From Gammaproteobacteria bacterium (lineage in GTDB: Bacteria > Pseudomonadota > Gammaproteobacteria > Burkholderiales > Burkholderiaceae_D): a stretch of DNA of 64,000 nucleotides. The position numbers and the translations under genes were made by a program. Under the pieces are notes generated by a model that saw nothing but the letters and a program-made list of their open reading frames with translations, was not told the origin of the DNA and did not search any database. The stretch is taken from assembly GCA_903970185.1 (NCBI GenBank), contig CAJCIC010000014.1, positions 1-64,000 of the forward strand, written 5' to 3'. This document shows positions 1 to 64,000 of the stretch, in pieces. Position 1 is the first letter of the stretch. Each line of letters opens with the position of its first letter.

Positions 1-722
1 CAGTGGCCGTTGATCAGGGCTTCGATCGGTTGGAAGTTGGCTTTATAAGCCATATTGGCGCTCTGTGCGATCCAGTACCCTAGATACACGTAGGGCAGGC
101 CCAACTCGCGAGCTTGCGCAATTTGCCAAGCGATGTTGTAAGTCCCTAGACTGGCTCCGGGCAGATCGGGCTCGTAGAAGGTATACACCGAAGACAAGCC
201 ATCATCGAGGACGTCGATGATGCTCACCATCCGCAGGGCGCCGGCATGCGGACCCTCGGGCTCGCGAAATTCCACCAGTCGCGTGTTCACTTTGCTCTGC
301 AGGAGGAACTGGCTGTATTGATCTCGGCTATCGTGATCCATCCCGCCGCCAGCGTGGCGGCTCATTTGATAGCGCAGATACAGTGCATAGTGTTCAGGAT
401 CGAAGGCCAGCGCGCAAATGCGTGCCTCCAGGCTGCCGTGGTGCGCCTGGGCGCGCCGTTGACTGCGATTCGGACGGTAACTGTCGGCGCGCACACGCAC
501 CGGCACGCAGGAGCGGCAACCATCGCAATAGGGTCGGTAGGTGAACAAGCCGCTGCGCCGGAATCCGGAGCGCACGAGTTCACTGTAGACGTCTGCGTTG
601 ATGAGATGGCTAGGGGTCGCCACTTGGGAGCGTGCGTGGCGGTCTCCCAGGTAGCTGCAGGGATAGGTCGCGGTTGCATAAAACTGCAATGCGGCAAACG
701 GCAGTTCTTTAAGCTGGGTCAT
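1..722 (-). CDS. bpt: Aspartate/glutamate leucyltransferase (Bpt), partial
   Basis: Bpt transfers leucine from Leu-tRNA to N-terminal Asp or Glu, marking proteins for ClpS/ClpAP (bacterial N-end rule). About 240 residues are visible; the C-terminus lies beyond the left edge. The N-terminal ATE domain carries Cys22 and a C-x2-C-x2-C cluster at residues 66-72, typical of the family. Further on, the conserved [10 protein letters not shown] and YLGYWI stretches are present. The ATG start is 20 bp after the aat stop. It lies downstream of aat and a Nudix gene on the same strand, a usual betaproteobacterial pairing of the two N-end-rule transferases. Confidence 0.95.
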
Positions 723-742
723 GCGAATGTCCACGCTGAACG

Positions 743-1453
743 CTAAGACACCTTATCAAGGCGAGCGGGCCAGGCCACTGGCGCAGCTTGCTCAACCAGG
801 GACGCAATCTGGTGTGCAAACTCGTCACGAGAAATGGCTCGCGCTCCAAGCGAAGCGAGATGGCTGGTCTGCTGCTGGCAGTCTATCATGGGAAATCCCT
901 GTCGACGCAGCCAGAAAACCAAGCAGGCCAGCGCAATTTTTGACGCGTCGGTCCGCAGCGCGAACATCGACTCGCCATAGAACATCTTGCCGATCGACAC
1001 GCCGTACAAGCCCCCCACCAGCTCGCCATCGATGAAGGTTTCGACCGAGTGTGCAAGACCGAGCCGGTGCAAGGAGACGTAGCCGTCGATCACCGCCTGT
1101 GAGATCCAAGTTCCGCTTTGTCCGGGGCGCGGCGCGGCGCAATGGCGCATCACGGTCTCAAAGCAGGTATCGCACAGGACCTGCATGCGGCTGTCAGGCA
1201 GCTGCAGCGCGCTTAAGCGCTTCTTCAGCGAGTGGGAGACGCGAAACTCGTCGAGTCGCAGGACCATGCGCGGGTCGGGACTCCACCAGAGCACGGGCTG
1301 ATCTTCCGAAAACCAGGGGAAAATACCCTGCCGATAGGCCTGGGTGAGGCGCTTCGCGCTGAGATCACCGCCCACAGCGAGCAGTCCCGCGGGATCGGTC
1401 AGGGCGTAGCGCAAAGGTGGGAAGGGGCTTTCGCCGTCCAACCAGGTGATCAA
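743..1453 (-). CDS. aat: Leucyl/phenylalanyl-tRNA--protein transferase
   Basis: Aat attaches Leu or Phe from aminoacyl-tRNA to N-terminal Lys or Arg, the other branch of the bacterial N-end rule. The 236-residue length is normal. Family signatures: FPPLRYAL near residue 11, the GIFPWF and WWSPDPR blocks (43-62), the [18 protein letters not shown] region near 145-165, and DCQQQTSHL near 190. The start is TTG, overlapping the TGA of the upstream Nudix gene (TTGA), so the two are probably translationally coupled. The next gene, bpt, follows after 20 bp. Confidence 0.95.
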
Positions 1454-2025
1454 GGCTCAGTAGAGCGCGCCAGTCGCGGCTCTTGTGGGCGCGGTGTGTA
1501 GTTCAGATTACCGCTGTGCAAAATGAAGCGCCCTTGCCGACGGTCGTCGAAAAAGCTCTCCAGCGTCTGGCTGACGGTGCGAAAGGCGATTTCACGCCAG
1601 GGAATATCGGTCTCTGAGAACAGGCGCACTTCCAGACTTTCAATGCCGGGGGAGAACTCGAGGTCGATCAAGCGCGCGCGGTAAAACAGATGCACCTGAT
1701 GTACATGCGTGACATCGTAGATCGAAAATAGCGGCCCGAGCTCGATCTTCGCTCCCGCTTCCTCGGTCGTCTCACGCGTGGCGCCTTCGGCGGTGGTTTC
1801 GTCGTTCTCAAGAAACCCAGCGGGCAGTGTCCAATAGCCGTAGCGCGGCTCAATGGCCCGGCGGCAGAGCAAGACCAGTTCGTCCCATACAGGCAGTGTG
1901 CCCACCACCATGCGCGGATTCTCGTAGTGAATCGTGGAGCATTGTTCGCAGCAAAAGCGCAACCGATTATCACCGGGCGGGATCTTGGCGACTACCGTCG
2001 CACCACAGTTGGAGCAATATCGCAT
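1450..2025 (-). CDS. Zinc-ribbon Nudix hydrolase
   Basis: A Nudix pyrophosphohydrolase of 191 residues with an N-terminal zinc ribbon (Cys4, Cys7, Cys25/26, Cys29), like NudC-type NADH pyrophosphatases. The Nudix box starts at Gly70 and runs through Glu76 and the RETTEEAG core (84-91), which binds the catalytic metal. The substrate is not evident; related proteins hydrolyse nucleoside diphosphate derivatives. I chose the ATG giving MRYCSNCG because the zinc ribbon begins there in relatives; longer ATG and TTG starts exist upstream. It is the first gene of the unit with aat and bpt. Confidence 0.85.
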
Positions 2026-2108
2026 ACCGCAGTTTAACAATCTGCTCGTCATGATGCTCAAACAACCCAATCGTTGGCGCGTTCAACTTGAGACAGGGAC
2101 CCAAGCGT

Positions 2109-2137
2109 TTGTGCCGGGACCCCTCTTCTGGCATAAT
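2109..2137 (+). promoter_or_regulatory. Putative sigma-70 promoter of the initiator tRNA
   Basis: TTGTGC and CATAAT hexamers are separated by exactly 17 bp, and the -10 box ends 6 bp before the mature tRNA 5' end. Placement supports the call; the hexamers are only moderately close to consensus. Confidence 0.55.
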
Positions 2138-2143
2138 TCTGCT

Positions 2144-2220
2144 CGCGGGGTGGAGCAGTCTGGCAGCTCGTCGGGCTCATAACCCGAAGGTCACAGGTTC
2201 AAATCCTGTCCCCGCAACCA
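2144..2220 (+). tRNA. Initiator tRNA-fMet (anticodon CAT)
   Basis: A complete 77-nt tRNA with encoded CCA. Initiator hallmarks are visible: an unpaired C1-A72 at the top of the acceptor stem, three consecutive G-C pairs in the anticodon stem around CTCATAA, and a normal GGTTCAAATCC T-loop. It is followed at once by a terminator. Its last 21 nt are repeated at 4978-4998, so the 3' end appears to be an integration site. Confidence 0.98.
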
Positions 2221-2280
2221 ATTTTCAACGGCTCGCTTGCTCACGCAATCGGGCTGTTTTGGTTTTAGTCGTCTGAAATT
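2200..2280 (+). repeat. Direct repeat copy 1 (tRNA 3' end plus terminator), putative att site
   Basis: This 81-nt segment spans the 3' part of tRNA-fMet and 60 nt downstream. It matches 4978-5058 with no gaps and only a handful of substitutions (for example CT/TC in the T-stem arm). Duplication of a tRNA 3' end at a fixed distance is the classic trace of tyrosine-integrase insertion. Confidence 0.85.
2228..2266 (+). terminator. Rho-independent terminator of tRNA-fMet
   Basis: A 13-nt arm (2228-2240), a TCAC loop and a complementary arm (2245-2257, with G-U wobbles and one C-U mismatch) are followed by TTTGGTTTT. It lies 8 nt after the tRNA CCA end. Confidence 0.8.
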
Positions 2281-2395
2281 TCAAAGGTTTCAAAAACGAT
2301 TGATCGACGACGGTCCTTAAAAGGTTTAAAGCTATAAGCGTAAGGTCCGGCCTCACCAAGCCCGTTGGCCGAAGCGCTCATGGGCTAGCGCTCTC

Positions 2396-2854
2396 TTATG
2401 AACCTTGCAGGTACACCAAGGTTGTCGCAACCTGTTCCGGAAAATTGGCGTAAATCTTTTCGTCTGCATCGAATCGTATTTGAGACTGGGAGATGTGCTC
2501 TAGGCACGGACTTATCAAATGAAGGATTTGGGTAACACATCCGGGATCTCTGTTTTCACGTTCTTTGAGGAGCCAAATGAAGACGCTCGGAGCATCCGGA
2601 TCACCCGTGGATAGGTCCGAAAGCAAATATCCGACGAAATATTGGATATATTCTTGAAAGATTTTGCGGGGCACATAACGCAGCTCTTGCCCGCGCTCGA
2701 TCGCACTACCACCTTGAAATAGGGAGAAGAGTCCAGTGGTATCCAAATTCTGAACTCTGTCGCGAAAATATTCTGATTCTTTCTGCGCGAGCCACGGATC
2801 ATCTTCTGAGCGGATGATGATTCCTGCAGTCCAGTCTGGATCACTAAAGTCCAT
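2396..2854 (-). CDS. Hypothetical acidic protein, 152 aa
   Basis: I do not recognise a family. It is a soluble, acidic, aromatic-rich 152-residue protein without signal peptide or membrane segment; the middle (residues 65-115) looks mostly helical. The ATG start is preceded by GAGG at good spacing, and the codons look like a real gene. Its position inside the tRNA-bounded island and its size and acidity would fit an orphan immunity-type protein, but that is a guess from context only. Confidence 0.6.
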   Translation of the reverse strand: MDFSDPDWTAGIIIRSEDDPWLAQKESEYFRDRVQNLDTTGLFSLFQGGSAIERGQELRYVPRKIFQEYIQYFVGYLLSDLSTGDPDAPSVFIWLLKERENRDPGCVTQILHLISPCLEHISQSQIRFDADEKIYANFPEQVATTLVYLQGS

Positions 2855-2930
2855 TCAATCCTCGGGGACAGGCCTACTTGCGATTAAATGCCTCGTCCAA
2901 AGCATTCATCCTCGACCGAAGTACTTGCGC

Positions 2931-3107
2931 TCATTTCAGACCAGTGAGGTTTCGCGCTGCAGCTAGTACGTCATCGAGAATGGTTTGCATTGCCATTGCA
3001 TCGGCCGCTGTGATGGGCGGAATGGGCGCGCGATAGGTGACTCGGTTCCGGGCATCATGGAGACGGTAGAGGACACTCTGTTTGGCTGCTGCGAGCGACA
3101 ATGCCAT
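2931..3107 (-). CDS. Hypothetical small protein, 58 aa
   Basis: An ATG-to-TGA frame of 58 residues, beginning MALSLAAAKQSVLY and ending ARNLTGLK, alanine-rich and probably helical. It lies between two co-directional genes with short gaps. There is no clear ribosome binding site and no recognisable family. It is included because the frame fills the gap and has ordinary codon use. Confidence 0.35.
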   Translation of the reverse strand: MALSLAAAKQSVLYRLHDARNRVTYRAPIPPITAADAMAMQTILDDVLAAARNLTGLK

Positions 3108-3140
3108 TGCAATACTAAAGCATGAGACTAGAAACCTGCC

Positions 3141-3317
3141 CTAGACTGTGCGTCGCACCAGACCGACAAACGCCGAGCCCAATAGCAGGATCCAGATCCA
3201 GTCGCCGACACTTACCCGGCGGAGTCCATCGTCTAAGCCACAATAAATTGAAAGAGCAATCCTCGCTAGAATGACCATGGCCCTATAGGTTTGCGCAATT
3301 CGGAAGTAAGGCCGCAT
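3141..3317 (-). CDS. Hypothetical small membrane protein, 58 aa
   Basis: An ATG-to-TAG frame of 58 residues with two hydrophobic stretches (about residues 14-28 and 40-54, the second with WIWILLLG) and basic ends, consistent with a two-pass inner-membrane peptide. It precedes the 58-residue gene at 2931 by 33 bp on the same strand. The ribosome binding site is weak and no family is recognised. Membrane peptides of this kind are common island cargo; a type I toxin is possible but not shown. Confidence 0.35.
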   Translation of the reverse strand: MRPYFRIAQTYRAMVILARIALSIYCGLDDGLRRVSVGDWIWILLLGSAFVGLVRRTV

Positions 3318-3612
3318 ATCAAGGCGTCGCCGTCAGGTCTCTAAAATTTCTCTTTCACACGCGAGAACATATTCTGCAGACCTTTTACGCGAACGCCCGC
3401 TTTGGGGCACACCATCAATGGTCGGCTTGTGGCCGGCACTTGCCTCATGTGGCCGGGGCCTTCACCTTGAGGGACCCTTCATCCAGCGGCGCATCGTCGC
3501 CCTCAAGCAAGGTACGCGCGACGTTATCAATTTCGCCGGCTTATAAATTGGGAAGCGGGGGGCGGAGATGCGTCTCGCGTGGCGTCGTCGGCGTGAACCT
3601 GACGCACCGGCG
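3318..3612. other. Gap with possible gene-end remnant
   Basis: No intact gene is seen. On the minus strand, 3445-3540 reads as 31 codons ending KVKAPAT-stop, with gene-like composition but preceded by an in-frame stop and no start. It looks like the 3' end of a decayed gene. The rest shows no structure I can interpret. Confidence 0.3.
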
Positions 3613-4155
3613 CTATTTCTGCGCAGGCGTCATTTCGCTGGAGGCAATGAGTTTCCAACCGTCGACGCCGCGCAGCCAAGTGTCGAGCCAGATGCGATGC
3701 TCTATTTCGTCCTTGCCGGGGCCGGTGTCGGTTTCCGTGCCCAGCGCAACGGCAACGCGGCCATGCACGTGCACGGTGAAAGTGTCGATGTGGGCCGAGA
3801 TCTGAAGGGGCGTCCTGCCGATGATGGCCAGAATCGCGGCTCGGTCATAGGGCCGACCCTGGGAATTGACGCCGGTGAAATCCGCGGCCAGCAACCGTTC
3901 TGCGGCCGCGCGATCGCCGGTCACGAAGGTCTGCGAATAGGCCGTTTCCTGACGCTCGATCGTCTGCGCGACCGTCTCCGGCGCCTTCTGGGCCGCAGCC
4001 GGCCCGACCAGCAGGACTGACAGGCAGAGCCAGGCCAGGGGGCGAATCGCGGACGTCGTCAAGGGGCGGCGACGCGCAGCGAGGTCCGCCCTGGTGCCGG
4101 CACGGCCGGCTCGGCGAGCGGATTCAATGGTCAACCAGGATCCTGGATTCTTCAT
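3613..4155 (-). CDS. NTF2-like (DUF4440/SnoaL-type) exported protein
   Basis: The C-terminal 120 residues fit the NTF2-like fold of DUF4440 proteins: an early helix with ETAYSQTFVTGDRAAAERLLAAD, then a sheet region ending in RGVDGWKLIASSEMTP. The function of such proteins varies and cannot be assigned. A hydrophobic segment ending in VGPAAAQ suggests export. The ATG at 4155 has an AAGGGA Shine-Dalgarno; this leaves an unusually long basic stretch before the hydrophobic core, so a later non-ATG start is possible. Its GC content is clearly higher than its island neighbours, suggesting a separate origin. Confidence 0.6.
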   Translation of the reverse strand: MKNPGSWLTIESARRAGRAGTRADLAARRRPLTTSAIRPLAWLCLSVLLVGPAAAQKAPETVAQTIERQETAYSQTFVTGDRAAAERLLAADFTGVNSQGRPYDRAAILAIIGRTPLQISAHIDTFTVHVHGRVAVALGTETDTGPGKDEIEHRIWLDTWLRGVDGWKLIASSEMTPAQK

Positions 4156-4251
4156 GCCGATCCCTTCCAAGATTCGTTTGAGATAAAGGGACTGCGTCGA
4201 AGGCTTTGAAATGTGAAAGGCCATATGCGTTGGTTCTTTAGGCGCATACGA

Positions 4252-4632
4252 CTACGTCAACCGCTGTCGAAACCAGGCTGCGAGTTCGGCCTCTATAACG
4301 GTACCTGCGGCAACGCGCTCCATGATACTTACTGCTTCTGTCTTCTCAAAGATCAAGGTCAGGCCTTGGTCGGCGAGGAAGACGCGAGCCGCAATCCAAG
4401 CAGTTCGTTTGTTTCCATCGACAAAGCCGTGATTTCTGGCAAGGCCGTACGCATAGGCGGCAGCCAGGTCTGCCGCGTCGGGGTTTTCGTAGTTGGCTAA
4501 ATGTTGAGGTCGAGCCATCGCAGACTCGACTAGGCCCTGATCTCGTACTCCATCAGGTCCACCATGCTCAGCGAGTTGGCGGTCGTGGATGGCATATATC
4601 AGTGTCGGATTGAGCCAACGCCAAGATCTCAT
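4252..4632 (-). CDS. doc: Doc/Fic-type toxin of a TA pair
   Basis: A 126-residue death-on-curing family protein. The Fic-core motif H68-x-F70-x-D72-G-N-K75-R76 is intact; in Doc of phage P1 this loop phosphorylates EF-Tu and blocks translation. Length and fold match Doc rather than long AMP-transferring Fic proteins. Its ATG overlaps the antitoxin TGA by 4 nt (ATGA), the usual antitoxin-first arrangement. The target here is inferred from the family. Confidence 0.9.
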   Translation of the reverse strand: MRSWRWLNPTLIYAIHDRQLAEHGGPDGVRDQGLVESAMARPQHLANYENPDAADLAAAYAYGLARNHGFVDGNKRTAWIAARVFLADQGLTLIFEKTEAVSIMERVAAGTVIEAELAAWFRQRLT

Positions 4633-4856
4633 TTCGCCAGAGCTCTGAGAACATCGCGGTCCTCATGCATGACGTTCTCCGCCAAGGCCATCTGACGCTC
4701 GAAGTCTGGATCAAAAGGTGTTAGCCGGTATCCACCATCTGGCGCCTCGGTCAAAAAAAGCGTATCGCCCTTTTTCACCTTGAGGCGGGACATAGCTTCC
4801 TTCGTGAGGATCAGGCCGGAGGAGGCACCTACGGTCGTTACTTTGAATGTCAACAT
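4629..4856 (-). CDS. AbrB/SpoVT-type antitoxin
   Basis: A 75-residue swapped-hairpin AbrB-type DNA-binding protein: the N-terminus has the KVTTVGASSGLILTKEAM-like strand pattern and VKKGDTLFLTE. The C-terminal part (PDFERQMALAENVM) probably wraps the toxin. It pairs with Doc downstream and overlaps it. The ATG is preceded by AGGAG immediately after a perfect palindrome, so autorepression is likely. Confidence 0.88.
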   Translation of the reverse strand: MLTFKVTTVGASSGLILTKEAMSRLKVKKGDTLFLTEAPDGGYRLTPFDPDFERQMALAENVMHEDRDVLRALAK

Positions 4857-4864
4857 GTTGGCTC

Positions 4865-4886
4865 CTATATAATGAATATTATATAG
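4865..4886 (-). promoter_or_regulatory. Palindromic operator/promoter of the AbrB-Doc operon
   Basis: A perfect 9-bp inverted repeat (CTATATAAT, 4-nt centre, ATTATATAG) contains TATAAT-like boxes and abuts the Shine-Dalgarno of the antitoxin gene. This is where TA autoregulators usually bind. Confidence 0.7.
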
Positions 4887-4977
4887 CGCTGAGATAAATT
4901 CGCAAGCCTTTGATTGCGAGATGGAAATCGTGACGATCTGTGCCGCATCTACCTTAACCGCATTGATCTATAAAGTA

Positions 4978-5058
4978 CAAATCTCGTCCCCGCAACCAAA
5001 TTTCAACGGCTCGGTTGCTCACGCAATCGGGCCGTTTTGGTTTTAGTCGTCTGAAATT
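4978..5058 (+). repeat. Direct repeat copy 2 (tRNA-fMet 3' end plus terminator)
   Basis: Matches 2200-2280 without gaps. It starts with the last 21 nt of tRNA-fMet (two adjacent substitutions) including CCA, then the terminator. Nothing resembling the 5' two-thirds of a tRNA precedes it, so it is not a second tRNA gene. Confidence 0.85.
5006..5044 (+). terminator. Terminator copy in the second att repeat
   Basis: Two 13-nt arms (5006-5018 and 5023-5035) pair fully, counting G-U, around a TCAC loop and are followed by TTTGGTTTT. The fold is better here than in the copy next to the intact tRNA. Confidence 0.7.
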
Positions 5059-5171
5059 ACGAAGGTCTCATATCGACCCAATGCAGACTTTGGGATTTGG
5101 GAGAGCGGACATACAGGACATACAGGCACACTCGCTTGCTTGGAGATTTCCGTTTCCGAATTCTCGTAAGC

Positions 5172-5516
5172 CTAATCGGTGTGAAAGTCCCCGGTTTGCC
5201 GACCTACCGTCACGAATTGACCAGGTTGAAGTCGTTCGAGAGTTTTTTTAAGTTCGGGAACAAGCGGTTCAAGGCTTCTTAAAGCGTTGGAGTTAGCCCT
5301 CAAGACTATAACTGCGAGGGGCAATCCTGCAATATTCTGTTGGTACGGAAGATTGTTATCAACGGTAATGAAGGCGTCGAACTCGTGAGCGGCCAGCGTG
5401 AGCAATGCGCCATTCTTGATTCCACCCCAGCCGACTTGGGTCACAGTTTTGACCGCGTGGTCGGGCAAAAGCAACGCAAACCGCCGTGGTACCGATTCGT
5501 CAAGCAGGAGACGCAT
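5172..5516 (-). CDS. DUF5615 PIN-like toxin
   Basis: A 114-residue DUF5615 protein, a PIN-like putative ribonuclease. It starts MRLLLDESVP with the acidic pair Asp6-Glu7, followed by a central FDAFITVDNN segment with the second acidic site. It pairs with the DUF433 gene upstream, overlapping by 17 nt; this order is a well-known TA arrangement. The start is set at the ATG; a TTG lies two codons upstream. RNA cleavage is inferred from the fold. Confidence 0.85.
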   Translation of the reverse strand: MRLLLDESVPRRFALLLPDHAVKTVTQVGWGGIKNGALLTLAAHEFDAFITVDNNLPYQQNIAGLPLAVIVLRANSNALRSLEPLVPELKKTLERLQPGQFVTVGRQTGDFHTD

Positions 5517-5718
5517 CGGCAAGCAGGTGTGCGCGGGCTAACTCGAGTACTGCGACCGCGACTTCTCGTGCAACCGATGGGAAATCGTCCAAGAACTCGT
5601 CAAGAGACGAACTGCCCTCAAGGTAGTCGAAGAGCGTCTGGAGCGGAACTCGGGTGCCTGCAAAACACGGCGTCCCACTCATGATCTCTGGGTTGCGGCT
5701 AACCAGGATGCTGCCCAT
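5500..5718 (-). CDS. DUF433 antitoxin
   Basis: A 72-residue DUF433 protein with the family hallmark ISRNPEIMSG-TPCFAGTRVPLQTLFDYLEGS-like start (here SRNPEIMSG followed by the CFAGTRVP turn) and a helical C-terminus. DUF433 proteins act as small DNA-binding antitoxins for DUF5615 partners, encoded just downstream here. A weak purine-rich Shine-Dalgarno precedes the ATG. Confidence 0.85.
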   Translation of the reverse strand: MGSILVSRNPEIMSGTPCFAGTRVPLQTLFDYLEGSSSLDEFLDDFPSVAREVAVAVLELARAHLLADASPA

Positions 5719-5924
5719 ACCTATTCCACCAAATAACGGTTAAAGAGTCATTATCTCCGCAGATTTCGCCATCCGCTACCCAAAATGCGCCGGTACTGTG
5801 CAAATGCGCAAACGGTATCGCCGCCGCGTTCGTCTCTGAACGGCGACTTTGGGGACATCCTCGGACGACCGTTCCTGGCCGGTAGCACGCTGCCAACTAT
5901 TCTGGCTTAACTGATGTCGCCGCG

Positions 5925-6161
5925 CTACCGCGACAGACAAACCACAAAGTGGGGCGAAGATTGGAAGGATTTATCTACGTCGGACAAGTGCCAGTGGTGC
6001 GTCTTATCTTTCCAGCCTGACATCTGGTCGGCTACGTCTGTCAGAAACTTTGAAATTCGGCGAAGTTCATCGGGAGTGGCGTTCAAAGTAATTTCAGCGA
6101 GCTCGGCTGGCTCGCAAGGATCGTTCTGACCTTCAGAAACTTCATAGCCGAAAATCTTCAT
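5925..6161 (-). CDS. Small hypothetical protein, possible immunity protein
   Basis: A 78-residue protein with a strong Shine-Dalgarno (GGAG) before the ATG. The layout is a short N-terminal strand (MKIFGYEV), an EITLNATPDELRRISKFL helix, then a WHLSD segment and a C-terminal SSPHFVV strand. This reminds me of Imm32-type immunity proteins of polymorphic toxin systems, but I hold that loosely. No toxin partner is encoded in the window. Confidence 0.5.
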   Translation of the reverse strand: MKIFGYEVSEGQNDPCEPAELAEITLNATPDELRRISKFLTDVADQMSGWKDKTHHWHLSDVDKSFQSSPHFVVCLSR

Positions 6162-6274
6162 TATTTCTCCGGGCTATTTCGAGAAATGACCGCTTTGGAT
6201 CTGCATCTGCGGTCGACCGGAATTGGCCGATAACACCCTTGACAATCCTGCCTGCCGATCGGAGTGTTGGCCGC

Positions 6275-6712
6275 CTATGTCGGATTCGGTCGCGATCGGA
6301 ACCGGCTAACAAGCCTCGCTGAAACAACATAAGTTATCGTGGCAAGCACGGGAGGGAAAAGCTCCAGTGCCATGCCTTTTAAGGACAGCATATTCTGAAT
6401 CACGAGTCTAGCAACGGGATCGTTACCCGCAGCGCCTAACAGGATTGGCTCCATTGCAGCGTATTGCATGACCGGGCCGATCAGCAAGACCCAAAGCAAG
6501 CAGAACTCGCTGCTGAAAGGATAAAAAATCTTCGCCGCCAGAATCGCGGTAAAGCACGCCATGACTTCCCATTCGGTGCCAGTGGTGTTCCAGGCAATCG
6601 TGTAGTAGGCGACGAGGGAAAGCCCAATGCCGCACCCCATCCGAGCCAGTCTCGGACCATTTTCTCGCGCGCGTTGAAACGTCTCCTTCATGTCCATCGG
6701 TCGCGTCAGCAC
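6275..6712 (-). CDS. Hypothetical multi-pass membrane protein
   Basis: A 145-residue protein with about four hydrophobic segments (near residues 26-42, 49-66, 70-88 and 113-133) and a basic C-terminus. No family is recognised. The start is ambiguous: a GTG at 6712 lies only 2 nt after AGGAG, while ATG codons at 6697 and 6691 are too far from it. It is co-directional with the surrounding TA genes. Confidence 0.5.
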   Translation of the reverse strand: MLTRPMDMKETFQRARENGPRLARMGCGIGLSLVAYYTIAWNTTGTEWEVMACFTAILAAKIFYPFSSEFCLLWVLLIGPVMQYAAMEPILLGAAGNDPVARLVIQNMLSLKGMALELFPPVLATITYVVSARLVSRFRSRPNPT

Positions 6713-6827
6713 GACTCCTTACTTGTCGAGGTCCGTTTTCTTGGGTGTCCGCTTCCCTGTTCGACTTCGACCGACTGCTTCTGGCCGCAACGCGCCGGTT
6801 GCAACATTTCGTTGTCATCTCCTACTA

Positions 6828-7253
6828 CTAGTCCAAAACCCAGGGATTCAGCAGCGCCGCGCCAGAACTCTCAACATCGCGAATGTTGCGAGTGACCAAA
6901 GTGAGTCCGTGGTCGATTGCAGTCGCCGCGATCAAAGTATCGATCACGGGAAGGGGGCGCTCTCCTGAAATTTCGCCCCAGCGGCGAGCTATGGCCGCAT
7001 TTATCGGAAGGATTCTGTCGGCAAAAATCGCTTCGAGGCCGTCCACCCACCGGCCGAGTCTTTCCGATGAGGAAACATCGCTTTGGCGCTTTGACATCAC
7101 GCCTTTTCTTAGCTCGCCGAAAGTAAGTACGCTGAGAAAAAGATCTTCGCTACGGGTTGTTGCCAGAAATGCCAGAACCCTTTCGTCGGGCCGTACTTTT
7201 CGAGTTTCCGAAATTACATTGGTATCGAGGAGATAGCGCGTCGATTCGTTCAA
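6828..7253 (-). CDS. vapC: VapC-type PIN-domain ribonuclease toxin
   Basis: A 141-residue PIN-domain toxin, an Mg-dependent RNase. Acidic residues in the expected places are Asp10 (YLLDTN), Glu47 (FGELRKG), Asp105 (PVIDTLIAATA) and Asp126. It starts with TTG overlapping the antitoxin TGA (TTGA), so translation is coupled. VapC proteins usually cut tRNA or rRNA; the target here is unknown. Confidence 0.9.
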   Translation of the reverse strand: MNESTRYLLDTNVISETRKVRPDERVLAFLATTRSEDLFLSVLTFGELRKGVMSKRQSDVSSSERLGRWVDGLEAIFADRILPINAAIARRWGEISGERPLPVIDTLIAATAIDHGLTLVTRNIRDVESSGAALLNPWVLD

Positions 7254-7495
7254 ATCTCGGCACTCCGCCCTCGATCGTCATCCCGTGCGATCGCGAAATC
7301 TTCCACTTTCGGGCCACCAAGCAGATAAGACTTGAAGTCTGGCTTCAAGGCTGCGAGTGCACGATACTCGTCGATTGAAACCACGACGGCTCGTTCGACG
7401 CCGTGGCGCGTTATGGTCTGCGGTCCCTCAGATTGCGCGCGCTCAATTACCTCACTGAGGTGAGTTTTCGCGTCTTGTACGGGCCAATGTTTCAT
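7250..7495 (-). CDS. Phd/YefM-type antitoxin
   Basis: An 81-residue Phd/YefM protein that begins MKHWPVQDAKTHLSEVIERA, the classic N-terminal dimerising DNA-binding fold, and has a charged C-terminal tail that would bind VapC. I set the start at this ATG because the Phd domain begins there; the longer open frame upstream is A/T-rich promoter DNA. It overlaps vapC by 4 nt. Confidence 0.88.
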   Translation of the reverse strand: MKHWPVQDAKTHLSEVIERAQSEGPQTITRHGVERAVVVSIDEYRALAALKPDFKSYLLGGPKVEDFAIARDDDRGRSAEI

Positions 7496-7513
7496 AGAAA
7501 TCCGGGTCGTTTC

Positions 7514-7528
7514 AACTATTAAAACTAT
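7514..7528 (-). promoter_or_regulatory. Possible operator of the Phd-VapC operon
   Basis: On the minus strand ATAGTT occurs twice with a 9-bp period in A/T-rich DNA about 20-35 bp upstream of the antitoxin ATG. A GATAAT-like -10 box lies just further upstream. Suggestive only. Confidence 0.3.
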
Positions 7529-7603
7529 ATTATCACAAAATGGTCTTTTTTGAAAATTCAGCGTCATTTCAACCAGAATCAACGGATTCGGACTGCAGCG
7601 GGC

Positions 7604-8017
7604 CTAGCCATTGATCATCTCGATCAAATCGATCCGGGGTCCTGCTTTGATATCGCGAATCACGGCGTCGTCGGTCGAAGCCCACTCCACTTCGCTGTAG
7701 AGACTCACGTGAATATGCCGACCAACATCCCTCTCAGCGTTATCTAGCAGTGGTGAAAGACTGAATAGGTCGACATTGCCGACCACTGCGAGATCGATGT
7801 CGCTCTCGCTCGTGTCACTGCTTGTGGCGACGGAGCCAAATATAAATGCCTCCTTCAGCTGCTGGGCTATTGGCGCCAGGGCGTGGGCTAGTGGCTGAAG
7901 CAATGGGCAGCAGCCGCGGAGCAGGAAGCCCCAATGTGCATCGTCGCTCCGATTGAGTTTAAGGTCCGTCCACGGGACTGTAGTGATTGGCAAATTGCCC
8001 CACAACTGCGATGGCAA
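7604..8017 (-). CDS. MNT-type nucleotidyltransferase, probably 5'-truncated
   Basis: The C-terminal two-thirds is a minimal nucleotidyltransferase: FIFGSVA with Gly61-Ser62, then Asp73-x-Asp75 in SDIDLAVVG. Relatives I know carry an N-terminal winged-helix domain of about 80 residues. Here that domain is missing, no ATG exists in the frame (only TTG at 8017), and the first residues overlap the end of the neighbouring gene. This looks like a recombination breakpoint near 7950. No HEPN partner is seen. Type: AMP or NMP transfer to a partner or tRNA in known MNT systems; activity here is doubtful. Confidence 0.6.
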   Translation of the reverse strand: MPSQLWGNLPITTVPWTDLKLNRSDDAHWGFLLRGCCPLLQPLAHALAPIAQQLKEAFIFGSVATSSDTSESDIDLAVVGNVDLFSLSPLLDNAERDVGRHIHVSLYSEVEWASTDDAVIRDIKAGPRIDLIEMING

Positions 8018-8333
8018 TGAGGATTATCGCGTCAAGGATGACGACAAACGCAAACGCAGTTGCATGCTGGAAATTGGACAGGAAATAATAGTGGGCAAAA
8101 AACAGTGCGACAAAGCAGGCAACGCCCTTAATGAACCAGAACGCAGGCCGCTGCCACCCTTTCAGCGTGGAAAGACCGTCGCAGATGTTACATCTGTAGA
8201 CAACTCGAAATCGAAGTACTGGTCTGAGTCGGTATTCTGCGCGCGTTGAAGATTTCCAGCCCGCACCTCCGCAGCAAGGGCACCGAAACCACTGCCCACG
8301 GGACTTGCGAAACTTTGATATCACTGAATCCAT
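7959..8333 (-). CDS. Zinc-ribbon membrane protein, hypothetical
   Basis: A 124-residue protein with an N-terminal zinc ribbon (CPCC near residue 18, CNIC near residue 48) followed by two membrane helices (about 67-85 and 93-112). Family unknown. The start is ATG; the Shine-Dalgarno is weak. Its 3' end overlaps the truncated nucleotidyltransferase frame by 59 nt, which is more than expected for intact neighbours. Confidence 0.55.
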   Translation of the reverse strand: MDSVISKFRKSRGQWFRCPCCGGAGWKSSTRAEYRLRPVLRFRVVYRCNICDGLSTLKGWQRPAFWFIKGVACFVALFFAHYYFLSNFQHATAFAFVVILDAIILIAIAVVGQFANHYSPVDGP

Positions 8334-8451
8334 GCGTCAGGATCTCTTTCAGAAGGGACGCTTTGGAGGAGGCGTGGTTTTCACTCGGAGGTCCGGTCGC
8401 CTTCGACGGCTCCCGGTTGTCCAATTGCATTGTCTACAAAGAGCCAATTTT

Positions 8452-9279
8452 ATGCGTGTCAAATCCGCTTTACTAATTTTCTTTTTTTATTCTTGCACAG
8501 CTATGGCTGCGGAATTTGAATATCAAATTCAAACCGTCAATTACAAAAATTTGGCAGCAAAACTTTACCTTCCGAAATCGGATCACAAAGTGCCTGTTGT
8601 GATCGCATTTGGAGGATCAGATGGGGGCTTCAACTTTGGTGACGCAAACGGCGAAATGATCGCTCCTTATGGCATTGCTGTTCTGGCTGTCGCGTATTTC
8701 AAAAGTGAAGGCCTGCCGCAGACTTTGGATCATATACCACTTGAATATTTTGTCAGTGCCATCGATTTTCTGGAAACAAGTGATTCGATCGACGCAAATC
8801 GGATTGGTGTGATAAGTGGTTCCAGAGGTTCTGAACCAGCTTTTTTACTCGCTGCGCTCGATAGTCGCATCAAATCTGTTGCAGTGGCAGTTCCAAGCGA
8901 GGTGGCGTGGTATGGCAGCACAACGAACAGTTCAGCATGGACTCTCCGCGGTAAAGACATCCCGGCACTGAGCTTGGAGTTGGACGAAAGTGCACCACAA
9001 GTTAGTCGATTTGAAGCTGCTTTGAAGAACAAGGACAATGTCCGAAAAGCGATGTTTGCGTTTGAAAAAATAAACGGGCCAATATTGATGGTTTCGGCAT
9101 TAAATGATCAAATCTGGCCCAGTTACCAGATGGCTAACGATATTGAGAACTATCTTAAGGAGCACCATTTCCGATTTCAAGTAACACACAAGTCCTATTC
9201 AACTGGACATGGGTTTAGCAAAGATACTGCACCAGAAATTAAACAAATGTTCATTGAGCATTTTTTGCATACGTTATGA
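8452..9279 (+). CDS. Secreted alpha/beta hydrolase (BAAT/dienelactone-hydrolase type)
   Basis: A 275-residue exported hydrolase. A signal peptide ends near residue 20 (CTAMAA). The fold resembles the BAAT C-terminal/dienelactone hydrolase group, with nucleophile elbow G-S-R-G (Ser124), Asp219 in ALNDQIW and His253 in TGHGF making a complete triad. The substrate is unknown; an ester or thioester is likely. The start is the ATG in front of the signal peptide. The gene is markedly A/T-rich with many AAA/AAT/TTT codons compared with core genes, a sign of recent transfer. It faces away from the TA block. Confidence 0.75.
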   Translation: MRVKSALLIFFFYSCTAMAAEFEYQIQTVNYKNLAAKLYLPKSDHKVPVVIAFGGSDGGFNFGDANGEMIAPYGIAVLAVAYFKSEGLPQTLDHIPLEYFVSAIDFLETSDSIDANRIGVISGSRGSEPAFLLAALDSRIKSVAVAVPSEVAWYGSTTNSSAWTLRGKDIPALSLELDESAPQVSRFEAALKNKDNVRKAMFAFEKINGPILMVSALNDQIWPSYQMANDIENYLKEHHFRFQVTHKSYSTGHGFSKDTAPEIKQMFIEHFLHTL

Positions 9280-9370
9280 AATAATTTGATGGCTAGTGTG
9301 TAGAGTCGACTCGGCGCTGCGACCCTGATGCCAAGCGTGATCGTGCCGCCGTTTTGCGCTGCCACAACCC

Positions 9371-9766
9371 CTAAGCCATGTGCTCAATGTCTTTGGGCAA
9401 GCCCACCCAAGGATGCATCCGATCTTCATAGACCGAGAACGTGGGTGCCGGAAACCGCGATTCTGCGAAGGCGCCAACGGGAATGACAATACTGTCATCT
9501 CTGCCTTCCACGACGTAGTAGACGGTAGCGCCGCAAGTCGGGCAGAAGGTGAACCTGCTCCTTCCGCCTTCGTCTCCGACCCGGACATACTCCGTGCCTT
9601 CTCCGTTGATCTCGACTGCTTCCCGCAAGAACCTGGCTTGAGCGCCAAAGGGACTTCCGGTTCTACGCTGACATGCAAGGCAATGGCAAACCGACACTCG
9701 GATCGGATCTCCAGTGACCCTGGCAGAGAGCTGGCCGCAACTGCAAGACGCGATTCGAAGTGTCAT
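9371..9766 (-). CDS. GFA/CENP-V domain zinc protein
   Basis: A 131-residue protein of the glutathione-dependent formaldehyde-activating (GFA)/CENP-V fold. Cysteines sit at the two zinc sites: Cys8, Cys10, Cys27, Cys29, Cys32, Cys75 and Cys78 (CHCLAC and FCPTCG). Single-domain members may bind glutathione adducts, but most are uncharacterised. ATG start. The 246 bp upstream hold no gene I trust. Confidence 0.85.
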   Translation of the reverse strand: MTLRIASCSCGQLSARVTGDPIRVSVCHCLACQRRTGSPFGAQARFLREAVEINGEGTEYVRVGDEGGRSRFTFCPTCGATVYYVVEGRDDSIVIPVGAFAESRFPAPTFSVYEDRMHPWVGLPKDIEHMA

Positions 9767-10012
9767 GGCGATGTCCTTCTAGCACCTATCGGTCGGTTCA
9801 TCGAGCGGGTTCGGTCGCACAACTCCGTCGACTTCTTGATCGAGTCAAGGCCTGATGTTGGCGAGACCTTGCCTGGCAACAACACAATCCGGCTCGCTCC
9901 GCGCGAACCATGGATAGCGCAAGCGATGTGATACACGCCGAAGCAGCTCCGCCCGCCGGGCAGAAGCGAGCGCAACGTGAACATGATCACTCTCAAGTCT
10001 CATAGGCGGGCG

Positions 10013-10375
10013 CTAGAGCTTCCTTACGCCTCGGCTAGAAACCTGGATCGAATTGCCAGCGGGGTCTTTCGAGTTGGCAAATGCAAAGTCGCCGTGGCGG
10101 TGAACCGGTCCGAACGCCAATCCCTCTGCCTCCCGCGCATTCTTGAATGCGTCGACGTCGGCGACGCCAAACACAATCTTAATCGCCGCGCCGCTTTTCT
10201 GGCTCGATGCCGCCTTATGGAGCGCAATGTTACAGCCGCCTTCACCACTGGAAAGCTCAATCCAGCCGTCAGTCGCATCCGGTAATGGCGTCATCGAAAA
10301 GTGACGCTGGTAGAAGGCAGCGATATTTGCCACGTCCTTAACGTAGAGAATCACCCGTGATACGGCTATCTGCAT
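10013..10375 (-). CDS. VOC/glyoxalase-family protein
   Basis: A 120-residue single VOC module: beta-alpha-beta-beta-beta repeats beginning MQIAVSRVILYVKDVANIAAFYQ and ending KDPAGNSIQVSSRG. The substrate is unknown; VOC members range from lyases to antibiotic-binding proteins. The start is the ATG where homology begins; the frame extends upstream without homology. It closes the accessory block before the sulfur cluster. Confidence 0.8.
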   Translation of the reverse strand: MQIAVSRVILYVKDVANIAAFYQRHFSMTPLPDATDGWIELSSGEGGCNIALHKAASSQKSGAAIKIVFGVADVDAFKNAREAEGLAFGPVHRHGDFAFANSKDPAGNSIQVSSRGVRKL

Positions 10376-10806
10376 TGCAGCGTGATCAAAGTTGCACCCG
10401 CGTGTCGGCCGTGGTTCGTGATGCATTCCGCAGGTTGGCCATCGTAGCGATTTTTGGTGCGTTCCCGGCAACGAAGCGCGACCGACACGGATTTCGCTAA
10501 AGCGATTAATTATATGGGTATCCTTAACCCGTGGCCGGGACTTGTCCATGCGCGAAGGCACAGGAAAGCGCATAGCCGGGGCTGCCGGTGCATGTCATGC
10601 TTGGCTGCCGTGGGCATCGTTGACGCAACTTTGTGCAGGGTGCTCGCGTCTCTTAAGTTCCGGGTGCATAACCAAATGCCGAAAAAGCATTGGAGCCGAG
10701 GTCGTTGCAAGAGCTATGGTTTCGGGCTTATGCTTTTTCAGTGGCCGATTCTCGAAGTGAAGCGCGATTTGCCAACGGCGCAAGGCGCAACTCCCGGGAC
10801 AATTTG
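10376..10806. other. Intergenic stretch with soxC promoter region
   Basis: No gene is supported here; open frames on both strands lack start signals and domain features. The right end holds the candidate soxC promoter listed separately. The rest shows nothing I can interpret. Confidence 0.5.
10705..10734 (+). promoter_or_regulatory. Putative promoter of soxCD
   Basis: TTGCAA and TATGCT are separated by 18 bp, about 70 bp upstream of the soxC ATG. No CysB-like operator is obvious beside it. Confidence 0.4.
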
Positions 10807-12153
10807 ATGACCGACAAACGAGACGCCGTGATCGATGGGTCCGAATCCACTCCAAGCCACGATCGTGCAGATGACTTAGGGGTGCGAGGCACAATCGAGT
10901 CGAGGCGTCGCCGATTTCTGCAGTCCGGCGGTGCGCTTTTGGCCCTCGCCTCGGCGGCAGGCAGCAAGGAATTGATGGCGGAAGAGGCCACGCGCGATCT
11001 TCCGCCTGTCGATCCCCTTGTTGCCATACCCGAGTCGATGAAGGCACCCGGTGCCCCGATTGGCACCAAGCCGTACGGCACACCGTCTTCGTTTGAGAAC
11101 CACGTGGTACGTAACGTTGCGGCAAACCAATTGCAGTATTGGTCAAGTACGAGTCGCAGCCCGCTTGCCGAGCTCGACGGCATCATCACACCCAGCGGGC
11201 TTTTTTATGAACGCCACCATGCCGGGGTGCCAACCATCGATCCGGCCCGACATCGGCTGCTGGTCCACGGCTTGGTCAGCAAGCCCCTGGTCTTCTCGGT
11301 GGACGACCTGCGACGCTTTCCTTCGGTGTCGCGCATTCATTTTCTGGAATGCTCCGGAAACCCGGTCTATAAGAGACCGTTTGGCCGGACCGCGTCCGAC
11401 CTGGTTGGACTTGTCAGTTGCGCAGAATGGACCGGCGTTACGCTCAAGACTGTTCTTGACGAGGCGGGCGTATCGCCCCAGGGCAGGTGGGTCATTGCCG
11501 AAGGTGCGGATGGCGCCGGCATGACGCGCAGCATTCCCATCGAAAAATGCCTTGAGGATGCTCTTCTTGTCTATAGCCAGAACGGCGAAAGGCTGCGCCC
11601 GGAGCAAGGTTATCCCCTGCGCCTGTTCCTGCCAGGCTTCGAAGGCAACATGAGCGTGAAATGGCTGCGGCGACTGAAGGTCACCGATGCGCCAGCCTAT
11701 TCGCGTGAAGAGACGGCCAAATACACCGACTTGCTGCCCAGCGGCAAGGCGCGCCAGTTTACGTTTTACATGGAGGCCAAGTCGATCATCACCTCGCCAT
11801 CGGGTGGTCAGCGCATCGCGAGCCCCGGCTTCGTTGAAATTCGCGGAATCGCGTGGAGCGGCCATGGCAAGATCGCCCGTGTCGAGGTTTCGGTTGACGG
11901 CGGCGAGAATTGGTCAGACGCCGCCTTGCAAGAACCGGTGCTTACGCGCGCATTAACGCGCTTTCGTTTCGCGTGGCACTGGCATGGACAACCAGCAATC
12001 ATCCAGAGCCGGGCGATCGACGAGACCGGCTACGTCCAGCCGACGTTCGCGGAGCTCGTCGATGCGCGCGGTGATAACTCCTATTATCACAATAATGCGG
12101 TGCAGCCCTGGCGAATTGACCAAGACGGCGAAGTGAGCAATGCCAATGTGTAA
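10807..12153 (+). CDS. soxC: Sulfane/sulfite dehydrogenase molybdenum subunit SoxC
   Basis: A 448-residue sulfite-oxidase-family molybdoprotein. An RRRRFLQ twin-arginine signal (33-39) predicts Tat export with cofactor. The molybdenum-ligating cysteine is Cys182 in FLECSGN. The C-terminal dimerisation domain includes YTDLLPSGKARQFTF and KSIITSPSGGQ, typical of SoxC rather than SorA. It oxidises sulfane sulfur or sulfite in the periplasm and hands electrons to the downstream cytochrome. No soxXYZAB is visible, so a role in sulfite disposal is inferred from the ssu neighbourhood. The ATG 14 nt upstream overlap with soxD shows tight coupling. Confidence 0.9.
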   Translation: MTDKRDAVIDGSESTPSHDRADDLGVRGTIESRRRRFLQSGGALLALASAAGSKELMAEEATRDLPPVDPLVAIPESMKAPGAPIGTKPYGTPSSFENHVVRNVAANQLQYWSSTSRSPLAELDGIITPSGLFYERHHAGVPTIDPARHRLLVHGLVSKPLVFSVDDLRRFPSVSRIHFLECSGNPVYKRPFGRTASDLVGLVSCAEWTGVTLKTVLDEAGVSPQGRWVIAEGADGAGMTRSIPIEKCLEDALLVYSQNGERLRPEQGYPLRLFLPGFEGNMSVKWLRRLKVTDAPAYSREETAKYTDLLPSGKARQFTFYMEAKSIITSPSGGQRIASPGFVEIRGIAWSGHGKIARVEVSVDGGENWSDAALQEPVLTRALTRFRFAWHWHGQPAIIQSRAIDETGYVQPTFAELVDARGDNSYYHNNAVQPWRIDQDGEVSNANV

Positions 12154-12751
12154 TCAGCGTCGATTGCGCTCGCGCCAGGGTTGGACGCGCCTCCAGGTGC
12201 TGGCCATCGGGCTGGGCGCGATCCTTTGTAGCCCCGCGTTGGCGCAATCGGTGTATCACATCGGACGCGCTGCGACGCCGGCAGAAATCAAGGCCTGGGA
12301 TATCGATGTCGCGCCCGACGGGAAAAACCTGCCGGCGGGCGAGGGTAGTGTGCGGCGCGGGGCCGAGGTCTATCTCGCGAAGTGTGCGGCTTGCCATGGA
12401 AAAAATGGCGAGGGAGGTATCGGTGACCGCCTGGTTGGAGGTGCAGGTACCCTGGCTACGCCCCATCCGGTCAAGACCGTGGGCAGTTACTGGCAGTTCG
12501 CAACGACGCTGTTTGACTACATCCGCAGAGCCATGCCGCTGGATGCCCCGCAGTCGCTGTCAGACGTCGACGTCTATTCTGTTTCCGGCTACGTTCTGTA
12601 TCTTAACGGACTCCTGCCTGAGGACGCAGTCGTTGGCGCCCGCACGCTGACGTCTCTCAAAATGCCTAACCAGGATGGATTCATTGGCGATACACGCCCG
12701 GACGTCAGCGTGCTCGCGTGCACGCACAATTGTCCTCGCAACCCACCTTGA
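12140..12751 (+). CDS. soxD: SoxD-like c-type cytochrome subunit
   Basis: A 203-residue exported monohaem cytochrome c. The signal peptide ends near residue 36 (PALAQ). Haem site CAACH is at 82-86 and the likely axial Met132 lies in RRAMPLD. It overlaps the soxC end by 14 nt, so it is the electron acceptor of the SoxC molybdenum subunit. SoxD of Paracoccus has two haems; only one is present here, as in shorter SoxD or sulfite dehydrogenase cytochromes. The C-terminal TRPDVSVLACTHNCP tail has two further cysteines. Confidence 0.85.
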   Translation: MPMCNQRRLRSRQGWTRLQVLAIGLGAILCSPALAQSVYHIGRAATPAEIKAWDIDVAPDGKNLPAGEGSVRRGAEVYLAKCAACHGKNGEGGIGDRLVGGAGTLATPHPVKTVGSYWQFATTLFDYIRRAMPLDAPQSLSDVDVYSVSGYVLYLNGLLPEDAVVGARTLTSLKMPNQDGFIGDTRPDVSVLACTHNCPRNPP

Positions 12752-12940
12752 CTCTAATGCGTGCAATGCACGCAGTAGGAACCATGAGGCAAGGAGGTGC
12801 CTTCGGGCTGGGCGACAAGCCTACACAACTTGAACGCATATCCAAAAAGCAATAATGTCTTTGGTGTCGGCTGGCGTGCCCGTCACAATGGCGGGTTATC
12901 GAAACAGACAGAACCTCGCGGTCTCGCGTCACCTGCACCG

Positions 12941-14014
12941 ATGAATTTTCAGCAACTGCGAGCGGTCCGTGAAACGGCCAGACTGGGCTTTAACCTGACC
13001 GAGGTCGCAAGTGTCCTGCACACCTCTCAGCCTGGCATCAGCCGTCAGATCCGCGAGTTGGAAAACGAGCTTGGCATCGAGATTTTTGTTCGCGCCGGCA
13101 AGCGCCTGACGTGCCTGACTCCACCTGGAGAAGCGATCCTGCCGCTCGTTGAGCAACTTATCCAGGGCGCGGAAAACCTCCGCCGTGCGGGCGATGACTT
13201 CAATGCGGTCGACACCGGGCCGCTGTCGATTGCTGCCACGCATTCCCAGGCGCGCTACGCCCTGCCGATGGTGGTGCGCGATTTTCGCAAGATTTACCCC
13301 GGGGTCACGCTGAGCATGCATCAGGGCTCGCCCAAGCAGGTCGCGGACATGCTGCATTCCGGCGAGGCCGATATCGGCGTTGCCACTGAAGCACTTGCCC
13401 ATTACCCGCAGCTCATCGCACTGCCTTGCTACCGCTGGACGCATAGCATCATCGTGCCGCCTGGCCATGCCTTGCTCGAACGGACTGCTCCGGTCACGCT
13501 TTCTGACCTTGCGCGGTTTCCGATCATCACCTACGAGCCTGGATACACCGGGCGCGCCCACATCGACGAAGCGTTCCATCGCGAGGGTCTAGAGCCGAAC
13601 ATTGTGCTAACAGCGATGGACGCTGACGTTATCAAGACGTATGTCGAGCTTGAGATGGGCGTCGGCATTGTCGCTTCCATGGCCTTCGATGCCGAACGCG
13701 ATCGCACCCTGCGCGCGCTCGATGCGCGTCATCTCTTCGCCGTCAACGTCACGCGCCTTGCCATCCGCCGCGGGGCCTGGTTGCGCCGTTACGTCTACGA
13801 TTTCATCGAATCGTTTGCACCGACCCTGACCCGCGAGGTGGTTAAGGCCGCCCTTGCAGAATCCCAGGGGGGCAATGAAGGGGAGGCTGCCGGCGCGTCC
13901 TCGCCCGAGCTCAACTCCGAAGCGCGGCCACGCGCGCGAGCCAAGTTGCCCCGGTCGTTATCGGGCAAATCCTCTGCACTGACGGGCGAAAAGGCACCTG
14001 CCAGAACGCGCTAG
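12941..14014 (+). CDS. CysB/SsuR-type LysR regulator
   Basis: A 357-residue LysR-type regulator closely resembling CysB: the N-terminal helix-turn-helix contains LHTSQPGISRQIRELENELG, and the effector domain has THSQARYALP, MHQGSPKQVADM and TAMDADVIKTYVELEMGVG. CysB-group proteins sense O-acetylserine, sulfate or APS and control sulfur starvation genes; in Burkholderia SsuR controls ssu genes. The last 60 residues form a charged low-complexity tail absent from E. coli CysB. The start is the ATG of MNFQQLRAV; the longer frame upstream is not conserved. It sits between soxCD and the ssu genes, which it probably regulates. Confidence 0.88.
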   Translation: MNFQQLRAVRETARLGFNLTEVASVLHTSQPGISRQIRELENELGIEIFVRAGKRLTCLTPPGEAILPLVEQLIQGAENLRRAGDDFNAVDTGPLSIAATHSQARYALPMVVRDFRKIYPGVTLSMHQGSPKQVADMLHSGEADIGVATEALAHYPQLIALPCYRWTHSIIVPPGHALLERTAPVTLSDLARFPIITYEPGYTGRAHIDEAFHREGLEPNIVLTAMDADVIKTYVELEMGVGIVASMAFDAERDRTLRALDARHLFAVNVTRLAIRRGAWLRRYVYDFIESFAPTLTREVVKAALAESQGGNEGEAAGASSPELNSEARPRARAKLPRSLSGKSSALTGEKAPARTR

Positions 14015-14050
14015 CGGATGGTTTCGCCGATGCCTGCGACTTGTCATCGG

Positions 14051-15154
14051 CTAGGCCACTCTTAGCGCGCCCGAGCTTGGCTTTTCGAGGCGCCGTTCGG
14101 CCACCATCTGGCGCGTGCGTGGAATCAGTTCCCGGCCATAATCGATGGCGTCTTCAAGGGGATCAAAGCCGCGGATGAGAAAAGTCGTCACGCCCAGATC
14201 GTAATAGTCAAGGAGTGCCTCGGCGACCTGCTCGGGCGTTCCTACAAGGGCTGTGGTGTTGGCGCGCCCCCCCGTTTCCTTGGCGATCTCGGTCCAAAGC
14301 CGTCGATCGAGGCGCGAGCCCTTTTCGGCTGCAGCCAGAAGTCGTCTTGCACCTTCACTTTGCTGCGGGCCGCCACGACTGAACCCCTGCGCCACGCGCA
14401 GGCGCCGCGTCTCGGCCAGGATATGTTCGGCGCGCGCCCATGCGGCCTTCTCGGTTGCCGCAAGGACCGGGCGGAAAGACACTGAAAAGCGCACCGTGCG
14501 AGCGTGCCTTGCCGCCTCGGCGCGCACCCGGCGGGTCAATTCGCGAGCCTGATCGAGCGACTCTCCCCAAAGCGCATAGACGTCTGCATGCTTGCCCGCA
14601 ACCGGAATTGCCGCGTCCGAGGCACCAGCAAAATACACCGGCACGTGCGGCTTTTGCAGCGGCTTGACTTCGGAATACCCGCCCTGAAAGCGAAAGTATC
14701 TGCCCTCATGGTCAAACGGTGTGTCCTCGGTCCAGATGCGTTTTACGATGTCGAGGTATTCGTCGGTGCGTGCATAGCGCTCATCGTGTGCGAGGTAGTC
14801 GCCGTCGCGCCGCTGTTCCTCATCTGATCCCCCCGAAATGAAATGCACGCCCAGGCGGCCGCCGCTGAACTGGTCCAGGGTGGCAAATTGGCGTGCCGCA
14901 AGCGTCGGTGCCGTAAATCCTGGCCGGTGCGCGAGCATGAAGTGGATGCGCTCGGTGACACTTGCTGCGTAGGCGATGGTCAGGGTCGCACTCGGGCCTG
15001 TGGAGTGGTGCGGAACAAGAACACGGTCAAAGCCCGCAATTTCGTGCGCCTGTGCGAAGGCACGCACATAGTCCTTGTCGATGGCCGCCCCGCTTGCCGG
15101 ATGCGTCTCGGAGACCTTCTGGGTCTGGATCATGCCAATGAATTCGATGCTCAT
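14051..15154 (-). CDS. SsuD-like FMNH2-dependent monooxygenase
   Basis: A 367-residue bacterial-luciferase-family enzyme. Motifs include APTLAARQFATLDQFSGGRLG, FISGGSDEEQRRDGD and the YARTDEYLDIVKRIW segment shared with alkanesulfonate monooxygenases. It differs from the canonical SsuD at 20968 (no [11 protein letters not shown] start), so the substrate is probably a different sulfonate. It needs FMNH2, presumably from the SsuE homologue in the cluster. The start is the ATG of MSIEFIGM; the 61 codons before it are not conserved. It is divergent from an ssuA gene across 219 bp. Confidence 0.8.
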   Translation of the reverse strand: MSIEFIGMIQTQKVSETHPASGAAIDKDYVRAFAQAHEIAGFDRVLVPHHSTGPSATLTIAYAASVTERIHFMLAHRPGFTAPTLAARQFATLDQFSGGRLGVHFISGGSDEEQRRDGDYLAHDERYARTDEYLDIVKRIWTEDTPFDHEGRYFRFQGGYSEVKPLQKPHVPVYFAGASDAAIPVAGKHADVYALWGESLDQARELTRRVRAEAARHARTVRFSVSFRPVLAATEKAAWARAEHILAETRRLRVAQGFSRGGPQQSEGARRLLAAAEKGSRLDRRLWTEIAKETGGRANTTALVGTPEQVAEALLDYYDLGVTTFLIRGFDPLEDAIDYGRELIPRTRQMVAERRLEKPSSGALRVA

Positions 15155-15373
15155 ATCCGATCCTGAAGTCGAGTGCCATGGCGCCTGTAGCCAAGGCGAG
15201 GCTACACCGCGCCACGTGGCGCAGACAAATGACAAATGCGACCTTGCATATGCGCGAAATTGATATCGGCTCGGGCTACTGCTGCAGGCTTCGCATATCG
15301 AAAGTCGAAACGATTCGTTTGTGCGGGTGCGTCTCACGGCTATGCTCGTTTTCCGTCCCGATCACAGAAGAAC

Positions 15374-16354
15374 ATGAACAGCGCTCACTTCAATTCCCTA
15401 TCGCCCGGCCGCCGTCGCCTGCTGCAGTGGGCCGCCCTAGCGGCCTTCAGTCCATGGCTTGGCGCGCGCGCGGACGAGCACCAGGTGTTTCGCATCGGCT
15501 ACCAGAAGGGGGGTGGCCTGCTGGGGCTGCTGAAGGCGCAAGGAGAGCTCGAAAGAAGTCTCGGACCCAAGGGCTGGTCAGTGTCCTGGTACGAGTTTCC
15601 GGCGGGTCCGCAACTGCTCGAGGCGTTAAATGCGGGCAGCATCGATTTTGGCTACACCGGCGCGCCGCCACCGGTGTTTGCGCAGGCTGCCGAGAAGAAC
15701 CTCGTCTACGTCGCAGCCGAACCGGGGGCTCCTTCGATCGAAGCGATCATCGTCAAGCCGGATTCGCCACTCACGCGGGTGACCGATCTCAAGGGAAAGC
15801 GGGTCGCGGTACAGAAAGGCTCGAGCGCCAATTTCCTGCTGCTCGCGGCGCTCGAAGATGCCGGCATGGCTTTTTCCGACATCCAGCCGATCTATCTTCA
15901 GCCAGCCGATGCGCGCGCCGCGTTTGAATCCGATCGCGTCGATGCCTGGACCATCTGGGATCCCTACCTCGCCGCAGCACAGGTTGCGCTCAAGGTGCGC
16001 GTGCTTGCCGACTATACCCATCTGACCCAGACCAACGCCTTCTACGAATCGTCGCGGGATTTCGCACAGCACGCACCGATCGTCTTGAACACCACGTTAT
16101 CCGAACTCGCCAAGGCGGGTACCTGGGCCAATGCAAATCCGCACGCTGTAGCGGAGCTGCTCGCACCCCAGGTCGGACTTCCGGTTGACGTCGTTGAGAT
16201 CTGGCAAAAGCGAACGCACTACGGTGCCCAGCCGGTCGACTCCACGATCATCGCAACCCAGCAGAAGGTTGCGGACGCGTTCTTCGATCAGAAGCTGATT
16301 CCAAAGCGGGTCAAGGTTGCAGACGCGGTGTGGACCTGGCAGCGCGCCTCGTAG
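15374..16354 (+). CDS. ssuA: Aliphatic-sulfonate-type ABC substrate-binding protein (copy 1)
   Basis: A 326-residue periplasmic binding protein of the SsuA/nitrate/taurine family. An RRRLLQ-containing signal ends near ARADE (residue 34). Then [42 protein letters not shown] and DARAAFESDRVDAWTIWDPYLAAA follow the family pattern. It resembles the second ssuA at 22208 throughout but differs enough to bind another ligand. No permease or ATPase lies on its strand, so it probably shares SsuBC of the opposing operon. The ATG was chosen directly before the signal peptide. Confidence 0.88.
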   Translation: MNSAHFNSLSPGRRRLLQWAALAAFSPWLGARADEHQVFRIGYQKGGGLLGLLKAQGELERSLGPKGWSVSWYEFPAGPQLLEALNAGSIDFGYTGAPPPVFAQAAEKNLVYVAAEPGAPSIEAIIVKPDSPLTRVTDLKGKRVAVQKGSSANFLLLAALEDAGMAFSDIQPIYLQPADARAAFESDRVDAWTIWDPYLAAAQVALKVRVLADYTHLTQTNAFYESSRDFAQHAPIVLNTTLSELAKAGTWANANPHAVAELLAPQVGLPVDVVEIWQKRTHYGAQPVDSTIIATQQKVADAFFDQKLIPKRVKVADAVWTWQRAS

Positions 16355-16391
16355 GGCGCCTCTTAGGGCGCCTCGTCGGGCGCCTGTGCCT
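16344..16391 (+). repeat. Four 12-bp tandem units across the ssuA stop
   Basis: Units of GCGCCTCGTAGG type repeat four times with a few changes. The first contains the ssuA TAG, so slippage could extend or relocate the C-terminus. Confidence 0.6.
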
Positions 16392-16448
16392 TTGGGCGCT
16401 TGCCCGCTTGCGTCGACGAGTAGCGCTCTGGCTTTAGCGCCACGCCGC

Positions 16449-17348
16449 TCACTTTGCCGGCAATCCTGAATCCTCCCCGCGCGGAAAATTCAGGACGCCT
16501 TGCAGCAATTCCCTCTCGTAGCGGGCGAAGGCGATCGTGCCGCGCTCTCGCGGTCGCGGCAGATCGATGGCAAGATCCACCGTGATGCGACCTCCCTCCA
16601 TGAGGACAACGCGATCGGCAAGTGCCACTGCCTCGTTGACGTCATGGGTGACAAGCACAGTGGTGAAGCCGCGATCGAGCCACACCTGTTCGATCAATTG
16701 CTGCATTTCAATGCGGGTTAGCGCATCAAGGGCGCCAAGCGGCTCGTCGAGCAAGAGAAGCCTTGGCGAATGCACCAGCGCACGCGCCAGCGCCACCCGT
16801 TGCCTCTGGCCGCCTGACAATACCCCGGGCCAGTCATGCGCACGGTCAAGCAGATCGACTGCCTTTAGCGCAGCCTGCGCCAGATCGCGCTGAGTCTTGG
16901 GAAGTGCCAGTGCCACATTGTCGATGACGGTCTGCCAGGGGAGCAGGCGGGCATCCTGGAACATGATGCGTGTGTCTGCATCAATTCCCTTTTTGGCTTC
17001 GCCATTGAGTCGAATCGGCGCTTGCCTGCGCGCGTCGCTCGCATCCGGTGCGTCCAGACCCGTGATCAGACGCAGCAACGTGCTTTTGCCGCAACCACTG
17101 CGTCCAAGAATCGCGACAAATTCGCCGGGATTGATGTCAAGATCGATGTCAAACAGCACACGGCGAGATCCAAAGGACTTGTTCAAGCCGCCAATCGAGA
17201 CGCGACTGCCTCGCGAGGCAGCGGCGACGGCGCGGTTCATCGGAATGTCACCCATTGATTCATCGTTTAGCGCCAGATCGGGATGGCGATCGAGCAATGC
17301 TTGCGGATTACGGGTCATGGCAACGCCCTGCAAAAAACGTGGATTCAT
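16449..17348 (-). CDS. ssuB: Sulfonate ABC transporter ATPase SsuB
   Basis: A 299-residue ABC ATPase: Walker [10 protein letters not shown] (82-90), Q-loop near 131, signature LSGGQ (177-181), Walker B ending LLLLDEP (197-203) and the H-loop in VTHDVNEA. It closely matches SsuB of the nitrate/sulfonate/taurine importer class. The N-terminal 36 residues may be overextended, as a second ATG (residue 37) starts nearer to homology. It is the last gene of the minus-strand operon, separated from its permease gene by two monooxygenase genes, which is unusual. Confidence 0.92.
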
Positions 17349-17351
17349 GCG

Positions 17352-18812
17352 CTAGGTTTTGACTGCTTCAGCGCTTGCGGCACGCTCGGATTGCGAGATG
17401 TCGGCGCGCCCACTGCGAGCGCCTGTGCAAGTGCCTTCGGTTCGCGTGGGAGCGGGGACCAAGAAGGAGCGGCCAATGTGGGATTCAGGCAAACGATTCG
17501 AGCGACCGAAAAGTTGCGCGCGCAGACTTTGACATTGCGAGCGCATCGGGTAGCGCCCACGACGGCGCAGCTCCGGCACGATGAAATCGACGACGTCTTC
17601 GAAGGTGCCGGGATTGATGGCATAGGCCAGATTGAAGCCGTCAACGCCAGTGAACTCCATCCACGATTCCAAATCGTCAGCGATCTTTTCAGGGGTGCCG
17701 ACAAAAACCGGCCCTCGCCCTCCCAAGCCAATAAACTGCAGGACTTCGCCGACGGTCCATTGCCGCTTGGGATCGGCCTTGGTGAAGGCGGCAAGCGCAC
17801 TTCGGCCGGCATCATTTTCGACATACTCGACGACCTGGTCGAGCTGGTAGTTGCCGAAATCGATGCCGGTCCAGCCGGAGAGCAAGGTCAGCGCGGCCGC
17901 GGCATCGACGTACTTGGCGTAGTCCTTGAACTTTCTTGCTGCCCTTTCCTCGCTCGTGTCGGTGACGATTAACGCCTGCGTGTAGACCATCACCTCATCG
18001 GGCGCGCGGCCTTGCAGTCGTGCAGCCCGACGAATGCCATCGACGCTGCGCTTGACGATCTCTTGCGTCGGCCCGCTGATGAAGACGCATTCGGCATGGC
18101 GTCCAGCAAACTGCTGTCCGCGGTCGGACGCCCCCGCCTGATAGAGCACGGGCGTGCGTTGCGGCGACGGTTCCGATAAATGGATGCCGGGCACGACGAA
18201 GTGCTCTCCGCGGTGCTCGATGGGGTGGACTTTTCTGGGATCGGTAAAGACGCCGGTTTTCTTGTTGGCAAGAACGGCATCATCCTCCCAGCTCATTTCC
18301 CAGAGTTTGTAGAGCACTTCCATATACTCTTCGGCGTAATCGTAGCGGGCGTCGTGGGCCAGCTGCCGTTGCAAGCCGAGGTTCTTCGCGGCGCTGTTGA
18401 GATAGCCCGTGACGATGTTCCAGCCGATGCGCCCGCCGGTTAAATGATCCAGCGTTGACATCCGTCTTGCAAACGGTACGGGGTGCTCATAGGTCAGGGT
18501 AAACGTCACTGCGAAACCGAGATGGCGGGTGACTGCAGCCATCGCCGCGACGAGAAGCATGGGATCATTGACGGGAACCTGGACTGCCCCTTGCAAGGCG
18601 TCATCGGCCGACCCTTTGTAGACGTCGTAGACCCCCATCACGTCGGCAAAGAACAGGGCGTCAAAGCCGCCGCGCTCGAGGGTCTGGGCAAGATCGGTCC
18701 AAAGACCGAGTTCCTTATAGCGTGAAGACTGGTCGTCCGGATGGCGCCATAGACCAGGCGACTGGTGCCCGACGGTATTCATGACGAAGGCGTTAAAGCG
18801 GATCGGCTTCAT
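17352..18812 (-). CDS. DszA/NtaA-family FMNH2-dependent monooxygenase
   Basis: A 486-residue flavin monooxygenase of the NtaA/SnaA/DszA group. The start MKPIRFNAFVMNTVGHQSPGLWR, then TLERGGFDALFFADV, FARRMSTLDHLTGGRIGWNIVT and DARYDYAEEYMEVLYKLWE match DszA-type sulfone monooxygenases by eye. DszA opens the ring of dibenzothiophene sulfone; other members act on nitrilotriacetate or dimethylsulfone. The last 50 residues are a divergent Arg/Ser-rich tail. It sits 3 bp before ssuB and 43 bp after the DszC-like gene, so all are co-transcribed. FMNH2 would come from SsuE. Confidence 0.85.
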   Translation of the reverse strand: MKPIRFNAFVMNTVGHQSPGLWRHPDDQSSRYKELGLWTDLAQTLERGGFDALFFADVMGVYDVYKGSADDALQGAVQVPVNDPMLLVAAMAAVTRHLGFAVTFTLTYEHPVPFARRMSTLDHLTGGRIGWNIVTGYLNSAAKNLGLQRQLAHDARYDYAEEYMEVLYKLWEMSWEDDAVLANKKTGVFTDPRKVHPIEHRGEHFVVPGIHLSEPSPQRTPVLYQAGASDRGQQFAGRHAECVFISGPTQEIVKRSVDGIRRAARLQGRAPDEVMVYTQALIVTDTSEERAARKFKDYAKYVDAAAALTLLSGWTGIDFGNYQLDQVVEYVENDAGRSALAAFTKADPKRQWTVGEVLQFIGLGGRGPVFVGTPEKIADDLESWMEFTGVDGFNLAYAINPGTFEDVVDFIVPELRRRGRYPMRSQCQSLRAQLFGRSNRLPESHIGRSFLVPAPTRTEGTCTGARSGRADISQSERAASAEAVKT

Positions 18813-18855
18813 GGAGTTCTAACGCAAGGCTGGCTTGAGCATGGCCGGCTGCAAG

Positions 18856-20109
18856 TCAGGAATACGGTGTGGCTTCGGGCAGACGACCCGTCAGGGCGTA
18901 GCGGCCGATGTCCCTGATCTTGTAGTCGACCGGATCATGCAGCGTGTGCACGCGCACGTTGCGCCAGAAACGGTCAAAACCATACTTGGCGCGGGTTGAC
19001 CCGGCGCCATTGATCTCAAAGAGCTGGGACGCCGTTTCAAGCCCGGCCCGGTGTGCCAGAACTTTGGCCTCGGCCACCGCGATGGCGACTTCACCGCGCT
19101 CGGCCTTCGTGACCCTCTCGCCGTTGGCGAGCGCAGCGTCGAGTTGCGCGGCGGCGATGTCGGCAAGCACGGTGGCTGAGCGGATCATCAGCCTGAGATT
19201 GCCGTAGCGATGTTCGATGAACGGATCCTGATGGGCCGCTGCAACTTCGGAGAGGAGCCAGGGCTTCGCCTGCGAGACGGTATAGCGCCGCGACTCCTCG
19301 AGGGCACCCTCGGCGATCCCCAGGTACAGGTTGGTCATCACGGATTGAGCGATTTGCGAGCGCAGGGTGCTGTAGGGCGTTGGCGTCGTTTTCGGCGGCT
19401 GCAGCACCTCGATCGCATCGAGCTGGACGCGCTCGAACGTGACGGTGCCGCTATCGGTTTGACGTTGCCCGAATGCGTCCCAGTCAGATACGACCGTGAC
19501 CCCCGTGCGGCTGGTTGGCACAACCGCGATGAGCGCTGTCGAGGTGACCGGATGCCAGGCTGAGATCGTGAGCATGTCCGAGCCGACCGATCCAGACGAC
19601 CAGCTTTTCGCGCCATCAAGCACGAAGCCCTTCGATGTGTCGGTCGCGATCAGTCGCTTATCCAGAGGGTTCAGGGCGTTGCCCCAGAAGACATTTCGTG
19701 CAATCGTCTGCTTGAGAAAACGCTCTTGCTGGATCGAGTCGCCGTAGAGCAGCAGCCCGGCAACCTGCAGATGGTGAAATCCCAGGAGGTGGGCGAGGGC
19801 GCTGTCGGCGGCCGCGATCTTGCGCACGACCTTTAGGATCGTCGACCACGATGCGCCATCGCCGCCAAACGGCTTGGGCACCGACAGACGCAACAGCCCG
19901 CTGTTTTTGAGCAACTCGCGCTCGGGCGCGGCATGCCCGCCCTGGCGATCGCGCTCGATCGCGGTCTTTGCGAGTTGCAAAGCCACGCTCTCGGCGACGC
20001 GTAGCGCTTCCTCCTCGGCGAGGCTTCGGTCGGCCGGGATGACGCGCGAGCCTGTGCCAGGCGAGCTACGAAGCGGTGCGGCGGAATCGAACTTCAATGC
20101 AGCAGTCAT
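18856..20109 (-). CDS. DszC/SfnB-family flavin monooxygenase (acyl-CoA-dehydrogenase fold)
   Basis: A 417-residue protein of the acyl-CoA dehydrogenase fold with strong resemblance to DszC: AIERDRQGGHAAPERELL, VVRKIAAADSALAHLLG, GQRQTDSGTVTFERV, and the C-terminal KYGFDRFWRNVRVHTLHDP. DszC oxidises thiophene sulfur to the sulfone using FMNH2 and O2; SfnB proteins act in dimethylsulfone use. It lies between ssuC and the DszA-like gene. The ATG at 20109 (MTAALKFD) is preferred; an alternative start lies 6 codons upstream. No DszB-like desulfinase is seen. Confidence 0.85.
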   Translation of the reverse strand: MTAALKFDSAAPLRSSPGTGSRVIPADRSLAEEEALRVAESVALQLAKTAIERDRQGGHAAPERELLKNSGLLRLSVPKPFGGDGASWSTILKVVRKIAAADSALAHLLGFHHLQVAGLLLYGDSIQQERFLKQTIARNVFWGNALNPLDKRLIATDTSKGFVLDGAKSWSSGSVGSDMLTISAWHPVTSTALIAVVPTSRTGVTVVSDWDAFGQRQTDSGTVTFERVQLDAIEVLQPPKTTPTPYSTLRSQIAQSVMTNLYLGIAEGALEESRRYTVSQAKPWLLSEVAAAHQDPFIEHRYGNLRLMIRSATVLADIAAAQLDAALANGERVTKAERGEVAIAVAEAKVLAHRAGLETASQLFEINGAGSTRAKYGFDRFWRNVRVHTLHDPVDYKIRDIGRYALTGRLPEATPYS

Positions 20110-20134
20110 GAGGGTTTCACCGGTCAAAAGCGTC

Positions 20135-20965
20135 TTAAGGTCGCTGGTACGCCGGATTCCAGCGAAGCAGAACCCGCTCTAATCCCTTGGCCGAGACGTC
20201 GGCCAGTTTGCCAAGCGCGGCATAAAGCAAGATGCCAAGGACGACGACGTCGGTTTGCAGAAATTCGCGCGCATTCATGGTCATGTAGCCGATCCCTGAT
20301 TGCGCCGAGATGGTCTCGGTCACGATCAGGATCACCCAGACCAGGCCGAGCGCGAAGCGCAGGCCGACAAGAATCGAAGGCAATGCTCCCGGCAAGATGA
20401 TGTTGGTTGCCATCTGCACCCTGGTCAGTCCGTAGGCACGCCCCATCTCGATGAGTTGGGGATCGACAGAGCGGATGCCATGAAAGGTGTTGATGTACAT
20501 CGGAAAGAACACGCCCACCGAGAGCAGCGTCAGCTTGGCACCTTCCTCGATTCCGAACCACAGAATCACGAGCGGCACGAGTGCGAGCGCCGGAATGTTG
20601 CGCACCATCTGGATGGTGGTATCAAACAGGGTCTCGGCCGTGCGGCTTGCGCCCGTCAGAAGACCAAACAGCAAGCCGATACCGCCGCCAAGCGCAAGGC
20701 CTGACAGTGCTCTTAGCGCACTGACGCGCACGTTGGTCCAGAGCTCGCCGGTGCTGCTTAGGGTCAGCGCGGCCTTGAATACCGCGAATGGCGCAGGCAG
20801 GATGCGTGATGACAGCAGATGCGCGTCGGACGACCACTGCCAGAGAACGAGGATGGCAAAGGGCACGACCCAGGGCGCGAGCATGCTCCAGATGGCCCGC
20901 CCGGAGTTGCGGCGCAAAGGCGTCCGTGGCTTGAGCAATTCGCTCGCGGCAGGCGCGATGGCCAT
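20135..20965 (-). CDS. ssuC: Sulfonate ABC transporter permease SsuC
   Basis: A 276-residue inner-membrane permease with about six transmembrane helices and the family signature EMGRAYGLTRVQMATNIILPGALP near residues 165-190 that contacts the ATPase. The start is the ATG 3 bp after the ssuD stop, which suits coupling; the open frame extending 100 codons upstream lies inside ssuD and is not homologous. It works with SsuB and one or both SsuA proteins. Confidence 0.92.
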   Translation of the reverse strand: MAIAPAASELLKPRTPLRRNSGRAIWSMLAPWVVPFAILVLWQWSSDAHLLSSRILPAPFAVFKAALTLSSTGELWTNVRVSALRALSGLALGGGIGLLFGLLTGASRTAETLFDTTIQMVRNIPALALVPLVILWFGIEEGAKLTLLSVGVFFPMYINTFHGIRSVDPQLIEMGRAYGLTRVQMATNIILPGALPSILVGLRFALGLVWVILIVTETISAQSGIGYMTMNAREFLQTDVVVLGILLYAALGKLADVSAKGLERVLLRWNPAYQRP

Positions 20966-20967
20966 TT

Positions 20968-22155
20968 CTAGCTCGCAGCCAGTTCTTTGGATTGGCCGCC
21001 CGTGGCCTTCGGTACGATGGTGTTGGCCATGACCTCGCCAAAGGGTCCGCTTAGGACATTGCCGGCGGCACTGAACTTGCCCGTTTGCTTCAAGAGCGGG
21101 AAGACCAGTTCGGCAACGCGGTAGGCTTCTTCGAGATGGGGATAGCCTGAGAAGATGAAGGTCTCGATGCCAAGATCCGCATACTCGTGGATGCGCTCGA
21201 CGATGGTCTGCGGACTGCCTACAAGGGCGGTTCCTGCACCGCCTCGGACAAGGCCTACGCCGGCCCAAAGATTCGGGCTGACTTCCAGATGTTCGCGGCC
21301 TCGGCCGCGCTTTCCGCCGTGCAGGGCCGCCATGCGGCGCTGTCCCTCGGAATCCATCTTCGAGAAGGCCTGCTGTGCCTTGGCAATGGTTGCGTCGTCG
21401 AGGTGGCTGATCAACTCATCGGCGGCCTGCCATGCCTTTTCATCGCTGTCCCTGACGATGACATGCAGGCGAATGCCGAACTTGAGCGTGCGCCCTTGTG
21501 CTGCCGCGCGCTTTTTCACGTCTGCAATCTTTTCTGCGACGGCTGCAGGCGGCTCGCCCCAGGTCAGGTAGACGTCGAGCTGTTCTGCAGCGAGCTGATG
21601 CGCCGGCCCCGATGATCCGCCGATGTAGAGCGGCGGATAGGGCTTCTGGACCGGTGGAAAGAGCGATTTTCCGCCCTTTGAACGCAAGTACTGGCCTTCG
21701 AAATGGGTTTCGCCCGCATCGTGACTGGTGCGCAGGATATCGCGCCAGATGTGCAGGAATTCCTCGGTGATCTTGTAGCGCTCGGTGTGATCGGCAAAAA
21801 CGCCGTCGCCTTCCAGTTCGTTGGCGTCGCCCCCGGTCACGACGTTGATAAGCAGTCGCCCCGCGGAAAGACGATCGAATGTCGCGGCCATGCGCGCGGC
21901 CAATGCTGGCGATGTGATGCCAGGTCGAATCGCGACGAGGAACTTCAGCCGACGGGTGACGCCGATCAGGCTCGAGGCGACAACCCAGGCGTCTTCGCAA
22001 CTTCGTCCGGTGGGCAAGAGCACGCCTTCATAGCCTAGGGTGTCGGCGGCAACAGCAATTTGCCGGAAGTAGTCGTAGTCGGCCACGCGTGCGCCATGCG
22101 ATGTGCCGAGATAGCGCGAATCACCGTGCGTTGGGATGAACCAGAAGACTTCCAT
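20968..22155 (-). CDS. ssuD: Alkanesulfonate monooxygenase SsuD
   Basis: A 395-residue FMNH2-dependent enzyme that cleaves alkanesulfonates to aldehyde and sulfite. It is very close to E. coli Ssu[16 protein letters not shown] start, [16 protein letters not shown] (with the conserved Cys), [32 protein letters not shown], and [20 protein letters not shown]. The ATG follows ssuA by 52 bp. The product sulfite would feed assimilation or the SoxCD enzyme encoded to the left. Confidence 0.95.
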
Positions 22156-22207
22156 GAGGACTCCGAAAGACGTGAAGAGGATGCGCCTTTGCGCTACGCA
22201 AGAACGT

Positions 22208-23209
22208 TCAAGGTTTTGCCCAGAGGGTTGCGCTAGCCACCCTGATCGGTTGCGGGATGAGCTTCAAATCAAAAAAAGCATCTGCGATGTGCTGCTGGTC
22301 CGAGATCACTGCGACATTGATTGGCGTGACGCCATAGGCGTAGCGGGTGACGGCCAGCTCGAGCGTCTGCGCGTCAAGGCCGGTTTCAGCGGACAAGAAC
22401 CTGGCGACCTCCTGCGGGTTTTGTTTTCCCCACGCATCAACGGCGTCAAGCTCCTCGCTGACCGCCTTGATCACCTCCGGATTCGCCGCGGCGTAGGCGC
22501 GCGACGCAAGATAGAACTGCCGGTTGCTCACGGCGTCCTGTCCGTCAGCCACAACGCGCGCGTGCAGCTGCTGCTGCGCTGCCGCGAGAAACGGATCCCA
22601 GATCGCCCAGGCATCGACACTGCCCCGTTCAAAGGCGGCTCTGGCGTCTGCAGGTGCGAGGTAGACGGGGGTAATGTCGCCGTACTGCAATCCCGCCTTG
22701 GCGATGAGTTGAAGCAGCAGATAGTGGACGTTCGATCCCTTGTTCAGGGCAACCCGCTTGCCCTTGAGCTCGGCCACCGTGTGGATCGGCGAGTCCGCTC
22801 GAACGACGATGGCTTCGGAGTGGGGGGAAGGGGGTTCATTGCCGACGTAGACAATGTCGGCACCCGCGGCTTGCGCAAAAATCGGCGGTGCTTCGCCGAC
22901 CGTGCCAAAGTCGATCGAGCCGACGTTCAATCCTTCGAGCAGCTGCGGGCCGGCGGGGAATTCAGTCCACTTCACGCTAATGCCCTTGGCCGCGAGACGT
23001 CTGTCGAGCGTGCCGCGTGCCTTGAGAATGATCAGCGTGCCGTACTTCTGGTAACCGATGCGAAGCTCCTTCGCAGCAGCGCCATCAGCGCTTGCCGCAG
23101 CGTTGGCGCTTGCGCCAGATTGCATCAGCATCGCAGCAGCGACAAGCAAGGCGCAGGTGCCAAAGACAAACGATCCGACTCGATGGGGCAGAACGAGGAA
23201 ATGATTCAT
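22208..23209 (-). CDS. ssuA: Aliphatic sulfonate substrate-binding protein (copy 2)
   Basis: A 333-residue periplasmic binding protein with a signal peptide ending near residue 38 (SANAAA). [53 protein letters not shown] and [15 protein letters not shown] mark it as SsuA. It lies inside the ssu operon between ssuE and ssuD and is the likely main partner of SsuBC. The ATG is the only start that keeps the signal peptide. Confidence 0.93.
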
Positions 23210-23300
23210 CGTGGTGTCAGGGTTGGATTTGGAGCGCGGATCTCCAAGTACGTCGGCAGCTGCTTCATGACGGGACTAAGGCGCTGCCGTGGCGGCCTGG

Positions 23301-23906
23301 CTATGCGCTACATCGAGCCTGAAGAGCGATTGTGGCGAGCGTGCTCGTCGCATTGAGCCGGCGTGCGTCGACGTATTCGAGAAGCTCGGTCAGGTGTTCG
23401 ACGGAATCTTCGATGCGCACGCGCACCTCGGCGTCGATGTCCTCATGGCGCAGCGCCGCCTCGCCAACGCGGATTTGGGTTTCGTGCGCGAAGACGCCAG
23501 AGAGGATGTGGCGTGCGCCAAGGGCGGAGAGAACCGGCTTTAGCGCGTATTCGACTGCGAGAAAGTGCGCAAGCGTGCCCCCTGTCGCCACAGGCAGCAC
23601 GATTTTTCCATCGAGGGCGCGTTCGGGAAGCAGGTCAAGTAGCGTCTTTAGGCTACCGGAGAAAGAAGCCTTGTAGACCGGGGTGGCAATTACCAAGGCG
23701 TCGGCGTCTGCGACTTTCGCTGCCAGGCGCTGCGCCGCCGGGCCATCCCAACGGCCAGCGATCGGATCGTCTGCAGGTACGTCGGCAATCGAAAGTGCGC
23801 CGGTGCGAATGCCGTTGGCCGCAAGCTGCTCGCCAATGGCGTCGGCCAACGCAGACGATCTGGAGAATTTTGCCGGACTGCCGAACACGAGAAGCGCGGA
23901 GGACAT
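23301..23906 (-). CDS. ssuE: NAD(P)H-dependent FMN reductase SsuE
   Basis: A 201-residue flavodoxin-fold reductase supplying FMNH2 to the monooxygenases. TPVYKASFSGSLKTLLDLLP followed by ERALDGKIVLPVATGGTLAH is nearly the E. coli SsuE sequence. It is the first gene of the minus-strand operon, 91 bp before ssuA, and the only flavin reductase in the cluster, so it probably serves the SsuD, SsuD-like, DszA-like and DszC-like enzymes. The start is the second ATG, matching family N-termini. Confidence 0.93.
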   Translation of the reverse strand: MSSALLVFGSPAKFSRSSALADAIGEQLAANGIRTGALSIADVPADDPIAGRWDGPAAQRLAAKVADADALVIATPVYKASFSGSLKTLLDLLPERALDGKIVLPVATGGTLAHFLAVEYALKPVLSALGARHILSGVFAHETQIRVGEAALRHEDIDAEVRVRIEDSVEHLTELLEYVDARRLNATSTLATIALQARCSA

Positions 23907-23966
23907 AGATGCCTTGCAAACGAGAAAGGCAAGCATACGCACGCTTCATATAACCGCAAAATGAAT

Positions 23967-23995
23967 AATCTAACTTTTGTTATATGTTTTTGTAA
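23967..23995 (-). promoter_or_regulatory. Putative ssu operon promoter with dyad operator
   Basis: On the minus strand TTACAA and TAGATT are separated by 17 bp, 60 bp upstream of ssuE, in an A/T-rich patch. A TAAC-(4)-GTTA dyad occupies 23971-23982, overlapping the -10 edge and spacer. A LysR/CysB-type protein could bind here, but that is inference. Confidence 0.4.
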
Positions 23996-24043
23996 TTAGT
24001 ATGATCGGGTCTCGCTGATTGCTCAAGCGTCTCTGCGCTTGCC

Positions 24044-25285
24044 TCAGGCAATGGCTTCAGTCATCTTCGGCTTGAGGACAATGCGGCTGACGATGACATA
24101 GACGACGACGCCAGCAAGTCCAATCCCTGCTTCAGTAAAGAGCATGCCACTCGCTCCCCAGTGTGTGTGGGCGCTTCCGTCGATTAGGGTCATGTACTGG
24201 ATCGGGAAGTTGGAAAGTGATGCGAGCAGGTTGTACTTTGTCGCAGCGGCGCCAACGCCAATCGCCTCAAGCGTGAGCGCCGAGAAACTCGCATAGGTGA
24301 GACCGGCGGTCACTGAATACAGCAGCGTGAACACGATATACATGAGTTGGGTATGTGGCGCGAGCGCCATCGCCACCGCGCAGGCCGCCTGCATCAATCC
24401 AAAAACGGCATAAGACCATTTACGGTCCATCCTGTCGCAAAAAAAGCCGCCAACCAGGCAGCCCACACCTGCGAGCACGCCACTCCAAACGCCATTGACG
24501 AGCGCGACGGCGTCCACCGAGGCGGACCAGTCGCCTGCAACCGCCGACCAAAGGCCGCTGGCAGCGCCTGTGCCTAGCGGCAGGAAAAGCACGAGAATGG
24601 CCATGGCACCGGCCCGTGAGCGCGCCAGCGCCCACGACTCGCGCGCGACTTCACCGACTCGTCTTAGAACGGGGACTGCGGTTTCTGCCGTGACTCTCAC
24701 GATCTTCGGCACAAACATCAAAGTCAGCGGACACGCGAGAATGGTCACGGCGATCACGGCGCCAGCCATCCAGCGCTGCGAAAGATTTTGCGAGAGCCAA
24801 AGTGCGAGTCCGCCACCGATGCCGCCGCCTGCCAGATTGCCGACTTGCATCCAGCCACCAAAGCGACCTTTCTGCTCGGGCGGCGAGGTGTGCGCGCTGA
24901 TGATGTCCACAGTCATGCCGTTAAACGTCACGGCCAGACTGGCGAGAAAGACGACCCATTTCATCGCCCTGATGCTCTCGTTGTCCGGTGGGATGAGGCC
25001 CATCCAGAGCACGCCGATTGCAGTGACGAGGGCTGAGGACGTGTACCAGATGCGCGGTGTCAGCGTGATGTCGAGCACCGGAGCCCATAGAAACTTCCAC
25101 ACGTTGGGCACAAGGCTGATCGCGATGATTTCGCCGATGACTTCGAGTGCAACCCCGTTATGGCCCAGGTCGTATTCGATGGCGACGCCAAGATAGCCGC
25201 TGACCGCACCAAACGGATACATCAGGATCGCGAAGATCGCCGGATGTGGAAAGCGCCTATTGGCGCCCGCTGCGCTGGAGGTCAT
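24044..25285 (-). CDS. AmpG-like MFS transporter
   Basis: A 413-residue major facilitator protein with about 12 hydrophobic helices. The start MTSSAAGANRRFPHP and the phrase MYPFGAVSGYLGVAIEYDLG resemble AmpG/RhtX-like permeases, which import muropeptides or siderophores. The substrate cannot be read from sequence. Two upstream ATG-type starts exist; this one lies closest to the first helix. It is co-directional with ssu genes but 137 bp upstream of them with a promoter between, so it is probably a separate unit. Confidence 0.75.
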   Translation of the reverse strand: MTSSAAGANRRFPHPAIFAILMYPFGAVSGYLGVAIEYDLGHNGVALEVIGEIIAISLVPNVWKFLWAPVLDITLTPRIWYTSSALVTAIGVLWMGLIPPDNESIRAMKWVVFLASLAVTFNGMTVDIISAHTSPPEQKGRFGGWMQVGNLAGGGIGGGLALWLSQNLSQRWMAGAVIAVTILACPLTLMFVPKIVRVTAETAVPVLRRVGEVARESWALARSRAGAMAILVLFLPLGTGAASGLWSAVAGDWSASVDAVALVNGVWSGVLAGVGCLVGGFFCDRMDRKWSYAVFGLMQAACAVAMALAPHTQLMYIVFTLLYSVTAGLTYASFSALTLEAIGVGAAATKYNLLASLSNFPIQYMTLIDGSAHTHWGASGMLFTEAGIGLAGVVVYVIVSRIVLKPKMTEAIA

Positions 25286-25470
25286 GGATAGGGGCCGCGA
25301 GGTAATACGGCGTTTTATCATGCCGGGGGGTGTCGGGTAAATCGCAGCGCATCGCCTTTTGGCAAATCGGCGAGCGTAGAAGTGCACTGTCCTGGCCCTC
25401 CCATGCGCCGATCGCCGTATCATGGACGTTGCGTCTTAGCGGGCATCTCGGCCATCTGAAGGAGCGGCGT

Positions 25471-25941
25471 ATGAAGCGATTCCACGTGCATCTGGCAGTC
25501 TCCGACCTCATCGCCAGCACGGCGTTTTATCGGGAACTGTTTGGCGAGCCCGCCAGGGTCGAGCCAGACTACGTGAAATGGATCGTCAACGATCCATGCC
25601 TGAACTTCGCGATTTCCGCACGCGGCTCGCCCCCGGGAATCAATCATCTGGGTATCCAGGTGGAATCCGAGGCCGAGATGCTCGAAATGCACGAAAAGCT
25701 GCAGCAGGCCGATAGCAGGCTCAGGGTGCAGGAAGCCGCCCAGTGCTGCTATGCCACGTCAGACAAGTACTGGATCACCGATCCCGAAGGCATCGCCTGG
25801 GAAACCTTCCACACGCTTGGCACGATTCCGGTCTACGGCGAGGATCTTGAGCCTCGGGGCACGCCCAGGCCGAAGACTTGCGGCAGCCAGGACGCGAGCA
25901 AGCCGCAAGGCGCCGCGCCGGCACAAAAAGCCTGCTGCTAG
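25471..25941 (+). CDS. arsI: ArsI/CadI-family C-As lyase-like dioxygenase
   Basis: A 156-residue VOC-fold protein of the ArsI/CadI family. His5 (FHVHLAV), His59 and Glu111 (AWETF) are the likely Fe(II) ligands, and the paired Cys92-Cys93 (QCCYATSDKYWITDP) is the trivalent organoarsenical site known in ArsI. ArsI cleaves the C-As bond of methylarsenite. The tail ends in KACC, another thiol pair. A good Shine-Dalgarno (AGGAG) precedes the ATG. No arsR or other ars genes are adjacent, so the physiological role is open. Confidence 0.82.
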   Translation: MKRFHVHLAVSDLIASTAFYRELFGEPARVEPDYVKWIVNDPCLNFAISARGSPPGINHLGIQVESEAEMLEMHEKLQQADSRLRVQEAAQCCYATSDKYWITDPEGIAWETFHTLGTIPVYGEDLEPRGTPRPKTCGSQDASKPQGAAPAQKACC

Positions 25942-26065
25942 CGTCGTACCTGGCGACGCCCGATCTGCGTTTCCGTCTGACGTTGCCAAAAAAAGGGCCC
26001 CAGCCGCGCCGAACGGGTCGCCACTTTAATATACTTGCGGCTCTTTTCAAGCCGGAACATCACAC

Positions 26066-28126
26066 ATGAGACTTTCTCTTCTCGCGTTGGCCGTTTGTGC
26101 GGGCTTTGGGACCACGGCAATTGCAAGGGCTGCTGCGCTTCCTGCAGATACCGGCATCGATTGGACTGTGTCTGCCGATCAGCTCACCGGTCTTTGCCAG
26201 TCGAGCATTGACAAGGCGACGGCAAGAATCAAGGACATCGAGGCGCAGAAAAAGCCGGCCACCCTCGCTGCGGGTTTGGGCGCCATCGAGCGCGCCACTG
26301 CAGATCTTAGCGACGAAACCGTAGCCGCATCCAATCTGGCGCAGCTCTCGACGTCAAAAGAGGTGCGTGATGCGTCAAACGCATGTTCTGAAAAGCTTGC
26401 AGCCTTTAACGTCCAGATCGCCGCCGATCCAGCGATCTATGCGCTTGCAAAGCAAGCCGTGCCGCTCGCCAAAACCCAGCCTGAAAAGCAGCTGGCCAAG
26501 CTCTATCTCGAGGCTGGCCGCCGCACCGGAGCCGGCCTTGACAAGGAAAAGCGCGAAGAGGTGACGAAGCTCTTTGATCAGCTTAACAATCTGGCGCTGG
26601 CATTTACCAAGGAACTCGGTGAAGAGCAGGTCACGATTCATATCTCCCCGGATGAGGCCGCATCCTTGTCGGCCGAATTCCAGAAGACGCTGAAGAAGGA
26701 CGACACGGGGTATATCGTTCCCGTCGATGAGAGCACCGCTGTCCAGTTCATGGGCAACGAGGCGTCAGGCGATGCCCGCCAGCGGTTTGCGGTGGCTTTC
26801 CAGAAAAAAGGCGGTGAGGCCAACGTCAAACGACTGACAGATGCGGTCGCACTGCGTGACCAGATTGCCCATCGTCTGGGCTTTCCGAGCTGGGCTGCGT
26901 ATCAGCTCGATGCCAAGATGGCCAAGACCCCGGCGCGCGCACTGGCGCTCCTAAACCAGGTCGATCAGGCGTCGTTGCCCAAGGCCAAGGCTGAAGTCGC
27001 CAATCTGGCCCAGATCAAGGCCGCCAGTGGCGACTCCTCGCCATTCGCCTCGTGGGACTATCCGTACTACGAAAAGCAAGTGGAAAAGACCAAGTACGCC
27101 GTCGATGAAGATGCCGTGCGCCAGTACTTCCCGGTCACCAAGGTCGTGCCCGCGCTGTTTGCCATCTATGAAAAGCTGTTGTCGGTCAAGTTCGAGGAGA
27201 TCCAGCCCGCCATGGCGTGGGCGCCAGGCGTGACCGAATACGACATCGTCGATGTCAAGACCGGCAAACCGCTCGCATGGTTTTTTCTTGATCTTTATCC
27301 GCGTGAAGGCAAGTACAGCCATTTCGCGACGTTTCCCCTCAAGCAGGGTCGGCTTTTGCCCGATGGCAGCTATCAGAAGCCGGTTGGCGCCGTGGTTGGC
27401 AACTGGCCCACGCCAGCGCCTGGCCGGCCATCGCTGCTAAGCCATGACGACGTCATTACTTTCTTTCATGAATTCGGCCACCTCATGCATGACACCCTGA
27501 CGCAGGCGCCGTTCGAGAGCGAAGCCGGGACCAATGTGCGAGGCGATTTCGTCGAAGGACCGTCGCAGATGCTCGAGAACTGGATGTGGCAGCCAGCCAT
27601 CCTGAAGGAAGTCTCAAGCAACGTCGACACGGGCCAGCCACTGCCTGACGATTTGATCGCGAAGATGATTGCGCTCTTGCACGTGTCCGATGGCATGCGC
27701 TGGTCCGGCCAGGCGTTCTACGGCAGCTATGACATGAAGCTGCACTCAAGCGGCGCCAAGGTCGACCCAACCCAGCTCTGGTTCGATCTCAAGGCGCAGA
27801 TGACGCCATTTCCGGCGATTCCCGGAACCCTGCCTGAAGCCAGTTTCGGCCATCTCATGGGCGGCTATGACGCCGGCTATTACGGTTATCTCTGGTCACT
27901 CGTCTTTGCGCAGGACATGTTTACCGAGTTCAAGTCCGAGGGGCTCGAATCGCCCGTCATCGGCGCGCGTTACCGGGCAGATATTCTGGAGAAGGGAGCA
28001 ACCGAAGAGCCTGACGTATTGCTCAGGGAGTTTCTTGGCCGGCCGGTTAGCGTTGATGCTTTTTATGACTACGTCGGTATCGACCCGAAGAGCGTCAAGG
28101 CCGGCAGCAAGAAGGCGGCGCAGTGA
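26066..28126 (+). CDS. Exported M3-family metallopeptidase
   Basis: A 686-residue zinc peptidase of the thimet oligopeptidase group (M3). The active site HEFGH is at 468-472, with the downstream glutamate ligand in the following helix. Unlike cytosolic oligopeptidase A or PrlC, it carries a clear signal peptide (first 22 residues, ending ARAAA), so it should act in the periplasm on short peptides. The ATG lies just before the signal. It is flanked by arsI and the aldolase gene with no sign of a shared operon. Confidence 0.9.
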   Translation: MRLSLLALAVCAGFGTTAIARAAALPADTGIDWTVSADQLTGLCQSSIDKATARIKDIEAQKKPATLAAGLGAIERATADLSDETVAASNLAQLSTSKEVRDASNACSEKLAAFNVQIAADPAIYALAKQAVPLAKTQPEKQLAKLYLEAGRRTGAGLDKEKREEVTKLFDQLNNLALAFTKELGEEQVTIHISPDEAASLSAEFQKTLKKDDTGYIVPVDESTAVQFMGNEASGDARQRFAVAFQKKGGEANVKRLTDAVALRDQIAHRLGFPSWAAYQLDAKMAKTPARALALLNQVDQASLPKAKAEVANLAQIKAASGDSSPFASWDYPYYEKQVEKTKYAVDEDAVRQYFPVTKVVPALFAIYEKLLSVKFEEIQPAMAWAPGVTEYDIVDVKTGKPLAWFFLDLYPREGKYSHFATFPLKQGRLLPDGSYQKPVGAVVGNWPTPAPGRPSLLSHDDVITFFHEFGHLMHDTLTQAPFESEAGTNVRGDFVEGPSQMLENWMWQPAILKEVSSNVDTGQPLPDDLIAKMIALLHVSDGMRWSGQAFYGSYDMKLHSSGAKVDPTQLWFDLKAQMTPFPAIPGTLPEASFGHLMGGYDAGYYGYLWSLVFAQDMFTEFKSEGLESPVIGARYRADILEKGATEEPDVLLREFLGRPVSVDAFYDYVGIDPKSVKAGSKKAAQ

Positions 28127-28197
28127 ATATCGCCGTGTCCTGCAGCTAGGCGCTTGAAAATTCCTGGAAGCCTTCGGCGCTGCCGAGCATACGGGTC

Positions 28198-28869
28198 ATG
28201 ACGCGAAAATCGACGACACGCGATACCACCGAGCAGTCACTTCGCAAAGCGATGGTTGTGACTGCGCGGCAACTTGATGCACGCGGTCTGAACCGCGGCA
28301 CTTCAGGAAACATTGGCGTTCGCGTTGGGCGCGGGCTCCTGGTTACGCCCTCGGGCGTGAATCCGATGAGCCTTAAGCCGTCCTCGATGGTGTTGATGGA
28401 CACCGACGGCCAAAACCTTGGCCGTGGCGTGCCGTCAAGCGAGTGGCGCATCCACCGCGATATCTTCGTTGCCCGTGCCGATGTCGGCGCCGTGGTGCAT
28501 ACGCATTCGACCTTCGCGGCGACGCTTTGCGTGCATCGAAAGAGCATTCCCGCGTTTCACTACATGATCGCGGTGGCCGGTGGCGACAGTATTCGTTGTG
28601 CGCCCTATGCGCTGTTTGGCACGCAAGCGCTCTCCGACGGCGTGATCAAGGCACTCAAGGACCGTCGCGCCTGCCTCATGGCCAATCACGGACTGGTTGC
28701 GCTCGGCTCGGACCTCAGCCAGGCGGTGGCAGTTGCCATTGAAGTTGAATCGCTTTGCGAAATGTATTGGCGCGCCCTGCAGCTTGGCGAGCCGCATATC
28801 CTTGGCAAGTCCGAGATGGACGAGGTCATCGAGCGTTTCAAGCATTACGGCCAACACCGCGCATTGTGA
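28198..28869 (+). CDS. Class II aldolase (Ald2/MtnB-like)
   Basis: A 223-residue class II aldolase/adducin protein. SGNIGVRVGRGLLVTPSG forms the phosphate site, the zinc motif HTHS has His101 and His103, and a third His is in MANHG near residue 162. The neighbour mtnA, 37 bp downstream, makes 5-methylthioribulose-1-phosphate or 5-deoxyribulose-1-phosphate. This enzyme could then cleave it to DHAP and an aldehyde (Ald2 of the DHAP shunt) or dehydrate it (MtnB). No mtnC or mtnD is near, which favours the aldolase reading. ATG start. Confidence 0.75.
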   Translation: MTRKSTTRDTTEQSLRKAMVVTARQLDARGLNRGTSGNIGVRVGRGLLVTPSGVNPMSLKPSSMVLMDTDGQNLGRGVPSSEWRIHRDIFVARADVGAVVHTHSTFAATLCVHRKSIPAFHYMIAVAGGDSIRCAPYALFGTQALSDGVIKALKDRRACLMANHGLVALGSDLSQAVAVAIEVESLCEMYWRALQLGEPHILGKSEMDEVIERFKHYGQHRAL

Positions 28870-28906
28870 GCGCCTGCGACAAGAAGCGAAGTTGGCGGCG
28901 TTGGGC

Positions 28907-29956
28907 GTGAACACCGACCCGGTCGAAACGCTGAGGTGGCGCGAAGGCGCGATCGAGATGATTGATCAGCGGCTGTTGCCGGCGCGTTTCGTCTACGTTG
29001 CATGCCACAGCGCTTTGGATGTCGCTGCTGCGATTCGCGACATGGTGATTCGCGGCGCCCCGGCGATTGGCTGCGCGGCAGCGTACGGTATCGGCGTTGA
29101 AGCGTTGCGCTTGGGCCACCAGGGCGAGATGCCGTTTGCGAGAGGCATGGATGCGGCCTTTGAGGTTCTTGCCGCAAGTCGTCCTACCGCGGTCAATCTG
29201 TCCTGGGCGCTGGCACGCATGAAGCGGGTCATGCAGGCGTGCGCCTCCCGCCATCCGCAGGACGTCGCAGATCTCCTGATCGCTTCTGCCCATGAGATTC
29301 GTGCCGAAGACATCCGCGTCAATCGAACGCTCGGTGCCCATGGCGCCTTGCTGCTGGCTGACGGTGCCCGCGTCTTGACGCATTGCAATGCCGGGGCGCT
29401 CGCTGCAGCTGGCCATGGCACGGCGTTAGGCGTCATTCGCTCGGCGATCGAAGCCGGCAAGCGAATCAGTGTCATTGCCAACGAGACGCGACCGTTCTTG
29501 CAGGGTGCCCGTCTCACCGCATGGGAGCTTCGAGAGTCAAATATCCCGGTGACGCTGATCACAGATGGCATGTCAGGCCATCTCATGGCGCGGGGAAGCA
29601 TCGATGCCGTGATCGTAGGCGCTGACCGCGTTGCCGCTAACGGTGACGTCGCCAACAAGATCGGTACGTACATGGTCGCTACCATGGCAAGGCGCCATGG
29701 CATCCCGTTCTACGTGGCCTGCCCTTCATCGACCATCGACATGTCGACGCGTTCGGGCGCAGACATCCCGATCGAGGAGCGCAGCCCGCATGAAGTGACA
29801 GGCTACGGCGACACCCGCTGGGCGCCCGATGATATCGAGGTCTTCAATCCGGCCTTCGATGTCACGCCCGCAGAACTTGTAAGCGCCCTGATCACCGAGA
29901 AAGGTGTGATCCACGCGCCTGACCCGACGCAGCTCAAGGCCACCTTCCAGTCTTAG
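28907..29956 (+). CDS. mtnA: S-methyl-5-thioribose-1-phosphate isomerase
   Basis: A 349-residue aldose-ketose isomerase of the MtnA/eIF2B-like family, converting 5-methylthioribose-1-phosphate (and 5-deoxyribose-1-phosphate) to the ribulose form. With the GTG start at 28907 the catalytic residues fall at Cys160 (LTHCNAGAL) and Asp240 (VGADRV), exactly the numbering known for B. subtilis MtnA, so I prefer this start. MVIRGAPAIGCAAAYG and NGDVANKIGTY are family hallmarks. Its 3' end overlaps the convergent GST gene by 23 nt. Confidence 0.93.
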   Translation: MNTDPVETLRWREGAIEMIDQRLLPARFVYVACHSALDVAAAIRDMVIRGAPAIGCAAAYGIGVEALRLGHQGEMPFARGMDAAFEVLAASRPTAVNLSWALARMKRVMQACASRHPQDVADLLIASAHEIRAEDIRVNRTLGAHGALLLADGARVLTHCNAGALAAAGHGTALGVIRSAIEAGKRISVIANETRPFLQGARLTAWELRESNIPVTLITDGMSGHLMARGSIDAVIVGADRVAANGDVANKIGTYMVATMARRHGIPFYVACPSSTIDMSTRSGADIPIEERSPHEVTGYGDTRWAPDDIEVFNPAFDVTPAELVSALITEKGVIHAPDPTQLKATFQS

Positions 29957-30674
29957 AAGGCGAGTGATCGAGCTCGGCGTAGTGCCTGAAAATTCCGTCC
30001 TGGTTAAAGGCAATACGCCGCTTAGAGCCAAGGTATGCGCGGATCTGCGGCAGGTCCATGACGCGCTGGTGAAGCGCTTGGATGCGGGGACATTTCTTCA
30101 GTGTGCGTGCGCTGGCCTTGGGTAGCGCATACCTAAGGCCGTCGATGATCTGAAAAAGCGAGAGATCGGCGTAGCTCACCTGCTTGCCCGTAAGCCATGC
30201 ATCACGTGCCGTCTCGCGCGCCAGGATCTGCTCGAAATAGCCCAGAAATTTCGGCATGCGATGCTTGATGAAATCAGCGCTGCGCCGCTTCGCTGCCGCC
30301 TTTTGCTGTTCATAGTAAAGGCCGCTTGCGATCGGGTGATGCGTGTCGTGGATTTCGACCACGAGATCGGCGATGGTCAACTGCAGTTGGTGGGTCCAGA
30401 TCCGCTTGACGGTGGAGTTGGCGCAAAGCGTGTGTCGCATCGACAGGAATTGCAGGATGTTGGCAGTTTGCGCGATGAAAAGCCGCCCCGCCTTCAGACA
30501 CGGCAGTGCGAAAGGAGGTGTTGCAAGCGTTCTTCGGGCGAGCAGGTTTTCAAGCGCTGCTTCTCCCTCACGACGCGCGACATCGTCGTAAGCCGCGCCA
30601 CAGTATTCCAGCGCGAGGCGGACGAACTCGCCGCGCCCCTGGATCGATGGCCAGTAGAAAAGCTGATATTTCAT
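29934..30674 (-). CDS. Glutathione S-transferase family protein
   Basis: A 246-residue two-domain GST: a thioredoxin-like N-terminus (MKYQLFYWPSIQGRGEFVRLALE, Tyr7-type region, and IAQTANILQFL for glutathione binding) and an all-helical C-terminus with WLTGKQVSYADLSLFQ. It resembles sigma/mu-like bacterial GSTs with unknown substrate. The ATG at MKYQ is chosen over a start 13 codons upstream. It is convergent with mtnA. Confidence 0.85.
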   Translation of the reverse strand: MKYQLFYWPSIQGRGEFVRLALEYCGAAYDDVARREGEAALENLLARRTLATPPFALPCLKAGRLFIAQTANILQFLSMRHTLCANSTVKRIWTHQLQLTIADLVVEIHDTHHPIASGLYYEQQKAAAKRRSADFIKHRMPKFLGYFEQILARETARDAWLTGKQVSYADLSLFQIIDGLRYALPKASARTLKKCPRIQALHQRVMDLPQIRAYLGSKRRIAFNQDGIFRHYAELDHSPSKTGRWP

Positions 30675-30830
30675 GACCGTCTCCGCTTGCCGATGCCGAT
30701 TCGAGCGCGCCAAAAAATTGATCGTAGCATTCGCGTTGCCAGCGCTTGCGGACGCGTGTTGCAGGCATAGAACATGCGCCTAGGAGTATCAGCTTGGGCG
30801 AGGGTGCCCGGCACCACAAAGGAGCGTGAA

Positions 30831-31100
30831 ATGAACAACGATTTCGATTTACATGAAGATGCGTATCGGCGCCATTTCGACGAAGAGTACGGGGTTCTTG
30901 GCGACAGCTACGACGACTATGCGCCGGCCTATCGCTACGGCTCGACGCTTGCCGCCGACCGCCGCTACAACGGCGCCGGCTGGGACATGATCGAGCCTGA
31001 GGCGCGCACCGACTGGGAATCGCGCTATCCCGACAATACGTGGGAGCGCTTTAAGGCGGCGATTCGCCACGGCTGGGAACGCGTAACCAATACTGTCTAG
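30831..31100 (+). CDS. Small acidic hypothetical protein
   Basis: An 89-residue, Tyr/Asp/Arg-rich protein with an ATG behind a strong AAAGGAG site. The core reads YAPAYRYGSTLAADRRYNG, then WDMIEPEARTDWE and a C-terminal TWERFKAAIRHGWERV helix. I have seen this pattern in small stress-type proteins of soil bacteria, but I know no function. Single gene, followed by a long hairpin. Confidence 0.7.
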   Translation: MNNDFDLHEDAYRRHFDEEYGVLGDSYDDYAPAYRYGSTLAADRRYNGAGWDMIEPEARTDWESRYPDNTWERFKAAIRHGWERVTNTV

Positions 31101-31118
31101 TCTCGGTCTCGACGCTCA

Positions 31119-31158
31119 CAACAAGGCCCTGGCTGCGCAAGCAGCCAGGGCCTTGTTG
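31119..31158. terminator. Perfect 18-bp hairpin
   Basis: Arms 31119-31136 and 31141-31158 are perfectly complementary around a GCAA loop. No T-run follows on either strand, so termination is likely but not certain. It lies 18 bp after the preceding stop. Confidence 0.6.
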
Positions 31159-31252
31159 CGCAGTGGCAGGTCGAAATGACGGGTTGTCTCGCACTTGTGA
31201 TCAGGCTACATTCGCGCATTCGCATTGATACTCGCGGCCTCGTTTGAACGAT

Positions 31253-32320
31253 ATGACGGTCAGGCAAACCCCCATGAGCGCTGGCGCGCGCGGCCGTCGC
31301 GAGCGCATGCTGGCTTTCCTTGCGTGCGCGATTGCGGTCCTGTTCCTGGTCTACGTCGGCATGCTGGTACCGCTTTTGGGGGGGCTTTTGTCCTATTCCC
31401 TGATCGCCGCCGGGGTGCACCGACTGGCTGCAGGAACCATCGCCCCGAAACATGCCAAGCTTGTCGCCGGACTGTCATTTCTGGTCGGGCTGGTTGCCAT
31501 CATTGGTCTTTTGCTTGCCAGCTTGCACGTGGTCTTGCACGACGGTGCAGGCTTTCACGAACTGATCGTGCGCATGGCCGATATCATCGCCTCGGCGAGG
31601 GGCTGGTTGCCGCAAAGCGTCAACGATGCGCTACCGCAAAGCGACGCCATGCTTTCCGAAAGCGTGGGCTGGCTGAAGGGACACGCTGCCGAGCTCGGCG
31701 GCATGAGCCTGGACGTGCTCAAGCAAGTCGGCTATGCGCTGATCGGCGTTCTGCTTGGCGCCTTGATCGCGCTTGCACACCGCGATGAAGACGCCAGGTT
31801 TGGTCCCGCGAGCACGGCACTCATGGTCCAATTGGGCTCGCTAAGGACGATGTTCGTGCGCGTCGCGTCGGCGCAAGTCAAGATCTCCGCTGTCAATACC
31901 ACGCTTACGGCGATCTACCTGATGATCGTCCTGCCCCTTTTTGGCGTGCACCTGCCCCTGACCAAGACCTTGACTGCGGCCACCTTTGTCGCCGGCATGA
32001 TTCCGGTCGTTGGCAACCTCTTGTCGAACACCGCGGTGACTGTCATCAGCTTTGGCTATTCGCTACCGGTCGCGGTCGCGTCACTTCTCTTTCTGATTGG
32101 CGTACACAAGCTCGAATATTTCCTCAATGCGCGCATTGTCGGCCATGAAATCAATGCCCGGTCGTGGGAAATTCTGCTCGCCATGGTGTTTCTAGAGCGC
32201 ATCTTCGGGTTGCCAGGGGTCGTGATCGCACCGATCTTCTACGCGTGGCTCAAGTACGAGTGGCATGTTTGGGACACGCCCGAACGGTTGAAGGCCATCG
32301 AGCCGGTGGCTGCGCGGTGA
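31253..32320 (+). CDS. AI-2E/PerM-family membrane transporter
   Basis: A 355-residue multi-pass membrane protein of the AI-2 exporter (TqsA/PerM) superfamily. Hydrophobic helices cluster at the N-terminus (about 20-75) and C-terminus, with the signature FVAGMIPVVGNLLSNTAVT near residue 242 and VIAPIFYAWLKYE at the end. The substrate is unknown; family members include autoinducer-2 exporters and sodium/proton antiporters. Start chosen at the first ATG; a TTG is three codons upstream and another ATG seven codons downstream. Confidence 0.88.
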   Translation: MTVRQTPMSAGARGRRERMLAFLACAIAVLFLVYVGMLVPLLGGLLSYSLIAAGVHRLAAGTIAPKHAKLVAGLSFLVGLVAIIGLLLASLHVVLHDGAGFHELIVRMADIIASARGWLPQSVNDALPQSDAMLSESVGWLKGHAAELGGMSLDVLKQVGYALIGVLLGALIALAHRDEDARFGPASTALMVQLGSLRTMFVRVASAQVKISAVNTTLTAIYLMIVLPLFGVHLPLTKTLTAATFVAGMIPVVGNLLSNTAVTVISFGYSLPVAVASLLFLIGVHKLEYFLNARIVGHEINARSWEILLAMVFLERIFGLPGVVIAPIFYAWLKYEWHVWDTPERLKAIEPVAAR

Positions 32321-32360
32321 GTAGCGCCGGCGCAACCCGGGCCGGCTTTCAAAAGGCTCT

Positions 32361-32388
32361 TTGCCGTCGTCGGGATTTGGCGTATTAT
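32361..32388 (+). promoter_or_regulatory. Putative promoter of scpB with ~215-nt leader
   Basis: TTGCCG and TATTAT are separated by 16 bp. Transcription from here would leave a leader of about 215 nt before the scpB ATG. Between them (32413-32493) lies a 26-codon frame containing two Trp codons that ends in TAA; nothing else is recognised in the 291-bp gap. Confidence 0.45.
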
Positions 32389-32611
32389 CGCAACTGACGT
32401 GTATCGTCTGGGCATGCGAAGTTGGACCGCAGCCCTTCGGGTAGGCAGTCCCTGGCATCCGGACCGACCTTCATCCCCGACGCCTCTTCAATAAAAACAC
32501 TGTCGGCTGGCCGCAGCGAATGCGCGATGAGAAGCGGGAACGTCCGCAGCGCAGCGCTATGACGTGCGCCGAATTTCGAGCCTTTGTTTGACTTGCTCCC
32601 CTCGGAGCCGC

Positions 32612-33223
32612 ATGAACACATCAGAAGCTAAGAAAGTGCTGGAAACGGCGCTGCTGTGCGCGCAGGAGCCTCTTGCGCTCAACGATCTGCGGCGCCTTTT
32701 TAATGATGAACTCAACGCTGACACCTTGCGTGTGCTGCTTGACGAGCTGTGCGAGGACTGGAGCGATGGCGGACTTGAACTCGCGCGACTATCGGCGGGG
32801 TGGCGCTTTCAGAGTCGCAAGGACATGCAGGATTATCTTGGGCGATTGAATCCCGAACGGCCGCCGCGCTATTCACGAGCCGTGATGGAAACGCTGGCCA
32901 TCATCGCTTACCGTCAGCCCGTAACGCGAGGCGATATCGAAGACATTCGCGGCGTCACGGTGTCAACGCAGGTCGTAAAAGCGCTCGAGGAGCGCGGCTG
33001 GGTGGATGTCATCGGCCACCGCGATGCGCCCGGGCGTCCGGGCCTTTATGCCACCACCCGGGCATTTCTCGATGATCTGGGTTTGCGTTCGCTTGATGAA
33101 CTGCCGCCGCTGTCAGACGCGGGCGGTGATGACTTTTCGGCCAGCCTTGGCCCAACCCTAGAACAGAAGGTGATTGATTTTGCGCCGACTCCACCGCCAT
33201 CCGCTGCGCAGACCCCGTCCTAA
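32612..33223 (+). CDS. scpB: Segregation and condensation protein B
   Basis: ScpB is the winged-helix partner of ScpA and SMC in chromosome condensation. The 203-residue protein has the family blocks [41 protein letters not shown] and [12 protein letters not shown]. The ATG at MNTSEAKK is chosen; the frame is open for 16 codons upstream. scpA is not in the window. rluB overlaps its 3' end, the standard betaproteobacterial order. Confidence 0.94.
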
Positions 33224-34745
33224 GGACGGCGCGCCAGGCGAGCCGCAAATCTCGTCGGATCCCCAGGCCCAGCCGCAGGGAACTCCCGTTGCCGCAGTTG
33301 GCACAGATGCGCAGCAACGACCGCAGGGCAAACGTCCGCGCGGGCGTGGCAAGCCGCAGCGTCCGCCGCGGCCAGCGCATCAGGCTGCGAAGAACGGCAA
33401 CCCGGGTGCTCCGATCGCGCCGACCTTGCGGCTTGAGCGAGAAGCATGGCGGCTGCAGGACGAACTCGAGGGCGTGGTCTGGCTGGAAGAACCGCTGCCA
33501 CCTTCTGAAACTGAAGTGGCAAACGCGGACTTCAACATCGATGAGGATGAATACGACGAAGAAGAGCTCGACGACCTGGCAGCGCTCGAGGATCAGCCCC
33601 CGCCGGGCTTTGTCGATCATGGGCACTCGCGCGTCCTGAAGCGTCCGCCGCGGCGCGTCTCGACTGTTCCGGTCGATCCTGACGAAGCGCCAAAGCTGCA
33701 TAAGGTTCTGGCCGACGCGGGCCTTGGCTCACGACGCGAGATGGAAGAGCTGATTATTGCTGGCCGCGTCTCGGTCAATGGCGAGCCGGCGCATATCGGC
33801 CAGCGCATCAATGCTGACGATCTGGTCAGGATCAATGGCAAGCTCTTGCAGCGTCGCGTTGCCGCGCGCGCGCCAAGGGTCTTGCTCTACCACAAGCCTG
33901 CGGGCGAGATCGTGAGCCACGACGATCCGGAAAAGCGACCCTGCGTCTTCGACAAGCTGCCCGTCTTGCGCAGCGCCAAATGGCTCGCCATCGGGCGCCT
34001 TGATTTCAACACCGAGGGCCTTTTGATATTGACCACGTCAGGTGATCTGGCCAATCGGCTTGCCCACCCGCGCTATGGGTTTGACCGTGAATATGCGGTG
34101 CGCGTGCTAGGCGAGATGGACGACGACAAGCGCAAACAGCTGACTGAAGGCGTCGAGCTTGAAGACGGTCCGGCGTCCTTTAGCAGGCTGGAATTTGCCG
34201 GTGGCGAAGGTGCCAACCAATGGTACAACGTGGTCATCTCCGAAGGACGCAATCGTGAAGTGCGGCGCATGTTCGAAGCCGTCGGATTGACCGTCAGCCG
34301 GCTGATTCGCGTGCGCTATGGCGATGTTCCCCTGCCGCGCAAGCTTGGCCGTGGGCGCTGGGAAGAATTGCCGGCGGCAACCGTGCAGCACTGGTGCGCG
34401 GAACTCGGACTTGGCAAATTGGCCGCGGCCAAGGGCAATGGCGGCCAAAGGCCCCAGGCCAATGGTGCGAGGCCGCCGCGCAAGTCGGGCAAGCGCAAGG
34501 GTCCGCCCAACGGTAACAACATGGCACAAGCGCCGCACGGGCAACGCGGCAACGGTGGCCCGCCTGGACCGCGTGGCGGCCCAAGGCCGCCGGGAAATCC
34601 GGGCAATGGCCGCCGTGCCGAAGGTGCGGCGGATGTGCCCCGCGGCAAGATCGACCCGCTGCGCACGGCGCTCGGCTTTTCTGGCTCCCAGGGACCTTCA
34701 GGCCAGGGCCGGCCCGGTTTTTCGAGGAAGCGCCGCCCCGGCTAA
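33174..34745 (+). CDS. rluB: 23S rRNA pseudouridine-2605 synthase RluB
   Basis: RluB modifies U2605 of 23S rRNA. The core (about residues 175-430) has an S4 RNA-binding domain ([20 protein letters not shown]) and the RsuA-family catalytic Asp277 in [11 protein letters not shown]. About 170 residues precede it, rich in Pro, Gln and Arg and then very acidic ([11 protein letters not shown]). A Gly/Pro/Arg-rich tail of about 90 residues follows. These disordered basic/acidic extensions are typical of Burkholderiales RluB. No ATG exists before the S4 domain; the TTG at 33174 inside scpB is the furthest possible start, so the exact start is uncertain. Confidence 0.88.
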
Positions 34746-34760
34746 AGCGCCGCCCCGCTA

Positions 34761-34789
34761 TTGCTAAAAAAGGGAATTTCCCATATAAT
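34761..34789 (+). promoter_or_regulatory. Strong sigma-70 promoter of the rimP-nusA-infB operon
   Basis: TTGCTA, 17 bp, TATAAT. The spacer contains the small dyad GGGAATTTCCC. The promoter lies 16 bp after rluB and is followed about 50 bp on by a terminator hairpin, so expression is probably set by attenuation. Confidence 0.75.
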
Positions 34790-34841
34790 TCAAAGGCTAA
34801 ATTACGGGCGACTGAATAACGTCGCAAGCACCAAGAAAAAG

Positions 34842-34865
34842 TGGGCGGCTCGCCCATTTTTTTTT
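34842..34865 (+). terminator. Leader terminator (attenuator) before rimP
   Basis: TGGGCG and CGCCCA pair around GCT, followed by nine T residues. It stands between the operon promoter and rimP, so it must be read through for rimP-nusA-infB expression. A second small hairpin (CCCGC/GCGGG, 34904-34921) and a 13-codon frame (34890-34931) lie beyond it. Confidence 0.75.
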
Positions 34866-34947
34866 CTGTAAAGCAAACGGAACGGCGGCATGAGTTACGA
34901 CGGCCCGCATTTGATAGCGGGCAACGGGTGAGGCGGTTTTGCAGGCG

Positions 34948-35415
34948 ATGCAACAGGTGATCGAGACGGCCCTTGCAGGGCTCGGATATGAACTGGTGGA
35001 CATTGAACGCGCGCCAGGCGGGCTTTTGCGCGTGTTCATCGATGCCCAAGCAGGCATCACCATCGACGACTGTGAACGTGCGAGTCATCAACTGTCGCAT
35101 GTATTGACCGTCGAAAACGTGGGTTATGACCGGCTTGAGGTTTCGTCGCCGGGGCTTGATCGGCCGCTTAAGCGGCTCGGTGATTTCACCCGCTTTGCGG
35201 GCCAGGAAGCGTCGGTCAAGTTGCGCTTGCCAGTTGACGGGCGCAAGCAGTTTCAGGGTGTTCTTCGGGCGCCGGCTGAAGACGGCGCCGAAGGCAAACT
35301 CGGGTTGATTTTTGAGGGCAAGGACGGTAGCGAGCAAGTGCTCGAATTCGTTCTGGCTGACGTGGACAAGGCGCGCCTTGTGCCGCGTATTGATTTCAGG
35401 AGCAACAAACGATGA
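34948..35415 (+). CDS. rimP: Ribosome maturation factor RimP
   Basis: RimP assists 30S subunit assembly. The 155-residue protein shows [39 protein letters not shown] and [12 protein letters not shown], all family hallmarks. The ATG at 34948 is preferred; a TTG lies three codons upstream. The last codons overlap nusA (ATGA), so RimP and NusA synthesis are coupled. Confidence 0.94.
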
Positions 35416-36893
35416 GTCGGGAAATTCTTCTGCTGGTAGACGCGCTTGCGCGTGAGAAGAACGTCAGCAAGGAAGTGGTCTTCGGAGCACTCGAGCAGGC
35501 GCTCGCCCAGGCAATGAAAAAGCTTTTCGAGGGCGAAGTCGACATTCGCGTCGCGGTTGATCCGACAACCGGCGCGACCGAGGCGTTCAGGCGCTGGCAG
35601 GTCGTGCCCGATGAGGCCGGCCTTGAGTTTCCCGATCGCCAGGAACTGCTCTCCGAGGCGCGTGAGCAGATTCCTGATGTCGAAGTCAACGAATTCATCG
35701 AAGAGCAGCTTGAGCCGGTCGAATTTGGCCGTCGCTTCGCGCAAGACACGAAGCAGGCCGTGCTGCAGAAGATCCGCGATGCCGAGCGTGAACAGATTCT
35801 GGCTGACTTCCTCGCGCGTGGCGAGAGCATCGTCACGGGGACGGTCAAGCGCATGGACAAGGGCGACGTCATCGTCGAAGCCGGCCGGGTCGAGGCGCGC
35901 TTGCGCCGCGATCAGATGATCCCGAAGGAGAATCTGCGCGTTGGAGATCGCGTGCGCGCCTACGTCCTGACGGTCAACCGCGACGTGCGCGGCCCGCAAT
36001 TGATGCTCTCGCGCACTGCGCCCGAGTTCATCATGAAACTGTTCGAGCTCGAAGTGCCGGAGATCGAGCAGGGGCTGTTGCAGATCAAGGCGGCGGCGCG
36101 CGATCCGGGCGTGCGCGCCAAGATCGCCGTGTTCACGACCGATCGCCGCATCGATCCGATCGGAACATGCGTGGGCATGCGCGGCTCGCGGGTCCAGGCG
36201 GTGCGCAACGAGCTCGGCGGCGAAAATGTCGACATCGTGCTCTGGTCGGAGGATCCGGCGCAGTTCGTCATCGGCGCGCTCGCGCCGGCCAACGTCTCAT
36301 CGATCGTGGTCGACGAGGAAAAGCACTGCATGGATGTCGTCGTCGACGAGGAAAACCTGGCGATCGCAATCGGTCGCAGTGGCCAGAACGTGCGCCTCGC
36401 ATCGGAATTGACCGGCTGGCAGATCAACATCATGACGCCGGAAGAATCAGCGCAGAAGTCGGAGCAGGAAACCGGCAAGACGCGCCAGTTGTTCATCGAC
36501 AAACTTGACGTCGACGAGGAGGTCGCTGACATATTGGTGCAAGAAGGTTTTGCGAGTCTTGAAGAAGTCGCCTATGTGCCGATCACCGAGATGATGGAAA
36601 TCGACGCTTTCGATGAGGATACCGTCAACGAATTGCGCAATCGCGCCCGCAACGCCTTGCTCACCGAAGCCATCGCGACCGAGGAAAGAAAAGAGCATGC
36701 CGCAGAGGATCTCCTCGCGCTCGAGGGCATGGATTCGGAACTTGCAGCGAAGCTTGCGGACGGCCAGGTCAGGACCCGTGACGATCTGGGCGATATGGCC
36801 GTCGATGAACTGGTCGACATGACCGGCATCGATAACGAACGCGCCAAGTCGTTGATCATGAAGGCCCGGGAACACTGGTTCGCGCAGCAGTAG
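35412..36893 (+). CDS. nusA: Transcription termination/antitermination protein NusA
   Basis: NusA binds RNA polymerase and controls pausing, termination and antitermination. The 493-residue protein has the N-terminal polymerase-binding domain (1-125), S1 domain (from [16 protein letters not shown]), KH domains ([15 protein letters not shown] and [14 protein letters not shown]), and two C-terminal acidic repeats (residues 365-490) ending in ARKSL-type helices, as in other proteobacteria. The ATG overlaps rimP. NusA may regulate its own operon through the upstream leader terminator. Confidence 0.96.
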
Positions 36894-36930
36894 GAAACAA
36901 GCAGCACAGACCCACTTATCGAGGAATTGC

Positions 36931-39678
36931 ATGCCAAGTAACAACGTTGCTCAATTTGCAGCGGAACTTAAGGTACCGGCCGCCGTGCTGCTCGAACAGC
37001 TGCGCGCCGCCGGTGTGGAAAAGCGCACGGCAGAAGATGCGCTTTCCGAAAACGACAAGGCCCAGTTGCTTGAGGCGCTGCGTCGCGCGCACGGCGCGCA
37101 GGACATCGAGAAGAAAAAAATCACCTTGACGCGCAAGCAGACCTCCGAGATCAAGCAGGCGGATGGTAGCGGCAAGGCGCGCACGATTCAGGTCGAAGTG
37201 CGCAAGAAGCGTGTCTTCGTCAAGCGCGACGAGACGCCGGAGGTGCCGCCGGCGGCGGTGCTGGTCGAGGCGCCGGTCACGGCCCCTGTCATCGATGAAG
37301 AGCAGCGCAAGCTGCGCGAAGAAGAGGCCCGCCGCCAGGCCGAGCTGATTTCGCGCCAGGCCCAGGAAGCACGCGAGAAGCAGGAGCGTCTGGAACGCGA
37401 ACGACTCGCTGCCGAGGAACGGGTGCGCCTTGAAGCCGAGGCCCTGGCGCGCCGCAGTGCGGCTGCTGCGACCCCCGATGAGGCGCTCGAAGTCCGCCGT
37501 GCCGCGCAGGAAGCCGAGTCGCGGGCAAAGGAAGAAGCCGAAGTGCGTGACACGGCGCGCCGGGCGGTTGAAGCTGAAGTGGCGGGCATTAACCGCCTCA
37601 TGGCGAGCAAGCGTGCCAAGGCGCCGCCTCCTCCTGCTGCCGCACCCGTGCTCGCAGCGGTCGTCGCGCCCATCGAAGGCACCTTGCACAAGCCGGCAGC
37701 CAAGACGACCGGAGCAGATGCCAAAAAGGATGACAAGAAAGAGAAGAAGCAGGTCAAGTCTGCTGCGCTATCTTCGACGTGGCAAGACGACGCTGCAAAG
37801 CGCAGGCTGATCAAGACCCGCGGCGACAATTTCGGTACGGGCTGGCGTGGTCCCAAGGGTGGCAGCCGGCACAAGCACGCCGACGATGCCTCCAATACCT
37901 TCCAGGCGCCGTCTGAGCCGATCGTGCGCGACATCCACGTGCCCGAAACGATTACGGTGGCTGATCTCGCGCACAAGATGTCGGTCAAGGCCTCCGAGGT
38001 CATCAAGCAACTGATGAAGCTTGGCCAGATGGTCACGATCAATCAGGTGCTCGATCAGGAAACGGCAATGATCCTGGTTGAGGAAATGGGACACACCGCC
38101 AGTGCTGCCAAGCTTGACGATCCTGAAGCGCTCCTGAGCGAAACCGACGTTCCCCACGACGTCGAGTCGGTGTCGCGGGCGCCGGTTGTGACCGTCATGG
38201 GGCACGTTGACCACGGCAAGACGTCCTTGCTCGACTATATCCGCACGACACGCGTGGCCAGTGGCGAAGCCGGTGGCATTACGCAGCACATCGGGGCCTA
38301 TCACGTCGAGACGCCGCGTGGCTCGGTGACCTTTCTTGACACGCCGGGCCACGAGGCCTTTACCGCCATGCGCGCGCGCGGTGCCAAGGCCACCGATATC
38401 GTGATCCTGGTGGTTGCCGCAGACGATGGCGTCATGCCCCAGACCAAGGAAGCGATTGCGCACGCGCGCGCGGCCAATGTGCCACTTGTGGTTGCCATGA
38501 ACAAGATCGACAAGCCTGACGCCAATCCCGAGCGCGTCAAACAGGAACTCGTCGCCGAAGGCGTGGTTCCCGAGGAGTACGGTGGCGAATCGCCGTTTGT
38601 GGCGGTCTCAGCCAAGACCGGCGAGGGCATCGACTCGCTGCTGGAAAACGTCCTGTTGCAAGCCGAAGTGCTTGAGCTCAAGGCGCCCAAGGACGCCCCG
38701 GCCAAGGGACTCGTGATCGAAGCCAAGCTCGACAAGGGCCGCGGTCCGGTTGCGACCATCCTGGTCCAGTCAGGGACGTTGCGTCGCGGCGATATCGTGC
38801 TCGCCGGATCAAGTTTCGGTCGCGTTCGCGCCATGCTCGACGAGGCCGGCAAGGCGGTGCAGGAGGCCGGCCCGTCGATCCCTGTGGAGATCCAGGGTCT
38901 GACCGAGGTGCCCGCGGCAGGTGAAGAGGTGATCGTGCTTGGCGACGAGCGCAAGGCACGCGAGATCGCGCTTTTCCGCCAGGGCAAGTTCCGCGACGTG
39001 AAGCTCGCCAAGCAGCAGGCGGCCAAGCTCGAGAACATGTTCGAACAGATGGGCGAGGGCGAGGTCAAATCGCTCGCGATGATCGTCAAGGCGGATGTCC
39101 AGGGTTCGCAGGAGGCGATCGTCCATGCCATGAACAAGCTCTCGACGAGCGAAGTCAAGGTGCAGATCGTGCATGGCGCCGTGGGTGGTATCACCGAGTC
39201 GGACATTAACCTCGCCATCGCATCGAAAGCCGTCGTCATCGGATTTAACGTCCGTGCCGACCAGTCCGCACGCAAGCTCGCCGAGAGCAACGGCATCGAT
39301 ATCCGTTACTACAACATCATCTATGACGCCGTCGATGACGTGAAGGCGGCGATGTCGGGGATGCTCTCGCCTGAGAAGCGTGAACAGCAGATCGGTCTTG
39401 TCGAGATCCGCCAGGTATTTCGCATTCCCAAAGTCGGCGCGGTTGCGGGCTGCATGGTGCTCGAAGGAACCGTGCGTCGCGGCGCCTTGGCGCGTCTATT
39501 GCGCGATAACGTCGTCACCTGGACGGGCGAGCTCGATTCGCTCAAGCGCTTCAAAGACGACGTCAAGGAAGTCAAGGCGGGGTTCGAATGCGGTCTGTCG
39601 CTTAAGAACTACGACGACATCCAGGAAGGCGACCAGCTCGAGGTGTTCGAAGTCCAGGAAGTCGCCCGAACGCTCTAG
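36931..39678 (+). CDS. infB: Translation initiation factor IF-2
   Basis: IF-2 places fMet-tRNA on the 30S subunit; the initiator tRNA itself is encoded at 2144. The 915-residue protein has an N-terminal IF2_N domain (about 1-60), a long charged Arg/Glu/Ala-rich linker (75-240), a second IF2_N region (about 330-380), then the G domain: GHVDHGKT (424-431), DTPGHEAF and NKIDKP. The C-terminal domains end in [11 protein letters not shown]. It follows nusA by 37 bp and is closed by a strong terminator. Confidence 0.97.
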
Positions 39679-39698
39679 CACCAGCCCCGTGCCAGAAG

Positions 39699-39724
39699 GA
39701 GCCGCCCTGTGCGGCTCTTTTTTT
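39699..39724 (+). terminator. Rho-independent terminator after infB
   Basis: GAGCCGC and GCGGCTC pair around CCTGT and are followed by seven T residues. It ends the rimP-nusA-infB unit, so rbfA-truB must be transcribed separately here. Confidence 0.88.
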
Positions 39725-39898
39725 GCCGAAAATAGGTAGAACCACGAGCAAAAAGGCGAGGGTGCGCCCTTTCCGACAAAAAAGTGCGTTTTGCACTCAA
39801 CCGATCGCAAGGTCCGTGCGTTAAGCACCTAACCCTCGAGCCGGGGACACGGTGCGGGCGATGTCCGCCACCGAATTGAAAAAAAGGGGTTTCGTTCC

Positions 39899-41590
39899 AT
39901 GCCGGCGTCAGCTGTCCCGTCCGTCTTGGCTGAAAAAAGTCGCTTCAGGCCGTTCGCGCCGCTGCCGATCTCCGGGTCGGAATGGGCGGTGATCGGACTT
40001 GTGCTCGCCGTCGCCGCAATTTTGCGTTTTGCCGGGCTCGGTGCCCAGCCACTTTGGCTTGACGAGGGTTATTCCTGGTGGGACGCGCAGCAATCGATGC
40101 GCGATTTGTGGAATCTCGTGCCGCAGTGCGATCCCCATCCACCGCTCTATTTCGCCATGCTCAAGGGCTGGATCGACAGCTTTGGCGACGGCGCTTTTGC
40201 AATGCGGGCGTTATCGGCGCTGCTTGGCATAGCGACCACCCTGGTCGTGATTCTGGCCGGCCGCGAGATCGATCGCAAGGTCGGCTGGCTCGCCGGCCTG
40301 ATGTTCGCCCTGACGCCGTTTCAGGTCGAATTTGGCCATGAGGCGAGGCCGTATACGCTTTTCTGCTTCGGTGCGTCGCTGGTGCTTTTTGGCGGCTTGC
40401 GCATCGCGCGCATCTCGCGTGCGCGCAAGGGCAAAACCGGGACCGAGCTGAGCCGAAACGAAGACATCGATGGCACCCGGCGCCAGGCTCTGGTCGGAGG
40501 CATTGCGCTAACGACGGGCTGCGTCATCGCGCTTTGGGCCAACAATACTTCGGTGCTGGTGGTGCTGGCACTGGCCAGCGCCCTTGGTGTCCTGCTGCTT
40601 GTCGATCGCGACGCACGCTGGCTCTTCAAACCCCTGGTGCTGGCCACCCTGCTCGTGCTGGCGTTGTGGTTACCCTATTTTCCGGTGCTGCTTGAGCAGG
40701 CGCGTGGCGTTTCCTCGGACTTCTGGATTCCCAAGCCGGAAGGGTGGCGCTTTGCCAATGAATTGCGCTTTGTCGTCAGTCTGAACTCATTTGATGGCGT
40801 CTGGTGGGGTGTGGTCGCGCTCGCGGGTGGCCTCGCGCTGATGGCCCGCCTGGGCCGCTGGCGCGAGGCGCTGGTGCTGGGCTCGCTTGTCGCTTTGCCG
40901 GTGCTCCTGAATTACGGCATCAGCATGACGGTCAAGCCGATCTTCATCGCGCGCGCCCTGATTGGCGTCGCACCGGCGGTTGCCGTGCTGCTTGCAGCTG
41001 CGGTCATGCTGATCCGCGCTCCGGCCTTAAGGCGTGGCGCCTTCGCCTTGGTCCTGACCGCCCACGTGGCGGCACTTGCCGTGTGGTATTCGAATTACCA
41101 GGGCAAGGAGCCTTGGGATCGGATCGCAAGCCAGGTGGTGGCCTCCGACGACCACAGGACGCCTGGCCAGAATGCCATCGTGCTGGTTGCCGCCAATGAA
41201 CTTGCCTTGCCCTTGTCGCATGCATTGGAAGAAATGCATGTCACCCTGCCGATGCAAGGCGCGCCTGCAAACTTCCCCTCTCCTGGGCTCGATGCGCGCT
41301 ATCCGTCTGGCAAGTGCGCGCCTTCGGTGATGGGACAGGATCTGTCGAGCATCGGTCAGGCGGTCCGTGGTCACTCGGTGGTGTATTTCATCACGCGGCG
41401 CAACAACGTCTACGATCCGGGAAATGGCATTGCGCGCTTTTTGCGTTCGCTCGGACTGCGCCAGACCAACATGACGACCTATATGCCGGGCTACCTCGAA
41501 GTCCACGAGTTCGTGGCACCGCTGCGCGGCGGCCACCTTGCTGCGCCGGTTGGCGTGGCACTGACCCAGGCCCTAAGGCCGACCCACTAG
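39899..41590 (+). CDS. GT39/ArnT-like membrane glycosyltransferase
   Basis: A 563-residue polytopic membrane protein with about 10-12 helices. The first periplasmic loop has the catalytic-type Asp55-Glu56 (WLDEGYSWW) and CDPHPPLYFAMLK, and HEARPYTLF follows, matching the dolichyl-phosphomannose mannosyltransferase/ArnT group. Such enzymes transfer sugar from a polyprenyl phosphate onto protein or lipid; the acceptor is unknown. The C-terminal 150 residues form a soluble domain. It lies between infB and rbfA, which are normally adjacent, behind a terminator and 220 bp of non-coding DNA. An AAGGGG site precedes the ATG. Confidence 0.85.
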   Translation: MPASAVPSVLAEKSRFRPFAPLPISGSEWAVIGLVLAVAAILRFAGLGAQPLWLDEGYSWWDAQQSMRDLWNLVPQCDPHPPLYFAMLKGWIDSFGDGAFAMRALSALLGIATTLVVILAGREIDRKVGWLAGLMFALTPFQVEFGHEARPYTLFCFGASLVLFGGLRIARISRARKGKTGTELSRNEDIDGTRRQALVGGIALTTGCVIALWANNTSVLVVLALASALGVLLLVDRDARWLFKPLVLATLLVLALWLPYFPVLLEQARGVSSDFWIPKPEGWRFANELRFVVSLNSFDGVWWGVVALAGGLALMARLGRWREALVLGSLVALPVLLNYGISMTVKPIFIARALIGVAPAVAVLLAAAVMLIRAPALRRGAFALVLTAHVAALAVWYSNYQGKEPWDRIASQVVASDDHRTPGQNAIVLVAANELALPLSHALEEMHVTLPMQGAPANFPSPGLDARYPSGKCAPSVMGQDLSSIGQAVRGHSVVYFITRRNNVYDPGNGIARFLRSLGLRQTNMTTYMPGYLEVHEFVAPLRGGHLAAPVGVALTQALRPTH

Positions 41591-41644
41591 CGGGCTGGAC
41601 TCGGGGGCGGTGCGCTACACTGGGTGTTCTCCAGGAAGCACCCG

Positions 41645-42016
41645 ATGCCGTCCAAACACCAGAAATCGTCCCCGAGCCGCCATTTGCGCATTGCCGACCA
41701 GATCCAGCGTGACCTGGCCGAGCTGATTCCGCGCGAGATTCGCGACCCGCGCTGCGCACTCGTGACCCTGACAGGGGTCGAGCTCACGCCTGACTATGCC
41801 CACGCCAAGGTGTACTTCACCACCCTGAGCGATCAGCCGGGCGAGGCGCTTGCCGTATTGAAGGAGAAGGCCGGCTACCTGCACAGCCTCCTCTTCAAGC
41901 GTTTACACATTCACACGGTGCCAACGCTTCACTTCGTACACGACACATCGGTTGCGCGCGGCGTGAGCCTCTCGCGCCTGATCGACGAAGCCAACGCCAG
42001 CAGCGCCAAGGAGTAG
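41645..42016 (+). CDS. rbfA: 30S ribosome-binding factor A
   Basis: RbfA matures the 16S 5' end and aids cold adaptation. The 123-residue protein contains [38 protein letters not shown] and the C-terminal [12 protein letters not shown]. The ATG at MPSKHQKS is chosen. truB starts 3 bp later, the normal coupling. Confidence 0.95.
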
Positions 42017-42019
42017 CCG

Positions 42020-42973
42020 GTGGAGGACTCGCGCTTGGCTTTGCGAGCCAGTCGTGAGGCCATCAGCGGCGTGCTGTTAATCGACAAGCCGCTTGGCCTT
42101 GGGTCAACTGCGGTGCTTGCCAGGGTCAAGTATCTGCTCGGCGCAAAAAAAGCCGGCCATACGGGAACACTCGATCCGCTGGCGACGGGTCTGTTGCCGG
42201 TGTGCCTGGGCGAGGCGACCAAATTTGCCTCCGACCTCCTTTTTGCCACGAAAAGGTATCGGGCAACGCTGGTCCTTGGAGCCACGACCACGACCGGCGA
42301 TGCCGAGGGCGAGGTGCTCGAGCGTCGCGAGGTGGCATGCGATGCGGCTGAGATTGATCGGGTGCTACAGACGTTTCGAGGCGTGATCGACCAGGTGCCG
42401 CCGATGTTCTCTGCGCTCAAGCGGGAGGGCAAGCCGCTCTATGCCTATGCCAGGGCGGGGGTGACGCTTGAGCGCATGGCGCGCCAGGTCGAGATCGAAA
42501 AGCTTGAGCGGGTCTCCTACAGCCGACCCGAACTCGTCATCGACGTGACATGCAGCAAGGGTACCTATGTGCGCACGCTTGGCGAAGACATCGGCCAGGC
42601 GCTTTCTTGCGGCGCCCATCTTAGCGCTCTAAGACGTCTTGCAGTCGCCGGAATCTCGATCGAAAAAGCCAATACACTGCCCGAGCTCGAAGCCATGTCG
42701 CTCCTGGAAAGACGTGCACGCCTTTTGCCTCTTGATGCGCTGATTGCCGAGCTGCCGGTGCTTGAACTTGACGACACCCTTAGTGGACGCTTTCGGGCGG
42801 GCCAGCGACTGGCCGGATTTGCGTCGATGAGCGGTCGATTTCGGGTCTACGCTTTAAAGGCCAGTCCGCACAACCTGATGGGCATCGGTTTGATCGAGGA
42901 GGGTGTGCTAAGGCCCAAGCGCCTGCTTGCCAGCAATGTCCAGCCCGGCGATTTTTCTGCTGGCAGAACATGA
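42020..42973 (+). CDS. truB: tRNA pseudouridine-55 synthase TruB
   Basis: TruB makes pseudouridine 55 in the T-loop of tRNAs. The 317-residue protein has GVLLIDKPLGLGSTAVL, catalytic Asp52 in GHTGTLDPLATGLLP, and the TCSKGTYVRTLGEDIG block. It starts with GTG 3 bp after rbfA, preceded by AAGGAG. A C-terminal PUA-like domain ends the protein. Confidence 0.95.
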   Translation: MEDSRLALRASREAISGVLLIDKPLGLGSTAVLARVKYLLGAKKAGHTGTLDPLATGLLPVCLGEATKFASDLLFATKRYRATLVLGATTTTGDAEGEVLERREVACDAAEIDRVLQTFRGVIDQVPPMFSALKREGKPLYAYARAGVTLERMARQVEIEKLERVSYSRPELVIDVTCSKGTYVRTLGEDIGQALSCGAHLSALRRLAVAGISIEKANTLPELEAMSLLERRARLLPLDALIAELPVLELDDTLSGRFRAGQRLAGFASMSGRFRVYALKASPHNLMGIGLIEEGVLRPKRLLASNVQPGDFSAGRT

Positions 42974-43001
42974 CCTTACATGCTCGCATGGGTCAATTTA
43001 A

Positions 43002-43031
43002 ATGACGGAAAATCGCAATCGCTGTTATAAT
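43002..43031 (+). promoter_or_regulatory. Putative typA promoter
   Basis: ATGACG and a consensus TATAAT separated by 18 bp, about 115 bp upstream of typA. Confidence 0.55.
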
Positions 43032-43144
43032 TTCGGGTTGTCCCATGCATGGTGCGACGCCGCATTCGCCCTGCCTGACCGGGTCCGTCCGGCTGTGTCT
43101 AATGCATGGCGATCCCTTACCGCTTTCACAGATTCGAGCCTTCC

Positions 43145-44965
43145 ATGACCCGCGCCCTACGCAACATTGCGATCATCGCCCACGTCGACCATGGCAAGAC
43201 AACGCTCGTCGACCAGTTGTTGCGCCAGTCCGGGACATTTCGCGAGAACCAGCACGTCGCCGAACGCGTGATGGACAGCAACGATCTCGAGCGCGAACGC
43301 GGCATCACGATTTTGGCCAAGAACTGTGCCGTCGAATACGAAGGCACGCACATCAACATCGTCGACACGCCCGGCCATGCTGATTTCGGCGGTGAAGTCG
43401 AGCGCGTCCTGTCGATGGTCGATGGCGTGTTGCTGCTGGTCGACGCCGTCGAAGGCCCGATGCCACAGACGCGGTTTGTGACGCGCAAGGCGCTTGCCCA
43501 GGGCCTCAAGCCAATCGTCGTGGTCAATAAGATTGATCGTCCCGGCGCACGACCGGACTTCGTCATTAACGCGACCTTTGATCTTTTCGACAAGCTTGGG
43601 GCAACCGAGGACCAGCTTGATTTCCCGGTGGTGTACGCCTCTGCGCTCAACGGTTACGCGATGCTTGACGAGAAGGTCCAGGGAACGGACATGCGACCGC
43701 TTTTCGAGGCCATCCTGGCCCATGTCCCGGTGCGTGAAGACAATACTGCCGGCCCGCTGCAGCTGCAGATCTCTTCCCTTGACTATTCGAGCTACGTCGG
43801 CAAGATCGGCATTGGCCGCATCACGCGTGGCCGCGTCAAGCCCTTGACCGATGTTGTCGTCGTCAACGGTCCCGGTGCGACACCGGTTCGTGCGCGTATC
43901 AACCAGGTCCTGACGTTTCGCGGCCTTGAGCGCGAAGTCACCGATGTTGCCGAGGCCGGAGATATCGTGCTCATCAACGGCATCGAGGACATCAATATCG
44001 GATCGACCGTGTGCGATGCCGAGCATCCCGATGGGCTGCCGCTGTTGCGCGTTGACGAGCCGACCTTGACCATGAATTTTTGCGTCAATACCTCGCCGCT
44101 TGCCGGCCGCGAAGGCAAATTCATCACCAGCCGCCAGATCCGCGAACGCCTGAACCGCGAGCTCAAGTCCAATGTCGCCTTGCGCGTGCAGGAAACCGGC
44201 GATGAAACCGTGTTCGAGGTTTCCGGTCGGGGTGAACTGCACCTGACGATTCTGCTGGAGAACATGCGCCGCGAAGGTTATGAACTTGCGGTCTCCCGCC
44301 CGCGCGTGGTCGTAAAGGAGATCAACGGCGAAAAGTGCGAGCCGATCGAGTTGCTAAGCGTTGACGTCGAGGAAGCCAATCAGGGCGCGGTGATGGAAGA
44401 GCTCGGCCGCAGGCGTGGCGATCTGGTTGACATGCAATCGGATGCCCGTGGCCGTGTTCGCCTCGAATATCGCATCCCGGCACGCGGGTTGATCGGCTTT
44501 CAGGGTGAATTCATGACGCTGACGCGCGGCACCGGCCTCATGAGCCACATCTTTGACGAATACGCACCGATCAAGGGCGGCGAAATGGCCGAGCGGCGCA
44601 ACGGCGTTCTGATCAGCCAGGAGGACGGCGTAGCCGTTGCCTATGCACTGTGGAAATTGCAGGATCGCGGCAAGATGTTTTCGGTGCCGGGCGATCCTGT
44701 CTACGAAGGCATGATCATCGGCATTCACAGCCGTGACAACGACCTGGTGGTCAATCCGATCAAGGGCAAGCAGTTGACCAATGTGCGCGCCTCAGGGACC
44801 GACGAAGCCGTGCGCCTGATTCCGCCGATCCAGCTCACGCTCGAATACGCTGTCGAATTCATCGCCGATGATGAACTGGTCGAAATCACGCCGCAAAGCA
44901 TCCGCTTGCGCAAGCGGTTCCTGAAGGAACACGAACGCAAGAAGGCGATGCGCGAAGCCGCCTGA
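43145..44965 (+). CDS. typA: Ribosome-associated GTPase TypA/BipA
   Basis: TypA is an EF-G-like GTPase needed for 50S assembly under cold or stress. The 606-residue protein has [40 protein letters not shown] and [12 protein letters not shown] in the G domain, then EF-G-like domains and the TypA-specific C-terminus with [18 protein letters not shown]. The ATG at MTRALRN is used; the longer frame upstream is unlikely because homology begins here. Confidence 0.96.
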
Positions 44966-45023
44966 GGCGCCTGACACGTCCTGGCCGGCCTTGACACCGG
45001 GCTCACGGGTGTCGGCAGGCGCC
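44966..45023. terminator. Nested hairpin after typA
   Basis: GGCGCCTG (44966-44973) pairs with CAGGCGCC (45016-45023), enclosing GACACC/GGTGTC (44993-45013). No T-run follows, so its role as terminator is uncertain. It is between typA and the convergent small gene. Confidence 0.45.
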
Positions 45024-45082
45024 CAAGTTGCGTGCTCGCCTCTTCCCGACACGCGGCAACGCGGGCGCGACCTTAATACAGC

Positions 45083-45295
45083 TTACGATGAGACGCTGCC
45101 GTGCTGCTTTTTTGCCGCGCGCCGGCGCGCGAGCAGTTCGTTGACGCCCGAGGCGATGACCGCGGCAAGCGCGGCGAGGGCCCAGAACCAGTCGGTTGAT
45201 GCGTCATTGATCGCATCGCTTAGCGCCAGGGTATAGCCAAGGCCAGCCAGAAAGTAGCACGCTAGAAATCCAAAAATGGCGGTCAGCCAGTGCAT
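45083..45295 (-). CDS. Small two-helix membrane protein
   Basis: A 70-residue protein with two transmembrane helices (about 4-22 and 36-54) and a basic RRRAAKK tail. No family is recognised. ATG start MHWLTAIFG. It is alone on its strand between typA and dusA. Confidence 0.55.
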   Translation of the reverse strand: MHWLTAIFGFLACYFLAGLGYTLALSDAINDASTDWFWALAALAAVIASGVNELLARRRAAKKQHGSVSS

Positions 45296-45458
45296 GGTGC
45301 GACCCGTCAATTCAAAATCTCATCTTACCCAAAAAAAACACACCGGCCACTGTTGCCGGGGCAGGGATCTCCTGTGCATCCTTACTTGAGCGCCATGCCG
45401 CCGGCGACGCGTCTTGCATAGGGCCCCTTGCACGGCGCGTGTTCGGTAAAATGCGCAG

Positions 45459-46496
45459 ATGTCTGCATCCCCCTTCCTTTTCAGCGTGGCGCCAATGATG
45501 GCGTGGACTGACCGGCACTGCCGCTACTTCCACCGTCTGCTTGCGCCACACGCCTTGCTCTACACCGAAATGGTGACGGCAAACGCCCTGGTGCATGGCG
45601 ATGTCGCGCACCATCTGGACTTTGACGCGCGCGAAGCGCCGGTCGTGCTTCAGCTTGGAGGAAGCGACCCCTTGCATCTTGCGCATGCGGCACGCCTTGG
45701 CGAGCGCTGGGGTTATGCGGAAATCAATCTGAATTGCGGCTGCCCATCAGAGCGCGTCGTCGAAGGCGCGTTCGGCGCTTGCCTGATGCAAGACCCCGAG
45801 CGCGTTGCCGATTGCGTTTTGGCGATGCGAGAAGCCGTGACGATTCCCGTGACCATCAAGCACCGCATCGGCATCGATCGCATCGAAGACTACGCGTTCG
45901 TGCAACGCTTCGTGAGCGTGACCGCAAGCGCCGGCTGCGAGACCTTCATCGTCCATGCCCGCAACGCCTGGCTCTCGGGCTTGTCGCCAAAGGAAAATCG
46001 CGAGATCCCGCCCTTGCGCCATGACGTCGTGAGGCGTCTTAAGCTCGATTTCCCGCACCTGAAGATTGTGCTCAATGGCGGCCTTGGCGATGTCGCTGGC
46101 ATCGTCGCTTCGCTGGCGGGCGTAGATGGCGTCATGATCGGACGCGCTGCCTATCAGCAACCCTTTCTCCTTGCCCGGCTTGAGGCTGCCCTGTACGGCG
46201 GCGCGCTGCCGAGCCGCGAGCAGATTGCGCTAAGGATGGCAGAGTACCTGCGGGACTACCTCAAGCGCGACGCCCATGCCCAGGTGCGCCATGTTGTCAG
46301 GCACATGCTGGGCCTGTTTCATGGCGAGCCGTCGGCACGCGCATGGCGGCGGGTTCTAAGCGATGCGCGCATTCTTTCTGCGGCCAACGACGCGATCATC
46401 GGGCAGGCGCTCGATGCGATGGCAACGCGCGGCGCCGATCAGAGCATTTTGCCCGGGTTCATCAGCCCAAGCGGATCAAGCGCCGCCTTGATCTGA
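45459..46496 (+). CDS. dusA: tRNA-dihydrouridine synthase A
   Basis: DusA reduces uridine 20/20a in tRNA using FMN and NADPH. The 345-residue length is normal. SVAPMMAWTDRHCRYFHR is the DusA-specific N-terminus; NCGCPS (Cys95 catalytic), TIKHRIGIDR and LNGGLGDV complete the TIM barrel. The ATG is the first and fits homology. Its last 58 nt overlap the convergent FAD oxidase gene. Confidence 0.95.
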   Translation: MSASPFLFSVAPMMAWTDRHCRYFHRLLAPHALLYTEMVTANALVHGDVAHHLDFDAREAPVVLQLGGSDPLHLAHAARLGERWGYAEINLNCGCPSERVVEGAFGACLMQDPERVADCVLAMREAVTIPVTIKHRIGIDRIEDYAFVQRFVSVTASAGCETFIVHARNAWLSGLSPKENREIPPLRHDVVRRLKLDFPHLKIVLNGGLGDVAGIVASLAGVDGVMIGRAAYQQPFLLARLEAALYGGALPSREQIALRMAEYLRDYLKRDAHAQVRHVVRHMLGLFHGEPSARAWRRVLSDARILSAANDAIIGQALDAMATRGADQSILPGFISPSGSSAALI

Positions 46497-47862
46497 GCCA
46501 TGGCTGCGAGCTCCGCGCCGGACTTGTGCAGCCTGAGGGCTTCGCGCTTGAGCTGGCCGATGCCGTGTTCGGCACTGATCGAACCTGCAAAGCGCTCGAC
46601 GGCCGCGTACACGATGGCATTGATTGCATCCTGTTTCTCAAGCAGCGCCTGATCCGAAGCACCCGCCGCGGGCGAGACGTTGTAATGCAGGTTGCCATCG
46701 CCAAGGTGGCCGAAATTGACCATGCGCACCCCCGGAAACGCTTGCTGCAAGGCGGCGTCGGTCGCCTCAACAAACCGCGCGATGCTCGCGATCGGTAGGG
46801 AAATGTCGTGCTTGATGTTCTTGCCTTCGGCCGCCTGCGCTTCGGAAATATTTTCGCGCAGCGCCCAGAACTGCTTCGACTGCGCAACGCTTTGCGCGAT
46901 CACGGCATCGCCAATCATGCCGTCTTCGAGCGCGCCTTGCATCAGGCCCTCGAGCAGCTGCATGGCGTGCGCTTGGTCATCGTGATCGCTGATTTCAAGC
47001 AGGACCATGAACGGGTGGCGCGTGGCAAACGGATATCGCGCCGGAGGGAAATGGCGCTCGACGAGGGTCACCGCCAGCTCATTGATGAGTTCGAACGCGG
47101 TCAGCGTCGATCCGCAATGCATCTGCGCGCGCTCGAGAAAGCGCAGTGCGGCATCCGGGCTGGCCACGGCCGCGAGCGCCGTGACCTGCGCGCGGGGCAA
47201 GGGAAAAAGCTTCATCACCGCGCGCGTGATGATGCCAAGCGTGCCCTCGGCGCCAATCATGCACTGGGCAAGCGCGAGGCCGGTGTTGTCCTTGCGCAAT
47301 CCATTGAGCCTGCCCTGTCTGCTGCCGATGACCGAGCCATCGGCAAGCACGGCTTCGATGGCCAGGCACAATTCGCGCGTGTTGCCATAGCGCAAGACTG
47401 CCGTGCCGCCGGCGTTGGTCGACAGATTGCCGCCAAGCGTGCAGCTTCCCTCCGAGGCCAGGCTTAGGGGAAACAGCCGCGAGGAGGCGCGAGCGGCCGC
47501 CTGCAGGTCGCTTAGGATCACGCCGGCTTCGGCGGTGATGGTGTTGCCAACCGGATCGACCGCGACGACGTGATTCATGCGCGACATCTTGATCAAGATC
47601 GAGTGGCCGCTTGCGTCCGGCGTCGCGCCACCGACAAGCCCGGTGTTGCCGCCCTGGGGCACGATCGGCACGCGATGGCGCGCGCAAACCTTGACGATTG
47701 CGCTCACGTCCTGCGTGCTTGCGGGCAGCACCATCGCGCACGCCTTGCCGTGATAGCGCCTGCGCCAGTCGGTCAGCGGTCCGGCAAGATCGGCAGGGTT
47801 GGTTTTGAGGTTGTCTTTGCCAACGATCGTGGCAAGCGATTCGAGCAGATGCGAAACTTCAC

Positions 47863-47866
<4 letters not shown>
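46439..47866 (-). CDS. FAD-binding 2-hydroxyacid oxidase (GlcD/D2HGDH type)
   Basis: A 475-residue flavoprotein of the vanillyl-alcohol-oxidase superfamily. The FAD-binding segment PQGGNTGLVGGATP near 70-83 and GGNLSTNAGG lead to a C-terminal FAD-oxidase cap with NFGHLGDGNLHYNVSP and ISAEHGIGQLKR. These features match D-2-hydroxyglutarate or D-lactate dehydrogenases. The exact substrate is not fixed by sequence. It overlaps the DUF2069 gene upstream by 4 nt (ATGA), forming a wrbA-DUF2069-oxidase unit. Confidence 0.9.
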
Positions 47867-48830
<964 letters not shown>

Positions 48831-48895
48831 TCATGCGGGAGCCCGTATTATATGAGTTCACCCAACCCATGCCCCTGGCTGCCGGATTTCGCTTG

Positions 48896-50185
48896 ATGCC
48901 GACTCGTGCCGTCACCCACCGAACGTCAATCAAGCGCCGAAAGCTGGCGCTGCTTCTTGAGCTCTTGCGTTTTGGCATTCGCCGGGCGCGCGAGGAGCGC
49001 ATCGCCCAGGTCGCAGGAAGCCTGACCTTCACCACGACCCTGTCGCTCGTGCCTTTGATGACGGTCGGCTTCGCAGTGATGGCGTCAATGCCGTTTTTCA
49101 GCCAGTTGCAGGAGCATTTCCGCAATCTGCTGATCACCAATTTGCTGCCAGGCGCAGTATCCGATGCGATCCTGCACTATCTTGGCCAGTCTGCCTTCAA
49201 GGCGCGCGGACTCACGATCGTCGGTCTTCTGATTCTCACCGGCACGGCAATATCGACCATGCTGACCATTGACCGCGCCTTGAATACCATCTGGCGCGTG
49301 CGCCGCTCGCGGCCGTTTTCGCAGCGCGTCCTGGTGTATTGGGCGGTCATCACGATCGGCCCCGTGCTGCTTGCGATCAGCCTTACCATCACGTCGTATC
49401 TGGCCAGCGCCTCGGTTGGAGTCGTGAAGCGTCCGACGTTCTTTGTGGCAACGCTATTTGATCTCGTGCCTTTCCTGGCGGTCACCTTCGCCTATGCCGC
49501 CCTGTATGTCTACGTGCCCAACCGCAAGGTCGCCTGGCGCGACGCCCTGGTGGGTGGCGTGGCGGGCGCAAGCGCGTTTGAAATTGCCAAGCGCGTGTTT
49601 GCGATTTACCTGGTGCGCTTTCCGACCTATGCAGAAATCTACGGCGCGCTTGCGAGCCTGCCGATCTTCCTGCTGTGGCTTTATGTCAGCTGGCTGATTA
49701 CGCTGTCAGGCGCGGTCCTGGCCGCAAGCCTTCCGGCCCTTTATCAACGCGGCTGGAATCGCGGCTTTGTGCCTGGCGGGCGTTACGGCGACGCCGTGCG
49801 CATTTTGCGCGCGCTTTATCGAGCTCGACACCGGCGCATCCCTGGACTCACCGTCGCCCAGGTGGCCCTTGAGGCGCGCATCCCAGGCGATCATGCCGAT
49901 GCCCTGCTCGAGGAGATGGAAGCCGACGGTCTTGTCATTCGCACGCGTCCGGTCGCGCCAACCGGCGCTACGCGCTCGGCCCAGGAGGATCTGTGGATGT
50001 TTACAGCCGATCCGCGTGCGATCCGCTTCGAGCGCGTGTTTCGCCTGTTCGCGTTCAACGGCGAGCAAGTCGCGCTGCTCGGCTTTAGCAACGACGATCC
50101 GCTTGCGCAACTGCTCGCACGAACGTCAAGCGACAGTCTTAAGATGACCCTTGAAGAGGGACTCGGTGGCGCAACGTCGAACTAG
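48896..50185 (+). CDS. BrkB/YihY-family membrane protein
   Basis: A 429-residue inner-membrane protein of the YihY/BrkB (UPF0761) family. Six helices are visible; ERIAQVAGSLTFTTTLSLVPL and FPTYAEIYGALASLPIFLLWLYVSWLITLSGAVL are family hallmarks. The C-terminal 130 residues are a soluble, winged-helix-like extension common in betaproteobacteria. Despite the old ribonuclease BN label, the function is unknown. ATG codons at 48833 and 48869 are alternatives; a TATTAT box near 48846 makes the later start likelier. Divergent from wrbA. Confidence 0.85.
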   Translation: MPTRAVTHRTSIKRRKLALLLELLRFGIRRAREERIAQVAGSLTFTTTLSLVPLMTVGFAVMASMPFFSQLQEHFRNLLITNLLPGAVSDAILHYLGQSAFKARGLTIVGLLILTGTAISTMLTIDRALNTIWRVRRSRPFSQRVLVYWAVITIGPVLLAISLTITSYLASASVGVVKRPTFFVATLFDLVPFLAVTFAYAALYVYVPNRKVAWRDALVGGVAGASAFEIAKRVFAIYLVRFPTYAEIYGALASLPIFLLWLYVSWLITLSGAVLAASLPALYQRGWNRGFVPGGRYGDAVRILRALYRARHRRIPGLTVAQVALEARIPGDHADALLEEMEADGLVIRTRPVAPTGATRSAQEDLWMFTADPRAIRFERVFRLFAFNGEQVALLGFSNDDPLAQLLARTSSDSLKMTLEEGLGGATSN

Positions 50186-50502
50186 AATGAGAGCCGGCCA
50201 CGCAGCATGTCGAAATACATCAGCCAATCGCCGCAAAAGCTCCACAGCGGATATTTGAAGCTCGCAGGCCGGTTCTTCTCGAAGTAGAAGTGACCGACCC
50301 ATGCGCCGCCGTAGCCACACAAAAGTGCCACGATGAGCCAGGCGGCGTGCGCCGTGACGATGGCAACGGCGATGAAAACAAGGCCAAGGCTCGAGCCTGT
50401 GAAATGCAGCCGTCGGCACGTCCGGTTACTGTGCTCGGCAAGGTAGAACTGATAGAAGGCAGCGAAATTGGCAAAGCGTGTCACCGCCACGGGTTGGGTC
50501 AT
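50182..50502 (-). CDS. DUF962/Mpo1-like membrane protein
   Basis: A 106-residue protein of the DUF962/Mpo1-like family. The pattern includes HFTGSSLGLVF, VGHFYFEKNRPASF and YPLWSFCGDWLMYFD, with two short helices. Yeast Mpo1 is an Fe(II) dioxygenase in fatty-acid alpha-oxidation; the conserved histidines (His33, His71) fit metal binding. It follows the hydrolase gene by 14 bp and converges with the BrkB gene. Confidence 0.85.
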   Translation of the reverse strand: MTQPVAVTRFANFAAFYQFYLAEHSNRTCRRLHFTGSSLGLVFIAVAIVTAHAAWLIVALLCGYGGAWVGHFYFEKNRPASFKYPLWSFCGDWLMYFDMLRGRLSF

Positions 50503-50516
50503 GGTTTGCTCCGGAT

Positions 50517-51326
50517 TCAGGAAGCGCCGAGAAAGGCGTAGAGCTCATCGAGCACCGCGTCTGGATTTTCTGCCATCAATGCGTGACCACCACCGGCAAG
50601 CACGCGCACATGGTGGCGCTCGATGGTTGCCGCAAAGGCGGTGCCGCTTTTTGCAGGGGTCATCAAGTCACGCTCGCCAAGCAGCACAAGCGTCGGGCAA
50701 TGCACGGCCTGCGCTGCCCAAGCGCCCCTGTCATAGGCATTGCAGGCGTTGAAATCGGTCAAGAGCACCCCTTTTGCCTGACGTTCCATCAGGCGCCGGT
50801 TACCCCAGTTGATATTGAAGCCTGGGCCGGGGTTGGAGGGCTTGTGGGAAAAGCCGCCGTCTTTCGTGCTGTGCGACCAGATATTGATGAGGTCGATGGC
50901 ACGCGGCTCGTCATTTCTCGCGGCATCAAGCAAAACGTCGGAGACCTTCATCGGATAGGCGAGCCCGATCAGTGCCAGGCGGGTGATGCGCGTCGCGCCC
51001 CTGGCAGCTGCTTCAAGGGCGATCAAGGCGCCCATGCTGTGCCCGACCAGCATGGCATTGCCGACGTTGGCAGCGCTGATCAGCTCGAGCACCCAGTCGG
51101 CCATGGCCTCGACGGTTGCAAGCGCTTGCCCCTTGCTTTGGCCGTGGCCGGGGAGATCGACCGCCAGGACCGAAAAGCCGTGATGGGCGAGATAGCGCGA
51201 CTGCAGGATCCAGACGCTGTGATCGTGCTGCGCGCCGTGAATCATGACAACGCAGGGCCGTGACCGTTCGAGCGCTCGCCCCCCGGTGTAGGCAAAGGCG
51301 CTCGCACCCTGGATCATCAGCCTCAT
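50517..51326 (-). CDS. Alpha/beta hydrolase
   Basis: A 269-residue alpha/beta hydrolase: oxyanion MIHGAQ (28-33), nucleophile GHSMG (Ser97), Asp in LLGERDLM and His in GGGHALM. Substrate unknown. Its ATG overlaps the metY stop by 4 nt, so it may act on a product of that pathway, perhaps a homoserine ester, but this is inference. Confidence 0.85.
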   Translation of the reverse strand: MRLMIQGASAFAYTGGRALERSRPCVVMIHGAQHDHSVWILQSRYLAHHGFSVLAVDLPGHGQSKGQALATVEAMADWVLELISAANVGNAMLVGHSMGALIALEAAARGATRITRLALIGLAYPMKVSDVLLDAARNDEPRAIDLINIWSHSTKDGGFSHKPSNPGPGFNINWGNRRLMERQAKGVLLTDFNACNAYDRGAWAAQAVHCPTLVLLGERDLMTPAKSGTAFAATIERHHVRVLAGGGHALMAENPDAVLDELYAFLGAS

Positions 51327-52666
51327 TTCCTGCCGGCTCGCTCGGCGAGCTTTAGGGCAAGTGCCAGGTCGTCGATCAGGTCGCTGGCATCTTCAAGGCC
51401 GATGGACAGCCTGATCGTGCCAGGACCGATGCCCGCCGCGCGCAAATCGGCGTCCTTGACGCGCAAGTGCGTCGTCGAGGCGGGGTGAATCACAAGCGAG
51501 CGCGCATCGCCTACGTTGGCCAAATGGGAGAAGAGCTTGAGCGCCTCGACGAAGACCCGACCCTGCGCACGCGTTGCCTTCAGGGTGAAACTGAACACCG
51601 CTCCGGCGCCGCGCGGCAACAGGCGCTTGGCAAGCGCATGATCCGGGTGGCTTGGCAATGACGGATGCGAAATCGATTCGACCATCGCATGGCTGTTGAG
51701 AAATTCGAGGACGCGCTCGGTGTTCTCGACGTGGCGCGCCATGCGCAGGGGCAGCGTCTCGAGGCCTTGCAGCAACTGGAATGCCGTATGCGGACTCATG
51801 CACGCGCCGAAGTCGCGCAAGCCCTCGCGCCTTGCGCGCAAGGCGAACGGTGCGACAGTCGATTCTTCCGCAAAGACCATGCCGTTAAAGCCGGCATAGG
51901 GCTCGGTCAGTTCGCTGAAATGGCCATGCCTTGCATGGGCTTCTGACCAGTTAAAAGCGCCCCCATCGACAAGCAGGCCACCGATGGCAACGCCATGACC
52001 ACCGATGAACTTGGTGGCCGAATGCATGATCAGGTCGGCGCCATGCTCAAAAGGGCGCAGCAGCCACGGCGTCGTGAACGTGCTGTCAACCACCAGCGGC
52101 AAATAGGCTGCATGCGCAATTTCGGCGACCGCTGGCACGTCAAGCACGTCAAGGCCCGGGTTGCCCAGGGTCTCGCCAAAGAGCAGTCGCGTATTGGGCT
52201 GGATCGCGCCTCTCCAGGCGTCGAGATCACGCGGATCGACGAAGGTCGTCTCGATGCCGAATCGCGGCATGGTGTAGGCGAGAAGATTGTGCGAACCGCC
52301 GTAAAGCGCGCGACTGGCGACGATATGGCCGCCTGCCGGACAAATGGTGGCAACGGCGAGGTGCAACGCAGCCTGTCCGCTTGCCGTTGCCAGCGCGGCG
52401 ACGCCACCTTCTAGCACCGCGATGCGCTCTTCGAGGACCGCGTTGGTCGGATTGGACAGCCGTGAATAGACGTGCCCGGCGCGCTCCATGTTAAAAAGCG
52501 CAGCGGCGTGATCGCTGTCCTTGAAGACGAAAGACGTGGTGGCGTAAATCGGCGTTGCGCGCGCGCCGGTCGCCGGGTCCGCGCTCGCGCCCGCGTGCAA
52601 GGTCAGTGTGTCAAAACCCGGATAGCGCGGCTCAGAGGGGTCGCGCTTAGGTCGATCGCTTGCCAT
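51323..52666 (-). CDS. metY: O-acetylhomoserine sulfhydrylase (MetY-type)
   Basis: A 447-residue PLP enzyme of the Cys/Met metabolism family that makes homocysteine from O-acetylhomoserine and sulfide. The start [20 protein letters not shown], the [13 protein letters not shown] block and PLP Lys219 in [12 protein letters not shown] identify the MetY branch. No SAM-riboswitch pattern is evident upstream. It heads a unit with the hydrolase and DUF962 genes and links to the sulfur theme of the window. Confidence 0.92.
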
Positions 52667-52777
52667 GGGCTCGCCCAGGTGGTCTTGCCATCGGCGCGCA
52701 AATGCACATCGGTGGATCAGTGCAGCGCCCTACGGCTAATGTTAGCATTGAGTCATCGCCATGCGCGGTGACTGAAG

Positions 52778-53755
52778 ATGAGAGAGCAGGACCGTCCGCG
52801 CACCGAGCTTTACCCGCCGATCGAGCCCCATGCTTCGGGCATGCTCAGGCTCGACGGGCTGCATGCCATGTACTGGGAGGAAAGCGGCAACCCTGACGGC
52901 GTGCCGATCCTTTACCTGCACGGCGGCCCAGGCGGCGGCACCTCCCCCAGGGCGCGCCGGTTTTTCGATCCCCAGCACTACCGCATCGTGCTTTTCGACC
53001 AGCGCGGCGCCGGCCGATCGACGCCGGTCGGCGAAACCCGTGACAACACCACGCCGCTCCTGATTGACGACATCGAGGCGCTGCGCGAACATCTTGGCAT
53101 TGATCAATGGCTGGTCTTTGGCGGCTCGTGGGGCTCGACGCTCGCGCTTGCCTACGGCGAGGCCCATGCCGATCGGTGTCTCGGTTTTGTGCTCAGGGGC
53201 ATCTTTTTGTGCACCGATGAGGAAGTGGAGTGGTTTCTTAACGGCATCGGGCGGTTTTTTCCGGAAGCATGGCGCGAATTCATGGCGCACGTGCCAAAAG
53301 AGGCTCGCGGCGACATTGCCCGCTGGTTTTCCGAGGCGCTCAACAACGCCGATCCGATCGTGCATATGCCGCTTGCCCGCGCCTGGAGCCGCTATGAGGC
53401 GTCGTGTTCGTCGCTGCTGCCCAACCCGTCGCTGGTGGCGCACCTGGAAGAGGATCGCGTGGCCCTTGGCATCGCCCGGCTTGAGAGTCATTATTTCGTC
53501 AATCGGATTTTTCTCGCGCCGGGCCAGCTGCTTCGCGAAATCGGCAAAATCCGGCACCTGCCTTGCGTCATCATCCAGGGCAGGTACGACATGATCTGTC
53601 CGATTTCCACCGCAGATGGACTGGCGCGCGCGTGGCCTGAGGCGCAATATGTGATTGTCGAGGACGCCGGACACTCTGCCTGGGAGCCTGGGATCATGGC
53701 AGCACTGGTCATGGCGTGCGAAAAAATGAAAACCGTTGCAGCGCAGGTCGAATAG
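52778..53755 (+). CDS. pip: Proline iminopeptidase
   Basis: A 325-residue serine peptidase releasing N-terminal proline. LHGGPGGG oxyanion region (48-54), DQRGAGRSTP, nucleophile GGSWGS (Ser117), and C-terminal QGRYDMICP (Asp) and DAGHSAWEPG (His) match Pip proteins. Cytosolic, without signal peptide. Divergent from metY. Confidence 0.94.
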   Translation: MREQDRPRTELYPPIEPHASGMLRLDGLHAMYWEESGNPDGVPILYLHGGPGGGTSPRARRFFDPQHYRIVLFDQRGAGRSTPVGETRDNTTPLLIDDIEALREHLGIDQWLVFGGSWGSTLALAYGEAHADRCLGFVLRGIFLCTDEEVEWFLNGIGRFFPEAWREFMAHVPKEARGDIARWFSEALNNADPIVHMPLARAWSRYEASCSSLLPNPSLVAHLEEDRVALGIARLESHYFVNRIFLAPGQLLREIGKIRHLPCVIIQGRYDMICPISTADGLARAWPEAQYVIVEDAGHSAWEPGIMAALVMACEKMKTVAAQVE

Positions 53756-53806
53756 GGACCCCCTTGGCACGCGCACGGGCTCTGGCAATGACACGAGGAG
53801 GCGGAC

Positions 53807-54253
53807 ATGCTGGTCAGTGAAATCTTGAGAGTCAAGGGCGGCACCCTTTTCACGGTGACGCCGCAGACCACCCTTTCGGATGCCGTCATGACAATGGCCG
53901 AAAAGGATATCGGCTCGCTGGTGGTGATGGACAATGGCGAACTGGTCGGCATGCTGACCTTTCGCGAGGTCCTGCTTACGCTACAGCGTCACCAAGGCAC
54001 GCTTGGCGATGCGCAGATTCGCAGCGTCATGGACGGTCATCCGATCACTTGCGCACCCAATACCGACGTCAACGACGTGCGTCGCATGATGCTTGAGCAT
54101 CACGTGCGCTATCTGCCGGTGCTCGACGGCAAGGTGCTCGCCGGCGTCATTTCGTTTTTCGATGTCGCCAAGGCCGTGCTCGAGGCACAGAACTTCGAGA
54201 ACAAGATGCTCAAGGCCTACATCCGTGATTGGCCGGAAGAGGCCGCCGGTTAA
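53807..54253 (+). CDS. CBS-domain pair protein
   Basis: A 148-residue protein made of two CBS motifs (about 8-60 and 75-130), e.g. MAEKDIGSLVVMDNGELVGMLTFRE and the HHVRYLPVLDGKVLAGVISFFDV copy. Such stand-alone pairs bind adenine nucleotides and act as energy sensors; the partner is unknown. A very strong Shine-Dalgarno (GAGGAGG) precedes the ATG. Confidence 0.9.
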   Translation: MLVSEILRVKGGTLFTVTPQTTLSDAVMTMAEKDIGSLVVMDNGELVGMLTFREVLLTLQRHQGTLGDAQIRSVMDGHPITCAPNTDVNDVRRMMLEHHVRYLPVLDGKVLAGVISFFDVAKAVLEAQNFENKMLKAYIRDWPEEAAG

Positions 54254-54256
54254 GGC

Positions 54257-55318
54257 GTGGCGCTCGCCGCATCCGACCGCGTGAGTAGCGCATTCTCGGT
54301 GGCCGTCGTTGGCGCCGGCATTTCGGGACTTGCGTGCGCGCGCGCGCTGGCTGAGCGCGGCGTGTTGCCGACGGTTTTCGAAAAAAGCCTTGCAGCAGGG
54401 GGACGCGCTGCTGCGCGGATGACCGAACTGGGTGGTTTTGACCATGGCGTGCAATATTTCACCGTGCGCGACGGCGATTTTGCAGCGGCTCTCGCGCCGC
54501 TTCTTGCCGCGGGGCAGATCGCGCCCTGGATGGCCCGTTTCAGGACCCAAACGGATGAAAATTCCGAACGCTTCGTGGGGGTGCCGAGCATGCAGGCGCT
54601 AGGCGCAGGCCTGGCTTTGGGCATCGACGTGCGCTATGACCAGCGCGTGACCCGTCTTGAACGGGTCTATACCAGCCGGCCGCCAAGGTGGTCGCTCAAT
54701 CGCGTTGGCTATGATGCCGAAGCGCACGACCTCGAAGTCACCGAGGGACTCTTTGACGCCCTCGTGATTGCCCTGCCGCCCGAGGACACGCTGGCGCTCT
54801 TGGAGTTCGCACCTGCACTTGCAAGACGCATCAAGAACGTCCGCATGCGGCCGTGCTGGGCCTTGATGCTTGGCTTTGCCGAGCCGCTCAATACGCCTTT
54901 CGATGCGGCGGCGCTGGCCGGCCCGCGCCTGTCGTGGATCGCGCGCGACTCGTCAAAGCCTGGCCGCCGTCCCGGCGAGCGCTGGGTTGCCCATGCCAGC
55001 GCGGCCTGGAGCGAGGAACACCTGAAGGACGATCCCGAGGATGTTCGCGCCAAACTGCTCAAGGCGTTTCACGAGGTGACGGCAACGCGTGCCCAGCCCA
55101 TCCACGCCGTGGTCCATCGCTGGCGCTACTCGCTTGTCGAAAATCCGCTGGCCGAAGGATTCGTCTGGGATGCCCAGCAGCGCGTGGGCGCGTGCGGCGA
55201 CTGGTGTTCGGGTGCGCGCGTTGAATCGGCTTTTTTGAGCGGCAGTTCGCTGGGTGCTGAAGTTGCCAGCGCGTTGTCCGAGCTTAGTCGCAGGCCACCT
55301 CTTGCGAGTGCCCTTTGA
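54257..55318 (+). CDS. Renalase-like FAD/NAD(P)-dependent oxidase
   Basis: A 353-residue flavoprotein: Rossmann motif GAGISGLACARALAERG (about 19-35), FEKS acidic end, GGRAAARM, and FDHGVQYFTVRD match bacterial renalase-like amine oxidoreductases, which repair mis-reduced NAD(P)H isomers. A C-terminal GDWCSGARVESAFLSG binds FAD. The GTG at 54257 lies 3 bp after the CBS gene; another GTG (54281) directly before the Rossmann strand is equally possible. Confidence 0.82.
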   Translation: MALAASDRVSSAFSVAVVGAGISGLACARALAERGVLPTVFEKSLAAGGRAAARMTELGGFDHGVQYFTVRDGDFAAALAPLLAAGQIAPWMARFRTQTDENSERFVGVPSMQALGAGLALGIDVRYDQRVTRLERVYTSRPPRWSLNRVGYDAEAHDLEVTEGLFDALVIALPPEDTLALLEFAPALARRIKNVRMRPCWALMLGFAEPLNTPFDAAALAGPRLSWIARDSSKPGRRPGERWVAHASAAWSEEHLKDDPEDVRAKLLKAFHEVTATRAQPIHAVVHRWRYSLVENPLAEGFVWDAQQRVGACGDWCSGARVESAFLSGSSLGAEVASALSELSRRPPLASAL

Positions 55319-57264
55319 GCGACCTCACGGCAACCGAGGACGGGCCCGTCGCTGCTGCCCCGAACGAGGCTCGCGAGTCGTCGCAATACGCGCTGCTTGG
55401 CGAGCGGCGCTTCGCGCCTTTTTTCTGGACCCAGTTTCTTGGCGCGGGTAACGACAACGTCTTCAAGATCGCCTTCACCGGGCTTGCGACCTATCACGCT
55501 TCGCTCTTTTCCGGGATTGACCCGGAGAAGACCGCGTTTATCATTTCGGCGATCTTCATCATCCCATTCGTGCTCCTTTCTGCCACCTCGGGCCAGATCT
55601 CCGACAAGTACGAGAAGTCGCGCCTGATCCGCTTCGTCAAGACACTGGAAATTGGCATCATGCTCATTGGCGGCGCTGGATTTCTCATGCACAGCGCCAT
55701 TCTGCTGTTTCTTGGCACGCTCCTCATGGGGGTTCATTCGACGCTGTTCGGACCGGTCAAGTACGCCTATTTGCCCCAGCACCTGTCAAGCGACGAGCTC
55801 ACCGGCGGCAATGGCATGATCGAGATGGGCACTTTCGTGGCCATCCTGATTGGCACCATCGTCGGTGGCGAGATGGCCGATCTGGGCGCAAGAGGGCTGC
55901 CGGTGATGGCCGTCACCTGCCTTCTGATCGCGATCACGGGTCGCATCACGGCCGCCTACGTGCCGCTTTCGCCCGCGGCAGTTCCCGATCTCAAGGTCAA
56001 CTGGAATCCCTTTTCCGAGACCTGGCGCAATCTCAAGATTGCGCACCAGAACAGAACCGTTTTCCTCTCGCTTCTGGGCATTTCCTGGTTGTGGTTTTTC
56101 GGCGCGACGTTCCTCACCTCGTTTTTCAATTTCGCGCGCGATGTGCTCGGTGGCGATCCGCAGGTCGTGACGCTCTTGCTTGCGGTCTTTTCGGTTGGCA
56201 TCGGCTCGGGCTCGTTGCTGTGCGAGCGCCTGTCCGGGCACAAGGTTGAAATCGGTCTTGTGCCGTTTGGCTCGATCGGCATGACGGTTTTCTCGGTCGA
56301 CCTGTTTTTCGCCAGTCACAATCTCGTGCCGCACGGCCTCACCGGCGTCGGACCTTTCCTTGCCGACCCGCTGCACTGGCGGGTGGTCGTCGACCTGTTT
56401 TTGCTGGCCATGTTTGCGGGCTTCTACAGCGTTCCGCTCTATGCACTGATCCAGACGCGCTCGCAGCCCACGCACCGCGCGCGCATCATCGCCGCGAACA
56501 ACATCCTCAATGCGCTTTTCATGATCGTATCGTCGCTGCTCGCGCTTGTGCTGCTGGGCCTGCACTTTTCCATTCCGCAGCTTTTCCTGGTCACAGGCCT
56601 TTTGAACGCCGTCGTGGCGATTTACATCTATCGACTCGTTCCCGAATTCCTGATGCGCTTTCTCGCATGGCTTCTGATCCACACGTTCTACCAGGTCAGG
56701 GGCATCGATCTCGAGCGCATCCCGCGCGAGGGTGCTGCGCTTTTGGTCTGCAACCACGTCAGCTTCGTCGACGCCGTGGTGGTCATGGCAGAATCGCCGC
56801 GACCGATCCGGTTCGTCATGGACTACCCGATTTTCAAGGTCCCGGTCCTGTCGTTCATCTTCCGCACCGCCCGCGCCATCCCGATTGCAAGCGGCAAGAC
56901 CCATCCCGAGATTCTCGAGGATGCCTATCGGCAAATCGATGTCGCCTTGGGCGAGGGCGATCTGGTTTGCATCTTTCCGGAGGGACGACTGACGCAAACC
57001 GGAGAGGTCGATGAATTCAAGACCGGTGTTGAGCGCATCATTGCCTTGCATCCCGTGCCGGTGATCCCGCTCGCCTTGCGCGGGCTTTGGGGCAGCGTGT
57101 TCTCGCGCCGCAGCGGTCGCGCGTTCTCCACCTTGCCGCGGCCGCTGCGGCGCGGGTTTTCGAGCCGGCTCGAACTCATCGCGGGCGAGCCTGTGGCTCC
57201 TGCCGATGCCAGTGCCGCGAACCTGCGCGAGCGCGTCATCGCGCTGCGCGGATCCAAGCGCTAG
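55315..57264 (+). CDS. LplT-like MFS / PlsC acyltransferase fusion
   Basis: A 649-residue fusion. Residues about 20-430 form an MFS transporter of the lysophospholipid flippase LplT type (FFWTQFLGAGNDNVFKIAF start). Residues about 455-645 form a PlsC acyltransferase with NHVSFVD (480-486, the HX4D catalytic pair) and FPEGRLTQTGE. This suggests lysophospholipid uptake and re-acylation in one protein. The acyl-ACP synthetase domain of E. coli Aas is absent, so the acyl donor must come from elsewhere. TTG start overlapping the upstream TGA. Confidence 0.88.
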   Translation: MSDLTATEDGPVAAAPNEARESSQYALLGERRFAPFFWTQFLGAGNDNVFKIAFTGLATYHASLFSGIDPEKTAFIISAIFIIPFVLLSATSGQISDKYEKSRLIRFVKTLEIGIMLIGGAGFLMHSAILLFLGTLLMGVHSTLFGPVKYAYLPQHLSSDELTGGNGMIEMGTFVAILIGTIVGGEMADLGARGLPVMAVTCLLIAITGRITAAYVPLSPAAVPDLKVNWNPFSETWRNLKIAHQNRTVFLSLLGISWLWFFGATFLTSFFNFARDVLGGDPQVVTLLLAVFSVGIGSGSLLCERLSGHKVEIGLVPFGSIGMTVFSVDLFFASHNLVPHGLTGVGPFLADPLHWRVVVDLFLLAMFAGFYSVPLYALIQTRSQPTHRARIIAANNILNALFMIVSSLLALVLLGLHFSIPQLFLVTGLLNAVVAIYIYRLVPEFLMRFLAWLLIHTFYQVRGIDLERIPREGAALLVCNHVSFVDAVVVMAESPRPIRFVMDYPIFKVPVLSFIFRTARAIPIASGKTHPEILEDAYRQIDVALGEGDLVCIFPEGRLTQTGEVDEFKTGVERIIALHPVPVIPLALRGLWGSVFSRRSGRAFSTLPRPLRRGFSSRLELIAGEPVAPADASAANLRERVIALRGSKR

Positions 57265-57307
57265 CTGTCGCGTTTGCTAGACTTGGCCATCACTTCTGCA
57301 GGAAGCC

Positions 57308-58429
57308 ATGTCCGCTTCGACCCTTGGCAGTCTTTTTCGCGTCACCAATTTCGGCGAATCGCACGGCGCTGCGATCGGTTGCGTCATCGACGGCTGCCCG
57401 CCCGGGCTTGAACTCGCCGCAGACGACATTCAGGTTGAACTCGATCGCAGAAAGCCTGGCACCTCGCGCCATGTCACGCAGCGGCGCGAGAGCGACAGCG
57501 TGGAAATTCTTTCCGGTCTTTACGAGGGCAAGACCACCGGGGCGCCGATTGCATTGCTGATTCGCAACCAGGATGCCCGCAGCAAGGACTACGAGGCGAT
57601 CGCCGATCGCTTTCGTCCGGGGCATGCCGACTATACCTACTGGCACAAGTTCGGCGTGCGTGATCCGCGCGGCGGCGGCCGCGCGTCGGCGCGCCTGACT
57701 GCACCAACGGTTGCCGCAGGCGCTGTGGCGCGCACGTGGCTCAAGCGCCAGCACGGCGTCGTGATTCGCGCCTACCTGGCCCAGCTTGGCCCGATCGCAG
57801 TGCCGTTCCGGTCGTGGGACGACGTCCACGACAACGCTTTTTTCTGTGCCGACCGTACGGCTGTTGCCAAGCTTGAAACCTTCGTTGACGAACTGCGGCG
57901 CATGGGCGACTCGTGCGGTGCTCGTGTGACGGTGGTGGCCGATGGCGTGCCGGTGGGCCTTGGCAGCCCGATCTATGACCGTCTTGACGCCGATTTGGCC
58001 CATGCCATGATGGGCCTGAACGCCGTCAAGGGGGTCGAGATCGGAGCCGGCTTTGGCGCCGTCACGCAACGCGGCAGCGAGCATTCCGATGAGATGACGC
58101 CAGACGGATTTCTGAGCAACCACGCCGGTGGCGTTCTTGGCGGCATATCGACCGGCCAGCCTGTTGTGGTTTCGCTTGCCATCAAGCCAACTTCTTCGAT
58201 TCGCATCGAAAGACGCTCGATTGACGTCAGCGGCAACGCCGTTACCGTTGCCACGCTCGGCCGTCACGATCCGTGCGTGGGGATTCGCGCGACCCCGGTC
58301 GCCGAAGCGCTGATGGCGCTCGTGCTCATCGATCACGCGCTGCTTCATCGCGCCCAGTGCGCCGACGTCAGTGTGCCGACCCCGGATATTGCGCGTCGCC
58401 TGCCATTAGAGCCATCGCGCCAGCGCTAG
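57308..58429 (+). CDS. aroC: Chorismate synthase
   Basis: AroC makes chorismate from EPSP using reduced FMN, the last shikimate step. The 373-residue protein has [20 protein letters not shown] (His18), [14 protein letters not shown] and [10 protein letters not shown], all signatures. The ATG is 43 bp after the fusion gene. The end overlaps the convergent gene by 4 nt. Confidence 0.97.
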
Positions 58430-59040
58430 CCGCCCGAGCGACCGCCACTGGTCGAGCTTTCGGGCTTGATGCCAAGCATGAGAGGCTTAAGACCGCTGTC
58501 AGCCGGGTCGTCGCCCAGCCAGATGCGCAACAGTGCCTCGAAGAAGGCGACATCGGGAAGGGCTGCGAGCGCCGGCTTGCCGTTGACCTCGATCAGCGTG
58601 CCACTCTGGGGTGCGTAGGCGACGCTGAAGCTGTCTCCCTTCTTCAGTCTCGGGATCGATCCGAACAGTTGTCCAAGTGCCACGAGTTGCGCGCCAATGC
58701 GCTGGGTCTGATCGGGCGTCGAGTTGTGGCGGATGCCCGAGAGCAAGGCGTCGCCAAGGTCATCGCTGGAAATTTCGCGCAGCATCGTTGCCAAGATTTT
58801 TTTCGGGCCGGGAAGCGCAATGACTTCGGCTAGCGTATGACGCTTTTGCGTCAGGTACAGCGCGCAAACATAGACGGAAAATCCGTACTTGCGACGGATA
58901 CCAACGCCATTGAGCACGAGTTTCTGATTGTCGAAGGTGATTTCGTCGTCGACTGCGACACCGGAGACGTCGGTGGCTGCGGCCGCGAAGGGCGTCACCA
59001 GCGAGAGCGCTGCGCCGCCAAGGAAGGTTCTGCGTTTCAA
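58426..59040 (-). CDS. Exported chalcone-isomerase-like protein
   Basis: A 204-residue protein with an RR-containing signal ([15 protein letters not shown], ending near AAAATD) and a chalcone-isomerase-like domain: [21 protein letters not shown] and [14 protein letters not shown]. Bacterial members are periplasmic with unknown ligand, not true flavonoid enzymes. The start is TTG at 59040, placed 7 nt after GGAG and directly before the signal; the longer open frame upstream has no such features. Confidence 0.82.
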
Positions 59041-59261
59041 CGGATTCTCCTGAAGGTTCGGGCGCTCCGCCGGCAAGCGGTCGCCTTGTGCGGTCCTTCG
59101 CACATCGGCCATGGTACGGGGTTTTTCCCGCCGCAGATGGCGCGAAACGCGCCGTGGCATAATGAAAAACACCTGTATGGCGGCACTTATCCCGCTGCGA
59201 CCCGGCCGAGGACGGCTGCTTCGCCTTGCTTGCCCATGCGCCTTGTTGGTCTTCCTAAACC

Positions 59262-60671
59262 ATGGCACTGACCCTTTACGACAAACTCTGGCACGACCAC
59301 GTCATCCGCTCCGAGCGCGACGGCACGGCGCTGCTTTACATTGATCGCCACCTGTTGCACGAGGTCACGAGCCCGCAGGCCTTTGAAGGCCTCAAGCTCG
59401 CGCATCGCAAACCCTGGCGCATCAGCGCCAATCTTGCCGTTGCCGACCACAACGTGCCAACGCGCGACAGGCAGTCTGGCATCAGCGATCCGATATCACG
59501 GCTGCAGGTCGAAACCCTGGACAAGAATGCTGCCGAGTGGGGCCTGACGTACTTCAACATGCAGGACCGGCGTCAGGGTATCGTGCATATCATCGGTCCC
59601 GAGCAGGGTGCGACCTTGCCCGGCATGACCGTCGTGTGCGGCGATTCGCATACCAGCACGCACGGCGCGTTCGCTGCGCTTGCCTTTGGCATCGGCACGT
59701 CCGAGGTCGAGCACGTTCTTGCCACCCAGACGCTCCTGACCAAAAAGAGCAAGTCGATGCGAATCCAAATCGATGGCAGGCTGTCGCGTGCCTCGAGCGC
59801 CAAGGATCTGGCGCTTGCCGTGATCGGCCGCATCGGTACTGCCGGGGGTACGGGCTTTGCCATTGAATTTGCCGGCAGCGCGGTGAGCGCGTTGTCGATG
59901 GAAGGGCGCATGACCCTGTGCAACATGGCAATCGAGGCCGGTGCGCGTTCGGGCATGATTGCCTGCGACGAGACCACGCTCGACTATATCCGGGGGCGGC
60001 CCTTTGCGCCAACGGGTGCCGAGTGGCGCCATGCGCTGGCCTACTGGTCGACGCTGCACTCGGATGCAAACGCAAGGTTCGACGCTGACATCAGGCTGAA
60101 CGCGGCTGACGTGGCACCGCAGGTGACCTGGGGCACGTCACCTGAGATGGTCGCGACCATCTCCGATCGCGTGCCGGATCCGGAACGGGAGAAAGATGCG
60201 CAACGGCGTGACAGCATGGAACGCGCCCTGCAGTACATGGGCCTTGAGCCGAACACGGCGATGGTCGACATCCGCATCGACAAGGTCTTCATCGGCTCTT
60301 GCACCAACGGCCGCATCGAGGACATGCGCGCGGCCGCCGATGTCGTCAGGCGACTGGGCAGGCGGATCGCGCCCAACGTCAAGCTGGCCATGGTCGTGCC
60401 GGGCTCCGGGCTTGTCAAGGCGCAGGCCGAAGCCGAAGGGCTCGATCGCATTTTCACGGACGCCGGATTTGAGTGGCGCGATCCGGGCTGCTCGATGTGC
60501 CTTGCCATGAACGCCGACCGTCTTGAGCCTGGCGAGCGCTGCGCCTCGACGTCCAACCGCAATTTCGAAGGCCGCCAGGGGCAGGGGGGTCGCACGCATC
60601 TCGTCAGTCCGGCAATGGCGGCTGCCGCCGGCATCGAAGGTCACTTTGTCGATATCCGCCAGCTGTCATAG
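59262..60671 (+). CDS. leuC: 3-isopropylmalate dehydratase large subunit
   Basis: LeuC is the 4Fe-4S subunit of isopropylmalate isomerase in leucine synthesis. The 469-residue protein has [25 protein letters not shown], and the cluster cysteines in GSCTNGR and [11 protein letters not shown]. The ATG fits homology. It is first of leuC-leuD-leuB-asd. Confidence 0.97.
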
Positions 60672-60701
60672 GTCGAGTCGCTATCCAATCGGGGACATGT
60701 C

Positions 60702-61361
60702 GTGGAACCATTTCGCATTCATCGCGGGCTCGTCGTACCGCTTGACCGCCAGAACGTCGACACCGACGCGATAATTCCGAAGCAGTTTCTAAAGTCGATC
60801 AAGCGCACCGGATTCGGGGAGAACCTGTTTGACGCCTGGCGCTACCTCGACGCTGGAGAGCCCGGCGTTAAAGCCAAGGATCGCACGCCCAATCCGGACT
60901 TCGTGCTCAACCAGCCGCGCTACCAGGGGGCGAGCATCCTGGTTAGCCGACGCAATTTTGGTTGCGGCTCGTCGCGCGAGCACGCGCCCTGGGCGCTCGT
61001 GCAATACGGCTTTCGCGCTGTCATCGCCTCGTCGTTTGCCGACATCTTTTTCAACAATGCCTACAAGAACGGGCTGTTGCCGATCGTCGTGTCCGAATTC
61101 GATGAATCGCGCCTCATCGAGGCAGCGCAGGTGTTAAGCGGCTATCAATTGACGATCGACCTGCCGGCCCAGACCTTGACGACCAGCGATGGCCACACCA
61201 TCGGGTTTGAAATCGAGGAGTTTCGCAAGCACTGCCTCGTGGAAGGTCTCGATGAAATTGGCCTGACCTTGTCGCATGCGAGCGAGATCCGGGACTTCGA
61301 GGCGGCCCGGCTGCTTGAGAAGCCCTGGCTTGCCAACGCCATCGGCTCTGAAGGGCAATGA
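60702..61361 (+). CDS. leuD: 3-isopropylmalate dehydratase small subunit
   Basis: LeuD, 219 residues, forms the swivelling subunit of isopropylmalate isomerase. It shows [24 protein letters not shown] and [14 protein letters not shown]. It starts with GTG after GGGGA and overlaps leuB by 4 nt (ATGA). Confidence 0.96.
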
Positions 61362-62443
61362 AGGTCGCCGTCTTGCCAGGAGATGGCATCGGTCCTGAGA
61401 TCGTCGCAGTCGCAGCCAAAGTCCTGGCGCGTGTCGCACCTTCCGTTGAGCTCGAGTTTGGCGACGTTGGCGGTGCTGCCTTTGACAAGTTTGGCCATCC
61501 CTTGCCGACGACAACGCTCGACCTTGCAAAGCGCGCTGATGCGGTGCTGTTTGGCGCCGTGGGCGACTGGAAGTACGATGCCCTGCCGCGCGCGCTGCGA
61601 CCTGAACAGGCGCTTTTGGGCCTGCGCCAGGCCCTGGGACTGTTTGCCAATTTGCGACCGGCGATTCTCTATTCCGAGCTTGAGGCGGCATCGAGCCTGC
61701 GCGCGGAGATCGTCTCCGGGCTGGATATTCTTATCGTTCGTGAGCTGACCGGAGATATCTATTTCGGTACGCCGCGCGGCCGGCGCATGGCGCCAGACGG
61801 TCCCTTTGCCGGTGCCCCGGAGGCATTTGACACCATGCGCTACAGCGAGCCCGAAATCGAGCGCATCGCCCACGTTGCCTTTCGCGCCGCGCAAAAGCGC
61901 CGTGCCAAAGTGACAAGCGTTGACAAGGCCAATGTGCTTGAGAGCTCGCAGCTCTGGCGCGAAGTGGTCAGCCGCATTCATGCTGCATATCCGGATGTCA
62001 CGCTCGAGCACATGTATGTCGACAACGCCGCCATGCAGCTTGTGCGCGCCCCCAAGAGCTTTGACGTGATTGTCACGGGCAACCTCTTTGGCGACATCCT
62101 CTCAGACGAGGCGGCGATGCTGACCGGCTCGATTGGCATGTTGCCGTCGGCTTCATTGAACGCAGCCGGGCAGGGCATGTTCGAGCCGTGCCATGGATCG
62201 GCGCCCGATCTCGCGGGAAAGGACCGCGCCAATCCGCTGGCGACGATTCTGTCTGCAGCGATGATGCTGCGCTACTCGCTTGACGACGCGAATGCGGCAA
62301 CGCGTATCGAAAGTGCCGTGAAAGAAGTCCTTGCGCAGGGCTTGCGTACCGCAGATATTGCCCATCTCGGTGAAGTCGCGGTTGGCACGCGCGAAATGGG
62401 CGATGCGGTGCTGCGTGTCCTTGAGAATGAAGCACGGACTTAG
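61358..62443 (+). CDS. leuB: 3-isopropylmalate dehydrogenase
   Basis: LeuB, 361 residues, oxidatively decarboxylates 3-isopropylmalate with [25 protein letters not shown], the catalytic Lys/Tyr region ([22 protein letters not shown]) and [14 protein letters not shown] are diagnostic. Coupled to leuD; asd follows after 32 bp. Confidence 0.97.
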
Positions 62444-62475
62444 CCGGTTTTAATTACTGTCGCTTGGGATCAGGT

Positions 62476-63600
62476 ATGCAGCGGGTCGGACTTGTTGGAT
62501 GGCGTGGCATGGTGGGATCGGTGCTGGTCAATCGCATGCGTGAGGAGGATGACTTCGCGCATTGCGAAACCACTTTCTTTAGCACGTCCGCTGCTGGCCA
62601 GCGTGCGCCAAAAGACGCCGCGGTCGAGAAGCTTGCCAACGCGCGTGACCTTGACGCGCTCGCCGCGATGGATGTCATCGTCACGGCGCAAGGGGGCGAA
62701 TATACCGAGGCGGTATTCGAGCCGTTGCGCAAGGCCGGCTGGCAGGGCATCTGGATTGACGCCGCTCGCACCCTTAGGATGCGCGATGATGCCGTCATCG
62801 TGCTCGATCCGATCAACCATGCCGTGATCGAGCATGCGCTCGCCAGTGGCATCCGCAATTTCATCGGTGGCAATTGCACTGTCAGCTGCATGCTGATGGC
62901 CGTGGGCGGCCTGTTTCGCCACGATCTCATCGAGTGGATGGCCTGTAGCACCTACCAGGCAGCCTCGGGCGGCGGCGCTGCGCACATGCGGGAACTGTTG
63001 CACCAGTTCGGCGCCCTCCATGCGGCATCCAGCAGCAACCTTGCTGACCCGGCCAGCGCCATTCTCGACATCGATCGCGCCGTGCTTTGCGCCCAGCGCG
63101 ACCTTGGCGCTGCTGAAGTGGCCCAATTTGGCGTGCCGCTGGCGGGCAGTCTGATTCCGTGGATTGATGCCGATCTGGGTGACGGGCGCAGCCGCGAAGA
63201 GTGGAAAGGGGGCGCTGAAACCAACAAGATTCTCGGGCGCGGTGCGCGCGGCGCGCTGCCCGAGATTCCGATCGATTCGACCTGCGTGCGCATCGGCGCG
63301 ATGCGCTGCCATGCGCAAAATCTCACCATCAAGCTCAAAAGCGATGTGCCGCTTGACGAATGTGTCGAGATGATCGCGGACAGCACGCCTTACACCGATG
63401 TCGTGCCCAATACCAAGGAGGACACGACGCGGCTTTTGACTCCGGTTGCGGTCACGGGAAGCCTGCGTATCCCGGTCGGCAGGCTGCGCAAACTGGCCAT
63501 GGGTTCTCGTTATCTCGGTGCCTTCACGGTGGGCGACCAGCTGCTCTGGGGTGCAGCCGAACCCTTGCGCAGAATGTTGCGCAAAGTCCTCAAGCAGTGA
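62476..63600 (+). CDS. asd: Aspartate-semialdehyde dehydrogenase
   Basis: Asd, 374 residues, reduces aspartyl phosphate on the way to Lys, Met and Thr. [15 protein letters not shown] is the NADP site; the catalytic Cys134 is in GGNCTVS, matching Cys135 of E. coli. The later [17 protein letters not shown] carries the active-site His. The ATG at MQRVGLV is chosen; a TTG lies four codons upstream. Confidence 0.96.
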
Positions 63601-63748
63601 GCTTGACTGCCCGAATGTTGCCCGTCCGCAACGATTCTGGCGGTTTTACGCAGGGAAGATGGACGGCAACTTGCGAAGCTGCGTAAGCTTGCATGCCTAA
63701 GTCCATGATGTTATGTTAGAACTCAGAAATCAGAACAAGGGGTGGAGT

Positions 63749-64000
63749 GTGCCAGCGCCTGATCGTCAACACCTGTCGCCCTGCGTGACGAGCCAACCGT
63801 CTCCGCGCGCAACACGAGCGAATTTCGCGACCCGTCGCCTGGCGTCGCTGATTTCCGCATTGTTCACCGCCGTGCCGCTGATGGCTGGTGCCGCAGGGCT
63901 TGGCAAACTGACGGTCACCTCGGGTCTTGGCCAGCCGCTGCATGCCGAGATCGAGATCAATTCGGCAAGCAAGGATGAGCTCTCGTCGCTCAATGCGCGC
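63749..64000 (+). CDS. fimV: FimV-like protein, N-terminal fragment
   Basis: 84 codons are visible before the window ends. A long basic N-terminus leads to a signal segment ending MAGAAG, followed by LGKLTVTSGLGQPLHAEIEINSA-like FimV N-terminal homology. FimV is a peptidoglycan-binding polar hub protein affecting type IV pili. The GTG at 63749 follows a GGGGTGGAG purine tract and is the best start; no ATG precedes the signal. fimV downstream of asd is the usual Burkholderiales order. Confidence 0.88.
   Translation, partial: MPAPDRQHLSPCVTSQPSPRATRANFATRRLASLISALFTAVPLMAGAAGLGKLTVTSGLGQPLHAEIEINSASKDELSSLNAR

Follow-up and report, generated by a model that had tools for sequence, protein, structure and literature searches.

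What are two flavin-dependent enzymes doing between the permease and ATP-binding protein genes of an alkanesulfonate operon? The window analyzed here, the whole 64,000 nt stretch of contig CAJCIC010000014.1, carries on its minus strand, at positions 23942–16449, an intact run of seven consecutive genes in the order ssuE-ssuA-ssuD-ssuC-(DszC-like)-(DszA-like)-ssuB (Table 1). All seven reading frames read through with no inner stops. A first-pass annotation had given this gene order, and gene calls and family scores confirm it. The same annotation had likened the two inserted enzymes to DszC and DszA and read the operon as a route for thiophene- or sulfone-type sulfur that bypasses the DszB desulfinase.

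Table 1. Genes of the operon and its flank in the window, with the match on which each name is based
Feature	Position	Strand	Basis
SoxC-type sulfite dehydrogenase	10807..12153	+	TIGR04555 604.6 over 420
Cytochrome c, adjoins SoxC-type gene	12140..12751	+	PF13442 and PF00034 over cut-off
CysB-family LysR regulator	12941..14014	+	PRK12684 464 over 402
Divergent SsuD/SfnG-type luciferase-like monooxygenase	14051..15157	-	top PDB match 7jv3 (MsuD) 207.5 bits
Second ssuA-like binding protein	15380..16354	+	PRK11553 317.5 over 299
ssuB, sulfonate ABC ATP-binding protein	16449..17348	-	PRK11247 331 bits, cut-off 395
DszA-like (better: DmoA-like) group C flavin monooxygenase	17352..18812	-	TIGR03860 543.7 over 279.7
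DszC-like (better: MsuC-like) group D flavin monooxygenase	18856..20127	-	MsuC 6u76 357 bits
ssuC, sulfonate ABC permease	20135..20965	-	PRK11365 347.1, cut-off 347
ssuD, FMNH2-dependent alkanesulfonate monooxygenase	20968..22155	-	TIGR03565 613.9 over 518.2
ssuA, aliphatic sulfonate-binding protein	22208..23209	-	PRK11553 322.6 over 299; TIGR01728 248 over 163.5
ssuE, NAD(P)H:FMN reductase	23301..23942	-	TIGR03567 204.3 bits, cut-off 164

The single run holds all five genes of ssuEADCB; SsuB has PRK11247 as its top family yet scores below that family's cut-off. Intergenic gaps read from the sequence are 2 nt between ssuD and ssuC, 3 nt between the DszA-like gene and ssuB, 43 nt between the DszC-like and DszA-like genes, and 7 or 25 nt between ssuC and the DszC-like gene, depending on whether the latter starts at 20127 or 20109 (its end is at 18856). 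These short gaps make it likely that the seven genes form a single transcription unit. A possible ATG start of ssuE is situated at 23907, and the ATG of ssuC at 20965 is read from the sequence, the PRK11365 scan having included three additional N-terminal residues. A scan for sigma-70 promoters and terminators gave sites no more numerous than in shuffled sequences, and a tRNA was the sole match of an Rfam scan. The second ssuA-like gene is convergent with the operon. The CysB-family regulator is a possible sulfur-starvation activator, and the SoxC-type dehydrogenase a possible sulfite sink. The luciferase-like gene at 14051–15157 was considered as SsuD or SfnG and rejected as both, with 233 bits for TIGR03565 (cut-off 518) and 153 for TIGR04021 (cut-off 383).

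That the two inserted proteins are flavin enzymes is supported. The DszC-like protein has an acyl-CoA dehydrogenase fold (flavin-dependent monooxygenase group D) and the DszA-like protein a luciferase-like TIM barrel (group C). The identities first given to them fare less well. The DszC-like protein shows 46% identity to MsuC, its nearest relative of solved structure, and 43% to DszC (306 bits). It reaches 343 bits for the DszC family NF043015, where the cut-off is 850, and 303 bits for the SfnB family TIGR04022 (cut-off 430.9), and it lies outside the SfnB clade. MsuC is also the Foldseek rank 1 match of the AF2 model (mean pLDDT 83.6), and VIA-align gives a tie (DszC Z 50.2, MsuC Z 50.0). 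In a tree of 61 rows, the protein is found in a clade of 24 rows, termed here the cassette clade (support 100/99), which is separate from an MsuC clade of 13 rows (96/94) and shares 42–53% identity with it. In the best tree it is outside the 3-row DszC/TdsC clade as well. Joining the cassette clade to MsuC or to DszC lowers the log-likelihood by 13.2 and 14.8, respectively, and AU tests reject neither grouping (p 0.086 and 0.25). Eight of the 61 rows fit none of the four named groups, and three of these have very long branches; all eight are left out of the residue counts below.

We take His92, Tyr96, Asn129, Phe161, Ser163, Trp205, Ser215, Phe250, and His388 to be active-site residues of DszC. 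In all 24 cassette-clade and all 13 MsuC-clade sequences, Tyr96 is replaced by Phe and Phe250 by Arg, and a loop FWGN-(A/T)-LNP lacks DszC positions 134–138. The three DszC/TdsC rows show a SSENNSHV type sequence at 131–138 and Phe or Trp at 250, whereas the DszC-like protein has LNP, a five-residue deletion, and Arg256. Arg at the DszC 250 position is present in at least one of 11 SfnB rows too. The charge of this Arg would suit an anionic sulfinate. H92, N129, S163, W205, S215, and H391 (the last an active-site residue in PMC11134501) are identical in DszC, MsuC, and the cassette clade, a single Gln at H92 in MsuC being the exception, and thus do not discriminate. By sequence, the closest characterized relative of the DszC-like protein is MsuC, a methanesulfinate monooxygenase, yet the protein belongs to a clade of its own, and the name DszC appears less well supported than MsuC. 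True MsuC-like proteins also occur in Burkholderiales, e.g. with 70% identity to Pf0-1 MsuC in Paraburkholderia. The main substrate of MsuC itself is doubtful, as the A. baylyi enzyme is described as slow on methanesulfinate and its deletion as causing no significant growth defect (PMC13352529). If sulfinate is what the DszC-like enzyme oxidizes, its step follows that of the C-S cleaving enzyme and does not precede it.

The DszA-like protein scores over the cut-off of the NtaA/DmoA family TIGR03860, and its nearest relatives are DmoA and LadA. The match to DmoA (6ak1) gives 528 bits and 51% identity, that to BdsA/DszA 243 bits and 34%. DmoA is Foldseek rank 1 for the AF2 model (mean pLDDT 82.0), and VIA-align ranks LadA, HcbA1, and RcaE equal to it or higher. 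In the DmoA-like tree, DmoA, flagged as a long branch, is the sole reference in a clade with the cassette DmoA-like rows (19 of 31 rows, support 97/94). Of the 20 DmoA binding residues listed in PMC9259527, 17 are identical and three are substituted (S137G, G231D, L367R). At the positions of BdsA Ser139, Leu230, and His316 the protein has Gly136, Ala228, and Trp314, and BdsA Pro58 and Val248 likewise differ; in BdsA, S139A and L230A abolish activity and H316F removes more than 90% (PMC5819316). Where the pairwise alignment shifts or has gaps (BdsA Gln80 and Val372; Gln345 and Val371 of the list), residues are left out of this comparison, as is Phe12, which lies outside the alignment. The protein appears to group with DmoA, a dimethyl sulfide monooxygenase, and not with DszA/BdsA, and DmoA is the name better backed by sequence. 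Conservation of the thiophene contacts was part of the test that the first-pass annotation had itself set for its reading, and for DszA the test fails at several contacts.

The genome carries a second operon copy on contig C118, in which a MetNIQ-type importer is situated between the two enzymes. Its MetN, MetI, and MetQ score 290, 165, and 172 bits against methionine-family cut-offs of 500, 212, and 374. Between the two copies dN is far below dS for both enzymes (0.21 versus 1.5 for the DszC-like gene; 0.16 versus 3.4, a saturated value, for the DszA-like gene). Contamination as the source of this copy is made unlikely by its tetranucleotide correlation with three pieces of the window (0.937–0.943) and by the lack elsewhere in the genome of any close copy of its SufS-like gene, while a source in a close relative is possible; 20 loci of other genomes correlate with C118 at 0.857 at most. 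Contig C96 (correlation 0.934–0.967) carries a further DmoA-like gene, beside which no sulfur gene was recognized by eye.

Among 148 related genomes, this one included, the DszC-like gene (at least 56% identity) is found in 15, the DmoA-like gene (at least 55%) in 15, and both in 13 (Fisher p = 7e-15, uncorrected for kinship and with thresholds chosen after the matches were seen). Counted by genus, 9 of 98 have both (p = 3.5e-11, uncorrected for kinship), and the DmoA-like partner accompanies the DszC-like gene in 9 of 11 genera. An in-frame stop interrupts one of the 15 DszC-like genes, that of G005. For G008 and G050, decay of the DmoA-like gene was considered and rejected, since the reported in-frame stops appear to coincide with the natural frame end.

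Neighborhoods in close relatives comprise 80 named loci, some of them cut by contig ends. In 48, metNIQ comes immediately after the DszC-like gene. A DmoA-like gene (at least 55%) is part of the same run in 51 loci and missing from 29, some of these cut by contig ends. SsuD at 50% or better is found in 60 and is absent from 20, again with some cut by contig ends; MetN or MetQ at that level is found in 67, and 6 loci show none of SsuD, DmoA-like gene, and MetN/MetQ. In 12 loci an ssu operon surrounds the enzyme block. In 6 loci SsuD immediately follows the MsuC-like gene (two were scanned, with 587 and 589 bits, cut-off 518), which is the pair seen in the P. aeruginosa msuE-ssuD-msuC run. The cassette occurs in many related bacteria, and the operon in the window holds a rearranged form of it.

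We infer that this is a sulfur-starvation operon for aliphatic organosulfur, in which the cassette between ssuC and ssuB would contribute to a path from sulfone to sulfinate, sulfonate, and sulfite; we would give this explanation a little under an even chance. SsuABC would bring in sulfonates, and the MetNIQ-type importer of the second copy may supply another organosulfur compound in trans. In an alkyl sulfide, sulfoxide, or sulfone, the DmoA-like enzyme would oxygenate the carbon beside sulfur and cut the C-S bond, leaving a sulfinate; a sulfone would be the most useful substrate here. The MsuC-like enzyme would turn sulfinate into sulfonate, and SsuD sulfonate into sulfite for cysteine synthesis. 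FMNH2 for all three oxygenases would come from SsuE, a shared role already proposed in the first-pass annotation and plausible, since in vitro the DMS-route enzymes of A. baylyi draw on a single reductase, MsuE (PMC13352529).

The bypass of DszB put forward by that annotation is likewise reasonable; SsuD would free sulfite from sulfonate and make the desulfinase unnecessary. It is also in print, with DMSO2 passing to methanesulfinate, methanesulfonate, and sulfite with one shared reductase (PMC13352529, PMC8234197). In this genome (93% complete), one DszB query, in a search without a positive control, gave no match, no SfnG exceeded the TIGR04021 cut-off of 383 (the top score being 159 bits; 5 of the 148 genomes have one over it), and there is no third strong DszC/MsuC-type gene. 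Several results weigh against the aliphatic explanation. The cassette and MsuC clades are separate, and grouping the cassette clade with MsuC has the lower AU p; VIA-align favors neither MsuC over DszC nor DmoA over LadA, HcbA1, and RcaE; the three substituted binding residues set the protein apart from DmoA; and SsuD is missing from 20 of the 80 loci. In addition, DmoA is known to act on a sulfide, from which the product would be a thiol, not a sulfinate.

Known systems resemble the operon in part. Pseudomonas msuEDC/sfnG similarly combines an FMN reductase, an MsuC-type group D enzyme, and an SsuD/MsuD-type enzyme in one unit, and in P. aeruginosa a methionine-type ABC permease is annotated near the msu genes, as in the cassette. 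However, the operon here has a DmoA-family enzyme in place of SfnG and a full ssuABC importer, and its MsuC-like protein falls outside the MsuC clade. The A. baylyi DMS assimilation system (Dms1-3, MsuD/SfnG, MsuC, SsuD, MsuE) has, by its description, the same enzyme classes, one reductase, and sulfate-starvation logic, but its sulfone C-S cleavage is of the SfnG type, and that in the ssu operon here would be of the DmoA type (PMC13352529). DmoA of Hyphomicrobium sulfonivorans appears to belong to the same clade and shares most binding residues but not the sulfonate-use operon context. In a sulfolane-degrading Rhodoferax, as described in PMC6395730, an ssu operon ends in a dszA homolog, with no dszB, and the proposal runs, as here, from sulfone through sulfinate to sulfonate and onward via sulfonate use. 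There sulfinate oxidation is left to chemistry, whereas here an MsuC-like gene adjoins the DszA-like gene. The 4S dszABC system also applies group D and group C monooxygenases with a separate reductase to sulfur compounds, but the enzymes appear to belong to different tree groups.

Of the alternatives, one in which the DszC-like enzyme acts first survives best, although we consider it unlikely. It would take an alkyl sulfide to sulfoxide and sulfone, the DmoA-like enzyme would cut the sulfone to sulfinate, and non-enzymatic oxidation would precede SsuD. Group D Dms1-3 do this for DMS in Acinetobacter baylyi, MsuC itself weakly turns DMSO into DMSO2, and FMNH2 alone can oxidize sulfinate (PMC13352529). 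With no SfnG and no third strong DszC/MsuC-type gene, two enzymes may cover all steps, and the tree allows the DszC grouping. Against it, all members examined share with MsuC both the loop form and the Arg at the position of DszC Phe250. The step order is that of the first-pass annotation, with aliphatic substrates.

Salvage of an amino-acid-type thioether, or its sulfoxide or sulfone, e.g. S-alkylcysteine or methionine derivatives, by CmoO/CmoJ-like chemistry after MetNIQ import would explain the metNIQ genes 3′ of the DszC-like gene and between the enzymes of the second copy. CmoJ, of the same superfamily, cuts S-alkylcysteine sulfoxides (PMC10863075), but it is a distant match (32%), and the importer of the second copy scores below all three methionine-family cut-offs; we consider this explanation improbable. 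We also doubt, to much the same degree, that the two enzymes are merely co-regulated by sulfur starvation, with separate substrates and no common pathway. Sulfur-starvation loci often combine unrelated scavengers, and the 29 loci (some cut by contig ends) with the MsuC-like gene but no DmoA-like one and the solitary DmoA-like gene on C96 are consistent with this, but the partners co-occur in 13 of the 15 genomes that carry the DszC-like gene and are repeatedly adjacent. A 4S-like thiophene route, with a DszC-like step to the sulfone, DszA-like ring opening, and SsuD last, draws on shared folds at 34–43% identity, the VIA-align tie, and a DszC-like/DszA-like then Ssu sequence suggested for DBT (Ahmad 2023, cited in PMC11852219), but the replaced BdsA residues, the missing DszC 134–138 and Phe250, clade placement, the distant DszC cut-off, and recurrence of the cassette beside alkanesulfonate genes in Burkholderiales make it very improbable.

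Under the aliphatic organosulfur explanation, the extra enzymes probably let the cell use alkyl sulfides or sulfones, not oil-type thiophenes. A more specific and speculative proposal, which we regard as unlikely, is that the cassette clade is a new family at the rank of MsuC and DszC, a dedicated oxygenase for sulfinates released by a DmoA-type sulfone C-S monooxygenase, Burkholderiales-wide and with its own MetNIQ-type importer, placed here in a sulfonate operon so that the path from sulfone to sulfite would be one transcript. The aliphatic explanation, if right, would name an enzyme able to feed sulfinates to SsuD in Burkholderiales genomes that, like this one, show no SfnG or true MsuC. 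Annotation as DszC/DszA would then mislead searches for fuel-desulfurizing bacteria, and the operon would be a probable one-transcript system for testing in which order, and on which substrates, group C and group D sulfur monooxygenases act.

The first-pass annotation described a sulfur operon with two flavin enzymes between ssuC and ssuB, and this is borne out. Seven intact genes lie on the minus strand in the order ssuE, ssuA, ssuD, ssuC, DszC-like (MsuC-like), DszA-like (here DmoA-like) and ssuB. SsuE, SsuA, SsuD and SsuC pass curated cut-offs, SsuC barely, and SsuB shows the correct top family with a score below that family's cut-off. The gaps around the inserted genes, as read from the sequence, are 2, 25 or 7, 43, and 3 nt, and because they are short the seven genes likely form a single transcript. 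A promoter and terminator scan gave sites not above shuffled sequence.

Past ssuB the genes encode another SsuA-like protein; a monooxygenase of SsuD/SfnG type, divergent and scoring under the SsuD and SfnG cut-offs alike; a regulator of the CysB family; and, paired with a cytochrome c, a SoxC-type sulfite dehydrogenase. The surroundings are a sulfur-assimilation neighbourhood, and the SoxC-type enzyme may consume the sulfite that SsuD sets free. Further along is a run of small genes in DNA of lower GC (0.53–0.54 vs ~0.6 across most of the window), which by motif resemble toxin-antitoxin pairs (Doc-like, DUF433-type, VapC/Phd-like, nucleotidyltransferase-like); a tRNA-Met is a few kb away.

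Coordinates of the operon and other features (L037 and L039 are loci on C118 and C96, two further contigs of the same assembly, GCA_903970185.1)
Feature	Location	Strand	Observation
ssu operon	window 23942 to 16449	-	
DszC-like gene	window 18856-20127	-	
DmoA-like gene	window 17352-18812	-	
SsuD/SfnG-type monooxygenase and SsuA-like protein	window 14051-15157, 15380-16354		divergent pair
Counterparts of that pair	L037 near 1-1908		88% and 78%
SoxC-type and cytochrome c genes	window 10807-12751		adjoin CysB-type gene
SoxC-type and cytochrome c genes	L037 8440-10351		adjoin CysB-type gene; SoxC 79% identical to window
Further MetQ-like binding protein	L037 10348-11157		after ssuB; MetQ/NlpA 257 vs cut-off 229
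Third DmoA-like gene	C96:8620-9969 (L039)		62%; by eye, no adjacent sulfur genes recognised
Small-gene run	window 4252-8017	-	
tRNA-Met	window 2144-2220		
MsuC/DszC-type gene, Synechococcus elongatus plasmid	L196 5929-7149		52% to MsuC; in none of the named tree groups; adjoins genes of a sulfonate ABC transporter

The DszC-like protein matches MsuC in the PDB with 357 bits (46% identity), DszC with 306 (43%) and TdsC with 252 (38%), and is under the family cut-offs of DszC (343 of 850 bits) and SfnB (303 of 431). Its AlphaFold2 model (pLDDT 83.6) has MsuC as the top Foldseek match, and VIA-align gives a tie (DszC Z 50.2, MsuC Z 50.0). A tree of 61 sequences, 8 of them outside all four named groups, shows SfnB (11 rows, 99/98), DszC/TdsC (3 rows, 100/99) and MsuC (13 rows, 96/94) groups, and the window's own clade of 24 rows (100/99), or 26 with two more distant members (97/95). 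AU tests reject neither a grouping of this clade with DszC (p 0.25) nor one with MsuC (p 0.086). Phe at DszC Tyr96, an FWGN-(A/T)-LNP loop with DszC 134–138 deleted, and Arg at DszC Phe250 are each present in 13/13 MsuC-clade and 24/24 cassette-clade rows and in 0/3 DszC/TdsC rows; the Arg also occurs in at least 1 of 11 SfnB rows and may contact the substrate. Residues including H391, S163 and N129 are common to the DszC/TdsC, MsuC and window clades and do not discriminate among them.

The DszA-like protein scores 544 against an NtaA/DmoA family cut-off of 280, with PDB matches to DmoA (528 bits), LadA (478), HcbA1 (354), RcaE (286) and BdsA/DszA (243). Foldseek orders its model DmoA, LadA, HcbA1, RcaE, with BdsA at rank 12; VIA-align gives LadA, HcbA1, RcaE, DmoA, with BdsA from rank 8. 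A 31-row tree, in which the references sit on long branches, places it in a 19-row clade (97/94) together with DmoA and relatives of its own; LadA, HcbA1, BdsA and a nine-row group (99/97) holding the enzymes that neighbour SfnB pairs lie outside. Seventeen of 20 DmoA binding residues, as listed in PMC9259527, are identical. Among BdsA residues reported as important by mutation (PMC5819316), H20, F56, V137, H156, R159, Y160 and F246 are conserved in the alignment, and S139, L230, V248 and H316 are replaced by Gly, Ala, Ser and Trp.

The genome, 93% complete at 3.7 Mb in 133 contigs, carries a second set on C118: ssuA, ssuD, ssuC, DszC-like (72%), metN, metI, metQ, DmoA-like (82%), ssuB and metQ, beyond which lie genes for a SoxC-type enzyme, cytochrome and CysB, among others. 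The ssuA is truncated at the point where the contig was divided for analysis. Sequence composition and a sufS-like gene without a near duplicate suggest that C118 is part of the same genome. Since this set holds metNIQ between the two enzymes, the window copy looks like the cassette minus its importer. Between the copies dN is far below dS. The MetQ inside the second cassette scores 154 on the MetQ/NlpA profile (cut-off 229).

A survey of 148 related genomes finds the DszC-like gene (≥56% identity) in 15, the DmoA-like gene (≥55%) in 15, and both in 13. These counts leave out G030, G056, G079, G083 and G112 (best DszC-like match 44–50%, placed elsewhere in the tree) and ten genomes with a DmoA-family match <55%. 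Sampling 369 genomes of the class gave three matches at 1e-60: the own genome, G282 (MsuC clade) and G317 (unplaced). All 335 matching plasmid records are <60% identical.

A scan of named genomes supplied the best 80 of 559 relatives, and gene order was examined at these 80 loci, a few of them possibly incomplete where contigs end, with genes called by BLAST against window and C118 proteins; all titles except one are betaproteobacterial. Directly after the DszC-like gene come metN-I-Q at 48/80 loci, SsuD at 6/80 and DmoA-like at 2/80; metNIQ then DmoA-like is found at 36/80 and metQ then DmoA-like at 13/80. At 12/80 the block has ssuD upstream and ssuB downstream on the same strand (eight Achromobacter, two Derxia, one Bordetella, one MAG), thus the ssuC/ssuB split is recurrent and not unique to this genome. 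The exact window form, with ssuC, DszC-like, DmoA-like and ssuB in that order and metNIQ absent, is found at 0 of these 80. One contig, titled Chitinophaga pinensis MAG (L170), has a Malikia-type arrangement, a 58% DszC-like gene then SsuD, and is probably a mis-binned betaproteobacterial contig. A different module, two SfnB-like genes with a DmoA-family enzyme and a MetQ-like gene, occurs in Achromobacter, Noviherbaspirillum and Pantoea (L117, L119, L135, L155, L160, L162, L188, L199). Its SfnB-like proteins are ~33% identical to the window protein, those of L117, L188 and L199 falling in the SfnB clade, and its DmoA-family enzymes show 51–53% where measured.

The DmoA-like enzyme is the evident candidate C-S cutter. 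Acting on a sulfone, it would yield a sulfinate, which the MsuC-like enzyme would oxidise to the sulfonate that SsuD requires. The DszB bypass proposed in the first-pass annotation fits such a path, with the DszC-like enzyme moved to the second step. In Pseudomonas and Acinetobacter, DMSO2 is described as passing to methanesulfinate (SfnG type), methanesulfonate (MsuC) and sulfite (SsuD/MsuD), a single flavin reductase serving the route (PMC13352529, PMC8234197). An SfnG profile search of the own genome gave none above cut-off. If the DszC-like enzyme is like Dms1-3, it would act first and oxidise sulfides; the order with sulfinate oxidation second is tentatively favoured over this. Association of the cassette with MetNIQ raises amino-acid-like thioethers as a third possibility for the substrates, but the MetNIQ-type transporters score below the cut-offs of the methionine families. 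Desulfurization of thiophenes, also first put forward, is unlikely.

For sulfolane in Rhodoferax, a dszA homolog ending an ssu operon without dszB is reported, with sulfone to sulfinate to sulfonate to sulfonate use proposed (PMC6395730), and for DBT a route through DszC-like and DszA-like enzymes and then Ssu has been suggested (Ahmad 2023, as cited in PMC11852219). Searches of openly licensed PMC papers gave no account that places this DszC-like clade, metNIQ and a DmoA-like gene together in an ssu operon. The cassette operon is real and recurrent, appears to be under purifying selection, and is a variant form of organosulfur scavenging operon.
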